The notes below the pieces were generated by a model. That model saw only the letters and a program-made list of their open reading frames with translations, searched no databases and had not been told where the DNA came from. The translations under genes were made by a program, and so were the position numbers. Shown in pieces: positions 1 through 44,969 of a stretch of 44,969 nucleotides of DNA; positions within the stretch are counted from its first letter, which is position 1, and each line of letters starts with the position of its first letter. This DNA is from Bdellovibrionales bacterium (GTDB taxonomy: Bacteria; Bdellovibrionota; Bdellovibrionia; Bdellovibrionales; UBA1609): positions 1 through 44,969 of the forward strand of contig JAPPLG010000029.1 in the NCBI GenBank assembly GCA_028819545.1, written 5' to 3'.

Positions 1-49
1 AAGTGTTACCCATGTGTCCAGTATAAAGTGTAACCCATGTCTCCGGTAT
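1..49. repeat. Imperfect 24-bp direct repeat at the window edge
   Basis: Bases 1-24 and 26-49 are two copies of a 24-base unit that starts AAGTGT and contains ACCCATGT. They match at 21 of 24 positions with a period of 25. Such repeats can belong to the end of an insertion sequence, but no transposase is present here, so this is only a possible mobile-element terminus. Confidence 0.45.
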
Positions 50-66
50 GGACCCATTTTTGCAAG

Positions 67-138
67 CATTCCCTACGGGACTCGAACCCGTGTCTTCACC
101 GTGAAAGGGTGATGTCCTAACCGCTAGACGAAGGGAAC
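67..138 (-). tRNA. tRNA-Glu (anticodon TTC)
   Basis: Read on the minus strand, this 72-nt stretch folds as a cloverleaf. The acceptor stem is GTTCCCT/AGGGAAT, the anticodon loop contains TTC, and the T-arm contains GGTTCGAGTCC. The discriminator base is G and CCA is not encoded. It lies 4 nt from the tRNA-Lys gene and downstream of purA on the same strand, so the three could share a transcript. Confidence 0.95.
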
Positions 139-142
139 ACAG

Positions 143-215
143 TGACCCGCCTTGGGCTCGAACCAAGGACCCTCTCCTTAAAAGGGAGATGCTCTACCAG
201 CTGAGCTAGCGGGTC
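143..215 (-). tRNA. tRNA-Lys (anticodon TTT)
   Basis: Read on the minus strand, the acceptor stem is GACCCGC/GCGGGTC. The D-arm contains AGCTCAGCTGGTAGAGC. The anticodon stem TCTCC/GGAGA closes a 7-nt loop with TTT at the anticodon position, and the T-arm contains GGTTCGAGCC. CCA is not encoded. It is 53 nt downstream of the purA stop codon. Confidence 0.96.
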
Positions 216-268
216 GTCGTTTGTCAGCAAAATATCATAAAAACACAAATAATAGTCAATGATCAATA

Positions 269-1564
269 CTAAAACAAAGAAGACCTTTCAATGACTTCTT
301 CTCGATTTGGCCCCACTGAAATAATATCTATAGGGATTTTAAGCTCTTCTTCAATAAAATGAATGTATTGGCGAGCTGTAAGAGGTAGGTCATCAAAAGA
401 AACAATCCTGCTGAGATCTTGTTTCCACCCCGGGAATTCCTTATACACAGCTTGACATTGACTCAACTGCTCAAAGTGCACAGGGTATTCATGGATACGC
501 CGGCCGTTTATATTATACGCTGTACATACTTTCACGGTATCCAACCCTGATAAAATATCCAGCTTCATCAATGCCAAAGAATTAATCCCATTCAAACGAA
601 TTGCGTATTTCAAAGCAACCAAATCCAGCCAGCCGCACCTTCTTCTGCGATTGGTTGTTGCTCCTCTTTCTTGTCCTTTTTCCTCCAAGTATAACTGCTC
701 TTCCGGAGTGCATTCTGAAGGAAAGGGGCCGTGGCCTACGCGCGTTGTGTATGTTTTGGATACGGCTAAAACTTTTTTTATATTTGACCATCCAAGCCCT
801 GCTCCGGTTAAAGCGGAGCCTGCCGTTGTGGCAGAGCTTGTGACGTAGGGATAAGTGCCTTGAAAAATATCCAGCAGGGTGCCTTGCGCTCCCTCAAATA
901 AAACTTTTTTTCCTTCTTTTAAGGCTTGGTCAATAATGAGTGAGGTGTTGGAGTGGCGATAAGGGGCCAAGGTATCTCTGGCTTTTTTAAGCTTTTCCCA
1001 TAATGAATCAATCGATGGCGCCTCTTGTTTATAGTAATGGGTCAGTAGAAATAAAACTTCTTTTGAAGCTTTTATAAGTTTTTCTTTTAATTTTTCATCA
1101 TCTAAGAATAAATCTCCAAACAACAAAGCTCGTCTTGAGATGCGTTCTTCGTAAGCAGGCCCGATCCCTCTGCCTGTTGTGCCAATTTTTTTAGACCCTG
1201 CCTGATGTTCCCGGGCTTGATCCAATTGCTTGTGGTAATCAAAAAGCATTGCAGAGGATTCGGAAATTAAAAGCTGATTTTTATTTTTGAGATAGCCGGC
1301 TTGTTTTAAGTTTGCAATTTCGTCTATTAATGAGAAAACGTCCAAAACAACGCCTGAAGAAATAATACATTGAACGTGCGGGTGTAAAATTCCTGAAGGA
1401 ATTAAGTGTAAAATAGTTTGCTTTCCGGAGACATTTAGGGTGTGTCCGGCATTAGCCCCCCCTTGATAGCGGACTACATAATCAGCATGAGAAGAGAAAA
1501 TATCAATAATTTTCCCTTTGCCTTCATCACCCCATTGGGCTCCTACAACGACAATTCCAGACAC
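269..1564 (-). CDS. purA: Adenylosuccinate synthetase
   Basis: PurA joins IMP and aspartate with GTP hydrolysis to give adenylosuccinate, the first committed step of AMP synthesis in the cytoplasm. The 431-residue length is typical. The N-terminus has VVVGAQWGDEGKGK, the family's GTP-binding loop with its catalytic Asp, followed by YQGGANAGHT with the catalytic His. TGRGIGPAYEE, EGAQGTLLD and TRVGHGPFPSE are further signature blocks. The start is GTG, directly before SGIVVV; no better upstream start is seen. The gene stands alone, divergent from the exported-protein array, with two tRNA genes downstream. Confidence 0.97.
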   Translation of the reverse strand: MSGIVVVGAQWGDEGKGKIIDIFSSHADYVVRYQGGANAGHTLNVSGKQTILHLIPSGILHPHVQCIISSGVVLDVFSLIDEIANLKQAGYLKNKNQLLISESSAMLFDYHKQLDQAREHQAGSKKIGTTGRGIGPAYEERISRRALLFGDLFLDDEKLKEKLIKASKEVLFLLTHYYKQEAPSIDSLWEKLKKARDTLAPYRHSNTSLIIDQALKEGKKVLFEGAQGTLLDIFQGTYPYVTSSATTAGSALTGAGLGWSNIKKVLAVSKTYTTRVGHGPFPSECTPEEQLYLEEKGQERGATTNRRRRCGWLDLVALKYAIRLNGINSLALMKLDILSGLDTVKVCTAYNINGRRIHEYPVHFEQLSQCQAVYKEFPGWKQDLSRIVSFDDLPLTARQYIHFIEEELKIPIDIISVGPNREEVIERSSLF

Positions 1565-1737
1565 AAAGAGTGATTAAGCATATTTTTGCTTTGTAAGGCA
1601 AGCTATAAGTCTTGAGTTTTTCTATATTAAAAAGCTGAGTTGGTAAAACTTAGACTAATGTCTGTAATCCAAATTATGGGTTTTAGTCTTTCTGTTAATT
1701 TGTCGATATTAAAAAAGAGTAAAAGGGTGTCTGTTTT

Positions 1738-2412
1738 ATGCGTTTATTGATTATTTTAATTTTTATTACTATGGAATTGGTTGGATGCGGAGGCGTCGGA
1801 TCAGGAAGAGAAGAGCGTCGTTTTAGAGACGATTACGATCGTAGAGGTAACGTTCCTGATGAAGAATTAGATGAATATATTTCAGACAGTATAGGGGGAG
1901 TGAGCGCAGTGCTTAAAAACATTGATAATTATTTAAAAAACTGCCAGTCTGCAATTCCTAATATTCCAAGAACGGAATTGGACGTTGTTTTCGGAGCAGT
2001 TGGAGTGAGTAAGTTTAACAAGTTTGCTCAAGCCAGAGAATGTCTGGAGCAAAGACTGCAGGAAGTGACAGTGCAAATCTGTCAATCAAAGGAAGATATC
2101 TATACACAATCTCAGCAATATAGAAATTTTGATAACAGAGCCGCACGTGTGCAAAATGGAGTGGATCGGATTGAAGAACTGCATCGCAGACATCAGGACT
2201 GGCTGTTGGATCAAGCAGACCGTTTTCATGACAGGGCAGACAAACATGCAGACAGCTCTTTATTAGGAAATGAATATAGAGCTTATGCAGATATCTTTGA
2301 ATCAGAAGCTTTTCATAGCTGTGCTTATGGGGATCGATTCCGCAGAGGAGGCCGCTCCTCTTATCGTAACAGCGGTTACGGCAGTTATGGCGGTTACGGC
2401 GGCAGATATTAA
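1738..2412 (+). CDS. Putative lipoprotein, first member of a tandem paralogous family (P1)
   Basis: I do not recognise a named family. The 224-residue product begins with a short hydrophobic segment and the lipobox LVGC (Cys17), so it is probably a lipoprotein. The middle region shares with the next three genes an NC at the start of a helix-rich domain, ECLEQRL, QICQSK, a VQNGVDRIEELH-like block, and a YADIFES...C ending. The last roughly 25 residues form a Gly/Tyr/Arg-rich tail (GYGSYGGYGGRY) absent from the paralogs. It lacks the N-terminal DQC motif the others carry. High predicted helix content suggests an exported helical bundle. The function is unknown. Confidence 0.75.
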   Translation: MRLLIILIFITMELVGCGGVGSGREERRFRDDYDRRGNVPDEELDEYISDSIGGVSAVLKNIDNYLKNCQSAIPNIPRTELDVVFGAVGVSKFNKFAQARECLEQRLQEVTVQICQSKEDIYTQSQQYRNFDNRAARVQNGVDRIEELHRRHQDWLLDQADRFHDRADKHADSSLLGNEYRAYADIFESEAFHSCAYGDRFRRGGRSSYRNSGYGSYGGYGGRY

Positions 2413-2436
2413 GTGCTGAGTGATTAAAATTTACTA

Positions 2437-3278
2437 AAGTCTTCATTCACAATCAGTTATTCAAATAATAATTTCTATTAACAATGCAGTTGTGTTTCTG
2501 CCTTACAAAACAGCATTATTTTCTTTCTATTTTTTAATGATTTAATTTTTTTACACTGTTATTGTTTGTGTAGAAATAATCTGTTAATTTGGGTCTTGTG
2601 CTTACAATGGCTGGGGGGCAACATGAAAAAGTTTATATGGTTTATAGTTCTCTTATGTTCATTAAATGGTTATTCTTTTGAGGATTCACATTGGGGCGAT
2701 CAATGTGCTCAATGTGACAAAAGCAGTGCAGGCTCTCAATTGCTGTTAGATATGCTGTTAGTGATCAACAGCATTCATAAGCTTATTACAGATGCTGAAA
2801 GCGAGTTGAGAAAATGTCAGGAATTGGCTTCTCACGTGAAATCAGAAGCTTTGACATCAATGGAGAGTCGCTCTTCAGTCTTTCTCGCTCAGTCTAGAGC
2901 TTGCCTTCAAGAAAAGCTTGCAGGCATAACCAAACAAATTTGTGCGGCAAAAAAAACAGCCAATCTCTATGTAAAGGAGTCAAGTGCTTTAGACCTGCAG
3001 GTTCAAACTGTTCACAGCGGTGTTGAAGTTTTGGAATACTTTCATCAGGTGTATAAAACGTGGTTGCTGGATGTAGCAGAAGTCTATAAATTGGCTGAAA
3101 ACCAAAGTTCATCAGTGAATATTTATCAGGTTTATGCAGATGTTTTTGAGCTTGAGTCTGAAGCTCAATGCAATCATTAAGTCATTTTAATTTTCTTGTT
3201 ATAGGCGTTAAGTGTTAAGTCTTCATTCACAATTCAGTTATTTAAATAATAAGTTCTATTAACAATGCAGGTGTTTCT
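2437..3278 (+). repeat. Duplicated upstream segments (2437-2499 and 3217-3278)
   Basis: Two nearly identical stretches of about 62 bases lie 780 bases apart. Both begin AAGTCTTCATTCACAAT and contain TTCTATTAACAATGCAG followed by GTGTTTCT. Each sits upstream of a paralog (P2 and P3). A second shared stretch, TTTTTACAC followed by ATTGTTTGT, lies closer to each gene. The duplication therefore covered gene plus regulatory region; the shared parts probably hold the promoters. Confidence 0.8.
2623..3180 (+). CDS. Exported cysteine-containing paralog (P2)
   Basis: This is a 185-residue secreted protein of the same family as P1. I chose the ATG at 2623 because a GGGGGG run precedes it by a few bases and the product then begins MKKFIWFIVLLCSLNGYS, a clear signal peptide. 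An upstream in-frame start would add 19 residues without a ribosome site. After the signal come DQCAQC, RKCQE, ACLQEKL, KQICAAK, a GVEVLEYFH block and a YADVFELESEAQC ending, matching the spacing of cysteines in the neighbours. The paired cysteines suggest disulfides in the envelope. Role unknown. Confidence 0.78.
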   Translation: MKKFIWFIVLLCSLNGYSFEDSHWGDQCAQCDKSSAGSQLLLDMLLVINSIHKLITDAESELRKCQELASHVKSEALTSMESRSSVFLAQSRACLQEKLAGITKQICAAKKTANLYVKESSALDLQVQTVHSGVEVLEYFHQVYKTWLLDVAEVYKLAENQSSSVNIYQVYADVFELESEAQCNH

Positions 3279-3476
3279 ATCAGATCTTAAAAAAGAATTT
3301 CTGCTTATTATAATAAGTTATTAATCACAAAAAATGTCTTTCTTTTGTCTTAGAAAGTGATATTTATTTCATTTTTATTATTTATTATGTAATTTTTACA
3401 CTTCTTTGTACATTTATTGTTTGTACAGGGAGAATATGTTAATTTGATTTCGTTTTTAATATCTTTGGAGGGCAAT

Positions 3477-4016
3477 ATGAAAAAATGTGGATGGCTTGTA
3501 GTCCTTTTTTTATCATTCAATGGGTATTCCTATCTAGGTGAAGAAGTGTCAGGTGGGGATCAGTGTGATGCTGGTAGCATAGAGGCACAAATATTAGATG
3601 CTATTGAAAATCTCAAGGAGCTTGTAACAACTACAAATAGTAGTTTGATAAACTGTTTTTCTGACAGTATGCATATTAACAACAATGTAACAAGTACATT
3701 CAGTGGGGCAACAGAGTGCCTTGAGCACAAATTACAGAATGTGGAAACTCAAATTTGCCAGACAAAAAGAGATTTGTATACGAAAATTCAGCAACAAAAG
3801 AATGATGATCAGAGTTCAAGACAGCGTGTTCAATTTGGTATGACTCTTATTGAAGATCTTCATGTAGATCATCGCACAGTATTGTTGAAGCGATCGGACT
3901 ATTGGGAGGAATTATTTGATAACAATGTGGGCAATGTATTATGGGCGGCAGAGCTTAAAGCTTATTCAGAGATTTTTAAAACAAATGCCGCTATTAGCTG
4001 TCCTGCTGGTGAATAA
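3477..4016 (+). CDS. Exported cysteine-containing paralog (P3)
   Basis: This is a 179-residue secreted protein. The ATG at 3477 is preceded by GGAGGG and starts the signal peptide MKKCGWLVVLFLSFNGYS. The mature N-terminus, YLGEEVSGGDQC, is nearly the same as in P4, so P3 and P4 are the most recent duplicates. The family cysteines follow in INCFS, ECLEHKL, QICQTK and the final SC, with the shared FGMTLIEDLHVDHR block and YSEIF near the end. No catalytic motif is visible. The upstream region repeats that of P2. Confidence 0.78.
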   Translation: MKKCGWLVVLFLSFNGYSYLGEEVSGGDQCDAGSIEAQILDAIENLKELVTTTNSSLINCFSDSMHINNNVTSTFSGATECLEHKLQNVETQICQTKRDLYTKIQQQKNDDQSSRQRVQFGMTLIEDLHVDHRTVLLKRSDYWEELFDNNVGNVLWAAELKAYSEIFKTNAAISCPAGE

Positions 4017-4134
4017 ATATAGCTGAAACTATGACTGCAGTTGTGAAGACGACGATCAACTTCAAGAAGAATTTGTAGAGTAATTTGACAAGGATGATGT
4101 GTTTATTATTTCAATGGTATCGAGAACGATCAAT

Positions 4135-4677
4135 ATGAAAACATTTGTATGGCTTATAGTTCTTTTTTTCTCTGTCAATGGATATTCTTATCTTGGTGAA
4201 GATTTGTCAGGTAGTGATCAATGCAATGTTGGAAGTGTGGACACACAAACTTTACAAGCTATTGGAAGTGTCAATGAATTTGTAAATCATGTAGATAGTG
4301 ATATGCATAATTGTATGCCAGGCAGTCTTCAAACTACATTATTGAATGACAACTTAAGTTTAAAGGATGTATTAACTCGTACTAGAGAATGTTTATTGCA
4401 AAGACTTCTGGATGTGACTCAGCAAATTTGTCAGTTTAAAAAGAACATTCGTGTGGCATCTGAGAATTGTGTAAATGTTGAGCCAGCAATTTATGAGCGC
4501 ACTCAAAAACGTCTGGCGATTATAGAAAATCTGCATGTATATTATCGAGAGTTGCTTTTGGATAGAACAGATTTTTGGAGGAGTAAAGCTGATGAATCTG
4601 ATAATCCTTTCAGGCAGAATGAATACGGGGTTTACTCGGAGATTTTTGAATCAGCGTCTCATATAAATTGTCTTTAA
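4135..4677 (+). CDS. Exported cysteine-containing paralog (P4)
   Basis: This is a 180-residue secreted protein. The chosen ATG at 4135 begins MKTFVWLIVLFFSVNGYS, aligning with the signal peptides of P2 and P3; the 12-residue upstream extension is hydrophilic and breaks that alignment. Mature features are YLGEDLSGSDQC, HNCMP, ECLLQRL, QICQFK, a KRLAIIENLHVYYRELL block and YSEIFESASHINC. It has one additional cysteine (ENC). No ribosome site is obvious. A relic of a further copy follows directly. Confidence 0.76.
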   Translation: MKTFVWLIVLFFSVNGYSYLGEDLSGSDQCNVGSVDTQTLQAIGSVNEFVNHVDSDMHNCMPGSLQTTLLNDNLSLKDVLTRTRECLLQRLLDVTQQICQFKKNIRVASENCVNVEPAIYERTQKRLAIIENLHVYYRELLLDRTDFWRSKADESDNPFRQNEYGVYSEIFESASHINCL

Positions 4678-4682
4678 GATGA

Positions 4683-4784
4683 TTAAATTGGATTTCTGAT
4701 TTGCAGAATAACTTGCAGGATGGAAGTCAGGTCCTTTCTCCACAATATGAGGAGATTATATCTTCAGCTTATTCTGATTGTTAA
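4683..4784 (+). pseudogene. Relic C-terminus of a fifth paralog
   Basis: The frame between a TGA at 4680 and a TAA at 4782 reads 33 codons without a start codon. It ends QYEEIISSAYSDC. This parallels the YSEIFESASHINC and YADIFESEAFHSC endings of the intact copies. I read it as the decayed tail of another family member; the match is short, so this is moderate evidence. Confidence 0.5.
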
Positions 4785-4892
4785 ATCCAAATATGGAATA
4801 TCAGACGTTTGTAGAATAATCTAATGTTTTCTTATTTTGTGGATCTGTAGTGACAGAGAATTTTTTCCTAGCCATTGTCCTTAAGATGGGCA

Positions 4893-6257
4893 ATGATAGA
4901 CTCAATGAATAAGTTTGATTTTCTTGTTATTGGCGGTGGTTCCGGCGGAGTGCGGGCCGCTCGAAGGGCGGCTGGCCTGGGTGTTAAAACAGCTCTTTTT
5001 GAAAAAGGGGATATGGGAGGCACCTGTGTTTTAAAAGGCTGTATCCCAAAAAAATTGATGTGGTACGGTGCCCGTTTGTTGGAAGATATTGCACTAGCTG
5101 AAGAATACGGCTGGTCTGTAGGCAACCCTCAATTAAATTGGATATTACAAAAAGACAGAAGAAACAAGGAGGTTCAAAGGCTTTCTGCTATTTATCAAAA
5201 GTTATTGGATGACTCCGGAGTTCATACTGTACATGCTGAGGCTGTTTTTGAAAAAGAAAATGTCATTCAGGCAGGAGGTCAGCTTTATACAGCCCCTCAT
5301 ATTTTAATTGCTGTAGGAGGTTCACCACATAAGCCGTCTTTGTCTGGGATTGAGCATGTGCTTATTTCTGATGATATTTTTCAGTTGGAAAAACAACCTT
5401 CTTCTTTGTTGGTTGTAGGAGCAGGTTATATTGCTTTGGAATTTGCAGGTATTTTTCAATCCATGGGGACTTCGACTACACTTCTTTGTAGAAAAGACAA
5501 AGTATTAACGCATTTTGATGAGGATGTACGCTCTTTTTTTCAAGAGCAAGCTCAGGTGAAGGGGTTGAATATTATAAATAACTTTGAGCCTGTTTCTATA
5601 GTTAAAAATAAGAATGTACTGGTTGTAAGCAATAAAGAGAAAAAAACTTTTTCTGCAGAAAAAGTTCTTTTTGCAACCGGAAGAAAAGCTTTAACAAAAT
5701 CTTTAAATTTGGAAAAAGCGGGTATTCAAACAGATTCCAGCGGCAGTATTGAAGTGTCTGACGAGTTTGAAACCTCCTGCTCCGGGGTTTATGCTGTTGG
5801 GGACTGTAGTAATACTCCTTTTCAATTAACACCTGTGGCTTTGGCGGAATCAGAAATTTTAGTTCAAAACTTATTTGGCAGGCAAAAAAGTAAAATGGAT
5901 TATCAATATGTGCCCAGTGCTGTGTTTTCAAATCCCAATATTGCTCAAGTGGGCTGGACAGAAAAACAAGCTTTGGAAAAAGGTTTTAGCATCCAGGTTT
6001 TTGAATCTTCTTTTCGTCCTTTGAAATACACAATCAGTCCGTCCAAAAAATCAGAGAAAATGTATATGAAAATGATTGTGGATCAAAAAACAGATCAAAT
6101 TCTGGGTTGTCATATCGTGGGAGATGATTCTCCTGAAATGATTCAGGCTGTGGCTATAGCTATGGTGGCTAAGGCTACCAAAAGTGACTTTGACCGCACT
6201 ATAGGGCTTCACCCCTCCAGTGCGGAAGAGCTTTGCACTTTAAGGGCTCCTCGTTAA
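4893..6257 (+). CDS. gor: Glutathione-disulfide reductase
   Basis: This FAD enzyme reduces oxidised glutathione with NADPH in the cytoplasm. The 454-residue product opens with FDFLVIGGGSGGVRAARRAA (FAD-binding) and GGTCVLKGCIPKK. Its redox cysteines are Cys45 and Cys50. VVGAGYIALEFAG is the NAD(P) fold, and CRKDKVL has the basic residues expected for NADPH. YAVGDC closes the FAD domain. The dimerisation domain ends HPSSAEE, with the catalytic His440-Glu445 pair. The family residues separate it from lipoamide and mercuric reductases. ATG at 4893 or 4905 are both possible; neither has a good ribosome site. It is a single gene followed by a hairpin. Confidence 0.9.
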   Translation: MIDSMNKFDFLVIGGGSGGVRAARRAAGLGVKTALFEKGDMGGTCVLKGCIPKKLMWYGARLLEDIALAEEYGWSVGNPQLNWILQKDRRNKEVQRLSAIYQKLLDDSGVHTVHAEAVFEKENVIQAGGQLYTAPHILIAVGGSPHKPSLSGIEHVLISDDIFQLEKQPSSLLVVGAGYIALEFAGIFQSMGTSTTLLCRKDKVLTHFDEDVRSFFQEQAQVKGLNIINNFEPVSIVKNKNVLVVSNKEKKTFSAEKVLFATGRKALTKSLNLEKAGIQTDSSGSIEVSDEFETSCSGVYAVGDCSNTPFQLTPVALAESEILVQNLFGRQKSKMDYQYVPSAVFSNPNIAQVGWTEKQALEKGFSIQVFESSFRPLKYTISPSKKSEKMYMKMIVDQKTDQILGCHIVGDDSPEMIQAVAIAMVAKATKSDFDRTIGLHPSSAEELCTLRAPR

Positions 6258-6296
6258 AGGTGTTGTTGAATAAGAGATTTTTTTCTGAAAAAATCC

Positions 6297-6324
6297 AAAA
6301 TGTGTGAATAAAATACACACTTTT
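6297..6324 (+). terminator. Probable terminator after gor
   Basis: AAAA-T-GTGTG, nine bases, then CACAC-TTTT forms an A/T-flanked hairpin with a short T-run 40 bases after the gor stop. The stem is weak, so termination efficiency is uncertain. Confidence 0.5.
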
Positions 6325-6400
6325 AACTGCATTCTTGATATTTTTACACATTTATATTATTTTTTAAGCTCTTCTATATGAAAAACAGGGATTGTTAAGG

Positions 6401-7942
6401 ATGAATATTAATCAAAAGATACTGAGCTTATATCAAGCGTTTTTGGCGTTTTCTGCCATTGTCGTAACAACTCAGGTGTTTGCTGAACATCAGGTGTTTT
6501 TCTTTCCTTCCACGGCAGAAGCAGAGACCAGGCAGGGTTTTGTTCGTGTGATCAATCACTCGGATTTATCCGGAGAAGTGTCTATTACGGCCGTTGATGA
6601 TGCTGGTGTTGAAAAAGGGCCTATTGCACTTTCTCTTTCAGCTAATTCTGCAAAGCATTTTAATTCCACGGACTTGGAGGAGGGAAATGCCGGTAAGGGT
6701 CTTTCCGGTGGTGTGGGTACAGGGCAGGGAGCCTGGAGGCTTTCTATGGAATCTGATTTAGATATTGAAGTCTTATCTTACATACGAACCCGAGATGGTT
6801 TTGTTACAACCATGCATGAAACACTGCCTTCTTCAAGTAACAATAGCTTACATAGATATGCAGTCATTTTTAATCCAGCCAGCAATTATAATCAGGTCAG
6901 TAGTTTAAGACTAATTAATAATACTCATAGGAATGCTCAAGTTTCTATTACAGGAGTTGATGATCAGGGGATTTCTGGAAATGTTGTAAAGCTTTCTATT
7001 CCAGCTAATGCGGTTAGAATGTTTACGTCACAAGAGCTGGAGTCTGGAACCGGAGAGGGAATTACAAGTGGAGCTTTAGGGGATGGGACAGGCAAGTGGC
7101 AGTTGTTTATTGAGTCCGATCAGCCTCTAGTGGCATTAAGTGTTCTTGAAAGCCCTACAGGTCATATTGCAAACCTTTCAACTTTGCCAAAAACTCATAG
7201 TAATAAGCATATTGTTCCTCTGTTTCCCGCTTCTGCAGATTCCAAGGGGCGCCAGGGGTTTTTAAGAGTGACTAACCACTCCAGTCAGGATGCCACAGTC
7301 TCAATCTCAGCTTTTAATAATACAGACTGGGAATATGAACCAGTGACTTTGTCCTTAGAAGCTCATAAAACTCAGCACTTTAACTCGGATGATTTGGAAC
7401 TGGGAAATGAAGATAAGGGGCTCACTGGTTCTACAGGAATAGGAGAGGGGGATTGGTATTTGGAATTATCCAGTGACCAGGATATTAGTGTGATGGCTTA
7501 TTTAAGAACTCCAGGAGGTTTTCTCACATCGGCGCATGATTTAATTATGGGTCAAGAGGATGGAACTTATCATCGTGTTGCTATTTTTAACCCTGGAAGT
7601 AATTACAATCAGGTCAGTGTACTGAGAGTGATAAATCTTGGTGAGGAAGATGCGGACATTGTTGTTAGCGGGATAGATGATTCAGGAAGCTCTCCTGGAA
7701 CAGATGTAAGCTTTATGGTTCCTGCAGGGAAATTTCGAGCAATAACAGCTCAGGAGTTAGAGACAGGAGTTAGAGAGTTTTCGGAAATGGAAACAGGGTT
7801 TGAAGATGAATCTATAGAAGGAGCTTTGGCGGATGGGACAGGCAAGTGGCAGTTAATTGTGCAGTCCAGTGTTCCGGTATTTGTGATGAGTATTTTGGAA
7901 ACTCCCACAGGTCATCTCACAAACCTTTCCACCACCCCGTAA
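6401..7942 (+). CDS. Exported repeat protein with two A-B domain pairs
   Basis: This is a secreted or surface protein of 513 residues without a named family that I can assign. A signal peptide ends at about TTQVFA. Four segments of roughly 120 residues follow in an A-B-A-B order. A units carry RQGF(V/L)RV(I/T)NHS, KHFNS/QHFNS with DLE, KGLSG/KGLTG and (D/S)YxRTxxGF. B units carry FNPxSNYNQVS, a LRxIN block, QELE, GALxDGTGKWQL and L(E/E)xPTGHxxNLST. Each looks like a beta-sandwich module. ATG 6401 is chosen because AGGG lies 10 bases upstream; a TTG at 6392 is the alternative. It stands alone. Adhesion or surface-layer roles are guesses. Confidence 0.8.
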   Translation: MNINQKILSLYQAFLAFSAIVVTTQVFAEHQVFFFPSTAEAETRQGFVRVINHSDLSGEVSITAVDDAGVEKGPIALSLSANSAKHFNSTDLEEGNAGKGLSGGVGTGQGAWRLSMESDLDIEVLSYIRTRDGFVTTMHETLPSSSNNSLHRYAVIFNPASNYNQVSSLRLINNTHRNAQVSITGVDDQGISGNVVKLSIPANAVRMFTSQELESGTGEGITSGALGDGTGKWQLFIESDQPLVALSVLESPTGHIANLSTLPKTHSNKHIVPLFPASADSKGRQGFLRVTNHSSQDATVSISAFNNTDWEYEPVTLSLEAHKTQHFNSDDLELGNEDKGLTGSTGIGEGDWYLELSSDQDISVMAYLRTPGGFLTSAHDLIMGQEDGTYHRVAIFNPGSNYNQVSVLRVINLGEEDADIVVSGIDDSGSSPGTDVSFMVPAGKFRAITAQELETGVREFSEMETGFEDESIEGALADGTGKWQLIVQSSVPVFVMSILETPTGHLTNLSTTP

Positions 7943-8001
7943 TTAAAGAGGTAAGGGGCGCTGTTTCTGCAGGTTTTTTAGTAATAACATTTTTCTTTTT
8001 T

Positions 8002-8034
8002 GGACAAATCCGCAATTTAATTGCATATTTGTCC
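8002..8034. repeat. Inverted repeat upstream of epmA
   Basis: GGACAAAT at 8002-8009 is the exact complement of ATTTGTCC at 8027-8034, with CAATT/AATTG as a further inner arm. It follows a T-rich tract and has no T-run on its downstream side for either strand, so an operator or mRNA structure is likelier than a terminator. Confidence 0.5.
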
Positions 8035-8083
8035 ATTACTCTGGAAAAGAAAAACAAATGCGAAATGAGACAAATGTTCTTTC

Positions 8084-9064
8084 TTGGAGAGATATAGGGC
8101 AGGTATTAGTTTGAATTCTTCGAAATGGGATGAACAAAAGTCACAGGATTGGTTTTATTTTATTAGAGCTGTTCAGGATTTTTTCTTATCCAAAGGTTTT
8201 TGTCCTATAGAAACACCTATTCTTGTGGAGAGCCCGGGAACAGAACCTCATTTGGATTTTTTTTCTACAATTAAAAAGCATAATAAGTTGTCTCAAAAAA
8301 AGTGGCTTTCTGCTTCACCGGAAATGAATTTGAAAAAAATATTATGCCGGGGAGGAAAAAATATTTTTGAAATTCACAAATGTTTTAGAAACAATGAATC
8401 AGGCTCCCGGCACTTAAGTGAGTTTTATATGTTGGAATGGTATAGAGCAAACGCCTTATTAACAGAGTTAATGAATGATTTGGAAAATTTATTAAAATAT
8501 TTAAAGCAGAAGCATATCATTTTATTTGCTCTTAAACCCTTTCAAAGACTTTCTATTTCAGAGCTCTTTAAAACCTATTGTGAAGTGGACTTAAATCCAA
8601 AGTCTCAAGCAAAAGATTTAATTCCTGCTTTGGAAAAATGGAATATTCCTTTTGACTCCTCTGGCACATTTGAAGAGTTTTTTCACCTCTTGTTTTTAAA
8701 CAAAATTGAAAATCAGTTTGTTTCAGATGTTCCTACGATTGTTCAGCACTATCCTCCCTCTTTACGTGCTTATTCTCGATTAAATCATGAAGGCTGGGCT
8801 GAAAGATTTGAATTTTATTGGCAGGGTTTGGAGCTGGCCAATGCCTTTTATGAAATTTGTGATTCTCAAGAACAACAGAAGGTATTTCAACAGGATTTAC
8901 AGATTAGAAAAGATAAGGGAGTAGAAGAGGTTGCAGTGGATCAAGAGTTTTTGCTGGAGATGAAAGATATGCCTGAAAGTTCAGGGATTGCTTTAGGCTT
9001 GGAAAGACTTTTTATGGCTGTTTCTCAGAAGAAAGATATTTCTCAAATTCATCCATTTTCTTAA
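8084..9064 (+). CDS. epmA: EF-P lysyl-transferase (GenX/PoxA, class II LysRS paralog)
   Basis: EpmA attaches beta-lysine to elongation factor P, which relieves ribosome stalling at polyproline. The roughly 326-residue length matches the family, which lacks the N-terminal anticodon-binding domain of LysRS. Class II motif 2 is visible in FEIHKCFRNNESGSRHLSEF and motif 3 in GIALGLERLFMAV; QGLELANAFYEI is a lysine-pocket block. No ATG is available in frame: the frame opens after a TGA at 8066, leaving TTG at 8084 or TTG at 8111. The latter follows AGGGCAGG and would give a product nine residues shorter. EpmB and EF-P are not in the window. Confidence 0.9.
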   Translation: MERYRAGISLNSSKWDEQKSQDWFYFIRAVQDFFLSKGFCPIETPILVESPGTEPHLDFFSTIKKHNKLSQKKWLSASPEMNLKKILCRGGKNIFEIHKCFRNNESGSRHLSEFYMLEWYRANALLTELMNDLENLLKYLKQKHIILFALKPFQRLSISELFKTYCEVDLNPKSQAKDLIPALEKWNIPFDSSGTFEEFFHLLFLNKIENQFVSDVPTIVQHYPPSLRAYSRLNHEGWAERFEFYWQGLELANAFYEICDSQEQQKVFQQDLQIRKDKGVEEVAVDQEFLLEMKDMPESSGIALGLERLFMAVSQKKDISQIHPFS

Positions 9065-9168
9065 CTTCCCCGCCTTTGACATAAAATGGGGGCATAAAAG
9101 GGCTTTAAAGTTATCTTAATTTCGTATTTTTTTGTATATAGAGTTTCTATAGGATTAGAAAACTTTTG

Positions 9169-9197
9169 TTGACAGTGCCTGCCCCTTGGAACATAGT
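9169..9197 (+). promoter_or_regulatory. Sigma-70-type promoter of the ribosomal operon leader
   Basis: A perfect TTGACA (9169-9174) is followed by 17 bases and CATAGT (9192-9197). Transcription would start near 9203-9205, just before the structured leader and terminator, giving an untranslated region of about 165 bases before rpsJ. Confidence 0.75.
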
Positions 9198-9200
9198 GAT

Positions 9201-9281
9201 CAACCTTGCCCTAACCTGCGAGACTTTAAGTCCTCTCTTTAAGACAGAGGAAACTGGAATCCAATAGGTTGAGGGTTTTTT
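9201..9281 (+). terminator. Structured leader with intrinsic terminator (attenuator candidate)
   Basis: CCCTAACCT (9209-9217) pairs with AGGTTGAGGG (9266-9275) with one bulge, followed by six T. Inside lie GACTT-T-AAGTC (9222-9232) and CCTCT/AGAGG (9232-9250). The 3' arm can also pair with CAACCT at 9201-9206, so two exclusive foldings exist. In E. coli, L4 regulates the S10 operon through a leader of this general kind; the sequence here is not recognisably that element. A stand-alone small RNA is the other reading. Confidence 0.65.
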
Positions 9282-9371
9282 GCTGTTTAATTTCATATTT
9301 TGCTTGAAATTTCAGCATATTAGAAGAGTTGTTAAATACACTGCATGAGGTATTTTGAAAGGTTGTAGATC

Positions 9372-9704
9372 ATGGAAAATATGAGAGGCCAGCAAATAAG
9401 AATTCGTTTAACAGGCTTTGACCATAAGCTGTTGGATGTGTCTGCGCGTAATATTCTTGATACAGCTAAAAAAACGGGAGCTGTGGTAAGAGGCCCTACT
9501 CCTTTGCCGGTAGCGATCAGCCGCTACACTGTTTTAAGATCTCCTCATGTGAATAAGAAATCCAGAGAGCAGTTTGAGATTAGAAGATTTAAAAGACTGC
9601 TGAATATTTCTGATCCTACACCGCAGACAGTATCTCAGTTGATGAAACTTGACCTGCCTGCCGGAGTGGATGTTGTGATCTTTACGGAGTCGGCCAATGA
9701 GTGA
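9372..9704 (+). CDS. rpsJ: 30S ribosomal protein S10 (uS10)
   Basis: S10 sits in the head of the small subunit and doubles as NusE in transcription antitermination. The product has 110 residues: [14 protein letters not shown] near the start, then [33 protein letters not shown], abbreviated here as the classic PTPLP and [13 protein letters not shown] blocks. ATG 9372 follows AAAGG; a second ATG at 9381 would give a length closer to the norm. It is the first gene of the operon and overlaps rplC by 8 bases. Confidence 0.97.
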
Positions 9705-10479
9705 TTCTAAAAAAACAACAAAAGATTCTGTAAAACCTGAAGTTTCTGTAGATTCTGCAAAAAACTCCGTACAGCCGGAGGCTTTGGAAACTGCAGAAGC
9801 AAAAACAGAAACAAAAGAAGAACAAAAACAAACTGAACAAAAAGATATATCTGTAAAGTTAGGTTCTCTTTTTGCTTATAAAGTCGGCATGACTAATGTG
9901 TATGAGAAAAATCAAATGATTCCTGTCACTGTTTTGAAGTATGAGACAGCGCGGGTGACACAAATTAAAACAAAAGAAAAAGAAGGCTATACAGCTGTTC
10001 AGGTGGCTCTTGAGTCTTCAAAAAAAGCCGGTAAAGCTATGAAAAGTCATTTAAACAAAGCAGGTTTTAAAAATAAAGCTCTTTATATGAGAGAGGTGCG
10101 AGGGGCTCTTCCGGAAGGAGTTCAGGTGGGGCAAGAGGTTTCTATAGAAAGTATGCAAAAAGGAGATAAAATTTTTGTCAGTGGCATTTCAAAAGGACAT
10201 GGCTTTGCAGGTGTTGTAAAAAGATGGGGTTTTGGCGGAGGGCCTGCGGCTCACGGAGCTGAAAAACATAGAACAACAGGGTCTATTGCCAATACAGCCA
10301 CTCAAGGGCGTGTTTTTCCGGGTAAAAAAATGCCGGGTCATTTTGGCTGTGACCGCATTACTCAAACATCCCGTATTGTAGATGTTCTTCCCGCAAAAGG
10401 AGCGATTCTTGTTCAGGGTCCTGTGCCCGGGGCAAAAAACTCACTAATTGAAATTAGAAAACAAGAGGCTGTCCAATGA
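9697..10479 (+). CDS. rplC: 50S ribosomal protein L3 (uL3) with N-terminal extension
   Basis: L3 initiates assembly of the large subunit near the peptidyl-transferase centre. The product is 260 residues, against about 210 usually. The first 50 or so residues are a low-complexity stretch rich in Lys, Glu, Ser and Thr. The conserved protein begins at [16 protein letters not shown], followed by [19 protein letters not shown] and [14 protein letters not shown], where the Gln of the methylation site lies in the canonical [11 protein letters not shown] neighbourhood. The ATG overlaps rpsJ, so this start is enforced by coupling, but a later start cannot be excluded. Confidence 0.95.
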
Positions 10480-11108
10480 GTGCAGTCACTGTAGATGTTT
10501 TTGATTTGGAAAATAAAAAATGCGGCCAGATCAATCTAAATGCGGATGTTTTTAAACAGGATGTGCGTATGGATATTATGAGCGAGCTTGTTCGGGCAGG
10601 GCAGGCCAACAAACGTCAGGGAAGTCACAATGTTAAAACCCGCGCTGAAGTTCGTGGGGGAGGAGCAAAGCCTTTTCGCCAAAAAGGTACAGGGCGCGCC
10701 CGCCAGGGATCTTCCCGATCTCCACTGTTAAGGGCTGGTGGTGTGATCCATGGTCCCAAACCTCGAAAATACTCTATAAAATTAGGATCAAAAGTAAAAA
10801 AACTTGGAATTAGAAGCACTCTTTCTTATCTGCTGTCAAAAAAATCTTTTATTGTTGTGGAAGGCATGGTTTCCAAAGAAGGTAAAACAAAAGATTTGAA
10901 TCAAAAACTGCAAAAATTTTCTTCCAAGTCTTTATTGGTGGACCACGATAAAAATATATTGTTTTCACGAGCCTGCCGTAATCTTCCTCACTATCAACTG
11001 CTGGAAGTGTGCGGTTTAAATGTCTATGACTTGTTAAAATATAACCATGTCATCTGCACCCGAAGTGCTGTGGAAAAAATTCATGAAATTTATGGAAAAG
11101 GTGCTTAA
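10476..11108 (+). CDS. rplD: 50S ribosomal protein L4 (uL4)
   Basis: L4 lines the exit tunnel and, in enterobacteria, represses its own operon. The 210-residue product has the tunnel-loop block RGGGAKPFRQKGTGRARQGS and GGVIHGPKPRKY, both diagnostic. Its ATG overlaps the rplC stop as ATGA. If L4 autoregulation exists here, the structured leader at 9201-9281 would be its target. Confidence 0.96.
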   Translation: MSAVTVDVFDLENKKCGQINLNADVFKQDVRMDIMSELVRAGQANKRQGSHNVKTRAEVRGGGAKPFRQKGTGRARQGSSRSPLLRAGGVIHGPKPRKYSIKLGSKVKKLGIRSTLSYLLSKKSFIVVEGMVSKEGKTKDLNQKLQKFSSKSLLVDHDKNILFSRACRNLPHYQLLEVCGLNVYDLLKYNHVICTRSAVEKIHEIYGKGA

Positions 11109-11110
11109 AA

Positions 11111-11383
11111 ATGTTGATTAAACGTCCTTTAGTTACAGAAAAAAATAATGAGCTGGCTCAACACCAAACTTATGTTTTTGAAGTGGATCGAAAAGCAACT
11201 AAAACTGAGATTCGATCTTATGTCGAAAAATATTTTGGAGTTAAAGTGTTAAAAGTTCAAACCTCTATATGCCGTGGAAGATCCAGGCGTACTTCCAGAG
11301 GAGTTGGGCGGGTGCCTTATTGGAAAAAAGCGACAGTGCGTTTGCAGAAAGGCGAAACAATAAAGATTTTTGAAGGTGGTTGA
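11111..11383 (+). CDS. rplW: 50S ribosomal protein L23 (uL23)
   Basis: L23 surrounds the tunnel exit and docks trigger factor and SRP. The 90-residue product starts [11 protein letters not shown] and has [15 protein letters not shown] and a basic loop. It follows rplD by two bases and stops one base before the rplB start. Confidence 0.96.
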
Positions 11384-11384
11384 T

Positions 11385-12206
11385 ATGCGTAAGTATAAAC
11401 CAAGAAATTCATCATTGAGAAATAAAACAGGTTTTGATTTTGCAGAAATTACTGCAAAGAGACCTGAAAAATCTCTTGTGGAAGGTTTGAGTAAAAAATC
11501 CGCCCGCAATAACTATGGCCGTATTACAATCCGCCATCATGGAGGGGGGCATAAACGTCGCTATAGAAAAATTGATTTTAAAAGAATAAAGCAGGTTCCG
11601 GCTACTGTAGCTTCTATAGAGTATGATCCAAACCGTGGTGCCAGAATTGCTCTTCTTCATTATGTGGATGGAGAAAAATCTTATATTTTAGCTCCTTTGG
11701 ATTTGAAAGTCGGGCAGACAGTTTTAAGCGGTGAAAAAGCGGATATTTTACCCGGACATTGCCTGCCTTTGTCTGAAATTCCATTGGGTATTTCCATTCA
11801 TAATGTAGAACTTAAACCTGGAAAGGGCGGACAGTTGGTGCGTGGAGCTGGAGGACAGGCTATTGTGGCCGCTAAGCTTGGCAATTACTGTCAGGTGAAA
11901 CTGCCTTCAGGGGAAGTTCGCCAGGTGCTATCCCGCTGTACAGCCACTATCGGACAAGTCAGCAATACAGACGTTTCAAATATTAAAAGCGGCAAAGCAG
12001 GCAGAACCAGATGGAGAGGGCGTCGTCCCAGTGTGAGGGGAATGGCTATGAACCCTATTGATCACCCTATGGGAGGCGGTGAAGGAGTGGGTAAAGGAAA
12101 CCATCCGATGACTCCTTGGGGTAAATCCTGCAAAGGTTTAAAAACAAGAAACAATAAAAGAACAAATTCAATGATTGTTAAATTTAGACATAAAAAGAAA
12201 GGTTAA
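11385..12206 (+). CDS. rplB: 50S ribosomal protein L2 (uL2)
   Basis: L2 helps subunit joining and the peptidyl-transferase centre. The start at 11385 gives [10 protein letters not shown] and 273 residues, the family length; an upstream in-frame codon inside rplW would add five residues. Signature blocks are [28 protein letters not shown] and [13 protein letters not shown], which contains the conserved functional His. Confidence 0.97.
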
Positions 12207-12208
12207 TT

Positions 12209-12502
12209 ATGGGTCGTTCAGTTAAAAAAGGTCCTTTTGTGGATTACCACTTGTTGGAAAAAATTGAAAGAGCAAAAAAACAAGGGGATAAAAAAGTAAT
12301 TAAAACATGGTCCAGAAGATCTACGATTACTCCGGATGCAGTGGGATTAACATTTGCTATACACAATGGTAAGAAATTTGTTCCTGTATTTATTTCTGAA
12401 AATATGATTGGACATAAATTAGGTGAATTTGCAACGACTCGTGTTTTTAACACTCATGCAGGCGGCAAAAAATCACAGGCAAAAGCTGGGGATAAAAAAT
12501 AA
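12209..12502 (+). CDS. rpsS: 30S ribosomal protein S19 (uS19)
   Basis: S19 sits in the head of the small subunit beside S13. The 97-residue product has [14 protein letters not shown] at the start, [14 protein letters not shown], and [20 protein letters not shown], all characteristic. It follows rplB by two bases. Confidence 0.97.
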
Positions 12503-12512
12503 AAGGTGAAAA

Positions 12513-12845
12513 ATGGAAGTTAAAGCGACATTAAAATATGCTCGAATTGGTGTTTTAAAAACCTTGCCGGTGGTGAACCTGATTCGCGGTAAAAATGTGC
12601 ATCAAGCGATGCAGATTTTATCTGTGCAAAAGAGAAAGGCTTCAAAGTTGATTCATCAGTTGATTCAGTCGGGAGTTGCCAATGCAGAACAAAAGCAAAC
12701 CATTGACGTAGATAAACTTTATATCAAAGATATATACGTCAATAGAGGCCCGCATAGGAAATCTTTTATGCCAAGAGCGCGGGGAAGCGCTTCGGCTATT
12801 CTTAAAAAGACTTCACATATTTCAGTTGTTTTAGGTGAGAGGTAA
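12513..12845 (+). CDS. rplV: 50S ribosomal protein L22 (uL22)
   Basis: L22 reaches into the exit tunnel with a long hairpin. The 110-residue product has NLIRGKNVHQAMQIL and the hairpin block RGPHRKSFMPRARGSASAI, which is the tunnel constriction region. AAAGG precedes the ATG. Confidence 0.96.
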   Translation: MEVKATLKYARIGVLKTLPVVNLIRGKNVHQAMQILSVQKRKASKLIHQLIQSGVANAEQKQTIDVDKLYIKDIYVNRGPHRKSFMPRARGSASAILKKTSHISVVLGER

Positions 12846-12847
12846 TT

Positions 12848-13504
12848 ATGGGACAAAAAGTCAGCCCTTTAGGATTTAGAATTGGTGTGATTCGAGGTTG
12901 GGATTCCAGGTGGTATGCCAAAGGAAGCAAGTATGTGGAAAATTTAAGAGAAGACCATAAACTACGTCTTTATATTAAAAAGAAATTAAGACATGCAGGT
13001 GTTTCTCAAATTGAAATTGAAAGAACGGCCGCTCAAGTGAAGGTCATTATTTCCACAGCCAGACCTGGTGTGGTGATTGGAAAAAAAGGTGTTGGTATTG
13101 ATGCTTTAACTGCGGATATTCAAAAACATGTTCCAAACAGCAAAGTGATTTTAAATATTAACGAAGTTCGAAAACCTGACTTAAATGCGCAGTTGGTGGC
13201 TGAAAATATTGCTTTGCAATTGGAAAAACGTGTGTCTTGGAGGCGCGCTCTTAAAAAAGCAATGGCGGCTTCTGTCCGTCAAGGTGTGCGTGGGATTAAA
13301 ATTAGAATTGCAGGCCGTTTGGATGGAGCAGAAATTGCCCGGGCGGAATGGTATAATGAAAAAAGTATTCCTCTTCACACTCTAAGAGCTAATGTGGATT
13401 ATGCGACGGCTGTTGCTCAAACCACTTATGGTGTTATTGGTTTAAAGGTTTGGATTTACCACGGCGAAGTTTATAAAAAAGGGGGACTCCATGCTCAGCC
13501 CTAA
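12848..13504 (+). CDS. rpsC: 30S ribosomal protein S3 (uS3)
   Basis: S3 forms part of the mRNA entry tunnel. The 218-residue product starts [19 protein letters not shown] and has the KH-domain loop [12 protein letters not shown]. The C-terminal block [10 protein letters not shown] is seen as [15 protein letters not shown]. It overlaps rplP by 14 bases. Confidence 0.97.
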
Positions 13505-13898
13505 AAAAGTCAAATGGAGAAAACAACATAGAGATCAGTTTAAAACCTTGGCAAAAAAAGGAACGACATTGTCTTTTGGTGAATTTGGATTGATGAGTTT
13601 GCAGGGCGGAAGGTTAACGAACCGTCAAATTGAAGCCAGCCGTGTTGCTATTTCCAGATCTGTAAAAAGAGTTGGTAAAATGTGGATTCGTGTGTTTCCG
13701 GATCGTCCAATTACCAAAAAACCTTTGGCGACACGTATGGGTTCAGGAGTTGGAAGTGTAGAATTTTGGGCGGCTGTTATTCATCCGGGACGCATCTTAT
13801 TTGAAATTTCAGGAGTTAGCCGTAAAGATGCTAAAGAAGCTTTTCGTTTAGCTTCTCATAAGCTTCCTTTTAAAACTCGGTTTTTGGAGAGGGTATGA
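13491..13898 (+). CDS. rplP: 50S ribosomal protein L16 (uL16)
   Basis: L16 supports tRNA placement in the A and P sites. The 135-residue product begins [14 protein letters not shown], has [20 protein letters not shown], and [20 protein letters not shown], whose Arg within PLATRMGSG is a hydroxylation site in some bacteria. Start codon lies inside the end of rpsC. Confidence 0.97.
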
Positions 13899-14095
13899 AA
13901 TACGTGGAAATTAAAAATTTAAAACCAAGCGAGCTGAGAAAAAAACTTCAACAGCTCAATCAGGATATTTTTGATGCCAAAATGAAATTGAGTATGCAAA
14001 GGCTTCCGAATCCTTTAACTTTAAGACTTTTAAGAAGAGATCGGGCTAGAATTCAAACAGCTCTCAATCAACCTCATCAAGAGAAACAGCAATGA
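13895..14095 (+). CDS. rpmC: 50S ribosomal protein L29 (uL29)
   Basis: L29 lies at the tunnel exit beside L23. The 66-residue product is a helical hairpin with [19 protein letters not shown] and the C-terminal block [15 protein letters not shown]. It overlaps rplP and rpsQ by four bases each (ATGA), showing tight coupling. Confidence 0.95.
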
Positions 14096-14355
14096 CACAA
14101 AAAAGAAAATTAAGACAAGAGCTTATAGGGCAAGTGGTGAAGTCGCAGACCAAGACGATTTCAGTTCAGGTTTATCGATCTCACAAAGAGAAGAAGTATG
14201 GAAAATATATTCGTAAGAAGATTATTTTTAAAGCTCATGATGAAAAAAATACATCCAAGGTGGGAGACAAAGTTCGTATTTTTGAAACACGTCCTATCAG
14301 TAAAACAAAAAGATGGAAATTGGCTGAGGTCTTGGAGCAGGGGGATCGTTCGTGA
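14092..14355 (+). CDS. rpsQ: 30S ribosomal protein S17 (uS17)
   Basis: S17 is a primary 16S rRNA binder with an OB fold. The 87-residue product has [35 protein letters not shown] and [17 protein letters not shown], the family's three strongest blocks. Confidence 0.95.
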
Positions 14356-14720
14356 TTCAAATGCAGTCCAGATTAAAAGTGGCGGATAACTCCGGAGCTA
14401 AAGAAGTGCAGTGTATAAAAGTGCTGGGAGGCACTCACCGCAAGACGGCGTCCATTGGAGATATCATTGTTGTATCTGTCAAGAATGCTCTTCCCAATTC
14501 CAAAGTGAAGGTTGGGGACAAAAGCAAAGCTGTTATTGTTCGAACAGTTTATAAAATCCAAAGACAGGACGGCACTTCTATTCGATTTGATGAAAATTCT
14601 GCTGTGCTTTTGAATAACAATCGAGAACCTATTGGAACTCGTATTTTTGGACCTGTGGCAAGAGAACTCAGAGCAAGAAAGTTTATTAAAATTATTTCTA
14701 TGGCTCCGGAGGTGCTTTAA
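14352..14720 (+). CDS. rplN: 50S ribosomal protein L14 (uL14)
   Basis: L14 forms part of the subunit interface. The 122-residue product has [19 protein letters not shown], the PROSITE-like signature region, and [23 protein letters not shown] at the end (core: FGPVARELR). The start is GTG, overlapping the rpsQ stop. It runs directly into rplE (TAATG), with no rplX between. Confidence 0.97.
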
Positions 14721-15250
14721 TGTTGCAAGAAAAATGTAAGAAGCTTCGTCCTGCGCTGAAAAAGGAATTGAAGTTAAACAATATTATGCAGGTGCCTGCT
14801 ATAGAAAAGGTTGTGCTCAGTACATGTATTGGCGAGGCTTTAAAGAATCCAAAAATTTTGGATCATGCTTTAAAAGATCTCACGCATATTGCCGGTCAGA
14901 AGGTGGCATTGAGGCGGGCCAGAAAGGCTGTGGCTCAATTCAAAACCAGAAAAGGCATTGCGCTTGGAGGTTTTGTGACTTTGAGGCGTCAGTATATGTG
15001 GTCCTTTTTGGAAAGGCTGGTTCATTTTGCTTTGCCTCGTGTTCGGGATTTTAAAGGTTTGTCTCCTAAAAGTTTTGACGGGCATGGAAATTATAATCTG
15101 GGAATTAAAGAGCAGATTGTTTTTCCTGAAGTGAATTATGACAAGGTGGATGCTATTCGCGGTTTTAATATTAATATTCATACAACGGCGGAAGACGATA
15201 AAACAGCGCTGTTGTTTTTAAAGAAATTAGGATTTCCATTTAGGAAGTAA
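14720..15250 (+). CDS. rplE: 50S ribosomal protein L5 (uL5)
   Basis: L5 binds 5S rRNA and the P-site tRNA. The 176-residue product has QVPAIEKVVLSTCIGEA, GQKVALRRARKAVAQFK, FKGLSPKSFDGHGNYNLGI and GFNINIHTTAEDD. The ATG overlaps the rplN stop by one base. Downstream, only 19 bases separate it from rpsH, so the usual rpsN is absent here. Confidence 0.97.
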   Translation: MLQEKCKKLRPALKKELKLNNIMQVPAIEKVVLSTCIGEALKNPKILDHALKDLTHIAGQKVALRRARKAVAQFKTRKGIALGGFVTLRRQYMWSFLERLVHFALPRVRDFKGLSPKSFDGHGNYNLGIKEQIVFPEVNYDKVDAIRGFNINIHTTAEDDKTALLFLKKLGFPFRK

Positions 15251-15269
15251 TTTTAAGGAGTTATAGCAG

Positions 15270-15659
15270 ATGGATAGAATTTCGGATTTTTGTACTCGTA
15301 TAAGAAACGGCATGCACGCCTCCCACAGTAAAGTGGATATTCCACTTTCTAAAATTCAAGTGGGTATTGCCGAGCAAATGAAAAATTATGGATATATTCG
15401 TGGGTATCGTGTGGCGCAGTCCGGAGCTCAGGGGTTGATTCGTGTTTATTTAAAATATAAAAAGCAGGGGGAGCCGGCGATTCAACACATTGGGAGAGTC
15501 AGCAAGCCTTCTTGCAGACGCTATGTTAAGGTTTCAGATATTCCTTCAGTATGTTCGGGTTATGGTTTGGTGGTTTTAAGTACAAGTAAGGGAATACTGG
15601 GAGGCAAAGAGGCTAAGGATCTTAATGTAGGCGGTGAGATGCTTTGTCAGATTTGGTAG
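15270..15659 (+). CDS. rpsH: 30S ribosomal protein S8 (uS8)
   Basis: S8 binds the central domain of 16S rRNA and represses the spc operon in E. coli. The 129-residue product begins DRISDFCTRIRNGM, and ends in STSKGILGGKEAKDLNVGGE, the rRNA-binding signature. AAGGAG precedes the ATG. Confidence 0.97.
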   Translation: MDRISDFCTRIRNGMHASHSKVDIPLSKIQVGIAEQMKNYGYIRGYRVAQSGAQGLIRVYLKYKKQGEPAIQHIGRVSKPSCRRYVKVSDIPSVCSGYGLVVLSTSKGILGGKEAKDLNVGGEMLCQIW

Positions 15660-15668
15660 GGTGAAGAT

Positions 15669-16217
15669 ATGTCTAGAATAGGAAAAATGCCTGTGGTTTT
15701 AACGGAAGGGTTGGAGGTTCAAGTGGCCGACAGCAACGAAGTGTGTTTGAAAAAACAAGGCAAAGAGTTAAAGATTTTAGTTCGTCCTGAAATTGAGGTG
15801 AGCGTGGATCAAAAACAACTGACTTTGAAAAGAAAAAATGATGAGCCAAAAACAAAGGCTTTTCATGGCCTTTACAGAGCTTTAATTCAAAACGCTGTTA
15901 AGGGTTTAAGCGAAGGCTGGTCTAAAAGTTTAAAGCTCAATGGAGTTGGTTATAAAGCTTCTGTTTCCGGTCAAAAATTGGAAATTAACCTGGGCTATTC
16001 TCATCCGATTTCTATGAACATTCCTGAAGGGATTGATATTAAAGTGGAAAAACAGACACAGATTAATATTTCAGGAGCTGACCGGCAAAAGGTAGGGCAA
16101 ATATCAGCTCAACTGAGAAGCTTAAGGCCTCCGGAGCCTTACTTGGGTAAAGGAGTAAGGTATTTGGATGAAGTGATTCGCAAAAAAGCAGGTAAATCAG
16201 GGGCTGAGAAAAAATGA
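15669..16217 (+). CDS. rplF: 50S ribosomal protein L6 (uL6)
   Basis: L6 lies near the factor-binding site. The 182-residue product begins SRIGKMPVVL and has LNGVGYKASVSGQKLEINLG and RPPEPYLGKGVRYLDEV, the two diagnostic blocks. Its stop overlaps an ATG at 16214 (ATGA) that opens the inserted repeat ORF; this must once have been the rplR start. Confidence 0.97.
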   Translation: MSRIGKMPVVLTEGLEVQVADSNEVCLKKQGKELKILVRPEIEVSVDQKQLTLKRKNDEPKTKAFHGLYRALIQNAVKGLSEGWSKSLKLNGVGYKASVSGQKLEINLGYSHPISMNIPEGIDIKVEKQTQINISGADRQKVGQISAQLRSLRPPEPYLGKGVRYLDEVIRKKAGKSGAEKK

Positions 16218-16381
16218 TTAGAATTTGTAAGAAAAGGATTTGCTCAGTGGTGTCAGTTGGCACTTTAACCACTTCGCTCCTGCACAGTCAGGAATCCAGT
16301 TTTATGTACGTCATTCCGGACTTGATCCGGAATCCAGTCGTATATGTAAGATGGATCCCCGCCTTCGCGGGGATGACATAA
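16214..16381 (+). CDS. 55-residue ORF of an inserted palindromic repeat
   Basis: An ATG overlapping the rplF stop opens 55 codons ending at 16381, eleven bases before rplR. The first residues, MIRI, copy the start of rplR. The end, VIPDLIRNP...WIPAFAGMT, is the peptide that commonly results when a widespread bacterial palindromic repeat is read in one frame. The peptide is probably not functional itself, but being translated would keep ribosomes moving from rplF to rplR. Confidence 0.55.
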   Translation: MIRICKKRICSVVSVGTLTTSLLHSQESSFMYVIPDLIRNPVVYVRWIPAFAGMT

Positions 16382-16405
16382 AGAGGTAAGTAATGATTAG
16401 AATTT
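16214..16405. repeat. Palindromic repeat element flanked by a 13-bp duplication
   Basis: ATGATTAGAATTT occurs at 16214-16226 and again at 16393-16405, the true rplR start. Between them are a hairpin CATTCCGGA-CTTGA-TCCGGAATC (about 16311-16334) and CATCCCCGC-type hairpin GATCCCCGCC-TTC-GCGGGGATG (about 16353-16376). Insertion with duplication of the rplR start, about 179 bases in length, explains the arrangement. The element resembles the palindromic repeats common in alphaproteobacteria and other groups. Confidence 0.8.
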
Positions 16406-16767
16406 ATATAAAGAAAAATCAAAGTGACAGGTACAAAAAAAGAATGAAGAGTAAAGCAGTCATTCGGAAGAAAGTTTTTGGAACTGCTGAGCGTCCTCGG
16501 TTGGTTGTTTTTAGGAGTCATCGTCATATTTATGCGCAGTTGGTGGACGATACAGATCACAAAATATTGGCGGCCAGCAGTTCCTTAAAGTTCACTGAGG
16601 ATAAGAAAAGCGGGCGTGATAAAGCTGTGGATGTAGGTAAGTTGATGGCTGATCTGGCGAAGAAGAAGGGTATTAAAAAAGTTGTATTTGATCGAAACGG
16701 CTATGTTTATCATGGACGTATTCAATCTGTTGCAGAGGGGGCGAGAAAAGCCGGCTTGGTTTTTTAA
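16393..16767 (+). CDS. rplR: 50S ribosomal protein L18 (uL18)
   Basis: L18 binds 5S rRNA together with L5. The 124-residue product has [20 protein letters not shown], the RNA-binding signature, and [20 protein letters not shown] at the end. Its present ribosome site AAGAGG (16381-16386) belongs to the inserted repeat, not to rplF as elsewhere in the operon. Confidence 0.96.
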
Positions 16768-16775
16768 AAAGGGTG

Positions 16776-17279
16776 ATGAGTATGAAAGGGAATGAAGGAA
16801 GAGGTATGGATGAACAACAGTTCTTGGAAAGAGTGGTGTCTATTAACCGTGTCGCTAAAGTGGTTAAAGGGGGTCGTCGATTTTCTTTTTCTGCTTTGGT
16901 TGTTGTCGGCGACGGGCAGGGCAAAGTTGGTATTGGTTTGGGTAAAGCCAGTGAAGTGCCTGAATCCATCAGCAAAGCCGCCAGAGTGGCAAAGAAATTT
17001 TTAAAAACTGTGCCTTTGAAAGAAAACCGCACTTTAACTCATGAAGTGTTAGGTGAATTTGGTTCTTCCCGTGTCGTGCTGAAACCTGCTTCTCAGGGAA
17101 CAGGAGTGATTGCAGGAGGTCCTGTACGTGCAGTGTTGGAATGTATAGGAGTGAAGGATATTTTAACAAAAAGAGTTGGAAGCCGTAACCCTCATAATGT
17201 GGTCAAGGCAACTTTGAATGGTTTGAGTCAGCTCATGAGTGTCAAAAATAAGAAAAATAATAAGGAAGATAAAAAGTGA
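16776..17279 (+). CDS. rpsE: 30S ribosomal protein S5 (uS5)
   Basis: S5 affects decoding accuracy and mRNA unwinding. The 167-residue product has [19 protein letters not shown], the dsRNA-binding fold, and [19 protein letters not shown], then [22 protein letters not shown] 16776 and ATG 16782 are both plausible after AAAAAGGG; a GTG at 16773 also exists. The C-terminus is Lys/Asn-rich. Confidence 0.95.
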
Positions 17280-17446
17280 TTACAATTACATTAAAGAAAA
17301 GTCCCATTAGACGTACTCCTGAACAAAGGGAGGCTCTTCGTTGTTTGGGTTTAAGGAAGTTGAATCAGACTAAACAGGTGGCAGATAATCCATGCACTTG
17401 GGGGCAGATTCAAAAAGTAAAACATTTGTTGGAGTTAAAAAAATGA
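17276..17446 (+). CDS. rpmD: 50S ribosomal protein L30 (uL30)
   Basis: This short gene fits exactly between rpsE and rplO. It starts at a GTG overlapping the rpsE stop and ends in a TGA overlapping the rplO ATG. The 56-residue product reads [20 protein letters not shown], then a [15 protein letters not shown] block, and matches the L30 pattern (S-x-I-R...LGLRK.N). The size is normal. Confidence 0.9.
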
Positions 17447-17892
17447 GTTTGTTATCAGAATTAAAACCTGCACATAGAAAAAAGTCCAAAAGACTGGGCC
17501 GTGGTAAAGGCAGTGGTAAGGGAGGAACTTCCACAAAGGGGCATAAAGGCCAAAAAGCCAGGGCTGGTGTGAATATTCCCAGAGGTTTTGAAGGCGGGCA
17601 AATGCCTTTGGTTCGTCGTCTTCCTAAATTTGGATTTACCAATGCGGATTTTAAAAAGGAATATGACATTGTAAATCTTTCTCAACTTTCCGAGTTGGAA
17701 GGAGAGCTTCGCATTGCAGATATGGTGCAAAAGAAAATAGTAAGAAAAAATAAAAAAGTTAAAGTACTGGGTCATGGTGATTTAAAAAAAGCTTTAACAG
17801 TGGAGGCTCATAAATTTAGCCGGTCGGCTAAAGAAAAAATTGAAAAACAAGGCGGTAAAGTTTTGGTTGTTTCAAAGACAGGTAAGGTTTGA
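17443..17892 (+). CDS. rplO: 50S ribosomal protein L15 (uL15)
   Basis: L15 is a late-assembly large-subunit protein. The start at 17443 gives [20 protein letters not shown], 149 residues; an upstream in-frame codon falls within rpmD and is rejected. The glycine-rich RGKGSGKGGTSTKGHKGQKA block and FEGGQMPLVRRLPKFGF are diagnostic. The stop overlaps secY (TGATG). Confidence 0.96.
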   Translation: MSLLSELKPAHRKKSKRLGRGKGSGKGGTSTKGHKGQKARAGVNIPRGFEGGQMPLVRRLPKFGFTNADFKKEYDIVNLSQLSELEGELRIADMVQKKIVRKNKKVKVLGHGDLKKALTVEAHKFSRSAKEKIEKQGGKVLVVSKTGKV

Positions 17893-19202
17893 TGTCCAAT
17901 TTATCATTTCCCAAGGATTTAAGAGACCGTATTTTATTTACTATTGCTGTTTTGGTTATTTACAGGGTGGGAGTTCAGGTTCCTACACCAGGTGTGGATA
18001 ATGAAGCAGTATTGTCTTTCTTTCGTGCTCAAGGAGGAGGGGTTTTTGGTCTCTTAAATACATTTACAGGTGGAGCTTTGGAGCAATTTAGTGTTTTTGC
18101 CTTGGGAATTATTCCCTACATTACAGCTTCCATTATTTTTCAACTGTTGCAGTCCGGTGTTCCTTATTTGGAGCAGTTAAAAAAAGAAGGGGAATCCGGC
18201 AGAACTAAAATCAATCAATACACTCGTTATGCTACAGTTCTTCTTTCTATTTTCCAGGGCTTTGGAATTTCCAGATTTTTAATGGCTTCCACCTCTCCGG
18301 AAGGACTGCCTTTGGTAGTGACTCCTTATTTTGGCCCGGTTCCATTTATTGTATTCACAATTATTACTCTGACTGCAGGAAGCTGTTTAATCATGTGGCT
18401 TGGAGAGAGAATTACTGAAAAAGGCGTGGGAAATGGCGCCAGTCTTATTATCTTTGCAGGTATTGCCGCAGGTATTCCTTCAGGAGCCGTCAATTTATTT
18501 CAAATGATTCGAAGCGGGGAAATGAGCGGTGGTTTGGGTTTAGGTTTAGTCTTATTTATGATTCTTGTAGTGGGAGTGATTATTTTTGTTGAAGCGGGGC
18601 AAAGAAGAATTCCAGTTCAATACTCTCAAAGAGCTATGGGCAAACAGCCTTCCACACAAAGCTCTCATTTGCCTTTGAAGTTAAATTTATCTGGGGTGAT
18701 TCCTCCTATTTTTGCATCCAGCTTATTGCTTTTTCCAACCACTTTAGCTCAGTATGTGGATGCTGAATGGCTACAGAATGCAGGGAGTTTTTTAGCTCCA
18801 GACTCTTCTATTTTTAATTTATTTTTTGTGGCTATGATTGTGTTCTTTTGCTTCTTCTATACGGAAGTGGTGTTTAATCCCACCGAGATGGCGGATAATT
18901 TAAAAAAATATGGTGGTTTTATTCCCGGGATTCGAGCCGGCCGGCATACAGCAGATTATGTGAAACGAGTGGTGGACCTGCTGACAGTCGGAGGTGCAAC
19001 TTATTTAAGTCTTGTATGTATTTTACCTACATTTTTAATTCAGCAGTTGAATACTCCTTTTTATTTTGGAGGCACCAGCTTGTTGATTTTAGTGGGCGTC
19101 GCCTTGGATACCACTCAACAAATTCAGTCTCATTTGCTTTCTGCTAAATATGAGGGGCTGGTCCGCGGTGTTCGGGTTCGAAGCAGGCGGGTTCAGTATT
19201 AA
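17892..19202 (+). CDS. secY: Preprotein translocase channel subunit SecY
   Basis: SecY is the membrane channel for protein export and insertion. The 436-residue product has ten hydrophobic segments. Signatures are VYRVGVQVPTPGVD near the start (as VIYRVGVQVPTPG), the plug and lateral-gate regions, the GNGASLIIFAGI block, YSQRAMGKQ, and FNPTEMADNLKKYGGFIPGI, the family's second signature. Start is ATG overlapping the rplO stop. Confidence 0.97.
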   Translation: MSNLSFPKDLRDRILFTIAVLVIYRVGVQVPTPGVDNEAVLSFFRAQGGGVFGLLNTFTGGALEQFSVFALGIIPYITASIIFQLLQSGVPYLEQLKKEGESGRTKINQYTRYATVLLSIFQGFGISRFLMASTSPEGLPLVVTPYFGPVPFIVFTIITLTAGSCLIMWLGERITEKGVGNGASLIIFAGIAAGIPSGAVNLFQMIRSGEMSGGLGLGLVLFMILVVGVIIFVEAGQRRIPVQYSQRAMGKQPSTQSSHLPLKLNLSGVIPPIFASSLLLFPTTLAQYVDAEWLQNAGSFLAPDSSIFNLFFVAMIVFFCFFYTEVVFNPTEMADNLKKYGGFIPGIRAGRHTADYVKRVVDLLTVGGATYLSLVCILPTFLIQQLNTPFYFGGTSLLILVGVALDTTQQIQSHLLSAKYEGLVRGVRVRSRRVQY

Positions 19203-19216
19203 AGAAGGAAAATTAA

Positions 19217-19849
19217 GTGTATTACTGTTTAATGGGTCCTCCGGGAGTTGGAAAGGGAACACAAGCTGTCTTTTTGTCAGAAAAGTATGGTTTAGAGCAT
19301 ATTAGCACCGGCAATTTACTCAGAGAGGCGGTGAGGCAGAAAACAAAACTGGGCCTTCAGGCACAAAATTATATGAATCAGGGATTATTGGTTCCGGATA
19401 ATTTAATGATAGCCCTTGTGGAAGAGGTTTTCCAAAAAGGTTTTATTTTGGATGGGTTTCCCCGCACAGTGCCTCAGGCTGAAGCTTTGGATTCATTAGT
19501 GAAGAGAAAGGGTTTGGCTTTAGATCAGGTGATCCTTTTAACTTTGGATGAGGAAGAGTTGGTTAAGCGGTTGACGGGCCGAAGAGTGGCTCCAAAAAGC
19601 GGGCGTGTTTACCATCTTTATTTCTCTCCTCCAAAAAAGGAGGGTGTTTGTGATGAGACAGGTGAGCCCTTGATTCAAAGAGAGGATGATAAGCTTGAAA
19701 TTGTTCGTCCGCGTTTGCAGAGGTATTTTGTAGAACAGAGCCCTTTAACGGCCTACTACAAAGAGAAGGGTCTTATTCGGGAGATTTCAGCAGAAGGCTC
19801 TCCTGAAGAAGTGAGACAGCGGCTTGAAGAATGCTTAAAAAAGAACTAG
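19217..19849 (+). CDS. adk: Adenylate kinase
   Basis: Adk interconverts ATP, ADP and AMP. The 210-residue product has the P-loop GPPGVGKGT (residues 7-15), STGNLLREAV, the AMP-site block FILDGFPRTVPQAEALD, and the lid RVAPKSGRVYHLYFSPPKKE. The lid has no four-cysteine zinc site, so it is the Gram-negative type. The start is GTG after GAAGGAA. secY-adk adjacency is common in proteobacteria. Confidence 0.96.
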   Translation: MYYCLMGPPGVGKGTQAVFLSEKYGLEHISTGNLLREAVRQKTKLGLQAQNYMNQGLLVPDNLMIALVEEVFQKGFILDGFPRTVPQAEALDSLVKRKGLALDQVILLTLDEEELVKRLTGRRVAPKSGRVYHLYFSPPKKEGVCDETGEPLIQREDDKLEIVRPRLQRYFVEQSPLTAYYKEKGLIREISAEGSPEEVRQRLEECLKKN

Positions 19850-19916
19850 ATATTTACTACTTTGGGGTTTTTATGTTACTCAATACTTGCAAAATTTATG
19901 AGAATAGGGGTAAAAA

Positions 19917-20030
19917 GTGAAAGTTCGCGCTTCTGTAAAAAAAATATGTAAAGATTGTCGTGTTGTGCGCAGATGGGGTTTGGTCTGTGTGATCTGTAAA
20001 AACCCCAAACATAAACAAAGGCAGGGTTAA
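19917..20030 (+). CDS. rpmJ: 50S ribosomal protein L36 (bL36), zinc form
   Basis: This short gene runs from a GTG after AGGGG and stops directly before rpsM. The 37-residue product is [19 protein letters not shown]..., with Cys11-Cys14 and Cys24-Cys27 plus a C-terminal His, the zinc ribbon of the C+ form. It has no infA beside it, unlike most bacterial clusters. Confidence 0.95.
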
Positions 20031-20414
20031 GTGGCTCGTATAGCTGGTGTGGATTTACCAAAAAATAAAAGAGTGGAAGTGGCTCTTACTTACATCTACG
20101 GGATCGGACGTACACGCGCCGGTGAGATTTGTAAAAAAGTGGGCTTTGAACCTTCTTTAAGAGTGCATCAGTTGACAGATGATCATGTGGCCAGTCTTCG
20201 GACTGTACTAGAAAAAGGTTACCGTGTGGAGGGGGATGTCCGCCGTGAAGTGGGGCTTTCCATTAAGAGGTTTATGGATATTGGATGTTATAAGGGAATT
20301 CGTCATCGAAAAGGTTTGCCTGTTAGGGGTCAAAGCACCAGACAGAACGCCCGCACTCGAAAAGGTCCAAAGAAGACAGTTGCCAATAAAAAACAATCTG
20401 TTTCTAAAACTTAG
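20031..20414 (+). CDS. rpsM: 30S ribosomal protein S13 (uS13)
   Basis: S13 bridges the small-subunit head to the large subunit. The 127-residue product starts [18 protein letters not shown], then [14 protein letters not shown] and [20 protein letters not shown]. It begins with GTG one base after the rpmJ stop. The Lys-rich tail ends QSVSKT. Confidence 0.97.
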
Positions 20415-20422
20415 GAAATATT

Positions 20423-20809
20423 ATGTCTGTTAGAAAACCAAAAAAGAAAAAAGAGAAAAAAAATATTCCACAAGGGCTTTGTTACATTCAAGCCAGTTTT
20501 GGCAATACCTTAGTGACTTTTACAGATCCCTCAGGGAATGCTCTTTGTTGGTCTTCCTCCGGTCTTTTGGGTTTTAAAGGGAGTCGTAAGGGAACTCCGT
20601 TTGTTGCTCAAGCTGTCGCAGAGGATGCAGTGAAGAAAGCAAAAGAATGTGGAGTGCAGGCTGTGGATGTTTTCTTGAAAGGGCCTGGGAGCGGACGAGA
20701 GATGACAGTGCGGACTATTGCTTCTATGGGTATAAAGATTCATTCACTTAGAGATGTAACTCCGATTCCACATAACGGTTGTAGACCACCAAAAAGAAGG
20801 AGGATTTAA
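20423..20809 (+). CDS. rpsK: 30S ribosomal protein S11 (uS11)
   Basis: S11 lies on the platform beside the E site. The 128-residue product has [40 protein letters not shown] and [19 protein letters not shown] at the end (here [15 protein letters not shown]). The next gene is rpoA; the rpsD usual in many bacteria is absent, as in Alphaproteobacteria. Confidence 0.97.
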
Positions 20810-20814
20810 AGACA

Positions 20815-22011
20815 ATGGAAAAGATGGATATAAAAGATCATTATTACAAATATTGGACAGGTTTGATTAAACCTAAAGGTTTGGATATTGATCACAAAAG
20901 TTTAACGGACAACTATGGTAAATTTTCTATTCGCCCTTTAGAAAGGGGTTACGGCCTGACTTTAGGGAATGCGATTCGAAGAGTTTTATTAAATTCTATG
21001 ATGGGCTCTGCTATTTCTGCTGTAAAGTTTGAAGGGGTTGTTCATGAGTTTACAACACTTCCGGGTGTCTTGGAGGATGTTACAGATATTATTTTAAATT
21101 TAAAGCAGGTGCGGTTTCGTCAGGATAATTCTGAAGAACATTTTTTAAAAATTGAAAAAACAGAAAAAGGCCCTGTTACGGCCGGAGATATCAAAGTGAC
21201 TCCGGATATTGAAGTATTAAACCCGGATCAGCATATTGCAACTGTTGGAGATAACGCTCGTTTTTCTGCTGAAATATTGGTGACTTTTGATCGGGGGTAT
21301 ATCCAGGCTGATGAATCCAATAGAACACTTCCTGTAGGATATGTCGGGGTGGATGCCATTCACAGTCCTATTCGGCGTGTAAACTACAGTGTGGGGAGCG
21401 CTCGTGTTGGACAAAGAACGGATTATGACTCCTTGGTTATTGAAGTATGGACGGATGGTTCCATTAAATCCGTTGAGGCTATTCCTTTAGGGTACAAAAT
21501 TTTAAAAGAGCAACTGCAGGTCTTTATCAACTTTGATGAAAATGTAGAGCCTGTTCAAAAAGAAGAAGATGAAGATAAACGGCAGTTTAATGAAACACTG
21601 TTTAGACCTGTTGAGGACTTGGAGCTTTCTGTAAGAAGCGCCAACTGTTTGAAAAATGCAAAGATTCGTATCATTGGAGACTTAGTGACAAAGTCCGAGC
21701 AGGATATGCTTAAGACTAAAAACTTTGGACGAAAATCTTTGAATGAAATTAAAGATATTCTCAAACCTATGGGGCTTGGTTTAGGTATGGTGATTGAAGG
21801 CTGGCCTCCTAAAAATTTAAAAACTCTTGGTGCTCCTGAAGCTGTTCAGTCTGCCGGTTACTCTACCTCTTCTTATGCAGAGTCAGAGCCTGCACAATCT
21901 GCTCCGGCAGAAACGCCAGTTGTTGAAGATATTGATATCAATGATGAAGAAGATGATGATAATAATGATGCAGGCCTTGGTTCACCTGCCTCTGAAGAGG
22001 AAAACCAGTGA
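20815..22011 (+). CDS. rpoA: RNA polymerase alpha subunit with acidic tail
   Basis: Alpha dimerises to seed RNA polymerase assembly; its C-terminal domain binds UP elements and activators. The N-terminal domain includes [20 protein letters not shown] and the core [16 protein letters not shown]. The C-terminal domain has [16 protein letters not shown] and [16 protein letters not shown]. The 398-residue length exceeds the usual 320-340 because of a tail from about residue 335, first Ser/Ala/Glu-rich and then strongly acidic ([12 protein letters not shown]). Ribosome site AAGGAGG lies 11 bases before the ATG. Confidence 0.97.
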
Positions 22012-22502
22012 GGCATCGTCATCAAAAGCATTCGTCCTTTGGACTCAAGTCAGGGCCTCGCAAATCTTTGATTCGTGGCTTGGTGCAATCTTTGGTGGTT
22101 CATGAGAGGATTAAAACAACTTTGCCTCGAGCAAGATCTGCCCAGCGTTTTGTGGAAAAAGCTGTGACTTTGGGAAAAAAGGGAGGCTTACCTGAAAGAC
22201 GCTTATTGCTTTCTCGTTTATCAAATGCAAGTGCAGTTTCAAAAATTATGGATCAACTCAGCAGTCGTTTTAAAGATCGTGCGGGAGGCTTTACTCGTAT
22301 GATAAAACTGGGTCAAAGAGCGGGAGATCAGGCTGAGATGGTGTATTTGGAATTTGTTGATTATGATCCTAATCAGGCATTGAGCAAAGAGACAAAAGAC
22401 GCCTCTGATGTCAAAAGACAATCTTATTTAAAAAAGAAAAAAACTAAAAAGAGAATTAGAAAAATTCAACAACACTCCAGACGAGTGAACCGTCCTGAAT
22501 AA
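22008..22502 (+). CDS. rplQ: 50S ribosomal protein L17 (bL17)
   Basis: L17 sits near the tunnel exit. The 164-residue product starts [20 protein letters not shown] and continues LVVHERIKTTLPRARSAQRFVEK (core: ERIKTTLPRAR). A roughly 40-residue Lys/Arg-rich C-terminal tail is longer than usual. The GTG start overlaps the rpoA stop; this is the last ribosomal gene of the cluster. Confidence 0.95.
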   Translation: MRHRHQKHSSFGLKSGPRKSLIRGLVQSLVVHERIKTTLPRARSAQRFVEKAVTLGKKGGLPERRLLLSRLSNASAVSKIMDQLSSRFKDRAGGFTRMIKLGQRAGDQAEMVYLEFVDYDPNQALSKETKDASDVKRQSYLKKKKTKKRIRKIQQHSRRVNRPE

Positions 22503-22512
22503 TTATTTTTCT

Positions 22513-23049
22513 ATGAAAAAATCCAAATACATTCTTGATTCAGTCATGTTTTCCATCTTGATACTGCTGGTGGGTGCGGTGATATGGTTTTCATTAAAAA
22601 GAGAGGAACTGCCTGAAAGACTGCAAAATATAGAGCATATGCAGACAGGGGGTTTAAACTTTTATTTTCGGGGTTTGAATCAAAAAGACTACTACTTAGA
22701 TGATTTTCAGGGAAAAGTCGTTTTGGTTAATATTTGGGCCACTTGGTGTTTGCCTTGTGTGGAAGAACTGCCTTCTCTTATAAAGTTAGCTCAATCATTT
22801 CCGGATAAACTGGTTATCATTGCTGTTACACAGGAAGATATGTCTGTTGTTCAGAATTTTATAAAGCAGTTTGGTAAACCTGGTAAAAATTTTATTGTAG
22901 GTATTAGTCATGAAGTTTTTAAGGTCTTTGCTCCAAAGGCTTTGCCGGAGTCTTACCTTTTAGATCGGGAAGGGAAGCTTTCGGAAAAGATACTGGGCCC
23001 GAGGATATGGGACAGTTTTGAATGGCAAAGCAAGATTAAACAAATTTAA
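22513..23049 (+). CDS. Membrane-anchored thioredoxin-like protein (TlpA/ResA type)
   Basis: This product probably acts in the periplasm as a thiol oxidoreductase, for example in cytochrome c maturation or general reduction. It has 178 residues: one transmembrane anchor near residues 9-27, then the thioredoxin fold. The active site is ATWCLPC (Cys79 and Cys82), and the cis-proline region is ALPESYLLDREG. It follows rplQ by ten bases and may be the last gene transcribed with the ribosomal cluster. The partner substrate is not evident. Confidence 0.88.
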   Translation: MKKSKYILDSVMFSILILLVGAVIWFSLKREELPERLQNIEHMQTGGLNFYFRGLNQKDYYLDDFQGKVVLVNIWATWCLPCVEELPSLIKLAQSFPDKLVIIAVTQEDMSVVQNFIKQFGKPGKNFIVGISHEVFKVFAPKALPESYLLDREGKLSEKILGPRIWDSFEWQSKIKQI

Positions 23050-23193
23050 TCTGTACAGTATATCACCATACCATCCTTTTAGGCATGAAGACGAAGCAGT
23101 ACAGAGCCAATCAAAGCTACTGAGCGAAGGCTTACATGGGGTCCTAAAGATTCCCTGAAAATAAAAAATCAATTTAAAAGAATGTAAGATCAG

Positions 23194-23314
23194 AATAAAC
23201 CACTTTGTATAAGAGGTTCAAACGAGTTCGGCTTTGATCGCAGAGCGGATTGAGGTCCGCTCTGCGGCAAAACGCATGTTTGAGCTTTGAGCTTCTTATA
23301 CAAAGTGGTTTATT
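23194..23314. repeat. 121-bp long inverted repeat (hairpin element)
   Basis: The outer arms, 23194-23216 and 23292-23314, are complementary at 22 of 23 positions and begin AATAAACCACTTTGTATAAG. TCAAAC/GTTTGA pair further in, and the apex is a perfect 10-bp stem GCAGAGCGGA/TCCGCTCTGC with a 6-nt loop. No T-run follows. It could be a miniature transposon-like repeat, a structured RNA or an unusual terminator. Confidence 0.85.
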
Positions 23315-23401
23315 CATTTCATATATTAATGAAAATTTTACATACTAAAATTATAACTGCATAGAGATGATGTTATTTCTTATTCTTAAGATGTGATTTT
23401 T

Positions 23402-23430
23402 TTGAAAAAATCCTTCTTTCTTGTGATACT
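23402..23430 (+). promoter_or_regulatory. Putative promoter giving a near-leaderless transcript
   Basis: TTGAAA (23402-23407), 17 bases and GATACT (23425-23430) lie just before the ATG at 23439. The predicted start of transcription falls within two or three bases of that ATG, and no ribosome site is present. Confidence 0.45.
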
Positions 23431-23438
23431 GTTTTTCT

Positions 23439-23744
23439 ATGAAAAACTGTTATTTTTTAATTATTTGTAAGCTGGTTGTTTTATTCTACTCTCCTTTGGT
23501 GTTGGCAGATCGATTAACATTGGAAGAGATGCCTAAAGCTATTGAAGATTATAATAAGGAGGCATCCAAAGAAAAAAAGATTACATCTGCGCGATCTTAT
23601 AATCAATTTCAAGATCAAATTTCAGGGGCTCCTTCATGGCCAACTTTATACCGAGAGCATGTAGAGGTATTTGGAACAGGGGAAAGGTTGTCAAAATATC
23701 TTTTTGGAAATTGTGAAAGTACAATGACTAGTTTAAATGAATAA
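23439..23744 (+). CDS. Small exported protein of unknown function
   Basis: I do not recognise this 101-residue product. A signal peptide is clear (hydrophobic residues 5-20, ending VLA-D). The mature part is hydrophilic, with a helix-like LTLEEMPKAIEDYNKEASKE stretch and a single cysteine near the end. It is isolated between the long inverted repeat and the convergent SGNH hydrolase, and it may be a truncated gene. Confidence 0.55.
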   Translation: MKNCYFLIICKLVVLFYSPLVLADRLTLEEMPKAIEDYNKEASKEKKITSARSYNQFQDQISGAPSWPTLYREHVEVFGTGERLSKYLFGNCESTMTSLNE

Positions 23745-23761
23745 ATGTCTCTACTTTTATA

Positions 23762-24484
23762 TTAGTTGTAGAATTTTCTAAAATAGGGATAAATTGTTTC
23801 TGTCATGACTTTGTGCCCTTTTCCGTTAGGGTGAATCAGGTCAGGTAAATTAAGATCAGGGTTTCCGGCCACTCCTTCCAATAAAAAAGGAATATAAGTA
23901 ACATTATTTTTTTGAGCGAGACTTTTAAAAATTCTCTCAAAAGCTTCTGTGTATTCTTCTCCGTAATTCATAGGAATTTTTAAGCCGGCCAGTATCACTA
24001 AGATATTGTTTGAGCGAGCCAGATCAATCATATTTTGCAGATTTTTTTTAATTGTGTCTATGGGGGTGCCTCTTAACCCGTCATTAGAACCTAAAGAAAT
24101 AAACACAACATGGGGTTTTAATCGCAGGTATTTTTTTAATCGGTTTACTCCGGAGCTGGTTGTGGAACCGCTGATGCCAGCATTGATCACCTGAGTTTTA
24201 TATCTTGGAAACTCCTTATTTAAACGTGCTTCCAGTAAGTGGGGATAGGCCTCCTGTGAACTGAGTTGATAGCCTTCAGTCAAAGAATCCCCTAAAGCTA
24301 TAAAGATTTTTTTAGGTTTGGAAGGAGGTGAAGTATTGTGTTCAGAGTTTGTTTGATTTTGTACGGATGGAGGAGTGGATACTGTAACTTTAGGAGAGTT
24401 TTTTGTTTGGGAGAAACTAATAAACGCAGCTCCTAATAAAAATATAGGGCCTATTATTCTGATCATTTGAAATGTTTTATTCAT
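23762..24484 (-). CDS. SGNH/GDSL hydrolase, TesA-like (arylesterase/acyl-CoA thioesterase I)
   Basis: This envelope-exported esterase probably cleaves acyl esters or thioesters. The 240-residue product has a signal anchor near residues 8-25 and a Pro/Ser/Thr linker, then block I ALGDSLTEGY (nucleophile Ser67), block II NAGISGSTT with Gly, block III LGSNDGLRG with Asn, and block V DLIHPNGKGH (Asp215, His218). The ATG at 24484 puts the anchor at the N-terminus; a longer frame upstream adds 60 unrelated residues. The gene converges on the small exported protein upstream. Confidence 0.88.
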   Translation of the reverse strand: MNKTFQMIRIIGPIFLLGAAFISFSQTKNSPKVTVSTPPSVQNQTNSEHNTSPPSKPKKIFIALGDSLTEGYQLSSQEAYPHLLEARLNKEFPRYKTQVINAGISGSTTSSGVNRLKKYLRLKPHVVFISLGSNDGLRGTPIDTIKKNLQNMIDLARSNNILVILAGLKIPMNYGEEYTEAFERIFKSLAQKNNVTYIPFLLEGVAGNPDLNLPDLIHPNGKGHKVMTETIYPYFRKFYN

Positions 24485-24751
24485 TTTATAAAATATAGTA
24501 AGTTTTTTAAAATTCTGCAACCTGTAAGAATAAGGTTTATTATTTGTTTTATGCCACTCACAAATTCTGTTTAATATAGAATATTTTGTTTTTCCAAGTT
24601 TTTGTTCTGAGCTTTTTCTTGTAAAATACCAGCAATTTGTTAAAGTATGAAGTAGTGTCATCAAAGATTTATTAAGATATCTTATTTATTTAAAATAAAC
24701 CTGTATATGACAAAATTTAATAGGTATTTGTAATATCCTGGGGGCTTTTCT

Positions 24752-26254
24752 ATTTATCTAAGTAAAACAAAACTGAAGCAGGGCTTTCAGTGTATTAAAA
24801 ACTTGTATTTTCAAATGCACCATGCGGACCTTGCCCGTCCTTATACTTTGCAGGAACAAAGTTTATTTAAGCAGGGGGATGCTGTTCAGGTGGAGGCTCG
24901 AAAACGTTTTCCTGATGGTGTTTTAATTACAGCTCCATACTGGGATTTTAAATTGGCCCAGGCACAGACCCAGACAGCCTTGAATCAAAAGCCTCCTTAT
25001 ATTTATGAAGCCTTCTTTTTTAAAAATAATTTAATGGCTCGAGTGGATATTTTACATCTAAAAGAAGAGTCTTTATGGGATATTATTGAAGTCAAATCCT
25101 CTATGAGCTTGAAGGAAGATCATATATGGGATGTCGCTATTCAGAAGTATATTATGGAGCAATTTTCCTATCCAATAGATCGGTGTTTTGTTTTTCATTT
25201 AAATAGATCCTGTGTGTATCCTGACTTGGAAAATCTTTTTGTAAAAAAAGAGATCACTGAAGAAGTTAATGATTTACAAATAAAAGTGTCTGAAAAAGTG
25301 GAAGAATTTAAACAGGCTTTAAGTAAAAAAGAGCCTCCTGAAGTGGATATAGGACTGCATTGTAATAAACCCTATGAGTGCAGGTTTAAATCTCAGTGTT
25401 GGAAAAAAGTTCCTCAGCCCAGTGTTTTGGATATGCCTGAAATGGGGGCTTTAGCTTGGGAGTATTATCAACAAAATAAAATTAAATTAGAGGATATTCT
25501 GGAAGAGGAGTTGCTTCCCAGACAGAAGATTTATAAAAAAGTCCATACATGCAATGAGCCTTACATTGATAAGGCATCTATCCGGAAAGAACTATCTTTA
25601 TGGAAACAGCCTCTTTATTACTTGGATTTTGAAACTATTGCTCCGGCAATTCCAAGGTTTGAAGGGGTGTCTCCTTTTCAGCATATTCCATTTCAGTTTA
25701 GTGTGGTGTGTATTTCAGATAAAAAGGGTTCCAACTCAAAAGATATAGGATTTTTTCAAGGGCAGAAAGTTACAGAGGCGCATTATCTTCATAAAGATGC
25801 TTCAGATCCTCGTTATGAGTTATCCAAGAAGTTGGTGGGGTTTATGGGGGGTCAGGGCAGTGTTGTTGCTTACTACAAACAGTTTGAATCTTTAAGGTTA
25901 AAAGAATTGGCAAAATTATTTCCGGATTTAAGTGAACCTTTGTTATCCATTGAGTCGCGGCTGGTGGATCCGCTTCCATTATTGAGGAATCATGTTTGCT
26001 TTAAGGAGTTTGGATCCAGTTGGAGTATGAAGAGTGTGGCTCCTGTGTTGCTGGGGGAGAAATGGAATTATTCACATTTGGAAGTGCAGGATGGGTTAAT
26101 GGCTCAGAATACTTTTGAGAAAATGATCGTGTTAGATCCAAAAGATCCTAAGAGAGATATATTGAGGAAAAATTTAATTTCCTATTGTTCGCAGGATACT
26201 TATTGTTTAGCGGGAATTGTGGAGTGGTTGTACAAACAAATTGTCGGGCCGTAG
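24752..26254 (+). CDS. DUF2779-type nuclease: Fe-S PD-(D/E)XK plus DEDD exonuclease domains
   Basis: The product probably degrades nucleic acid. The first half is a RecB/Cas4-like nuclease: ARVDIL, IIEVKSS and a QKY helix supply its acidic, Lys and Gln motifs. Cys204, Cys210 and Cys216 resemble the C-terminal cysteines of an iron-sulfur cluster. The second half begins YYLDFETIAPAIPRFEG and ends YCSQDTYCL, a DEDD exonuclease pattern. The fourth cluster cysteine (Cys14, in KQGFQCIKNL) lies upstream of the first standard start, a TTG at 24803. The frame is open to 24734, and only ATT at 24752 follows a ribosome site (GGGGG, 7 bases away). I therefore call an ATT start, giving 500 residues. The end overlaps tRNA-Pro. 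Confidence 0.8.
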   Translation: MYLSKTKLKQGFQCIKNLYFQMHHADLARPYTLQEQSLFKQGDAVQVEARKRFPDGVLITAPYWDFKLAQAQTQTALNQKPPYIYEAFFFKNNLMARVDILHLKEESLWDIIEVKSSMSLKEDHIWDVAIQKYIMEQFSYPIDRCFVFHLNRSCVYPDLENLFVKKEITEEVNDLQIKVSEKVEEFKQALSKKEPPEVDIGLHCNKPYECRFKSQCWKKVPQPSVLDMPEMGALAWEYYQQNKIKLEDILEEELLPRQKIYKKVHTCNEPYIDKASIRKELSLWKQPLYYLDFETIAPAIPRFEGVSPFQHIPFQFSVVCISDKKGSNSKDIGFFQGQKVTEAHYLHKDASDPRYELSKKLVGFMGGQGSVVAYYKQFESLRLKELAKLFPDLSEPLLSIESRLVDPLPLLRNHVCFKEFGSSWSMKSVAPVLLGEKWNYSHLEVQDGLMAQNTFEKMIVLDPKDPKRDILRKNLISYCSQDTYCLAGIVEWLYKQIVGP

Positions 26255-26321
26255 CGCAGTCTGGTAGCGCGCTACCTTGGGGTGGTAGAGGTCGCTGGTT
26301 CAAATCCAGTCGGTCCGACCA
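26245..26321 (+). tRNA. tRNA-Pro (anticodon GGG), integration site of the element
   Basis: The acceptor stem is CGGGCCG/CGGTCCG with one G-T pair, and CCA is encoded. The anticodon stem CTACC/GGTAG closes TTGGGGT, giving GGG. The T-arm contains GGTTCAAATCC. The preceding gene ends inside its first ten bases. An integrase lies just downstream, pointing towards it, so the 3' end is the probable attachment site of the element that follows. Confidence 0.95.
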
Positions 26322-26376
26322 TTGAATTTGTAACTACCTGAAATTATTGATTTTTTTAAACTAAATTATTTTTTTG

Positions 26377-26397
26377 ACGGGATTTTAACGGGATTTT
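26377..26397. promoter_or_regulatory. Tandem ACGGGATTTT sites by the integrase (possible arm sites)
   Basis: Two copies of ACGGGATTTT begin at 26377 and 26388, exactly 11 bases apart, so they face the same side of the helix. They lie between the tRNA-Pro 3' end and the integrase stop codon, where integrase arm-type sites would be expected. Confidence 0.4.
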
Positions 26398-26443
26398 TTT
26401 AGAAATTCTAGAAAGGGATTCGAAAACAACTAAAAGTCACATC

Positions 26444-27589
26444 TTATTTTTGAGCTGTCTTAAATAATATAGCAGAAGTTTTTTCTCCTATATCTGAACT
26501 CAAAAGTGCGACAGCTTTTGCATACTTCTGAGTCATTGACTGCTGTGTATGTCCGAGACTGGCTTGAACAGCAGAAAGATTCTTCGTACCCATAAGAGCT
26601 ATTGTGGCAAAAGTATGCCGGCAAATATGAGTTGAACGCCAAGGTAAGTTTAATTTTTTAAAGCTATGATTAAATGCTGATTGAATAGCATTGTATTTTA
26701 AAATCTTACCTTCATTATTTGTGAAAATTACATCACTTATAGATTGCTGTTTTATTTCTTTAAGAATTTCTGTTAGCTTTTTTGGAAGCATGAGAAGTCT
26801 TGCAGATTGAACGGTTTTTGTCACATCTTCTAAATAAGGTTGTTTCGTGTGGTAATCCCAGCGTACTCTTCTTACAACTCTTGCTACTCCATTTGTTAAG
26901 TCAACAGCATCCCATTTAAGACCGCAAGCTTCGCTTATCCTAGCACCTGTAAGAAGCATAAAGGTTGCAAGTTTCCAATAAACAGGATTGCTCTTGTATT
27001 CCCTAAGTTGCTCTATCCATCTTTTGGCATCGTCTGGCTGGATAAAATGATCCGGCCTTCTAGGAATGTGAGGTTTGTATATGCAGAGTTGTTTATGTTT
27101 TTTTGTTATGGGTACATTAAAGTCTTCATTATGAAAATTTTTATACCATGTTAGAATGGTGTTTAAAAGTTTAATTTCCAACTTAAAACTATATCTTCTC
27201 TTAGATTGGACGGTTGGGTGTTTTTTTAGCCAATTGATCCATTCCACAACATGGAACCCTTTAAGCTCGGACATTTTCACTTTTGCTAATGGGCTTTTAT
27301 ATAAGTATGTAGATTGGTGTTCATATCTTTGGTAAGAAGATTGTAGTATTCGCAGTTTTGCATCTTTATAAAAATCTTCTACACAGTCTTTAAATAAAAT
27401 ACGGTCGTTTAAATTTGTTGGATTAGACCTAAACTTATATTGTTGTTTTTCATGCCATACAACTGCTTCTCTTTTTTGAGAAAAGTTTTTTACAGCAACA
27501 CGAACGCCTTTCACAAATACTTCAGCTTGATAATAAGTAATTGGTTTTTGTTGTTTTTTATTACGGTATCTTCTTTTGATTATTGCCAT
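26444..27589 (-). CDS. int: Tyrosine recombinase (integrase) of the integrative element
   Basis: This enzyme inserts and excises the element at tRNA-Pro. The 381-residue product has an N-terminal arm-binding region, a core-binding domain and the catalytic domain: TGARISE (Arg217), HICRH (His321, Arg324), SLGHTQ, and the nucleophile Tyr356 in QKYAKA. GGAGG lies seven bases before the ATG at 27589; an upstream frame extension is rejected. It overlaps the excisionase-like gene. The orientation toward the tRNA is typical of tRNA-integrating islands. Confidence 0.95.
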   Translation of the reverse strand: MAIIKRRYRNKKQQKPITYYQAEVFVKGVRVAVKNFSQKREAVVWHEKQQYKFRSNPTNLNDRILFKDCVEDFYKDAKLRILQSSYQRYEHQSTYLYKSPLAKVKMSELKGFHVVEWINWLKKHPTVQSKRRYSFKLEIKLLNTILTWYKNFHNEDFNVPITKKHKQLCIYKPHIPRRPDHFIQPDDAKRWIEQLREYKSNPVYWKLATFMLLTGARISEACGLKWDAVDLTNGVARVVRRVRWDYHTKQPYLEDVTKTVQSARLLMLPKKLTEILKEIKQQSISDVIFTNNEGKILKYNAIQSAFNHSFKKLNLPWRSTHICRHTFATIALMGTKNLSAVQASLGHTQQSMTQKYAKAVALLSSDIGEKTSAILFKTAQK

Positions 27590-27897
27590 TGTGATTCCTC
27601 CTTTTGGTTTAACCACTCCTGCAAACTCCTTTGTTGAAAAAAACGTTTCCGTCCGATACGAACAGAAGGAATTTTTCTAAGAGCTACCCAATTACGGATA
27701 GTCTGAGGAGCTAATCCGAAGATAACCGCTAATTCCTCTAATGATATTAAGTTGTCAAAGAGCAGATCTTTGCCAGATCGATTGATGGCTTTTCCATCAA
27801 CTTCTTTAAGCTTAGCTTGTTTTTTTACTCTAGACAATTCTAGAGCGTTGTTACAATTTGACAAATTTAACTGCTCTTTATCTTTATTTATTGCCAT
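27580..27897 (-). CDS. Excisionase-like helix-turn-helix protein
   Basis: The 105-residue product has a basic N-terminal half and a MerR/excisionase-type DNA-binding domain in the C-terminal half, ISLEELAVIFGLAPQTIRNW followed by KIPSVRIGRKRFF. Such proteins act as recombination directionality factors or repressors next to integrases. Its end overlaps the integrase start by ten bases, so the two are translationally coupled. Assignment to excision rather than repression is by position. Confidence 0.8.
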   Translation of the reverse strand: MAINKDKEQLNLSNCNNALELSRVKKQAKLKEVDGKAINRSGKDLLFDNLISLEELAVIFGLAPQTIRNWVALRKIPSVRIGRKRFFQQRSLQEWLNQKEESQWQ

Positions 27898-27965
27898 TTT
27901 TCATACCCTTTAAACTGAAGGAAACGACCCCTCTAATAAGAGAGGCCAAAGCCTTCTTTTGTTGC

Positions 27966-28157
27966 CTACGATTCCTGTCTATTCTTTTTTGGAGAAAGCA
28001 GATAATCGCCAGTCATATTCTGCACATCCAATTTCAGCACGTAGCCCTTCTCATTTTTTCTTGGAAAAGCTACCCCACAACGGATAAAATTCCTTTGTTC
28101 TTTACCGTCCTTGTCTGTGTACGTACTGACATTCAGTACATCTAATATTTGGTCCAT
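27966..28157 (-). CDS. Small conserved protein of conjugative elements
   Basis: This 63-residue product resembles small proteins found next to integrases and relaxase modules. It has a NFIRCGVAFPRKNEKGYVLK core, with a pattern like (K/R)-x-G-V-A-F...L-x-L-D. The role is unknown. AAGGAGG lies seven bases before the ATG, the best ribosome site of the right-hand part, which supports it as a real gene. It is the next gene after the candidate oriT region. Confidence 0.65.
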   Translation of the reverse strand: MDQILDVLNVSTYTDKDGKEQRNFIRCGVAFPRKNEKGYVLKLDVQNMTGDYLLSPKKNRQES

Positions 28158-28515
28158 AATTAAACCTCCTTATGGTTTTGTTATATTTGTTTTATGCTGA
28201 GCTTCTATTTATTTCTCACCTCCTTAGCCAGCTCAAAAAATTATCAACTGTGTCCTTTGTATCAAGTATTTACCCCTTACTCTGAGTCTTCCCTTCTGCC
28301 TACTCAAACCTAAACCCCACAACACCACACCACTACCACCAACCCCACTCACCACACACACACCACACCGAGACGTGACCACCACTACGAATCAAGATGA
28401 GGAGGGGTGGTCACGCCTCGGTGTATGTAAAAACTTTGTGTTTTCAATAGGTTGAGTGGGGTTGGAAAAAAGTGGACTACATACCCGACTACATAGGAAA
28501 AATTAAAATTTATTT
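28158..28515. other. Intergenic region with nested inverted repeats
   Basis: No gene is supported in these 358 bases. Half of it is an unusual CA/CCA-rich strand (about 28305-28369). The nested inverted repeats at 28339-28465 lie inside it; see the oriT entry. Promoters for the two flanking genes were not certain. Confidence 0.65.
28339..28465. other. Candidate origin of transfer (oriT): nested inverted repeats
   Basis: An inner pair, CACCGAGACGTGACCACC (28366-28383) and its complement (28406-28423), matches at 17 of 18 positions around a 22-base loop. An outer pair, CCAACCCCACTCA (28339-28351) with its exact complement (28453-28465), encloses it. The strand is CA-rich on the left. The position between the coupling-protein gene and the integration genes, and the absence of a T-run, favour oriT or a replication origin over a terminator. 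Confidence 0.5.
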
Positions 28516-30177
28516 TCATAAAGCCGGCCTCCAAACTTGAAATAAATCTTCTTTATGACAAGCTTTATCGATCAAAACTGCTTGGCCGGGAGATAATCTC
28601 TTAAACACATCAAATTCTATTTTCATCTCCTTTACATCCCGGATACTTCCAATGCCAGTCATCTCTTCATCCTTTTCTGCTCTTATTATTTGATAAGTTT
28701 TTTTCTGAGAAGAGAAAGTTCCTGCAACTCCAGCCCATTCTTCTACATCTTTTCCAATATCTTGGCGGAATAAAATTTTAATGGTCGTGTTGCCAATAAT
28801 CTGATTTTTAAAATCGTTATTGACTTGAGATAAATCTGAAAGCCCCTGACAGAAAAGATGTATTCCTATCCGGGCAGATCTTGCCATTTTTAAAAAATCC
28901 GCAGAATCCCATGTTACAAAGGATCCAAACTCATCTATAAAACAGGCACAAAAGTCATATGAGAAATTCTTTTGACCGGATTGGACACGACTGGAAAGCA
29001 CTTTTAAATCCTGAATGATCATTCGTCCAATTTGTCGTGAAATTTCTCCATAGCCATTTACGTTCATTTGAAAATAAGCAATTTTGTTGTTTTTCAAACA
29101 TTCTTCAAAAGAAAAAGTGTTGTTTGATTTGTTGTTACAACCAGATAAAATCTCTCTAAACTCAAGACAATTTATTGAAGAAATTTGAGCTTGCAGACCT
29201 GCTAAGTCTTTTTTGGAAATCATTTGAATTTGTTCTAAAATAGATAGTAACTCATGTACATGTGAATGTAGATTGGAGTTGGTTTCTATTGAAGAGATAT
29301 CTTCGATTAAAAATTTAATTTCGTTTGTATTGTTTAAGTAACAATCTAAAAGAGCAAAGCTTACAGGTTTGTTTAGAAACTGGAGGGCAGATAGAATTCC
29401 TCCTAAGAATAAATCAGCTTGAGCTTTATAGTAATCATGTTTAAAGCTCAACCCACCCATTAAACGAGCTTTTATCTGTTGAGCAGTTCCGTTTAAAAGG
29501 GGATTGTAGGAAATAGATTCTTCTGGAAAGGAAAGTGAGAATAAGTAAAAATCTTTTTCTCTTCCATAAAAATGAGCTTTTTGTTTCATTTCCAATATAT
29601 CTTCTCTTTCTCCTTTTGGATCGATAATAATTATTGGATGATTGTGTTTTAAAGAGTGTATCAACATTGTTTTAAGTAAGGTTGTTTTGCCTTGCCCTGT
29701 AGCTCCGGACACAATGGTATGTTGAACTCTTGACTTTATATCTAATAAAACAGGTTTCTTTGAAATGAGCGAAATGCCTAGAGGAGTATATTTTGGATTT
29801 TTTATAAGAGAGAATAATTTATGGAAAGTAAGTTTTTTATTTTTTAGATCTTCTACTGTAATTTTCTTTTGTATTGATGAATGATTAAAATATAGAAAAT
29901 ATAGATGCCTGATTGAAAAGATAAGTGTCCCTATTACAAACAACCATAAAAAATTCTCCCCATTAAAAATATGATCTTTTGTATAAGAAAAAGAGTAAAT
30001 CCAAAATCCTCCGGCAATTAAACTACAACATACAAATGAGCGGATAAAGTTTTCAAATATGGCTACCGTTTGAGAGTGGGCTTTAATTGGTAATAAAGAA
30101 AATTGAATAATATTCCAAATACCTGATATTATTTCTTCCATAATATTTTCTAAATTATTTTCTTTTTCTATAGTCAT
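28516..30177 (-). CDS. Type IV coupling protein (VirD4/TraG/TraD-like ATPase)
   Basis: This ATPase links the relaxase-DNA complex to the secretion channel. The 553-residue product has two N-terminal membrane segments (about residues 45-65 and 80-97), Walker A GATGQGKTT (from residue 158), IIIDPKGERED, Walker B CFIDEFGSF and a sensor-like block around FCQGLSDLSQ. It ends the long secretion operon and overlaps the gene upstream by 23 bases. That pairing is like MobB/MobC of plasmid CloDF13. Confidence 0.92.
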   Translation of the reverse strand: MTIEKENNLENIMEEIISGIWNIIQFSLLPIKAHSQTVAIFENFIRSFVCCSLIAGGFWIYSFSYTKDHIFNGENFLWLFVIGTLIFSIRHLYFLYFNHSSIQKKITVEDLKNKKLTFHKLFSLIKNPKYTPLGISLISKKPVLLDIKSRVQHTIVSGATGQGKTTLLKTMLIHSLKHNHPIIIIDPKGEREDILEMKQKAHFYGREKDFYLFSLSFPEESISYNPLLNGTAQQIKARLMGGLSFKHDYYKAQADLFLGGILSALQFLNKPVSFALLDCYLNNTNEIKFLIEDISSIETNSNLHSHVHELLSILEQIQMISKKDLAGLQAQISSINCLEFREILSGCNNKSNNTFSFEECLKNNKIAYFQMNVNGYGEISRQIGRMIIQDLKVLSSRVQSGQKNFSYDFCACFIDEFGSFVTWDSADFLKMARSARIGIHLFCQGLSDLSQVNNDFKNQIIGNTTIKILFRQDIGKDVEEWAGVAGTFSSQKKTYQIIRAEKDEEMTGIGSIRDVKEMKIEFDVFKRLSPGQAVLIDKACHKEDLFQVWRPAL

Positions 30178-30856
30178 TTGTTTCCTTTTCTAACCATTCT
30201 AAAAGAGGAAGCTTCCCATACTTATGAGAAATAACTTCTTCAATATTTGGATAATGAGAAATGGCGATGTAATTTCTGTAACGAAAAGTTTTTATGAGTT
30301 TTTGAATTTTCTTTATATGAATAGAAACGTATAGTACATGAGTAAAACGAGACCTTCTGTATTTGGCCATTTTAAGAAAATATCTATTTCGGCTTTTTAA
30401 GTGTAACTCCAATTCAACAGCTAAATTAAAGGAGTCTTTTTTCAGATAAAAATCAGGTAAAGGGTCATTGTTGCCGTGATATAAAGTATTTTTTAAATTT
30501 TTAATTTGATTCTCAAATATGGCCTCTGTTTTTAGAAGATTTTCCAAACGCTCTTTTAATGAAAAAAGGAAAAGTTGATGTGTCTTTTTCCATGGACTTG
30601 CTTTCACTAGACTGTATTTATTAGAGAGACTTATAATTTTTAGATTTCTTCCAATTAGTCCAGTAGAAAATCTATTTGGATTTTTCTTAAAATTTAGAGG
30701 CTCTATTAAGATGTAACCGTGTTTTTTTAATTTACTTAAACGATTGCAGGCAGAAGAGTGCGAAGAAAAGAAGTTTCTTTTAATATCATTATAAAAGCAA
30801 AAATCCTGCTTTTGAAGAACATCAATAATTAGTTTATCTCTTGTAGTTAGTCTCAT
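30155..30856 (-). CDS. Putative Replic_Relax/MOBC-like protein (candidate relaxase)
   Basis: This is the only candidate relaxase in the element. The 233-residue product starts with a winged-helix region (about residues 1-60: LIIDVLQKQDF...RLSKLKKHGYI). Then it has LPDFYLKKDSF and LAVELELHLKSRNRY, a pattern like the D...ExE...K of restriction-fold nucleases in the Replic_Relax/MOBC group. It sits before and overlaps the coupling protein gene. A regulatory protein of the winged-helix type is the alternative. Confidence 0.55.
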   Translation of the reverse strand: MRLTTRDKLIIDVLQKQDFCFYNDIKRNFFSSHSSACNRLSKLKKHGYILIEPLNFKKNPNRFSTGLIGRNLKIISLSNKYSLVKASPWKKTHQLFLFSLKERLENLLKTEAIFENQIKNLKNTLYHGNNDPLPDFYLKKDSFNLAVELELHLKSRNRYFLKMAKYRRSRFTHVLYVSIHIKKIQKLIKTFRYRNYIAISHYPNIEEVISHKYGKLPLLEWLEKETNDYRKRK

Positions 30857-30864
30857 CCATTTTC

Positions 30865-31542
30865 CTATTTTATGACGATATTTAGTATTTTTATGTCTTT
30901 AAGTTCTATGTATTGAGCAAGTTTCTTTTTCTCAGTTTCCAGGGCAGAAAGATTGTTCACTTTGTTTTGTAAATCTGTGTTCACAAAATGAATTTGAGGT
31001 GAGGAGACTTGGTCTTGTAAAGTTAAAGATAATATGGAGGGAAGGCTTTCAAAGAAGTTTAAAGTTATATCTTTAAATAAAGATTCTTTTAAATCTCCTG
31101 TTAAAAATACTGGAAAACTTTTAATCTTTTGAAGGTTATTGTTCATAATAACTTCATTAAAAGTGACTAAGGCTTTATTTGTATTTTTAACTCCTTTGAT
31201 TTTTCCTGCGATGATTCCTTTAAACGGATAAATAATAATTCCATAGACTGGAAAATCTTCATTAAAGGATGAAATCACTGAATAGGGGATATTGACTTTT
31301 AAAATAGAGCCTTTTTTAAGGCTTGAGTTTTCTTTTTCATTAAAAACTAAAAAATCTTTATCATAAGAAAAAGATTTTCTTTGAAACTTTAAAGGTGTAG
31401 TCTTTTTCTTCTTTTTTATTGGAGTTTTCTTTTTAGCTTCTCTTTTAAGCTCAAAGACCATCTCATCTTCCATACTAAAAGAATCGAATGTAAAGAAAAC
31501 AGTAAATAAGAGGATGAAAATGGTATAAAGAGAGAGGTTCAT
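30865..31542 (-). CDS. VirB10/TraB-like core-complex protein (short)
   Basis: The 225-residue product has an N-terminal hydrophobic segment and a Lys-rich linker (KKTPIKKKKKTT). Its C-terminal domain recalls VirB10/TrbI: the SSFNEDFPVYGIIIYPFKG and GIIAGKIKG blocks correspond to the SDxPG and LIPxGSxxxGxY regions of that family. Proper VirB10 proteins are about 390 residues, so this one is short. The assignment rests partly on its position after the VirB9-like gene. Confidence 0.6.
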   Translation of the reverse strand: MNLSLYTIFILLFTVFFTFDSFSMEDEMVFELKREAKKKTPIKKKKKTTPLKFQRKSFSYDKDFLVFNEKENSSLKKGSILKVNIPYSVISSFNEDFPVYGIIIYPFKGIIAGKIKGVKNTNKALVTFNEVIMNNNLQKIKSFPVFLTGDLKESLFKDITLNFFESLPSILSLTLQDQVSSPQIHFVNTDLQNKVNNLSALETEKKKLAQYIELKDIKILNIVIK

Positions 31543-32036
31543 TATCTATCCTCCCAAGAAAAGTCTAAGATTTTTCGAATGGTAAAATCTTCTCCCCTCA
31601 AGCCCCCATCATTAGGTGAGGGGGTGTTCGGGGAGGGGAATTTTACTTTAAGCGGTTTGCTAGCTATATGGCTTAGAACTTTGATATAATCATAATGGGA
31701 TTTTTTTGATGGGATGAGGCTGAAAAGAAAGACTTCTTGATTGCATTTTAAAATAAGGTTTGAAGGCTCTGATGACCATTTCTTTAAAAGAAGATGAGCT
31801 TCTGTTTGATTTAGTTTGTCAACTTCTGCTTTTATATCATTTGGGGATCCCACAAGAGCTTTTGTGATAGGGCAGGGAAGATGTAAAAGACTTATCCTTC
31901 CTGGAAATAAAAACACATTTTCTACTGTTTTTTCTGATGTAAAGATAAACTTCACACTTTCTGAGTTTGCTTTGAATAAAGCAAAAAAACATAAGAGAAA
32001 TAGAATAGCTCTATTTAACCTTAATATCCGATACAC
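31542..32036 (-). CDS. VirB9/TraK-like outer core protein (short)
   Basis: The 164-residue product has a signal peptide and a beta-rich middle (FPGRISLLHLPCPITKALVG and LILKCNQEVFLFSLIP) like the N-terminal half of VirB9/TraK. Full VirB9 is about 290 residues. The start is GTG at 32036 with GGAGG four bases before it. Near the C-terminus the residues SPNTPSPNDGGLRGE are encoded by an inserted palindromic repeat (31590-31640). The gene overlaps the VirB8-like gene by 26 bases. Confidence 0.6.
   Translation of the reverse strand: MYRILRLNRAILFLLCFFALFKANSESVKFIFTSEKTVENVFLFPGRISLLHLPCPITKALVGSPNDIKAEVDKLNQTEAHLLLKKWSSEPSNLILKCNQEVFLFSLIPSKKSHYDYIKVLSHIASKPLKVKFPSPNTPSPNDGGLRGEDFTIRKILDFSWEDR
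31583..31648. repeat. Palindromic repeat inside the VirB9-like gene
   Basis: TTCTCCCCTCAAGCCCCC and GGGGGTGTTCGGGGAGGGGAA (about 31590-31640) are complementary with mismatches; GTAAAA and TTTTAC extend the stem. Its G/C content contrasts with the surrounding AT-rich sequence, and read in frame it gives the SPNTPSPNDGGLRGE peptide typical of palindromic repeats. Confidence 0.7.
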
Positions 32037-32550
32037 TGTGCCTCCAGGGGTTTTTATAGTTTCTTTTGTTTTCAGTTAAAGAAAGTAAAATGAATTTATC
32101 AGTTTCAGTAAGAGTACCTTTTTTAAATAGGTAGTTTCTAATTTTTACTTCAAAGAAGTTTTTCTTTTGTTTTTTAATGCTTAGGATTTCAGAAGATTGG
32201 ATGACGTTTTGTTCTTTGATGTAGCTTGCCATATCTTTAAATTCATCATTTTTTTTATTCCATAAGGCATCAGTCATTAAATCTCCAGCCATAGAGATAT
32301 GCTTCCTATAACTCTTTTTATCAAAGTTAAGAGTTAAGGCTATGAAGTGTCTGATAAAGTTCATAGTTTCTACGGGAGATTTTTCCTCATTTTCTATAAT
32401 CTGATAAGAGCTGTTTGTTTTTCCAATAAGAAGGACTTGAGATTTATTTTGAAATGCTAAGAAAGTTGCAAATAAACTCCATAAGAAAAGACTTATTATA
32501 AGAAAAAAACAAATTATTTCATTTTTATAAATAAGCATTAAAAGCTTCAT
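32011..32550 (-). CDS. VirB8/TraE-like inner membrane protein
   Basis: The 179-residue product has one N-terminal transmembrane helix (about residues 10-33) and a periplasmic domain ending FFEVKIRNYLFKKGTLTETD, with a pattern like the beta-sheet of TraE/VirB8. No enzymatic motif is expected. It overlaps the VirB6-like gene by four bases. Its position between VirB6-like and VirB9-like genes supports the call. Confidence 0.7.
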   Translation of the reverse strand: MKLLMLIYKNEIICFFLIISLFLWSLFATFLAFQNKSQVLLIGKTNSSYQIIENEEKSPVETMNFIRHFIALTLNFDKKSYRKHISMAGDLMTDALWNKKNDEFKDMASYIKEQNVIQSSEILSIKKQKKNFFEVKIRNYLFKKGTLTETDKFILLSLTENKRNYKNPWRHSVSDIKVK

Positions 32551-33749
32551 GATTCAGACTCCTCTTTAGAATGAGAAATTGTATGGTCTTTTATTTGATG
32601 CTCTGTATTTTTGGATTGTGATTGTTCACTTATATTGGAGTACTCTTTTAACTCTTGGCTTTGATTATTTGTTAAGTTTTGCTCACTGTAATTTTCTATC
32701 TGATGGGATTCTTGTTTCACTTGGATATTGCTATCAGTTTGAACAGCTCCTATTTCATTATGAGTTTCTTGGCTAATAGCCTCTTCAACAAAGGTATTAT
32801 TTTCTTCAGTAATAGCAGTTAATTCTTTTATTTCTTGATCGATAATTTGCTGACTACTTTCAGCAAGCTCTATTTGTTTTTCAAGCTGTAAACCTTCTTG
32901 TTCTTTTATGGCAAAGTCTCCATCAAAACCATTTTCAGTTTGAGATAGACTAGCTTCAATTCCCTTATGATTAGTCTCTATATCTGTTTTATTTTGAATT
33001 TCTGGATTATTTAAAATACTTTCATCACAATTTCTTATATAAGAATAGGCTTGTTCTCCACCTTTATAGAGAAAGTTTCCTCCCATGTAGGAGAATTTCT
33101 TTAAATTTTGAGAAAGTGGTATTTTTGTACTTTTAGATATAAGCCATATAGGGATAAAAAGCTTAGCTAAACTAGCCCCTCCAATAATCACATTATTAGC
33201 TAAAGCATTGTCACTGACAGCCACCACATAGACAGCAAAGTTTATGGAATACCATAAAAGAGGCCAAAGGGAGACTGTAAGGAGTAAAATAAAAAATACT
33301 TTTAATACCCCATAAGCTCTAAACATGGTGCCAAAAAATAAAACATAACTTGCAAAAAACCCAAGTACAGATACGATCACTACATAGAGTCCAAAGCTTA
33401 TCCAGTAGGAGATAATTCCAAGCCAATCTACAATTCTTTTAATAGTATTTATAAATAAACCCTCTCCAAGATTGATATTTCTCCAATCTCCAAGGGATAA
33501 CTCACTTGATACAAAGTAAGGGATTTGAAGAGTTAGTTTTAAGATGTCTGTAAAAAAGAAAAGCCCTAAGAATAGAAATAATGAGTCTTTTAAAATATCT
33601 GTAAAACCATCATTTTTAAGAAGGATAAAACCAAAAGCAATTCTGATAAAAAAAGCTAGTGGAAATAACAATAAAATATAATTTCTTGTTTGATTAAAAA
33701 CTTCCACAATTTTATTAAAAATTACTATATCCATTGGAAAATCTGTCAT
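32547..33749 (-). CDS. VirB6/TrbL-like polytopic membrane protein
   Basis: This inner-membrane channel component has 400 residues. About six or seven hydrophobic segments fill residues 1-210. The last 190 residues are hydrophilic and rich in Glu, Gln, Ser and Asn (for example QESHQIENYSEQNLT), a low-complexity tail of a kind often seen in VirB6 proteins. It follows the VirB5-like gene by a 24-base gap. Confidence 0.75.
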   Translation of the reverse strand: MTDFPMDIVIFNKIVEVFNQTRNYILLLFPLAFFIRIAFGFILLKNDGFTDILKDSLFLFLGLFFFTDILKLTLQIPYFVSSELSLGDWRNINLGEGLFINTIKRIVDWLGIISYWISFGLYVVIVSVLGFFASYVLFFGTMFRAYGVLKVFFILLLTVSLWPLLWYSINFAVYVVAVSDNALANNVIIGGASLAKLFIPIWLISKSTKIPLSQNLKKFSYMGGNFLYKGGEQAYSYIRNCDESILNNPEIQNKTDIETNHKGIEASLSQTENGFDGDFAIKEQEGLQLEKQIELAESSQQIIDQEIKELTAITEENNTFVEEAISQETHNEIGAVQTDSNIQVKQESHQIENYSEQNLTNNQSQELKEYSNISEQSQSKNTEHQIKDHTISHSKEESES

Positions 33750-33773
33750 TTATAAAACCTTCTCTTTTATTTC

Positions 33774-34481
33774 TTAAAATATCCCTAAAAACTTTTTTCT
33801 TTTTTTATTTTCTTTCTTATTTTTATTTTGAAAGGGATGAAAAATTCCAAACCCTTTTCTTTTAGAATGGCGGTTAATATAGGAGTATTGTTCATTGATA
33901 AATTCTTGTTCTTTCTTTTTTCTTTCAAGAAGAACTTTTTGGCCTGCAATTTCTTTTCTTAACCTTCTAAGCTCTCTTGTTTGAGAGTCTTGAAGAAGAG
34001 CCTTAAGTGTTCTATTTGTTTCCATCTGTTCTGATGCTGTAATAGCTTCAGGACTTTTTGCTAAAGCACCGATACTCTTTATTAAGCTATGGGTTCTTCT
34101 AATATAATTTTTTACAATATCTATTTGACCTGCTAAAGAGTTTGACTCGTACTCTCTAAATTCAAAAAATTCTTTTACATCAACTCCTAGTTTTTCATAT
34201 TCATTGATGGTTTTTTGAAACTCTCTTACCTCTTTTTCATACTCCATATATTTGTTTTCAATCCCTTGAAAGTTTTCTAGATCGTCTAAAACATTGACCA
34301 TAGATTCTGCGGCCACAGCTACACCCTCAACTTGTTTTTTTGCTTCGATTACGTCAGAAAGAAAGGCATGGCTCTTTATGGAGTAAAAACAAACAAATAA
34401 TTGAACCAATAGAGCCAGCCAATTCCTTATCTGACAGTTGAAAGATTTATATTTTAGAAAACAAAATAAACGCTTAAACAT
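33774..34481 (-). CDS. VirB5/TrbJ-like exported coiled-coil protein
   Basis: The 235-residue product has a signal segment ending near SHAF. Long helices follow, with ENFQGIENKYMEYEKEVREF and RELRRLRKEIAGQKVLLERK predicted to form coiled coils, and a Lys-rich tail (NKKENKKRKKFLG). VirB5/TrbJ pilus-associated proteins share this layout. It overlaps the VirB4-like gene by eight bases. Confidence 0.65.
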   Translation of the reverse strand: MFKRLFCFLKYKSFNCQIRNWLALLVQLFVCFYSIKSHAFLSDVIEAKKQVEGVAVAAESMVNVLDDLENFQGIENKYMEYEKEVREFQKTINEYEKLGVDVKEFFEFREYESNSLAGQIDIVKNYIRRTHSLIKSIGALAKSPEAITASEQMETNRTLKALLQDSQTRELRRLRKEIAGQKVLLERKKKEQEFINEQYSYINRHSKRKGFGIFHPFQNKNKKENKKRKKFLGIF

Positions 34482-36594
34482 AGTTCATCACCTTTAAAGC
34501 TTTTTCTTCACTAATGTTTAAAATGTTTTTAAGTTTTTGAACTTTATGTAAAAAATCAGGTTCTGTATTAGAAAGAACATATTCTTCTTTTGAGAGTCTT
34601 AAAAAGCCAACCTTAGAGCCTATAGAATCTTTTAATAAAAATTGAGAAAACTCTCCCTTAACGGTTCTAAGGGTTTTTAGTTTTTGAAACTCATTTTCTG
34701 TTAAAGAAAAGGTTTCTTTAAATCTTCTTTCTTCTCCATCATAAGAAAATAAGATTTTAAATTCGCTGTTATCAATTAAAGAAGTGTCGTTATTATAAAT
34801 TAAATCTTTTGAGTTTTGGGCAAGAAGTATTAAAGAACCGTTTAGTTTTCTTACATTTTTTGAAAGAAGAGAAAATGTATTAAAACAGTTTTTTATAAAA
34901 AATGGAGTCTCATCTGAAATAAATATAAACTTCTCATTTGGATTTTTATTTAATAGTTTAAAAGAAAACTCCGCCATAATATTTGCTATGATTGCTTTAG
35001 CGACATAAGAGTTTGAAGCTGTAGAAATATTTTCAAAGTTAAAGTAAATCAGTCTGTTGTTTGCTATACTTTCTTGGTTGTTAAAGATATTTTCATTTAA
35101 ACTTCCTTTTGTCCATCTAAGAAGTTTATCAGCTCTTGGATGATCTAAGGATTTATAGAGATTATCCAGATTTTTTTCTTTTTTAGATTTTGAAAATTGA
35201 ATAAGGTTTTTTTCTAAAAGAATTTTTTCTTGTGATGGAAGAGATGATTCTTTTTCCTCTAAGAAAAGCTTTTCAATAAAGTTTCCTGTAATTTCTATTG
35301 ATTCTTTTGAATCTGTTAAGTTTTTAAGAGGATTAAGTCCACAAGGGTTTTTAATATCGAGGTTATAGGTTTTTCCAAAAAGTCTTTCTACTGTCTTTTT
35401 ATGGGAGCCTCTAACATCCACTAGAAAGATATGGGCTTTTTCATCGTGAAATAAAGATTTTGTTAAAAGGTTAGCAAAAACACTTTTTCCTTTTCCGGAT
35501 TTACCAATAATAACCCCTGTATGATTAGCATAGTCTTTTGAAAAAGGATTAATCTCATCTAGGCTTAAATCTCTTCTATGGTAAACAAGAGAGCCTTTGT
35601 CTTTTTTCTTTTCATCTAGGGATGCTCCAAATCTAAGAAAGGGGAGAAAGCATTTAAGAGTTGAGGACTTTTCTATAAGCTTATAAAGAAGGGGGCTTCC
35701 TGGACTTAAAGCTAATAAAGAGGGATAAGCTCCAAAGCTCTCACAAACCCATTCTCCAAGTGTTGTTGCTTTCTGTAGGCTTTGAGCTATATCCCTCCGC
35801 AAATACGCTTCAGAAAGCCTTTTAAGCGTTATATGAGCTTCATAGTGAAATAACTCCTCTCCTGAAAGCTCCATATCACTTAAGGCTTTTTGAGTATTTT
35901 TATACTTTTCAAAACTAACTAGACCTTTTCCCTCTGCTTCTTCTTTGGATTTTTGATGTAAGGTCTTTTCTCCTTTCACGTGAGACATTTTTTCAAATGA
36001 AATATGAACACCAAAAGGCTTTGGAATTTTTTCTAACATTAAAGCTAAAGAAGAAAGACTTAAGGGATAATTTCCGCTATTTTTAAGCTTTAAAACTCCC
36101 ATAAGATTTTTAGAGGATTTAAGGCCAAGACTTGTCACTTCTAAAGGAGTGTACAATCCATATAAATCTTTAAATGAATCTGATGAGATAGGAACAGCTT
36201 TAATTTTATTTAAAAACCCTTCATCTATACTTTCATGAATTTCTGAAAGTTTTTTTGTTAATAGATCTTCATTTTTTAAAACATCTGTTTTTAAGATTTC
36301 TTTAAAAGAAACTTTCTTTTTATGCTCAAAATGTATAAGCCCCTTTGTTTTTAAATATCCTCTTTCTTTTATTGCTTTTATTCTTTCAGATGAAAGAGAC
36401 AGTGTATCTTTTGAAAACTCTTGAAAAAGACTTAGCTTTACTCTGACATCTATTGAAAGAGATTTTAAAAAATTATCAAGTAAACTTTCAATATTATCTT
36501 CAATCTCTAAATCTAAGTTTTGAAAAGAAAAACTTTTCCCTAAAAACCCAGTAGTTGAAATCCAATAATTTTTTCTATCTTGATAACTTTTCAT
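34474..36594 (-). CDS. virB4: Type IV secretion ATPase VirB4/TraC
   Basis: VirB4 drives pilus assembly and substrate transfer. The 706-residue product has the family length. It has Walker A GKSGKGKS (residues 364-371), VDVRGSHKK, Walker B FIFISDETPFF and a TraC-like KNVRKLNGSLILLAQNS stretch. The N-terminal half is the substrate/scaffold domain. No VirB11-type second ATPase is visible in the window. Confidence 0.93.
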   Translation of the reverse strand: MKSYQDRKNYWISTTGFLGKSFSFQNLDLEIEDNIESLLDNFLKSLSIDVRVKLSLFQEFSKDTLSLSSERIKAIKERGYLKTKGLIHFEHKKKVSFKEILKTDVLKNEDLLTKKLSEIHESIDEGFLNKIKAVPISSDSFKDLYGLYTPLEVTSLGLKSSKNLMGVLKLKNSGNYPLSLSSLALMLEKIPKPFGVHISFEKMSHVKGEKTLHQKSKEEAEGKGLVSFEKYKNTQKALSDMELSGEELFHYEAHITLKRLSEAYLRRDIAQSLQKATTLGEWVCESFGAYPSLLALSPGSPLLYKLIEKSSTLKCFLPFLRFGASLDEKKKDKGSLVYHRRDLSLDEINPFSKDYANHTGVIIGKSGKGKSVFANLLTKSLFHDEKAHIFLVDVRGSHKKTVERLFGKTYNLDIKNPCGLNPLKNLTDSKESIEITGNFIEKLFLEEKESSLPSQEKILLEKNLIQFSKSKKEKNLDNLYKSLDHPRADKLLRWTKGSLNENIFNNQESIANNRLIYFNFENISTASNSYVAKAIIANIMAEFSFKLLNKNPNEKFIFISDETPFFIKNCFNTFSLLSKNVRKLNGSLILLAQNSKDLIYNNDTSLIDNSEFKILFSYDGEERRFKETFSLTENEFQKLKTLRTVKGEFSQFLLKDSIGSKVGFLRLSKEEYVLSNTEPDFLHKVQKLKNILNISEEKALKVMNYV

Positions 36595-36607
36595 AAATCT
36601 TTAACCT

Positions 36608-36874
36608 TTAAAATAAATTTCCTTTAAACAACTTGTGAAAAAGACACCAGAGGTAATCCATGATGACTCCTCTTCTATATTTCAGTCTTATGGGGATCAG
36701 AATAAGAGATAAGAAGAAAGTTAAAATGATGGATAAAATCTCAAGGCCAACTAAAGAAAACATGAGCTGAAATAAGGTATAAAAGCACATCAAAAATAAA
36801 AGATCATCCAAGGTTAAGCCAAAAAAATTTGATTTTATATTAAGAGTTTTTGATGGTTTAAAAGTTTTCAACAT
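36608..36874 (-). CDS. VirB3/TraL-like membrane protein
   Basis: The 88-residue product has two hydrophobic segments (about residues 24-40 and 45-65) and a basic loop (RLKYRRG). VirB3/TraL proteins share the length and topology. It sits between the pilin and VirB4 genes, where VirB3 is expected. Confidence 0.7.
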   Translation of the reverse strand: MLKTFKPSKTLNIKSNFFGLTLDDLLFLMCFYTLFQLMFSLVGLEILSIILTFFLSLILIPIRLKYRRGVIMDYLWCLFHKLFKGNLF

Positions 36875-36909
36875 ACATTCCTTATTTTTTTAATTACTTG
36901 GTTTTCCAG

Positions 36910-37224
36910 TTAGTTAAATGTTCTATAAAAAAGTGTAAAAATAGTGGAAGCAGCGGCAAAAACAACAGTCCCGATAATGGCAGCTGAGAGTTTTTCCATT
37001 CCAAGTTTTTTTGACCAATAAAAACAAACCCCTGCGATCATTAAAGCTAACACTCCAACCACAGCTATAATTTGTCTTATTTGATCACTTGCATTTTCAA
37101 CACTGGATAAAAAATCTCTAGCTAGAACAAAGTAGGGGAGAGAAAAAATAAGGAAGTATAAAACATTCCTTGTTTTGGTTATTATTTGGACTATTTCTTT
37201 TTTTCTTAATTTTATGTTTTTCAT
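36910..37224 (-). CDS. VirB2/TrbC-like pilin
   Basis: The 104-residue product has an N-terminal hydrophobic leader (about residues 20-35) followed by two helices, IRQIIAVVGVLALMIAGVCF and LSAAIIGTVVFAAASTIFTL. This is the layout of conjugative pilins. The cleavage site is not certain. It is the first recognisable secretion component after the two lipoprotein genes. Confidence 0.75.
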   Translation of the reverse strand: MKNIKLRKKEIVQIITKTRNVLYFLIFSLPYFVLARDFLSSVENASDQIRQIIAVVGVLALMIAGVCFYWSKKLGMEKLSAAIIGTVVFAAASTIFTLFYRTFN

Positions 37225-37265
37225 GTTTTCTCCTTTTTTAAATATTTACTTTATAAAATATCTTT

Positions 37266-37781
37266 CTAATCTACTTTAATCTTAGAGGGGGTTAGTTCGA
37301 ACATTTTGTTTTTCTTAACCAATCTATTTTTACCAATTGCTGTCCATTCACTTACAGGTTGGTTTTGTTCTAATTCAAACAAATGCCACTCTCCAAAATG
37401 AACAAAAGGCTTTATATCTTCTGGAATATCTTTTTTTATAAGATAGCTTTTTCCTCCTGTAAGATATTTTATTTTTGAGCCGTTATACATAAGCCCTAGA
37501 TCTTCTTCTAATTTAGAAAGTTTTTCTTTAAGCTCTTTAATTTTTCTTTCTTCGTTAAACATCATATAGCTTGCAAGAGATGCTAAAAGACCAACAGATG
37601 TTCCAAAAAGAAGAGCATTTTTTTCTTTAGCTTCCGGACGGCTTAGTCCGTATAAAGCTCCTCCGGCAATCCCTATAGCTGTAGAGCTATATATTTTTTC
37701 TCTACTGGTTAAGTGAAGCGTAGAACAAGATGTAAAAAGAAAGATGAAAGATAGTAAAATGAAGAAATGTTTTAATAACAT
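37266..37781 (-). CDS. Lipoprotein with glycine-zipper, possible TraV/VirB7-type
   Basis: The 171-residue product has lipobox FTSC (Cys19). A glycine-rich segment follows (TAIGIAGGALYGLSRPE), then a hydrophobic stretch (about residues 58-74) and a coiled-coil (ERKIKELKEKLSKLEEDLG). The C-terminal 70 residues are unassigned. Place and type suggest an outer-core lipoprotein, but no family signature confirms this. It overlaps the upstream collagen-like gene by ten bases. Confidence 0.6.
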   Translation of the reverse strand: MLLKHFFILLSFIFLFTSCSTLHLTSREKIYSSTAIGIAGGALYGLSRPEAKEKNALLFGTSVGLLASLASYMMFNEERKIKELKEKLSKLEEDLGLMYNGSKIKYLTGGKSYLIKKDIPEDIKPFVHFGEWHLFELEQNQPVSEWTAIGKNRLVKKNKMFELTPSKIKVD

Positions 37782-38776
37782 ATCGTATTCTCCTTTGTAG
37801 AATTGTTATTTTGTGGTTTGTTTACTGTTTGATTGTTGCTGTATAAGTGTTTGGGTTCTTCTTTGAGTTTTTCGAGACAAACTATTCCTGTTACACCGTC
37901 TTTTCCATTTAACCCTCTTCTTCCTGAACTTCCTCTATTTCCGTTTTTTGGTCGAGATAGTCTATACCTACATAATCTTTTTCTATCTGTTCCGTTTTTT
38001 CCAGCACTACCACCATCACCACCTCGACTTCCTCTACCTCCTTCAGAACTGACTCCTGGGTTTTGCTTAATCTCTGTTAAATGAAAGTCTGATAACTGAA
38101 AGGCCTTTAGATAAAAAGAACCTGAGTTTCCACCATTTTTTCCACTAAAACCTGTTAAACCTCTTTTTCCATTTCCTCCATTTTCTCCTTGTCTTGGAGC
38201 TACCATACATTTATTTGCACAGTATTCACTGACTTCAAATCCAAGAAAGCTCCATGTGTCACACAACACGCGGTAGATAGCATTTTGTCCATTTCTACCG
38301 TCTTGTCCTCTAAGACTTGTTTTTTCACTTAGAGATAGTTTTCTACTTGAAACATGCCCTCCGTTTTCTCCGTTTAAAATAAGTTTGAGTTCTCCTTTAG
38401 CAGTATTTGTTTCAATGAGAGTGCTTCCTCCATTTTTTCCATCTTCGTTTTTTCTTGCTTTTTCGTTTTCTTCAAAATTTTGAATAATAGAATGATTTGA
38501 AATGAACTCATCAGCTTTAATAAGTAGATCGTATTCAAAGGTTTTAATTGTCACCATATTTAAAATAACTCTTTTGTTTTGTATTATAGTATTTTCTGTT
38601 AGTTCCATGTTTTCTTCGATAAGAGTTATCTCGTCTTCTAAAAATTCATCTTTATTTTTTGGAATCTCTTTTATGGTTTCTTCAGTTAGACTTTCAACTT
38701 CTTCATTTTTAAAAGGTAAATCGTTGCAAGCAGTTAAAATTAGGAAATAAAAAAATAAAAAATTTGAAACTTTCAT
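37772..38776 (-). CDS. Collagen-like lipoprotein with Gly-X-Y tracts
   Basis: The 334-residue product has a lipobox LTAC (Cys17) and several interrupted collagen-like tracts, for example GENGGNGKRGLTGFSGKNGG, GGRGSRGGDGGSAGKNG and GNRGSSGRRGLNGKDG. Four or more cysteines lie between the tracts (YCANKC, VCLEK). I infer a surface appendage or adhesin linked to the conjugation machinery. AAAGGAGG lies before the ATG. It is the first gene of the long secretion operon. Confidence 0.75.
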   Translation of the reverse strand: MKVSNFLFFYFLILTACNDLPFKNEEVESLTEETIKEIPKNKDEFLEDEITLIEENMELTENTIIQNKRVILNMVTIKTFEYDLLIKADEFISNHSIIQNFEENEKARKNEDGKNGGSTLIETNTAKGELKLILNGENGGHVSSRKLSLSEKTSLRGQDGRNGQNAIYRVLCDTWSFLGFEVSEYCANKCMVAPRQGENGGNGKRGLTGFSGKNGGNSGSFYLKAFQLSDFHLTEIKQNPGVSSEGGRGSRGGDGGSAGKNGTDRKRLCRYRLSRPKNGNRGSSGRRGLNGKDGVTGIVCLEKLKEEPKHLYSNNQTVNKPQNNNSTKENTICY

Positions 38777-39124
38777 AATCCTCCTTTTTTAAGTTTTGCA
38801 AAGCATTGCAGAAAAAACGAAAAAATAAAAGAGGGTGAAGCTCAGGCTTTTCACCATTGGTGAAAAATATTTTTCAAATTTTTCACGTATGAAATAGGGC
38901 TTTAAAAATAAAGTTTTAGTATGTAATAATTACCGATATTTTTCACACGTGAAAAACTTTTTTGAAAATGACTTAAAAAAAATATTGTTGTAAAATTTAC
39001 AGTGCACTTAAAAACGAAAATTTTTTAATCGTTTCTGTTCTTTTTTTGAATAAACCAAAGAGATATCTTCAGTAGAAGATTATGCTATAGATAGAGGAAA
39101 AAATAAAATATCTAATCTGCTTAG
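38777..39124. other. Control region of the secretion operon
   Basis: This 348-base gap has no gene. It holds the operator-like cluster at 38848-38956, a smaller inverted repeat TGCAA-AGCA-TTGCA at 38797-38810 and very AT-rich sequence. The minus-strand promoter must lie here; I cannot fix its exact position. Bases 38960-39124 show no clear feature. Confidence 0.65.
38848..38956. promoter_or_regulatory. Cluster of TTTTTCAC / GTGAAAAA operator-like palindromes
   Basis: Four inverted repeats share one half-site: TTTTCACCA-T-TGGTGAAAA (38848-38866), the perfect 16-bp palindrome TGAAAAATATTTTTCA (38861-38876), TTTCA-CGTA-TGAAA (38881-38894) and TTTTTCAC-AC-GTGAAAAA (38939-38956). They lie 72-180 bases upstream of the first secretion gene and are probably bound by a regulator of the operon. 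Confidence 0.65.
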
Positions 39125-40066
39125 TTATTGGAATCTAATTCCTATCATATTTAATTGAGCAGGAAATGCCCCATTACTATCTATAAAGCCCCTTGAAATA
39201 GGATCACTCCCAGTAAGAGAGAAAGAACTTTGTGGAAAATAACCGGCATCAAAGTGTTCCTGTAGATTTTTTCTTCTAACTAGAATGAACACATTTGAAA
39301 AGTTATCCTCATACTTTCCTGGTGAATATTGAGAAGCTAAAGCAACTCCACCACCTCCTAAAGTTCCAACAATTTCTTGAGGGAAATTTGTTCTTTTATT
39401 TTTGCGATCTTTTGAAGGATCGTATTTGAAAAAGTTGTCTTGAGTGTTTTGATCTCCATTTAACTGATTAAATAAGTTGTTTATTTCATCTTCTGATAGA
39501 TTTTTGAAGAGTAGCCCTTTATAGCCGCCGCCTCCTCCAAAAGAGCTAACAATGTCATTTGTAATATCTTCTGCTGAAAAATCATTTGTATTTTGTTTCA
39601 ATATTTCTTGAGTAGAAAGGCCTCCCCCTCCTCCAAAGGTGCTGACAATGGCGCTTTTAATGTCTTCATCTAAAAAGGTGTTGTTCTCTAATGACCCTTG
39701 GTCAACTATAAGTGCACCTCCACCGCCTCCAAGTAGGCCTGCGATGTCATAATTATTTTGTTCATTCTCATAAAATTCTTTCATGGTATTTATATCAGTG
39801 TTTTCGTTTAATATAGGGATATCCAAAAGGTCATGTGGAATTCTAATCTCTTCTTGATTATTGTAAAAATCCTCTTCTCCGTTTAACCAAACAATTGCAT
39901 TTATACCACTTTCAGATGGTTCATAGCTATAAAACTCAATTGAATGTTCTTCATTATTAGCCTGATTCTCGATGATAGATATTACATAAGAAACAGATAT
40001 AATTTCTTCTCCGTAAGAAAAACTACTGATAACCAATAATAAATATATCCAAATAAGCTTCATCAT
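39125..40066 (-). CDS. Exported protein with four glycine-block repeats
   Basis: I recognise no family. The 313-residue product has a signal peptide ending FSYG. Four blocks follow the same pattern, a hydrophobic I-x-x-x(L/F) stretch then four or five Gly: IAGLLGGGGG, IVSTFGGGGG, IVSSFGGGGG and IVGTLGGGGV. Acidic and Asn/Gln-rich linkers separate them. No lipobox was seen. It is coupled (four-base overlap) with the upstream regulator gene, so it may be a signal or sensed partner. Confidence 0.65.
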   Translation of the reverse strand: MMKLIWIYLLLVISSFSYGEEIISVSYVISIIENQANNEEHSIEFYSYEPSESGINAIVWLNGEEDFYNNQEEIRIPHDLLDIPILNENTDINTMKEFYENEQNNYDIAGLLGGGGGALIVDQGSLENNTFLDEDIKSAIVSTFGGGGGLSTQEILKQNTNDFSAEDITNDIVSSFGGGGGYKGLLFKNLSEDEINNLFNQLNGDQNTQDNFFKYDPSKDRKNKRTNFPQEIVGTLGGGGVALASQYSPGKYEDNFSNVFILVRRKNLQEHFDAGYFPQSSFSLTGSDPISRGFIDSNGAFPAQLNMIGIRFQ

Positions 40067-40800
40067 GAGTTTTCTCCTTTATTTAATTTTTTTATACAAA
40101 ACATATCGCAAAATCCTACAGAAAACATAGGGGTATCTCCCTTATACTCTTCTTTCTCCATAAGCCTTTGAACTTTTCTATGTGTTTCTTTATTGATTTT
40201 CTTCAGTTCTTTTATCCCTGCTTTATTTAAAGATTCTGTTTTATAAAAAATATAATTATTTCCTTTACAATCCGGCTTATATCTTTCTGCAAGAGTTACA
40301 ATGTGTTTCTTAAGAACTTTAAATGACAAAACAATTCCTTTCTTTTGGTTTGTAGCTCTATAACGATCTCCTTCTTTCTTTACGAACCCTTTATCTAAAA
40401 GTACTCGAAGAGCTTTTTGGCCATTATAACCAATACAATATGTTATTTCGTCTTCTGTAATGCCGTGATGAGAAATAGCTAGGGCATAAGTGATAAAGAG
40501 GTTTTGATCTTCCATTAAATCTTCTAGTTCTTCTCCAATATATTCGCTGGTTTTACTTTCATCGCTTACTTCTGTGATGTTGTATGTGATAAATGTCTTT
40601 AATTCTGGGATAGTTTCACAAAGCTTTATAATAGTTTTGAAATGAGGATAAGCTTTGCAATTTATCATTCTGTGAAATGTTGAAGCAGATATACCGATTT
40701 TATTGGCTATCTGGTTTTCACTAAGTGTGGGATTTATTTTTTGTTTTTCTGAAATATAATTTCTTAGAATTTCTGAAAACTGATTTACATCTATTGCCAT
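40063..40800 (-). CDS. XRE-type transcription regulator, DUF4423/TIGR02147-like
   Basis: The 245-residue product has an XRE-like helix-turn-helix at about residues 26-50 (LSENQIANKIGISASTFHRM). The C-terminal part resembles the DUF4423-type domain, with a winged segment ITEDEITYCIGYNGQKALRV, LLDKGFVKKEGDRYRAT and a final GDTPMFSVGFCDM. Regulators of this build are known mainly from Bdellovibrio and Fibrobacter. It is divergent from the defense-like operon and may regulate the element's transfer genes or this boundary. Family assignment is from memory of the layout. Confidence 0.65.
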   Translation of the reverse strand: MAIDVNQFSEILRNYISEKQKINPTLSENQIANKIGISASTFHRMINCKAYPHFKTIIKLCETIPELKTFITYNITEVSDESKTSEYIGEELEDLMEDQNLFITYALAISHHGITEDEITYCIGYNGQKALRVLLDKGFVKKEGDRYRATNQKKGIVLSFKVLKKHIVTLAERYKPDCKGNNYIFYKTESLNKAGIKELKKINKETHRKVQRLMEKEEYKGDTPMFSVGFCDMFCIKKLNKGENS

Positions 40801-41215
40801 TCCATTGCCTCACATAACATTCCGTGTAGTGATTTTCATATCATAAAATATAAAAAACATCTATAAGTAAGAATAAAGTTTTGTGAACTACTATTTTAAT
40901 GGTATTAAAATATGAATGATTTACATATTATTAACTTAATCTAATTTTATAAAGACTACTGTAATGTATGAATCTCTTAAAAAATTTTTCAGTACACTTA
41001 TAGTATATACATCTATATCATTAACATAATTATCAAAAAAGAAATGAAAATAGATAGTATCTCTTATTCTTCTATCTTTGAATTCTCATTTTGAGTCAGT
41101 TTTAATTGTCTTATTTTGAAATAGAACCTTACAAAAGGTATGCTGATACATTTAGATAATCAATTTGAAAAATAGATATGCATAAAAAATATATTTGTCT
41201 TTAAAGAGGGTATTT
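40801..41215. other. Divergent promoter region
   Basis: The 415 bases between the regulator and the defense-like operon hold no gene. They are extremely AT-rich. A promoter for the rightward operon is proposed at 41116-41144. I saw no repeat or hairpin that is clear enough to list. Confidence 0.6.
41116..41144 (+). promoter_or_regulatory. Putative promoter of the OLD-like operon
   Basis: TTGAAA (41116-41121), 17 bases and TATGCT (41139-41144) precede the first gene by about 70 bases. The sequence is so AT-rich that other combinations are possible. Confidence 0.4.
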
Positions 41216-43033
41216 GTGAAGTATACAAAGTTTGTCATAAAAAATTATAAAGGTATTCCAGAGATTGAATTGGATTTGAATAAGAAGCCAACTTCAAATA
41301 TATTTACACTTGTTGGACTGAACGAGAGCGGGAAAACCTCTTTATTAGAAGCAATTTATCTTTTTCAAAATGGAATTTTTAAAAAGAAAGCTCATACTCT
41401 AATTCCAAAAAGCAAACAATATTCATTTAACGGAGAAATTTCTATTAAAGCAGAACTAGAATTAAATGAAGATGAGTTGATAAATATAAAAGCACTGCTC
41501 AAAAAAGAACATAGATTTCATATAATAGATTCAAATTCAAATAAAATTATAAAGATTAAAAAAATATATCATTTTAAAAACTCTATTCCTATTGAAAAGG
41601 ATGACTCTAATAATGGATGGGAAGAGGCGATATGGGAGGAGAATTTCAAAGGAAAAACTAAGCAATCAAAGCAGATAAAGGAATTGTATGATTGGAAAAA
41701 AGACGCTTGGAATGAAGTTATCAATCTAATACAAAAGAAGTTTTTACCAAAAATATTATACTATCCGAATTTTCTTTTTGAGTTTCCTGAAAAAATTTAT
41801 TTGGAACAATTTAAAGAAGAAGAAAAAGGGCAAGAAGAGTACAGAAATGTTATTCAGGATATTTTAGTTTCTATTGGAAAAGGATTGACTATAAAAGATC
41901 ATTTATTGGAAAGGATAAAAAGTGAAAAAGCTCATAAGGAAGCTCTTGAACAATTGCTACTTAGAATGTCGTCTAAACTTAATGAAGAGATATTGACAAA
42001 ATGGGATACTATTTTTACGGGTACACAAAAAAAAGAGGTAATAATTTCGGCTGATACTGAACTAGAAACAGGCAGACACTTTATTAAATTAAAAATTAAA
42101 CAAGGATCTGCTAGCTATTCAATCAATGATAGGAGTCTGGGTTTTCGATGGTTTTTTAGTTTTTTAATATTCACTGCATTTAGAAAAACTCGTATTAAAG
42201 ATCCGGGAGAAACTTTGTTTTTACTTGATGAACCAGCCAGCAATTTACACCAAAGTTCACAGAAAAAATTGTTGCATTCTTTGGAAAATATAGTTTCAGA
42301 TTGTAAGCTCATTTATTCTACACATAGTCATCATTTAATAGATCCTAAATGGTTAGCTGGGACTTACATTGTGAGAAATGAAGCAATAAATTACGAATCC
42401 CCGGAAGAATCTTCTACAACTGAAACCAATATAAGTGCTACTCTTTATAAAAATTTTGTTGCTAGATATCCAAAAGAAGAAGATCATTTCAAGCCTATTC
42501 TTGATGCTTTAGACTACACACCAAGCAAATTAGAAATGGTTCCATCAATAATTTTTACAGAGGGAAAAAGTGATTACTACACTTTTAAGTATATGGCACA
42601 TATAATTTTTAAAGATGAGTATAAGTTGAATTTTTATCCTGGAGCTGGAGTAAATAAATATAAAGACCCTTTCCGACTGTATCTGGCTTGGGATAAAAAA
42701 TTTATTGCTTTATTTGATTCTGATGAAGGGGGAAGAAAAGCAAAAGAGCAATATATTGCAGATATTGGTCGGGATATTGAAAATAAAATTTTTACTTTTG
42801 AAGATATAAAATCAGAGTGGAAAGAAATAGAAGCTGAAAAGTTATTTTCCAGAGAAGAGCAGGTAAAAGTTACACAATCTTGTTTTTCAGATTATGAGGA
42901 AGGAGATTTAAAATCAAAATTTAACGCTTCAATTCAAAACTTATATATTAAAAATAAAGAGTTTGATTTTAATCAAGAGACTTTGAATAAATTTAAAAAA
43001 ATATTTGATTTTTTGCAGGAAAAGATAAAATGA
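41216..43033 (+). CDS. OLD-like ATPase-TOPRIM nuclease
   Basis: The 605-residue product pairs an ABC-type ATPase with a TOPRIM nuclease, the layout of OLD (overcoming lysogenization defect) proteins. Visible motifs are Walker A GLNESGKTS (34-42), an ABC-signature-like RSLGFRW, Walker B LFLLDEPASNLH (Asp338-Glu339), a THSHH switch, then TOPRIM EGKSD (Glu449 to Asp453) and DSDEGG (501-506). The start is GTG at 41216, five bases after AGAGGG; an earlier TTG has no ribosome site. Gabija pairs such an enzyme with a UvrD helicase; here two other genes follow instead. Confidence 0.88.
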   Translation: MKYTKFVIKNYKGIPEIELDLNKKPTSNIFTLVGLNESGKTSLLEAIYLFQNGIFKKKAHTLIPKSKQYSFNGEISIKAELELNEDELINIKALLKKEHRFHIIDSNSNKIIKIKKIYHFKNSIPIEKDDSNNGWEEAIWEENFKGKTKQSKQIKELYDWKKDAWNEVINLIQKKFLPKILYYPNFLFEFPEKIYLEQFKEEEKGQEEYRNVIQDILVSIGKGLTIKDHLLERIKSEKAHKEALEQLLLRMSSKLNEEILTKWDTIFTGTQKKEVIISADTELETGRHFIKLKIKQGSASYSINDRSLGFRWFFSFLIFTAFRKTRIKDPGETLFLLDEPASNLHQSSQKKLLHSLENIVSDCKLIYSTHSHHLIDPKWLAGTYIVRNEAINYESPEESSTTETNISATLYKNFVARYPKEEDHFKPILDALDYTPSKLEMVPSIIFTEGKSDYYTFKYMAHIIFKDEYKLNFYPGAGVNKYKDPFRLYLAWDKKFIALFDSDEGGRKAKEQYIADIGRDIENKIFTFEDIKSEWKEIEAEKLFSREEQVKVTQSCFSDYEEGDLKSKFNASIQNLYIKNKEFDFNQETLNKFKKIFDFLQEKIK

Positions 43034-43087
43034 ATTTTTATTTTATTCTTTATAAAAGTTATGTGGTTGTAAAAATGGTTTTTCTTT

Positions 43088-43507
43088 ATGAAGGATAAAA
43101 AAGATAGGTGTGATTACAGTGTTATTTTTCAGTGTTTCAAATTCTATGAGTATGTGTATCAGTGTGCTGAGAAAGAATTAAATATAGGTAGTGACACGGC
43201 ACTAGTTTCTGACAGGACAGAAAGGTTAGTTATAGATTACCCTGATAAATTTATAAATAAGTATTTTCCTTCGTATATTTATTCTTGTTCAGATGAGGAT
43301 ATAAGAGAAATGTTCTATGGTGTCCTTAGAAGTAAGAAGTTGTCTATTTTAATTTGGACTGATGATAACAGAGGTCTTTGTGGTGCAGGAAAAGATACTA
43401 TTCATATTATCAAACCTGAGTATTTCTTACGTAGTATTCCTAGAGATATTGAAATTTTGTTAGAAGGGATAGAAAAGAGGCACTGTTGGGAGAAAAGTAA
43501 AGCATGA
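43088..43507 (+). CDS. Unrecognised 139-residue protein in the OLD-like operon
   Basis: I recognise no family. The product has seven cysteines or so, mainly near the ends and the middle, a predicted helical start (YSVIFQCFKFYEYVYQC), an acidic-rich middle (DYPDKFINKYFPSYIYSC) and a hydrophobic beta-like stretch (SILIWTDDNRGLCGAGKD). No signal peptide or membrane segment is visible. It follows the OLD-like gene by 54 bases and its stop overlaps the next start (ATGA), so the latter two genes are translationally coupled. Confidence 0.6.
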   Translation: MKDKKDRCDYSVIFQCFKFYEYVYQCAEKELNIGSDTALVSDRTERLVIDYPDKFINKYFPSYIYSCSDEDIREMFYGVLRSKKLSILIWTDDNRGLCGAGKDTIHIIKPEYFLRSIPRDIEILLEGIEKRHCWEKSKA

Positions 43508-44667
43508 GGGATAATCTCCACACATACACAGAAATTGTCATCAACATTTCTAGAAAACAAAATGATAATCAAAAAAAACTTTTCAAAACTGCTCAAGATA
43601 TATTAATGCAATTGGGAGGTCATAACAAAGATATAATATATCTTAGTGGTGATGAAGAATATCCATATATGAATTTCAGTAGAGAAATTGAATCTGTTTG
43701 GCGTTTTAGATTTGTTACTAAAAATATTCAAAATCGTCATAAAAAAATATTTAAAAAACTGCAATTAAAATTTCGTGGTAGAAATATTTACTGCCCTTAT
43801 GAAGAAGATGGATGGAGATTGATTCTCACAAGATTAGCTTATTGTGTTGGCACAATTCGTAAGTTTATTATGGACGTTAATGTTCAAAGATTAAGTGAAG
43901 AGGAGAAAAAGTATTTTCAAACAGTAAAACAAAAATATAAATTTGTATTTGAATATGGTTACACAAGGCGCTCTATACAAAAACTTGTAAGAAAAAAGGA
44001 TATATCTACTATAAGGAGACAGTTTAACATAACTTCACAGCTTAAAAAGTTGGAAAATAATCCAGAAATAGATACAAGTGGTACACAACAAGCTGTTGAT
44101 CATATCTTGGATATTTTAGATAAGGAATTATTTATATCTCAATTTGAGTGGGTATATAAAGACATCAATAATTTATGGCAACAAAAATTTGGATGGTGTC
44201 TGTTTAGAAAAAGTGATGGTTTTGACTCTCTAAAAATACCAAAGGATAAAAAAGAATTTAATACTCAGTTAAAAGATCTACATAGGGGTCTTGTTGAAGC
44301 TTTGAATAGGCTAGAGATTATAGAAGATTTAAAAAAATTAGGAGTAACAGATGCAGATTTGAAAAATAAAGAAGGCAGAGAAAAGGGATCAATATCTTTA
44401 TTGGAATCATGGTTTTTTTGGAAATTGAAAAAAAATGATTTGGAAATAATTCAATTTTTACACTTGTTAAATAAATTAAGAGTGGAAATCGTTCATGGTT
44501 TAAGAGTAGTGGATGGATTGTCAGGTAAAGAAGCATTTAAGAAAATAGTTGAATTTTGTCAGAAAAAACAATCTATTCAATCTACTTCTGTGCGGAGTGA
44601 CGTTTTTAAAGCTATTTTAAAAACAAGTACAGTAGTATTAAATGAAGTTTATCGACAAATCTATTAG
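43504..44667 (+). CDS. Putative HEPN-like effector of the OLD-like operon
   Basis: The 387-residue product has no recognised family over most of its length. Near the C-terminus it has LNKLRVEIVHGL, an R-x4-H motif (Arg326 and His331) in the helical surroundings typical of HEPN domains, whose active site cuts RNA in toxins and abortive-infection systems. The first 250 residues are rich in Lys, Ile, aromatic residues and predicted helices (KNIQNRHKKIFKKLQLKFRG; CVGTIRKFIM). Overlap with the preceding gene implies a fixed ratio. An RNA-targeting effector gated by the OLD-like enzyme is an inference. Confidence 0.6.
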   Translation: MRDNLHTYTEIVINISRKQNDNQKKLFKTAQDILMQLGGHNKDIIYLSGDEEYPYMNFSREIESVWRFRFVTKNIQNRHKKIFKKLQLKFRGRNIYCPYEEDGWRLILTRLAYCVGTIRKFIMDVNVQRLSEEEKKYFQTVKQKYKFVFEYGYTRRSIQKLVRKKDISTIRRQFNITSQLKKLENNPEIDTSGTQQAVDHILDILDKELFISQFEWVYKDINNLWQQKFGWCLFRKSDGFDSLKIPKDKKEFNTQLKDLHRGLVEALNRLEIIEDLKKLGVTDADLKNKEGREKGSISLLESWFFWKLKKNDLEIIQFLHLLNKLRVEIVHGLRVVDGLSGKEAFKKIVEFCQKKQSIQSTSVRSDVFKAILKTSTVVLNEVYRQIY

Positions 44668-44969
44668 GGGGTGACTCACAAGTAGAAAACTCTCTATATT
44701 TTATGGTTAATATATCAATAAACAAAAGAATGAATGAGACTTCAGAAAGTACTTTATCCTTGATTAAAGGTCTAGATTTCTCGAAATGAGGCATTAAAAA
44801 TGCATTTTTGTTGATCTGGGGAAACAACATTTGAGAATATTTCTAGAGAGCCGATAATCAAACGAGAAGGAGGAACAAACAAATTAAAACTTTAAAGGAG
44901 GTTTTATGAAAAACTTAAAATGTACTAGTTACGATTTGATCTGACAAAGGTTGAAAAGATAAGGGTTAC
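44668..44969. other. Right-end region of the window
   Basis: These 302 bases hold no gene of normal size. The only notable item is a short reading frame at 44906-44944 behind a strong AAAGGAGG site. The last bases read GGGTTAC. No attachment-site copy matching the tRNA-Pro 3' end was seen. Confidence 0.55.
44906..44944 (+). CDS. 12-codon reading frame with strong ribosome site (uncertain)
   Basis: AAAGGAGG at 44894-44901 sits five bases before an ATG that opens MKNLKCTSYDLI and ends in TGA. It could be the broken start of a gene, a leader peptide or chance; I cannot choose between these. Confidence 0.3.
   Translation: MKNLKCTSYDLI

Follow-up and report, generated by a model that had tools for sequence, protein, structure and literature searches.

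REPs are typically located between genes or downstream of them. Those of the CGTC type are defined as palindromes of 20-40 bp that carry a CGTC or TGTC tag at one end and a CCA tail, and it was concluded that they have no dedicated transposase (PMC3733652). Their class CGTC-1 takes in Rickettsia RPE-6 and Neisseria dRS3, while CGTC-4 takes in RPE-4 (PMC3733652). In E. coli, according to the citation of Liang et al. 2015 in PMC12306157, REPs lying no more than 15 nt from a stop codon affect the translation of the upstream gene.

We analyzed a stretch of 44,969 nt (the window) of contig JAPPLG010000029.1 from a Bdellovibrionales bacterium (GCA_028819545.1), whose draft genome of 1.45 Mb is in 35 contigs and 95% complete. 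Between rplF and rplR lie about 150 bp of inserted palindromes, bracketed by two copies of AATGATTAGAATTT. This REP cluster, together with the 14-base copied gene start, is a genuine insertion between two essential ribosomal-protein genes. The cluster is a known kind of repeat; the copied gene start is unusual. The features of the junction are:

15669-16217, + strand: rplF (L6), C-terminus KSGAEKK, with its stop TGA (16215-16217) inside the left repeat copy
16213-16229, + strand: left copy of the rplR start, AATGATTAGAATTTGTA, 14 positions exact and 16 of 17 identical to the right copy
16214-16381, + strand: 55-codon open frame across the insert, closed by a TAA at 16379-16381 that is probably the ancestral rplF stop
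16239-16299, + strand: unit A, a dispersed palindromic repeat (GCTCAG...GTTGGCAC...) joined to half a CGTC-like hairpin
16309-16337, + strand: unit B, a CGTC-tagged REP (CGTC, stem of 8, loop of 5, CCAG tail)
16352-16378, - strand: unit C, a TGTC-tagged REP in the opposite orientation (stem of 8, loop of 4, CCA tail)
16379-16392, + strand: TAA AGAGGTAAGTA, probably the native stop of rplF with the Shine-Dalgarno and spacer of rplR, outside the repeat
16392-16408, + strand: right copy, the functional rplR start, AATGATTAGAATTTATA
16393-16767, + strand: rplR (L18), intact, beginning with the ATG at 16393, N-terminus MIRI-IKK matching the sister genus

The 175 nt between the two genes stand out: the other junctions measured in the ribosomal cluster nearly all range from -14 to +41 nt, and the one other large gap, adk-rpsM, was taken as a whole and may contain small genes. 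The insert is palindromic and its fold is more stable than those of shuffled sequences (z -2.8); the predicted local fold leaves the rplR ribosome site single-stranded. No promoter- or terminator-like sites were recognized in the insert. A search of Rfam over the region gave only a sub-threshold match to FtrB on the minus strand (24 bits versus a cut-off of 66), which was not accepted.

Units B and C, read directly from the sequence, have the tag, the stem and the CCA tail of CGTC REPs. With the CGTC-1 and CGTC-2 classes (Di Nocera et al. 2013, PMC3733652) they share the tag, an 8-bp stem with AT at its base, a loop of 4 or 5 and the CCA tail, as well as pairing in opposite orientation, a site between co-directional genes and the lack of any dedicated transposase found. 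In contrast to those classes, a palindromic unit of a non-CGTC kind (unit A) is joined in front, and a 14-nt copy of the start of the next gene accompanies the cluster. The family is dispersed and of high copy number: a DNA search found 49 places in the genome, the rplF-rplR site included, and a CGTC REP pattern found 66 matches, compared with 0 for a reversed control. As for other CGTC REPs, no dedicated RAYT was detected; a search of the 95%-complete draft for a Y1 transposase (PF01797) gave no match.

A reading of the sequence alone (the sequence-only reading) had likened the insert to Rickettsia-type palindromic elements that spread inside genes. The likeness holds at the level of the superfamily, since CGTC-1 includes RPE-6, and the Rickettsia RPE-6 and RPE-4 repeats (CGTC-1 and CGTC-4) also share with this locus an open reading through the repeat and a small genome. 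The spread inside genes is not supported. Unlike a coding RPE, inserted in frame within a protein-coding gene, the insert is intergenic, with rplF stopping at 16217 and rplR starting at 16393 in another frame, and the family is predominantly extragenic (19 of 21 other classified clusters lie outside ORFs of at least 90 aa). With the E. coli post-stop REPs, as cited in PMC12306157, the locus shares hairpins soon after the stop codon of an operon gene, but here the palindromic units start ∼21 nt past the rplF stop, farther than the limit of 15 nt given in that citation.

In a tree of five ribosomal proteins, genus g13 is the sister of this genome (support 1.000). Matches to the REP pattern numbered 61, 83 and 21 in the three g13 genomes and 13 in a genome of a different genus, compared with 0-2 in the rest of the family. 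The 13 CGTC REPs belong to G046, a genome of the small-genome genus g14; its three congeners have none, which suggests a recent gain. Unit A belongs to a second family of dispersed palindromes, whose core is CGCTCAGCAGTTTCGGTTGGCACCTGCACTGCTTCG and which has no relation to the CGTC tag; copies of its type were seen at L003, L005, L006, L007, L021, L026, L027, L028 and L096, sometimes joined to a CGTC-like half.

The copied gene start had been described as a 13-base repeat, ATGATTAGAATTT, present over the rplF stop (16214-16226) and again as the rplR start (16393-16405), 179 bases apart from start to start. Both copies were found at these positions, and the match extends to 14 exact bases beginning at 16213 and 16392, or 16 of 17 with the flanks. 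When random pairs of segments 170 apart were compared, the longest common word was nearly always 11 nt or less; 14 nt was reached in 3 of 4000 samples, probably by drawing this same rplR-start pair. Elsewhere in the genome, the 17-nt pattern is not matched exactly; it occurs once with 1 mismatch and at seven places with 2. The 14-mer was also considered as a dispersed repeat in its own right, and none of its places at 1 or 2 mismatches was taken as a copy.

The relatives compared are of other genera (best contig match 54% identity; none is a congener). In G054, a genome of g13, there is a single rplR start, as the sequence-only reading expected of an empty site; rplF ends in KSGGEK followed by TAA, and 4 nt without a ribosome site separate it from rplR. 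No relative examined has two copies. Since the junction of the sister genus is single-copy, the two-copy state is the derived one in this lineage. Dispersed units and a single-copy junction in the sister genus together bear out an insertion of palindromic repeats of a mobile type.

We next consider the right-hand end of the insert, where the sequence-only reading had the repeat bring in its own AAGAGG ribosome site (16381-16386). The comparison did not support this proposal. The arrangement TAA-N0-4-GAGGT-N4-7-start lies between rplF and rplR in 14 of 30 relatives, and GAGGT is found 4-7 nt upstream of rplR in 18 of 30; the junction here, TAA-AGAGGTAAGTA-ATG (16379-16395), fits the motif exactly. 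The 14 nt at 16379-16392 follow no other copy of unit C in the genome. Because they match the motif of the relatives and are absent after other unit C copies, they are best read as the native stop, site and spacer. Thus rplR has very probably kept its own ribosome-binding site, and the TAA that closes the 55-codon frame is probably the old rplF stop. Deletion of 16212-16378 in silico restores GAG AAA TAA AGAGGTAAGTA ATG, and rplF then ends in -EK, as in g13 (-GGEK). Two caveats apply. In the window, a TAA lies within 4 nt upstream of 22% of GAGGT sites, so that the match at the junction could be due to chance if the site was selected anew. Also, the sister genome G054 does not have the TAA-GAGGT-start motif.

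The explanation we favor, with a probability of about 0.6, is that a REP cluster was inserted at the rplF-rplR junction together with a copied rplR start, while the native rplR site was kept. Three REP-type units, one composite and an inverted CGTC pair, would have arrived in one event or in close succession, along with 14 to 17 nt copied from the rplR start. The geometry that fits best would place ∼167 nt between the last rplF sense codon and the old TAA stop, so that the junction before insertion would have read ...GAGAAATAAAGAGGTAAGTAATGATTAG. On this account rplF would now terminate at the TGA inside the copied start, and rplR would retain its own Shine-Dalgarno site and start. The copied start would be better explained by templated copying, through break repair or replication slippage, than by a regular target-site duplication; we favor such copying during the insertion, although the step itself is inferred. 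Most likely the insert is a tolerated, non-adaptive repeat rather than a new device, its neutrality also being inferred. The cluster lies inside a highly conserved operon of a small genome, and its presence suggests that an essential gene pair can absorb much sequence if the downstream ribosome site survives.

The nearest competitor is a true target-site duplication, which we consider unlikely but far from negligible. Here rplR would formerly have overlapped rplF by ATGA, with an ancestral junction ...GAGAAAAAATGATTAGAATTTATA that had the overlap and was without AGAGGT; the insertion would have duplicated 14 nt, and the right end would have supplied, or later evolved, AAGAGG. This is the simplest, one-step account of the copied start, the left copy being the ancestral one, and 4-nt ATGA or GTGA overlaps are common in the operon (rplD, rpmC, rpsQ, rpmD and rplQ). 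The G054 junction is likewise tight, with its ribosome site inside rplF; however, other insertions have altered the g13 junctions so heavily that they say little about the ancestor. The account also leaves rplF one residue longer than that of g13, and the 14 nt on the right, which it must derive from the insertion or from later change, lie outside the repeat family and match the native motif of 14 of the 30 relatives.

The other REP clusters argue against it further. In the flanks of 38 of them the longest common word was 8 nt or less, which is the chance level, compared with 14 here. A target-site-duplication rule for these REPs was therefore rejected, and the constant-length duplication at most copies that marks duplication-making MITEs was not found. 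It follows that the 14-nt copy is peculiar to the rplF-rplR event. More generally, a copied start beside a repeat says little in favor of target-site duplication where relatives conserve the native junction.

A second alternative concerns the 55-codon frame. As the sequence-only reading stated, it runs from 16214 to 16381 and its TAA ends 11 bases upstream of the rplR ATG. Under either geometry, the frame could be a selected, translated bridge that keeps rplF and rplR coupled in translation: the duplicated start would have been re-purposed, so that ribosomes leaving rplF enter the REP-encoded frame and are handed to the native rplR site. If true, the repeat would be a translated coupling bridge within an essential operon. 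The layout suits this: the start of the frame overlaps the rplF stop as ATGA, and its end falls on the ribosome site of rplR, 11 nt upstream of that gene; ribosomes that had translated the 55 codons could reinitiate at rplR. However, the insert has three forward frames, and two of them contain hardly any stops, the second being open except for stops at its ends. The paucity of stops in REP units accounts for the open frame, whose openness is no evidence of translation. RPE domain profiles are expected among NCBIfam entries, and a search of NCBIfam and Pfam with the three insert reading frames found nothing; the 55-aa frame had no match up to E 10. The frame is absent from all relatives compared, and rplR has its own ribosome site. 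We regard selection for a bridge as improbable; translation of the 55 codons is nevertheless possible, and it is probably dispensable for rplR expression.

Slightly less probable still is a history of two events, in which an older short tandem duplication arose at the rplR start, REPs then entered between the copies, and the left copy was partly lost. The TAAAGA present on both sides of the right copy could have mediated slippage, but this history requires an extra deletion and no intermediate is known. An assembly artefact at the repeat is very improbable: REPs do break or misjoin assemblies and this genome is in 35 contigs, but rplF and rplR are expected neighbors and the rest of the operon is intact and in order.

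The g13 genomes have changes of their own in this operon. In G012 (L034), rplR lies upstream of rplF and a lipoprotein-like ORF precedes rpsE, an arrangement that may be a repeat-induced misassembly. In G055 (L091), an ORF of similar lipoprotein-like type separates rpsH from rplF, and half a REP and leader copies lie between rplF and rplR. The disruption of the rplF-rplR region in the sister genus is independent of that described here.

The leader is a repeat of 45-50 nt in g13, AAGGAG-hairpin-AARTAAAAAT-ATG, that terminates in the start codons of many genes (loci L091, L113-L123 and L154-L167 in genomes G055, G012 and G054). It precedes rplF, rplR, rpsE, rplB, rpsH and others, as well as accC-, glmS-, sufC-, secD- and rph-like genes, the latter named from translations only. 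A covariance model found 25, 13 and 6 copies in three g13 genomes and 0 in the seven other family genomes searched, this one included. The hairpin shows covariation, with 22 double-change cells; this number was reached in 0 of 500 shuffles, and sliding the partners left 0-1. The model to which the alignment was fitted already contained the outer stem, which makes the inner stem the more independent test. The leader looks like a spreading translation-initiation cassette or the regulon of a leader-binding factor, and it seems more novel than the rplF-rplR insert.

Two further regions of the window were noted from translations only. At 26444-40800, an integrase-like gene precedes genes for VirD4-like and VirB4-like ATPases and for small membrane proteins on the same strand; judging by this gene content, the region looks like an integrated conjugative element adjoining the ribosomal cluster. 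At 1738-4677 there are four tandem, apparently paralogous ORFs for secreted proteins with similarly spaced cysteines.
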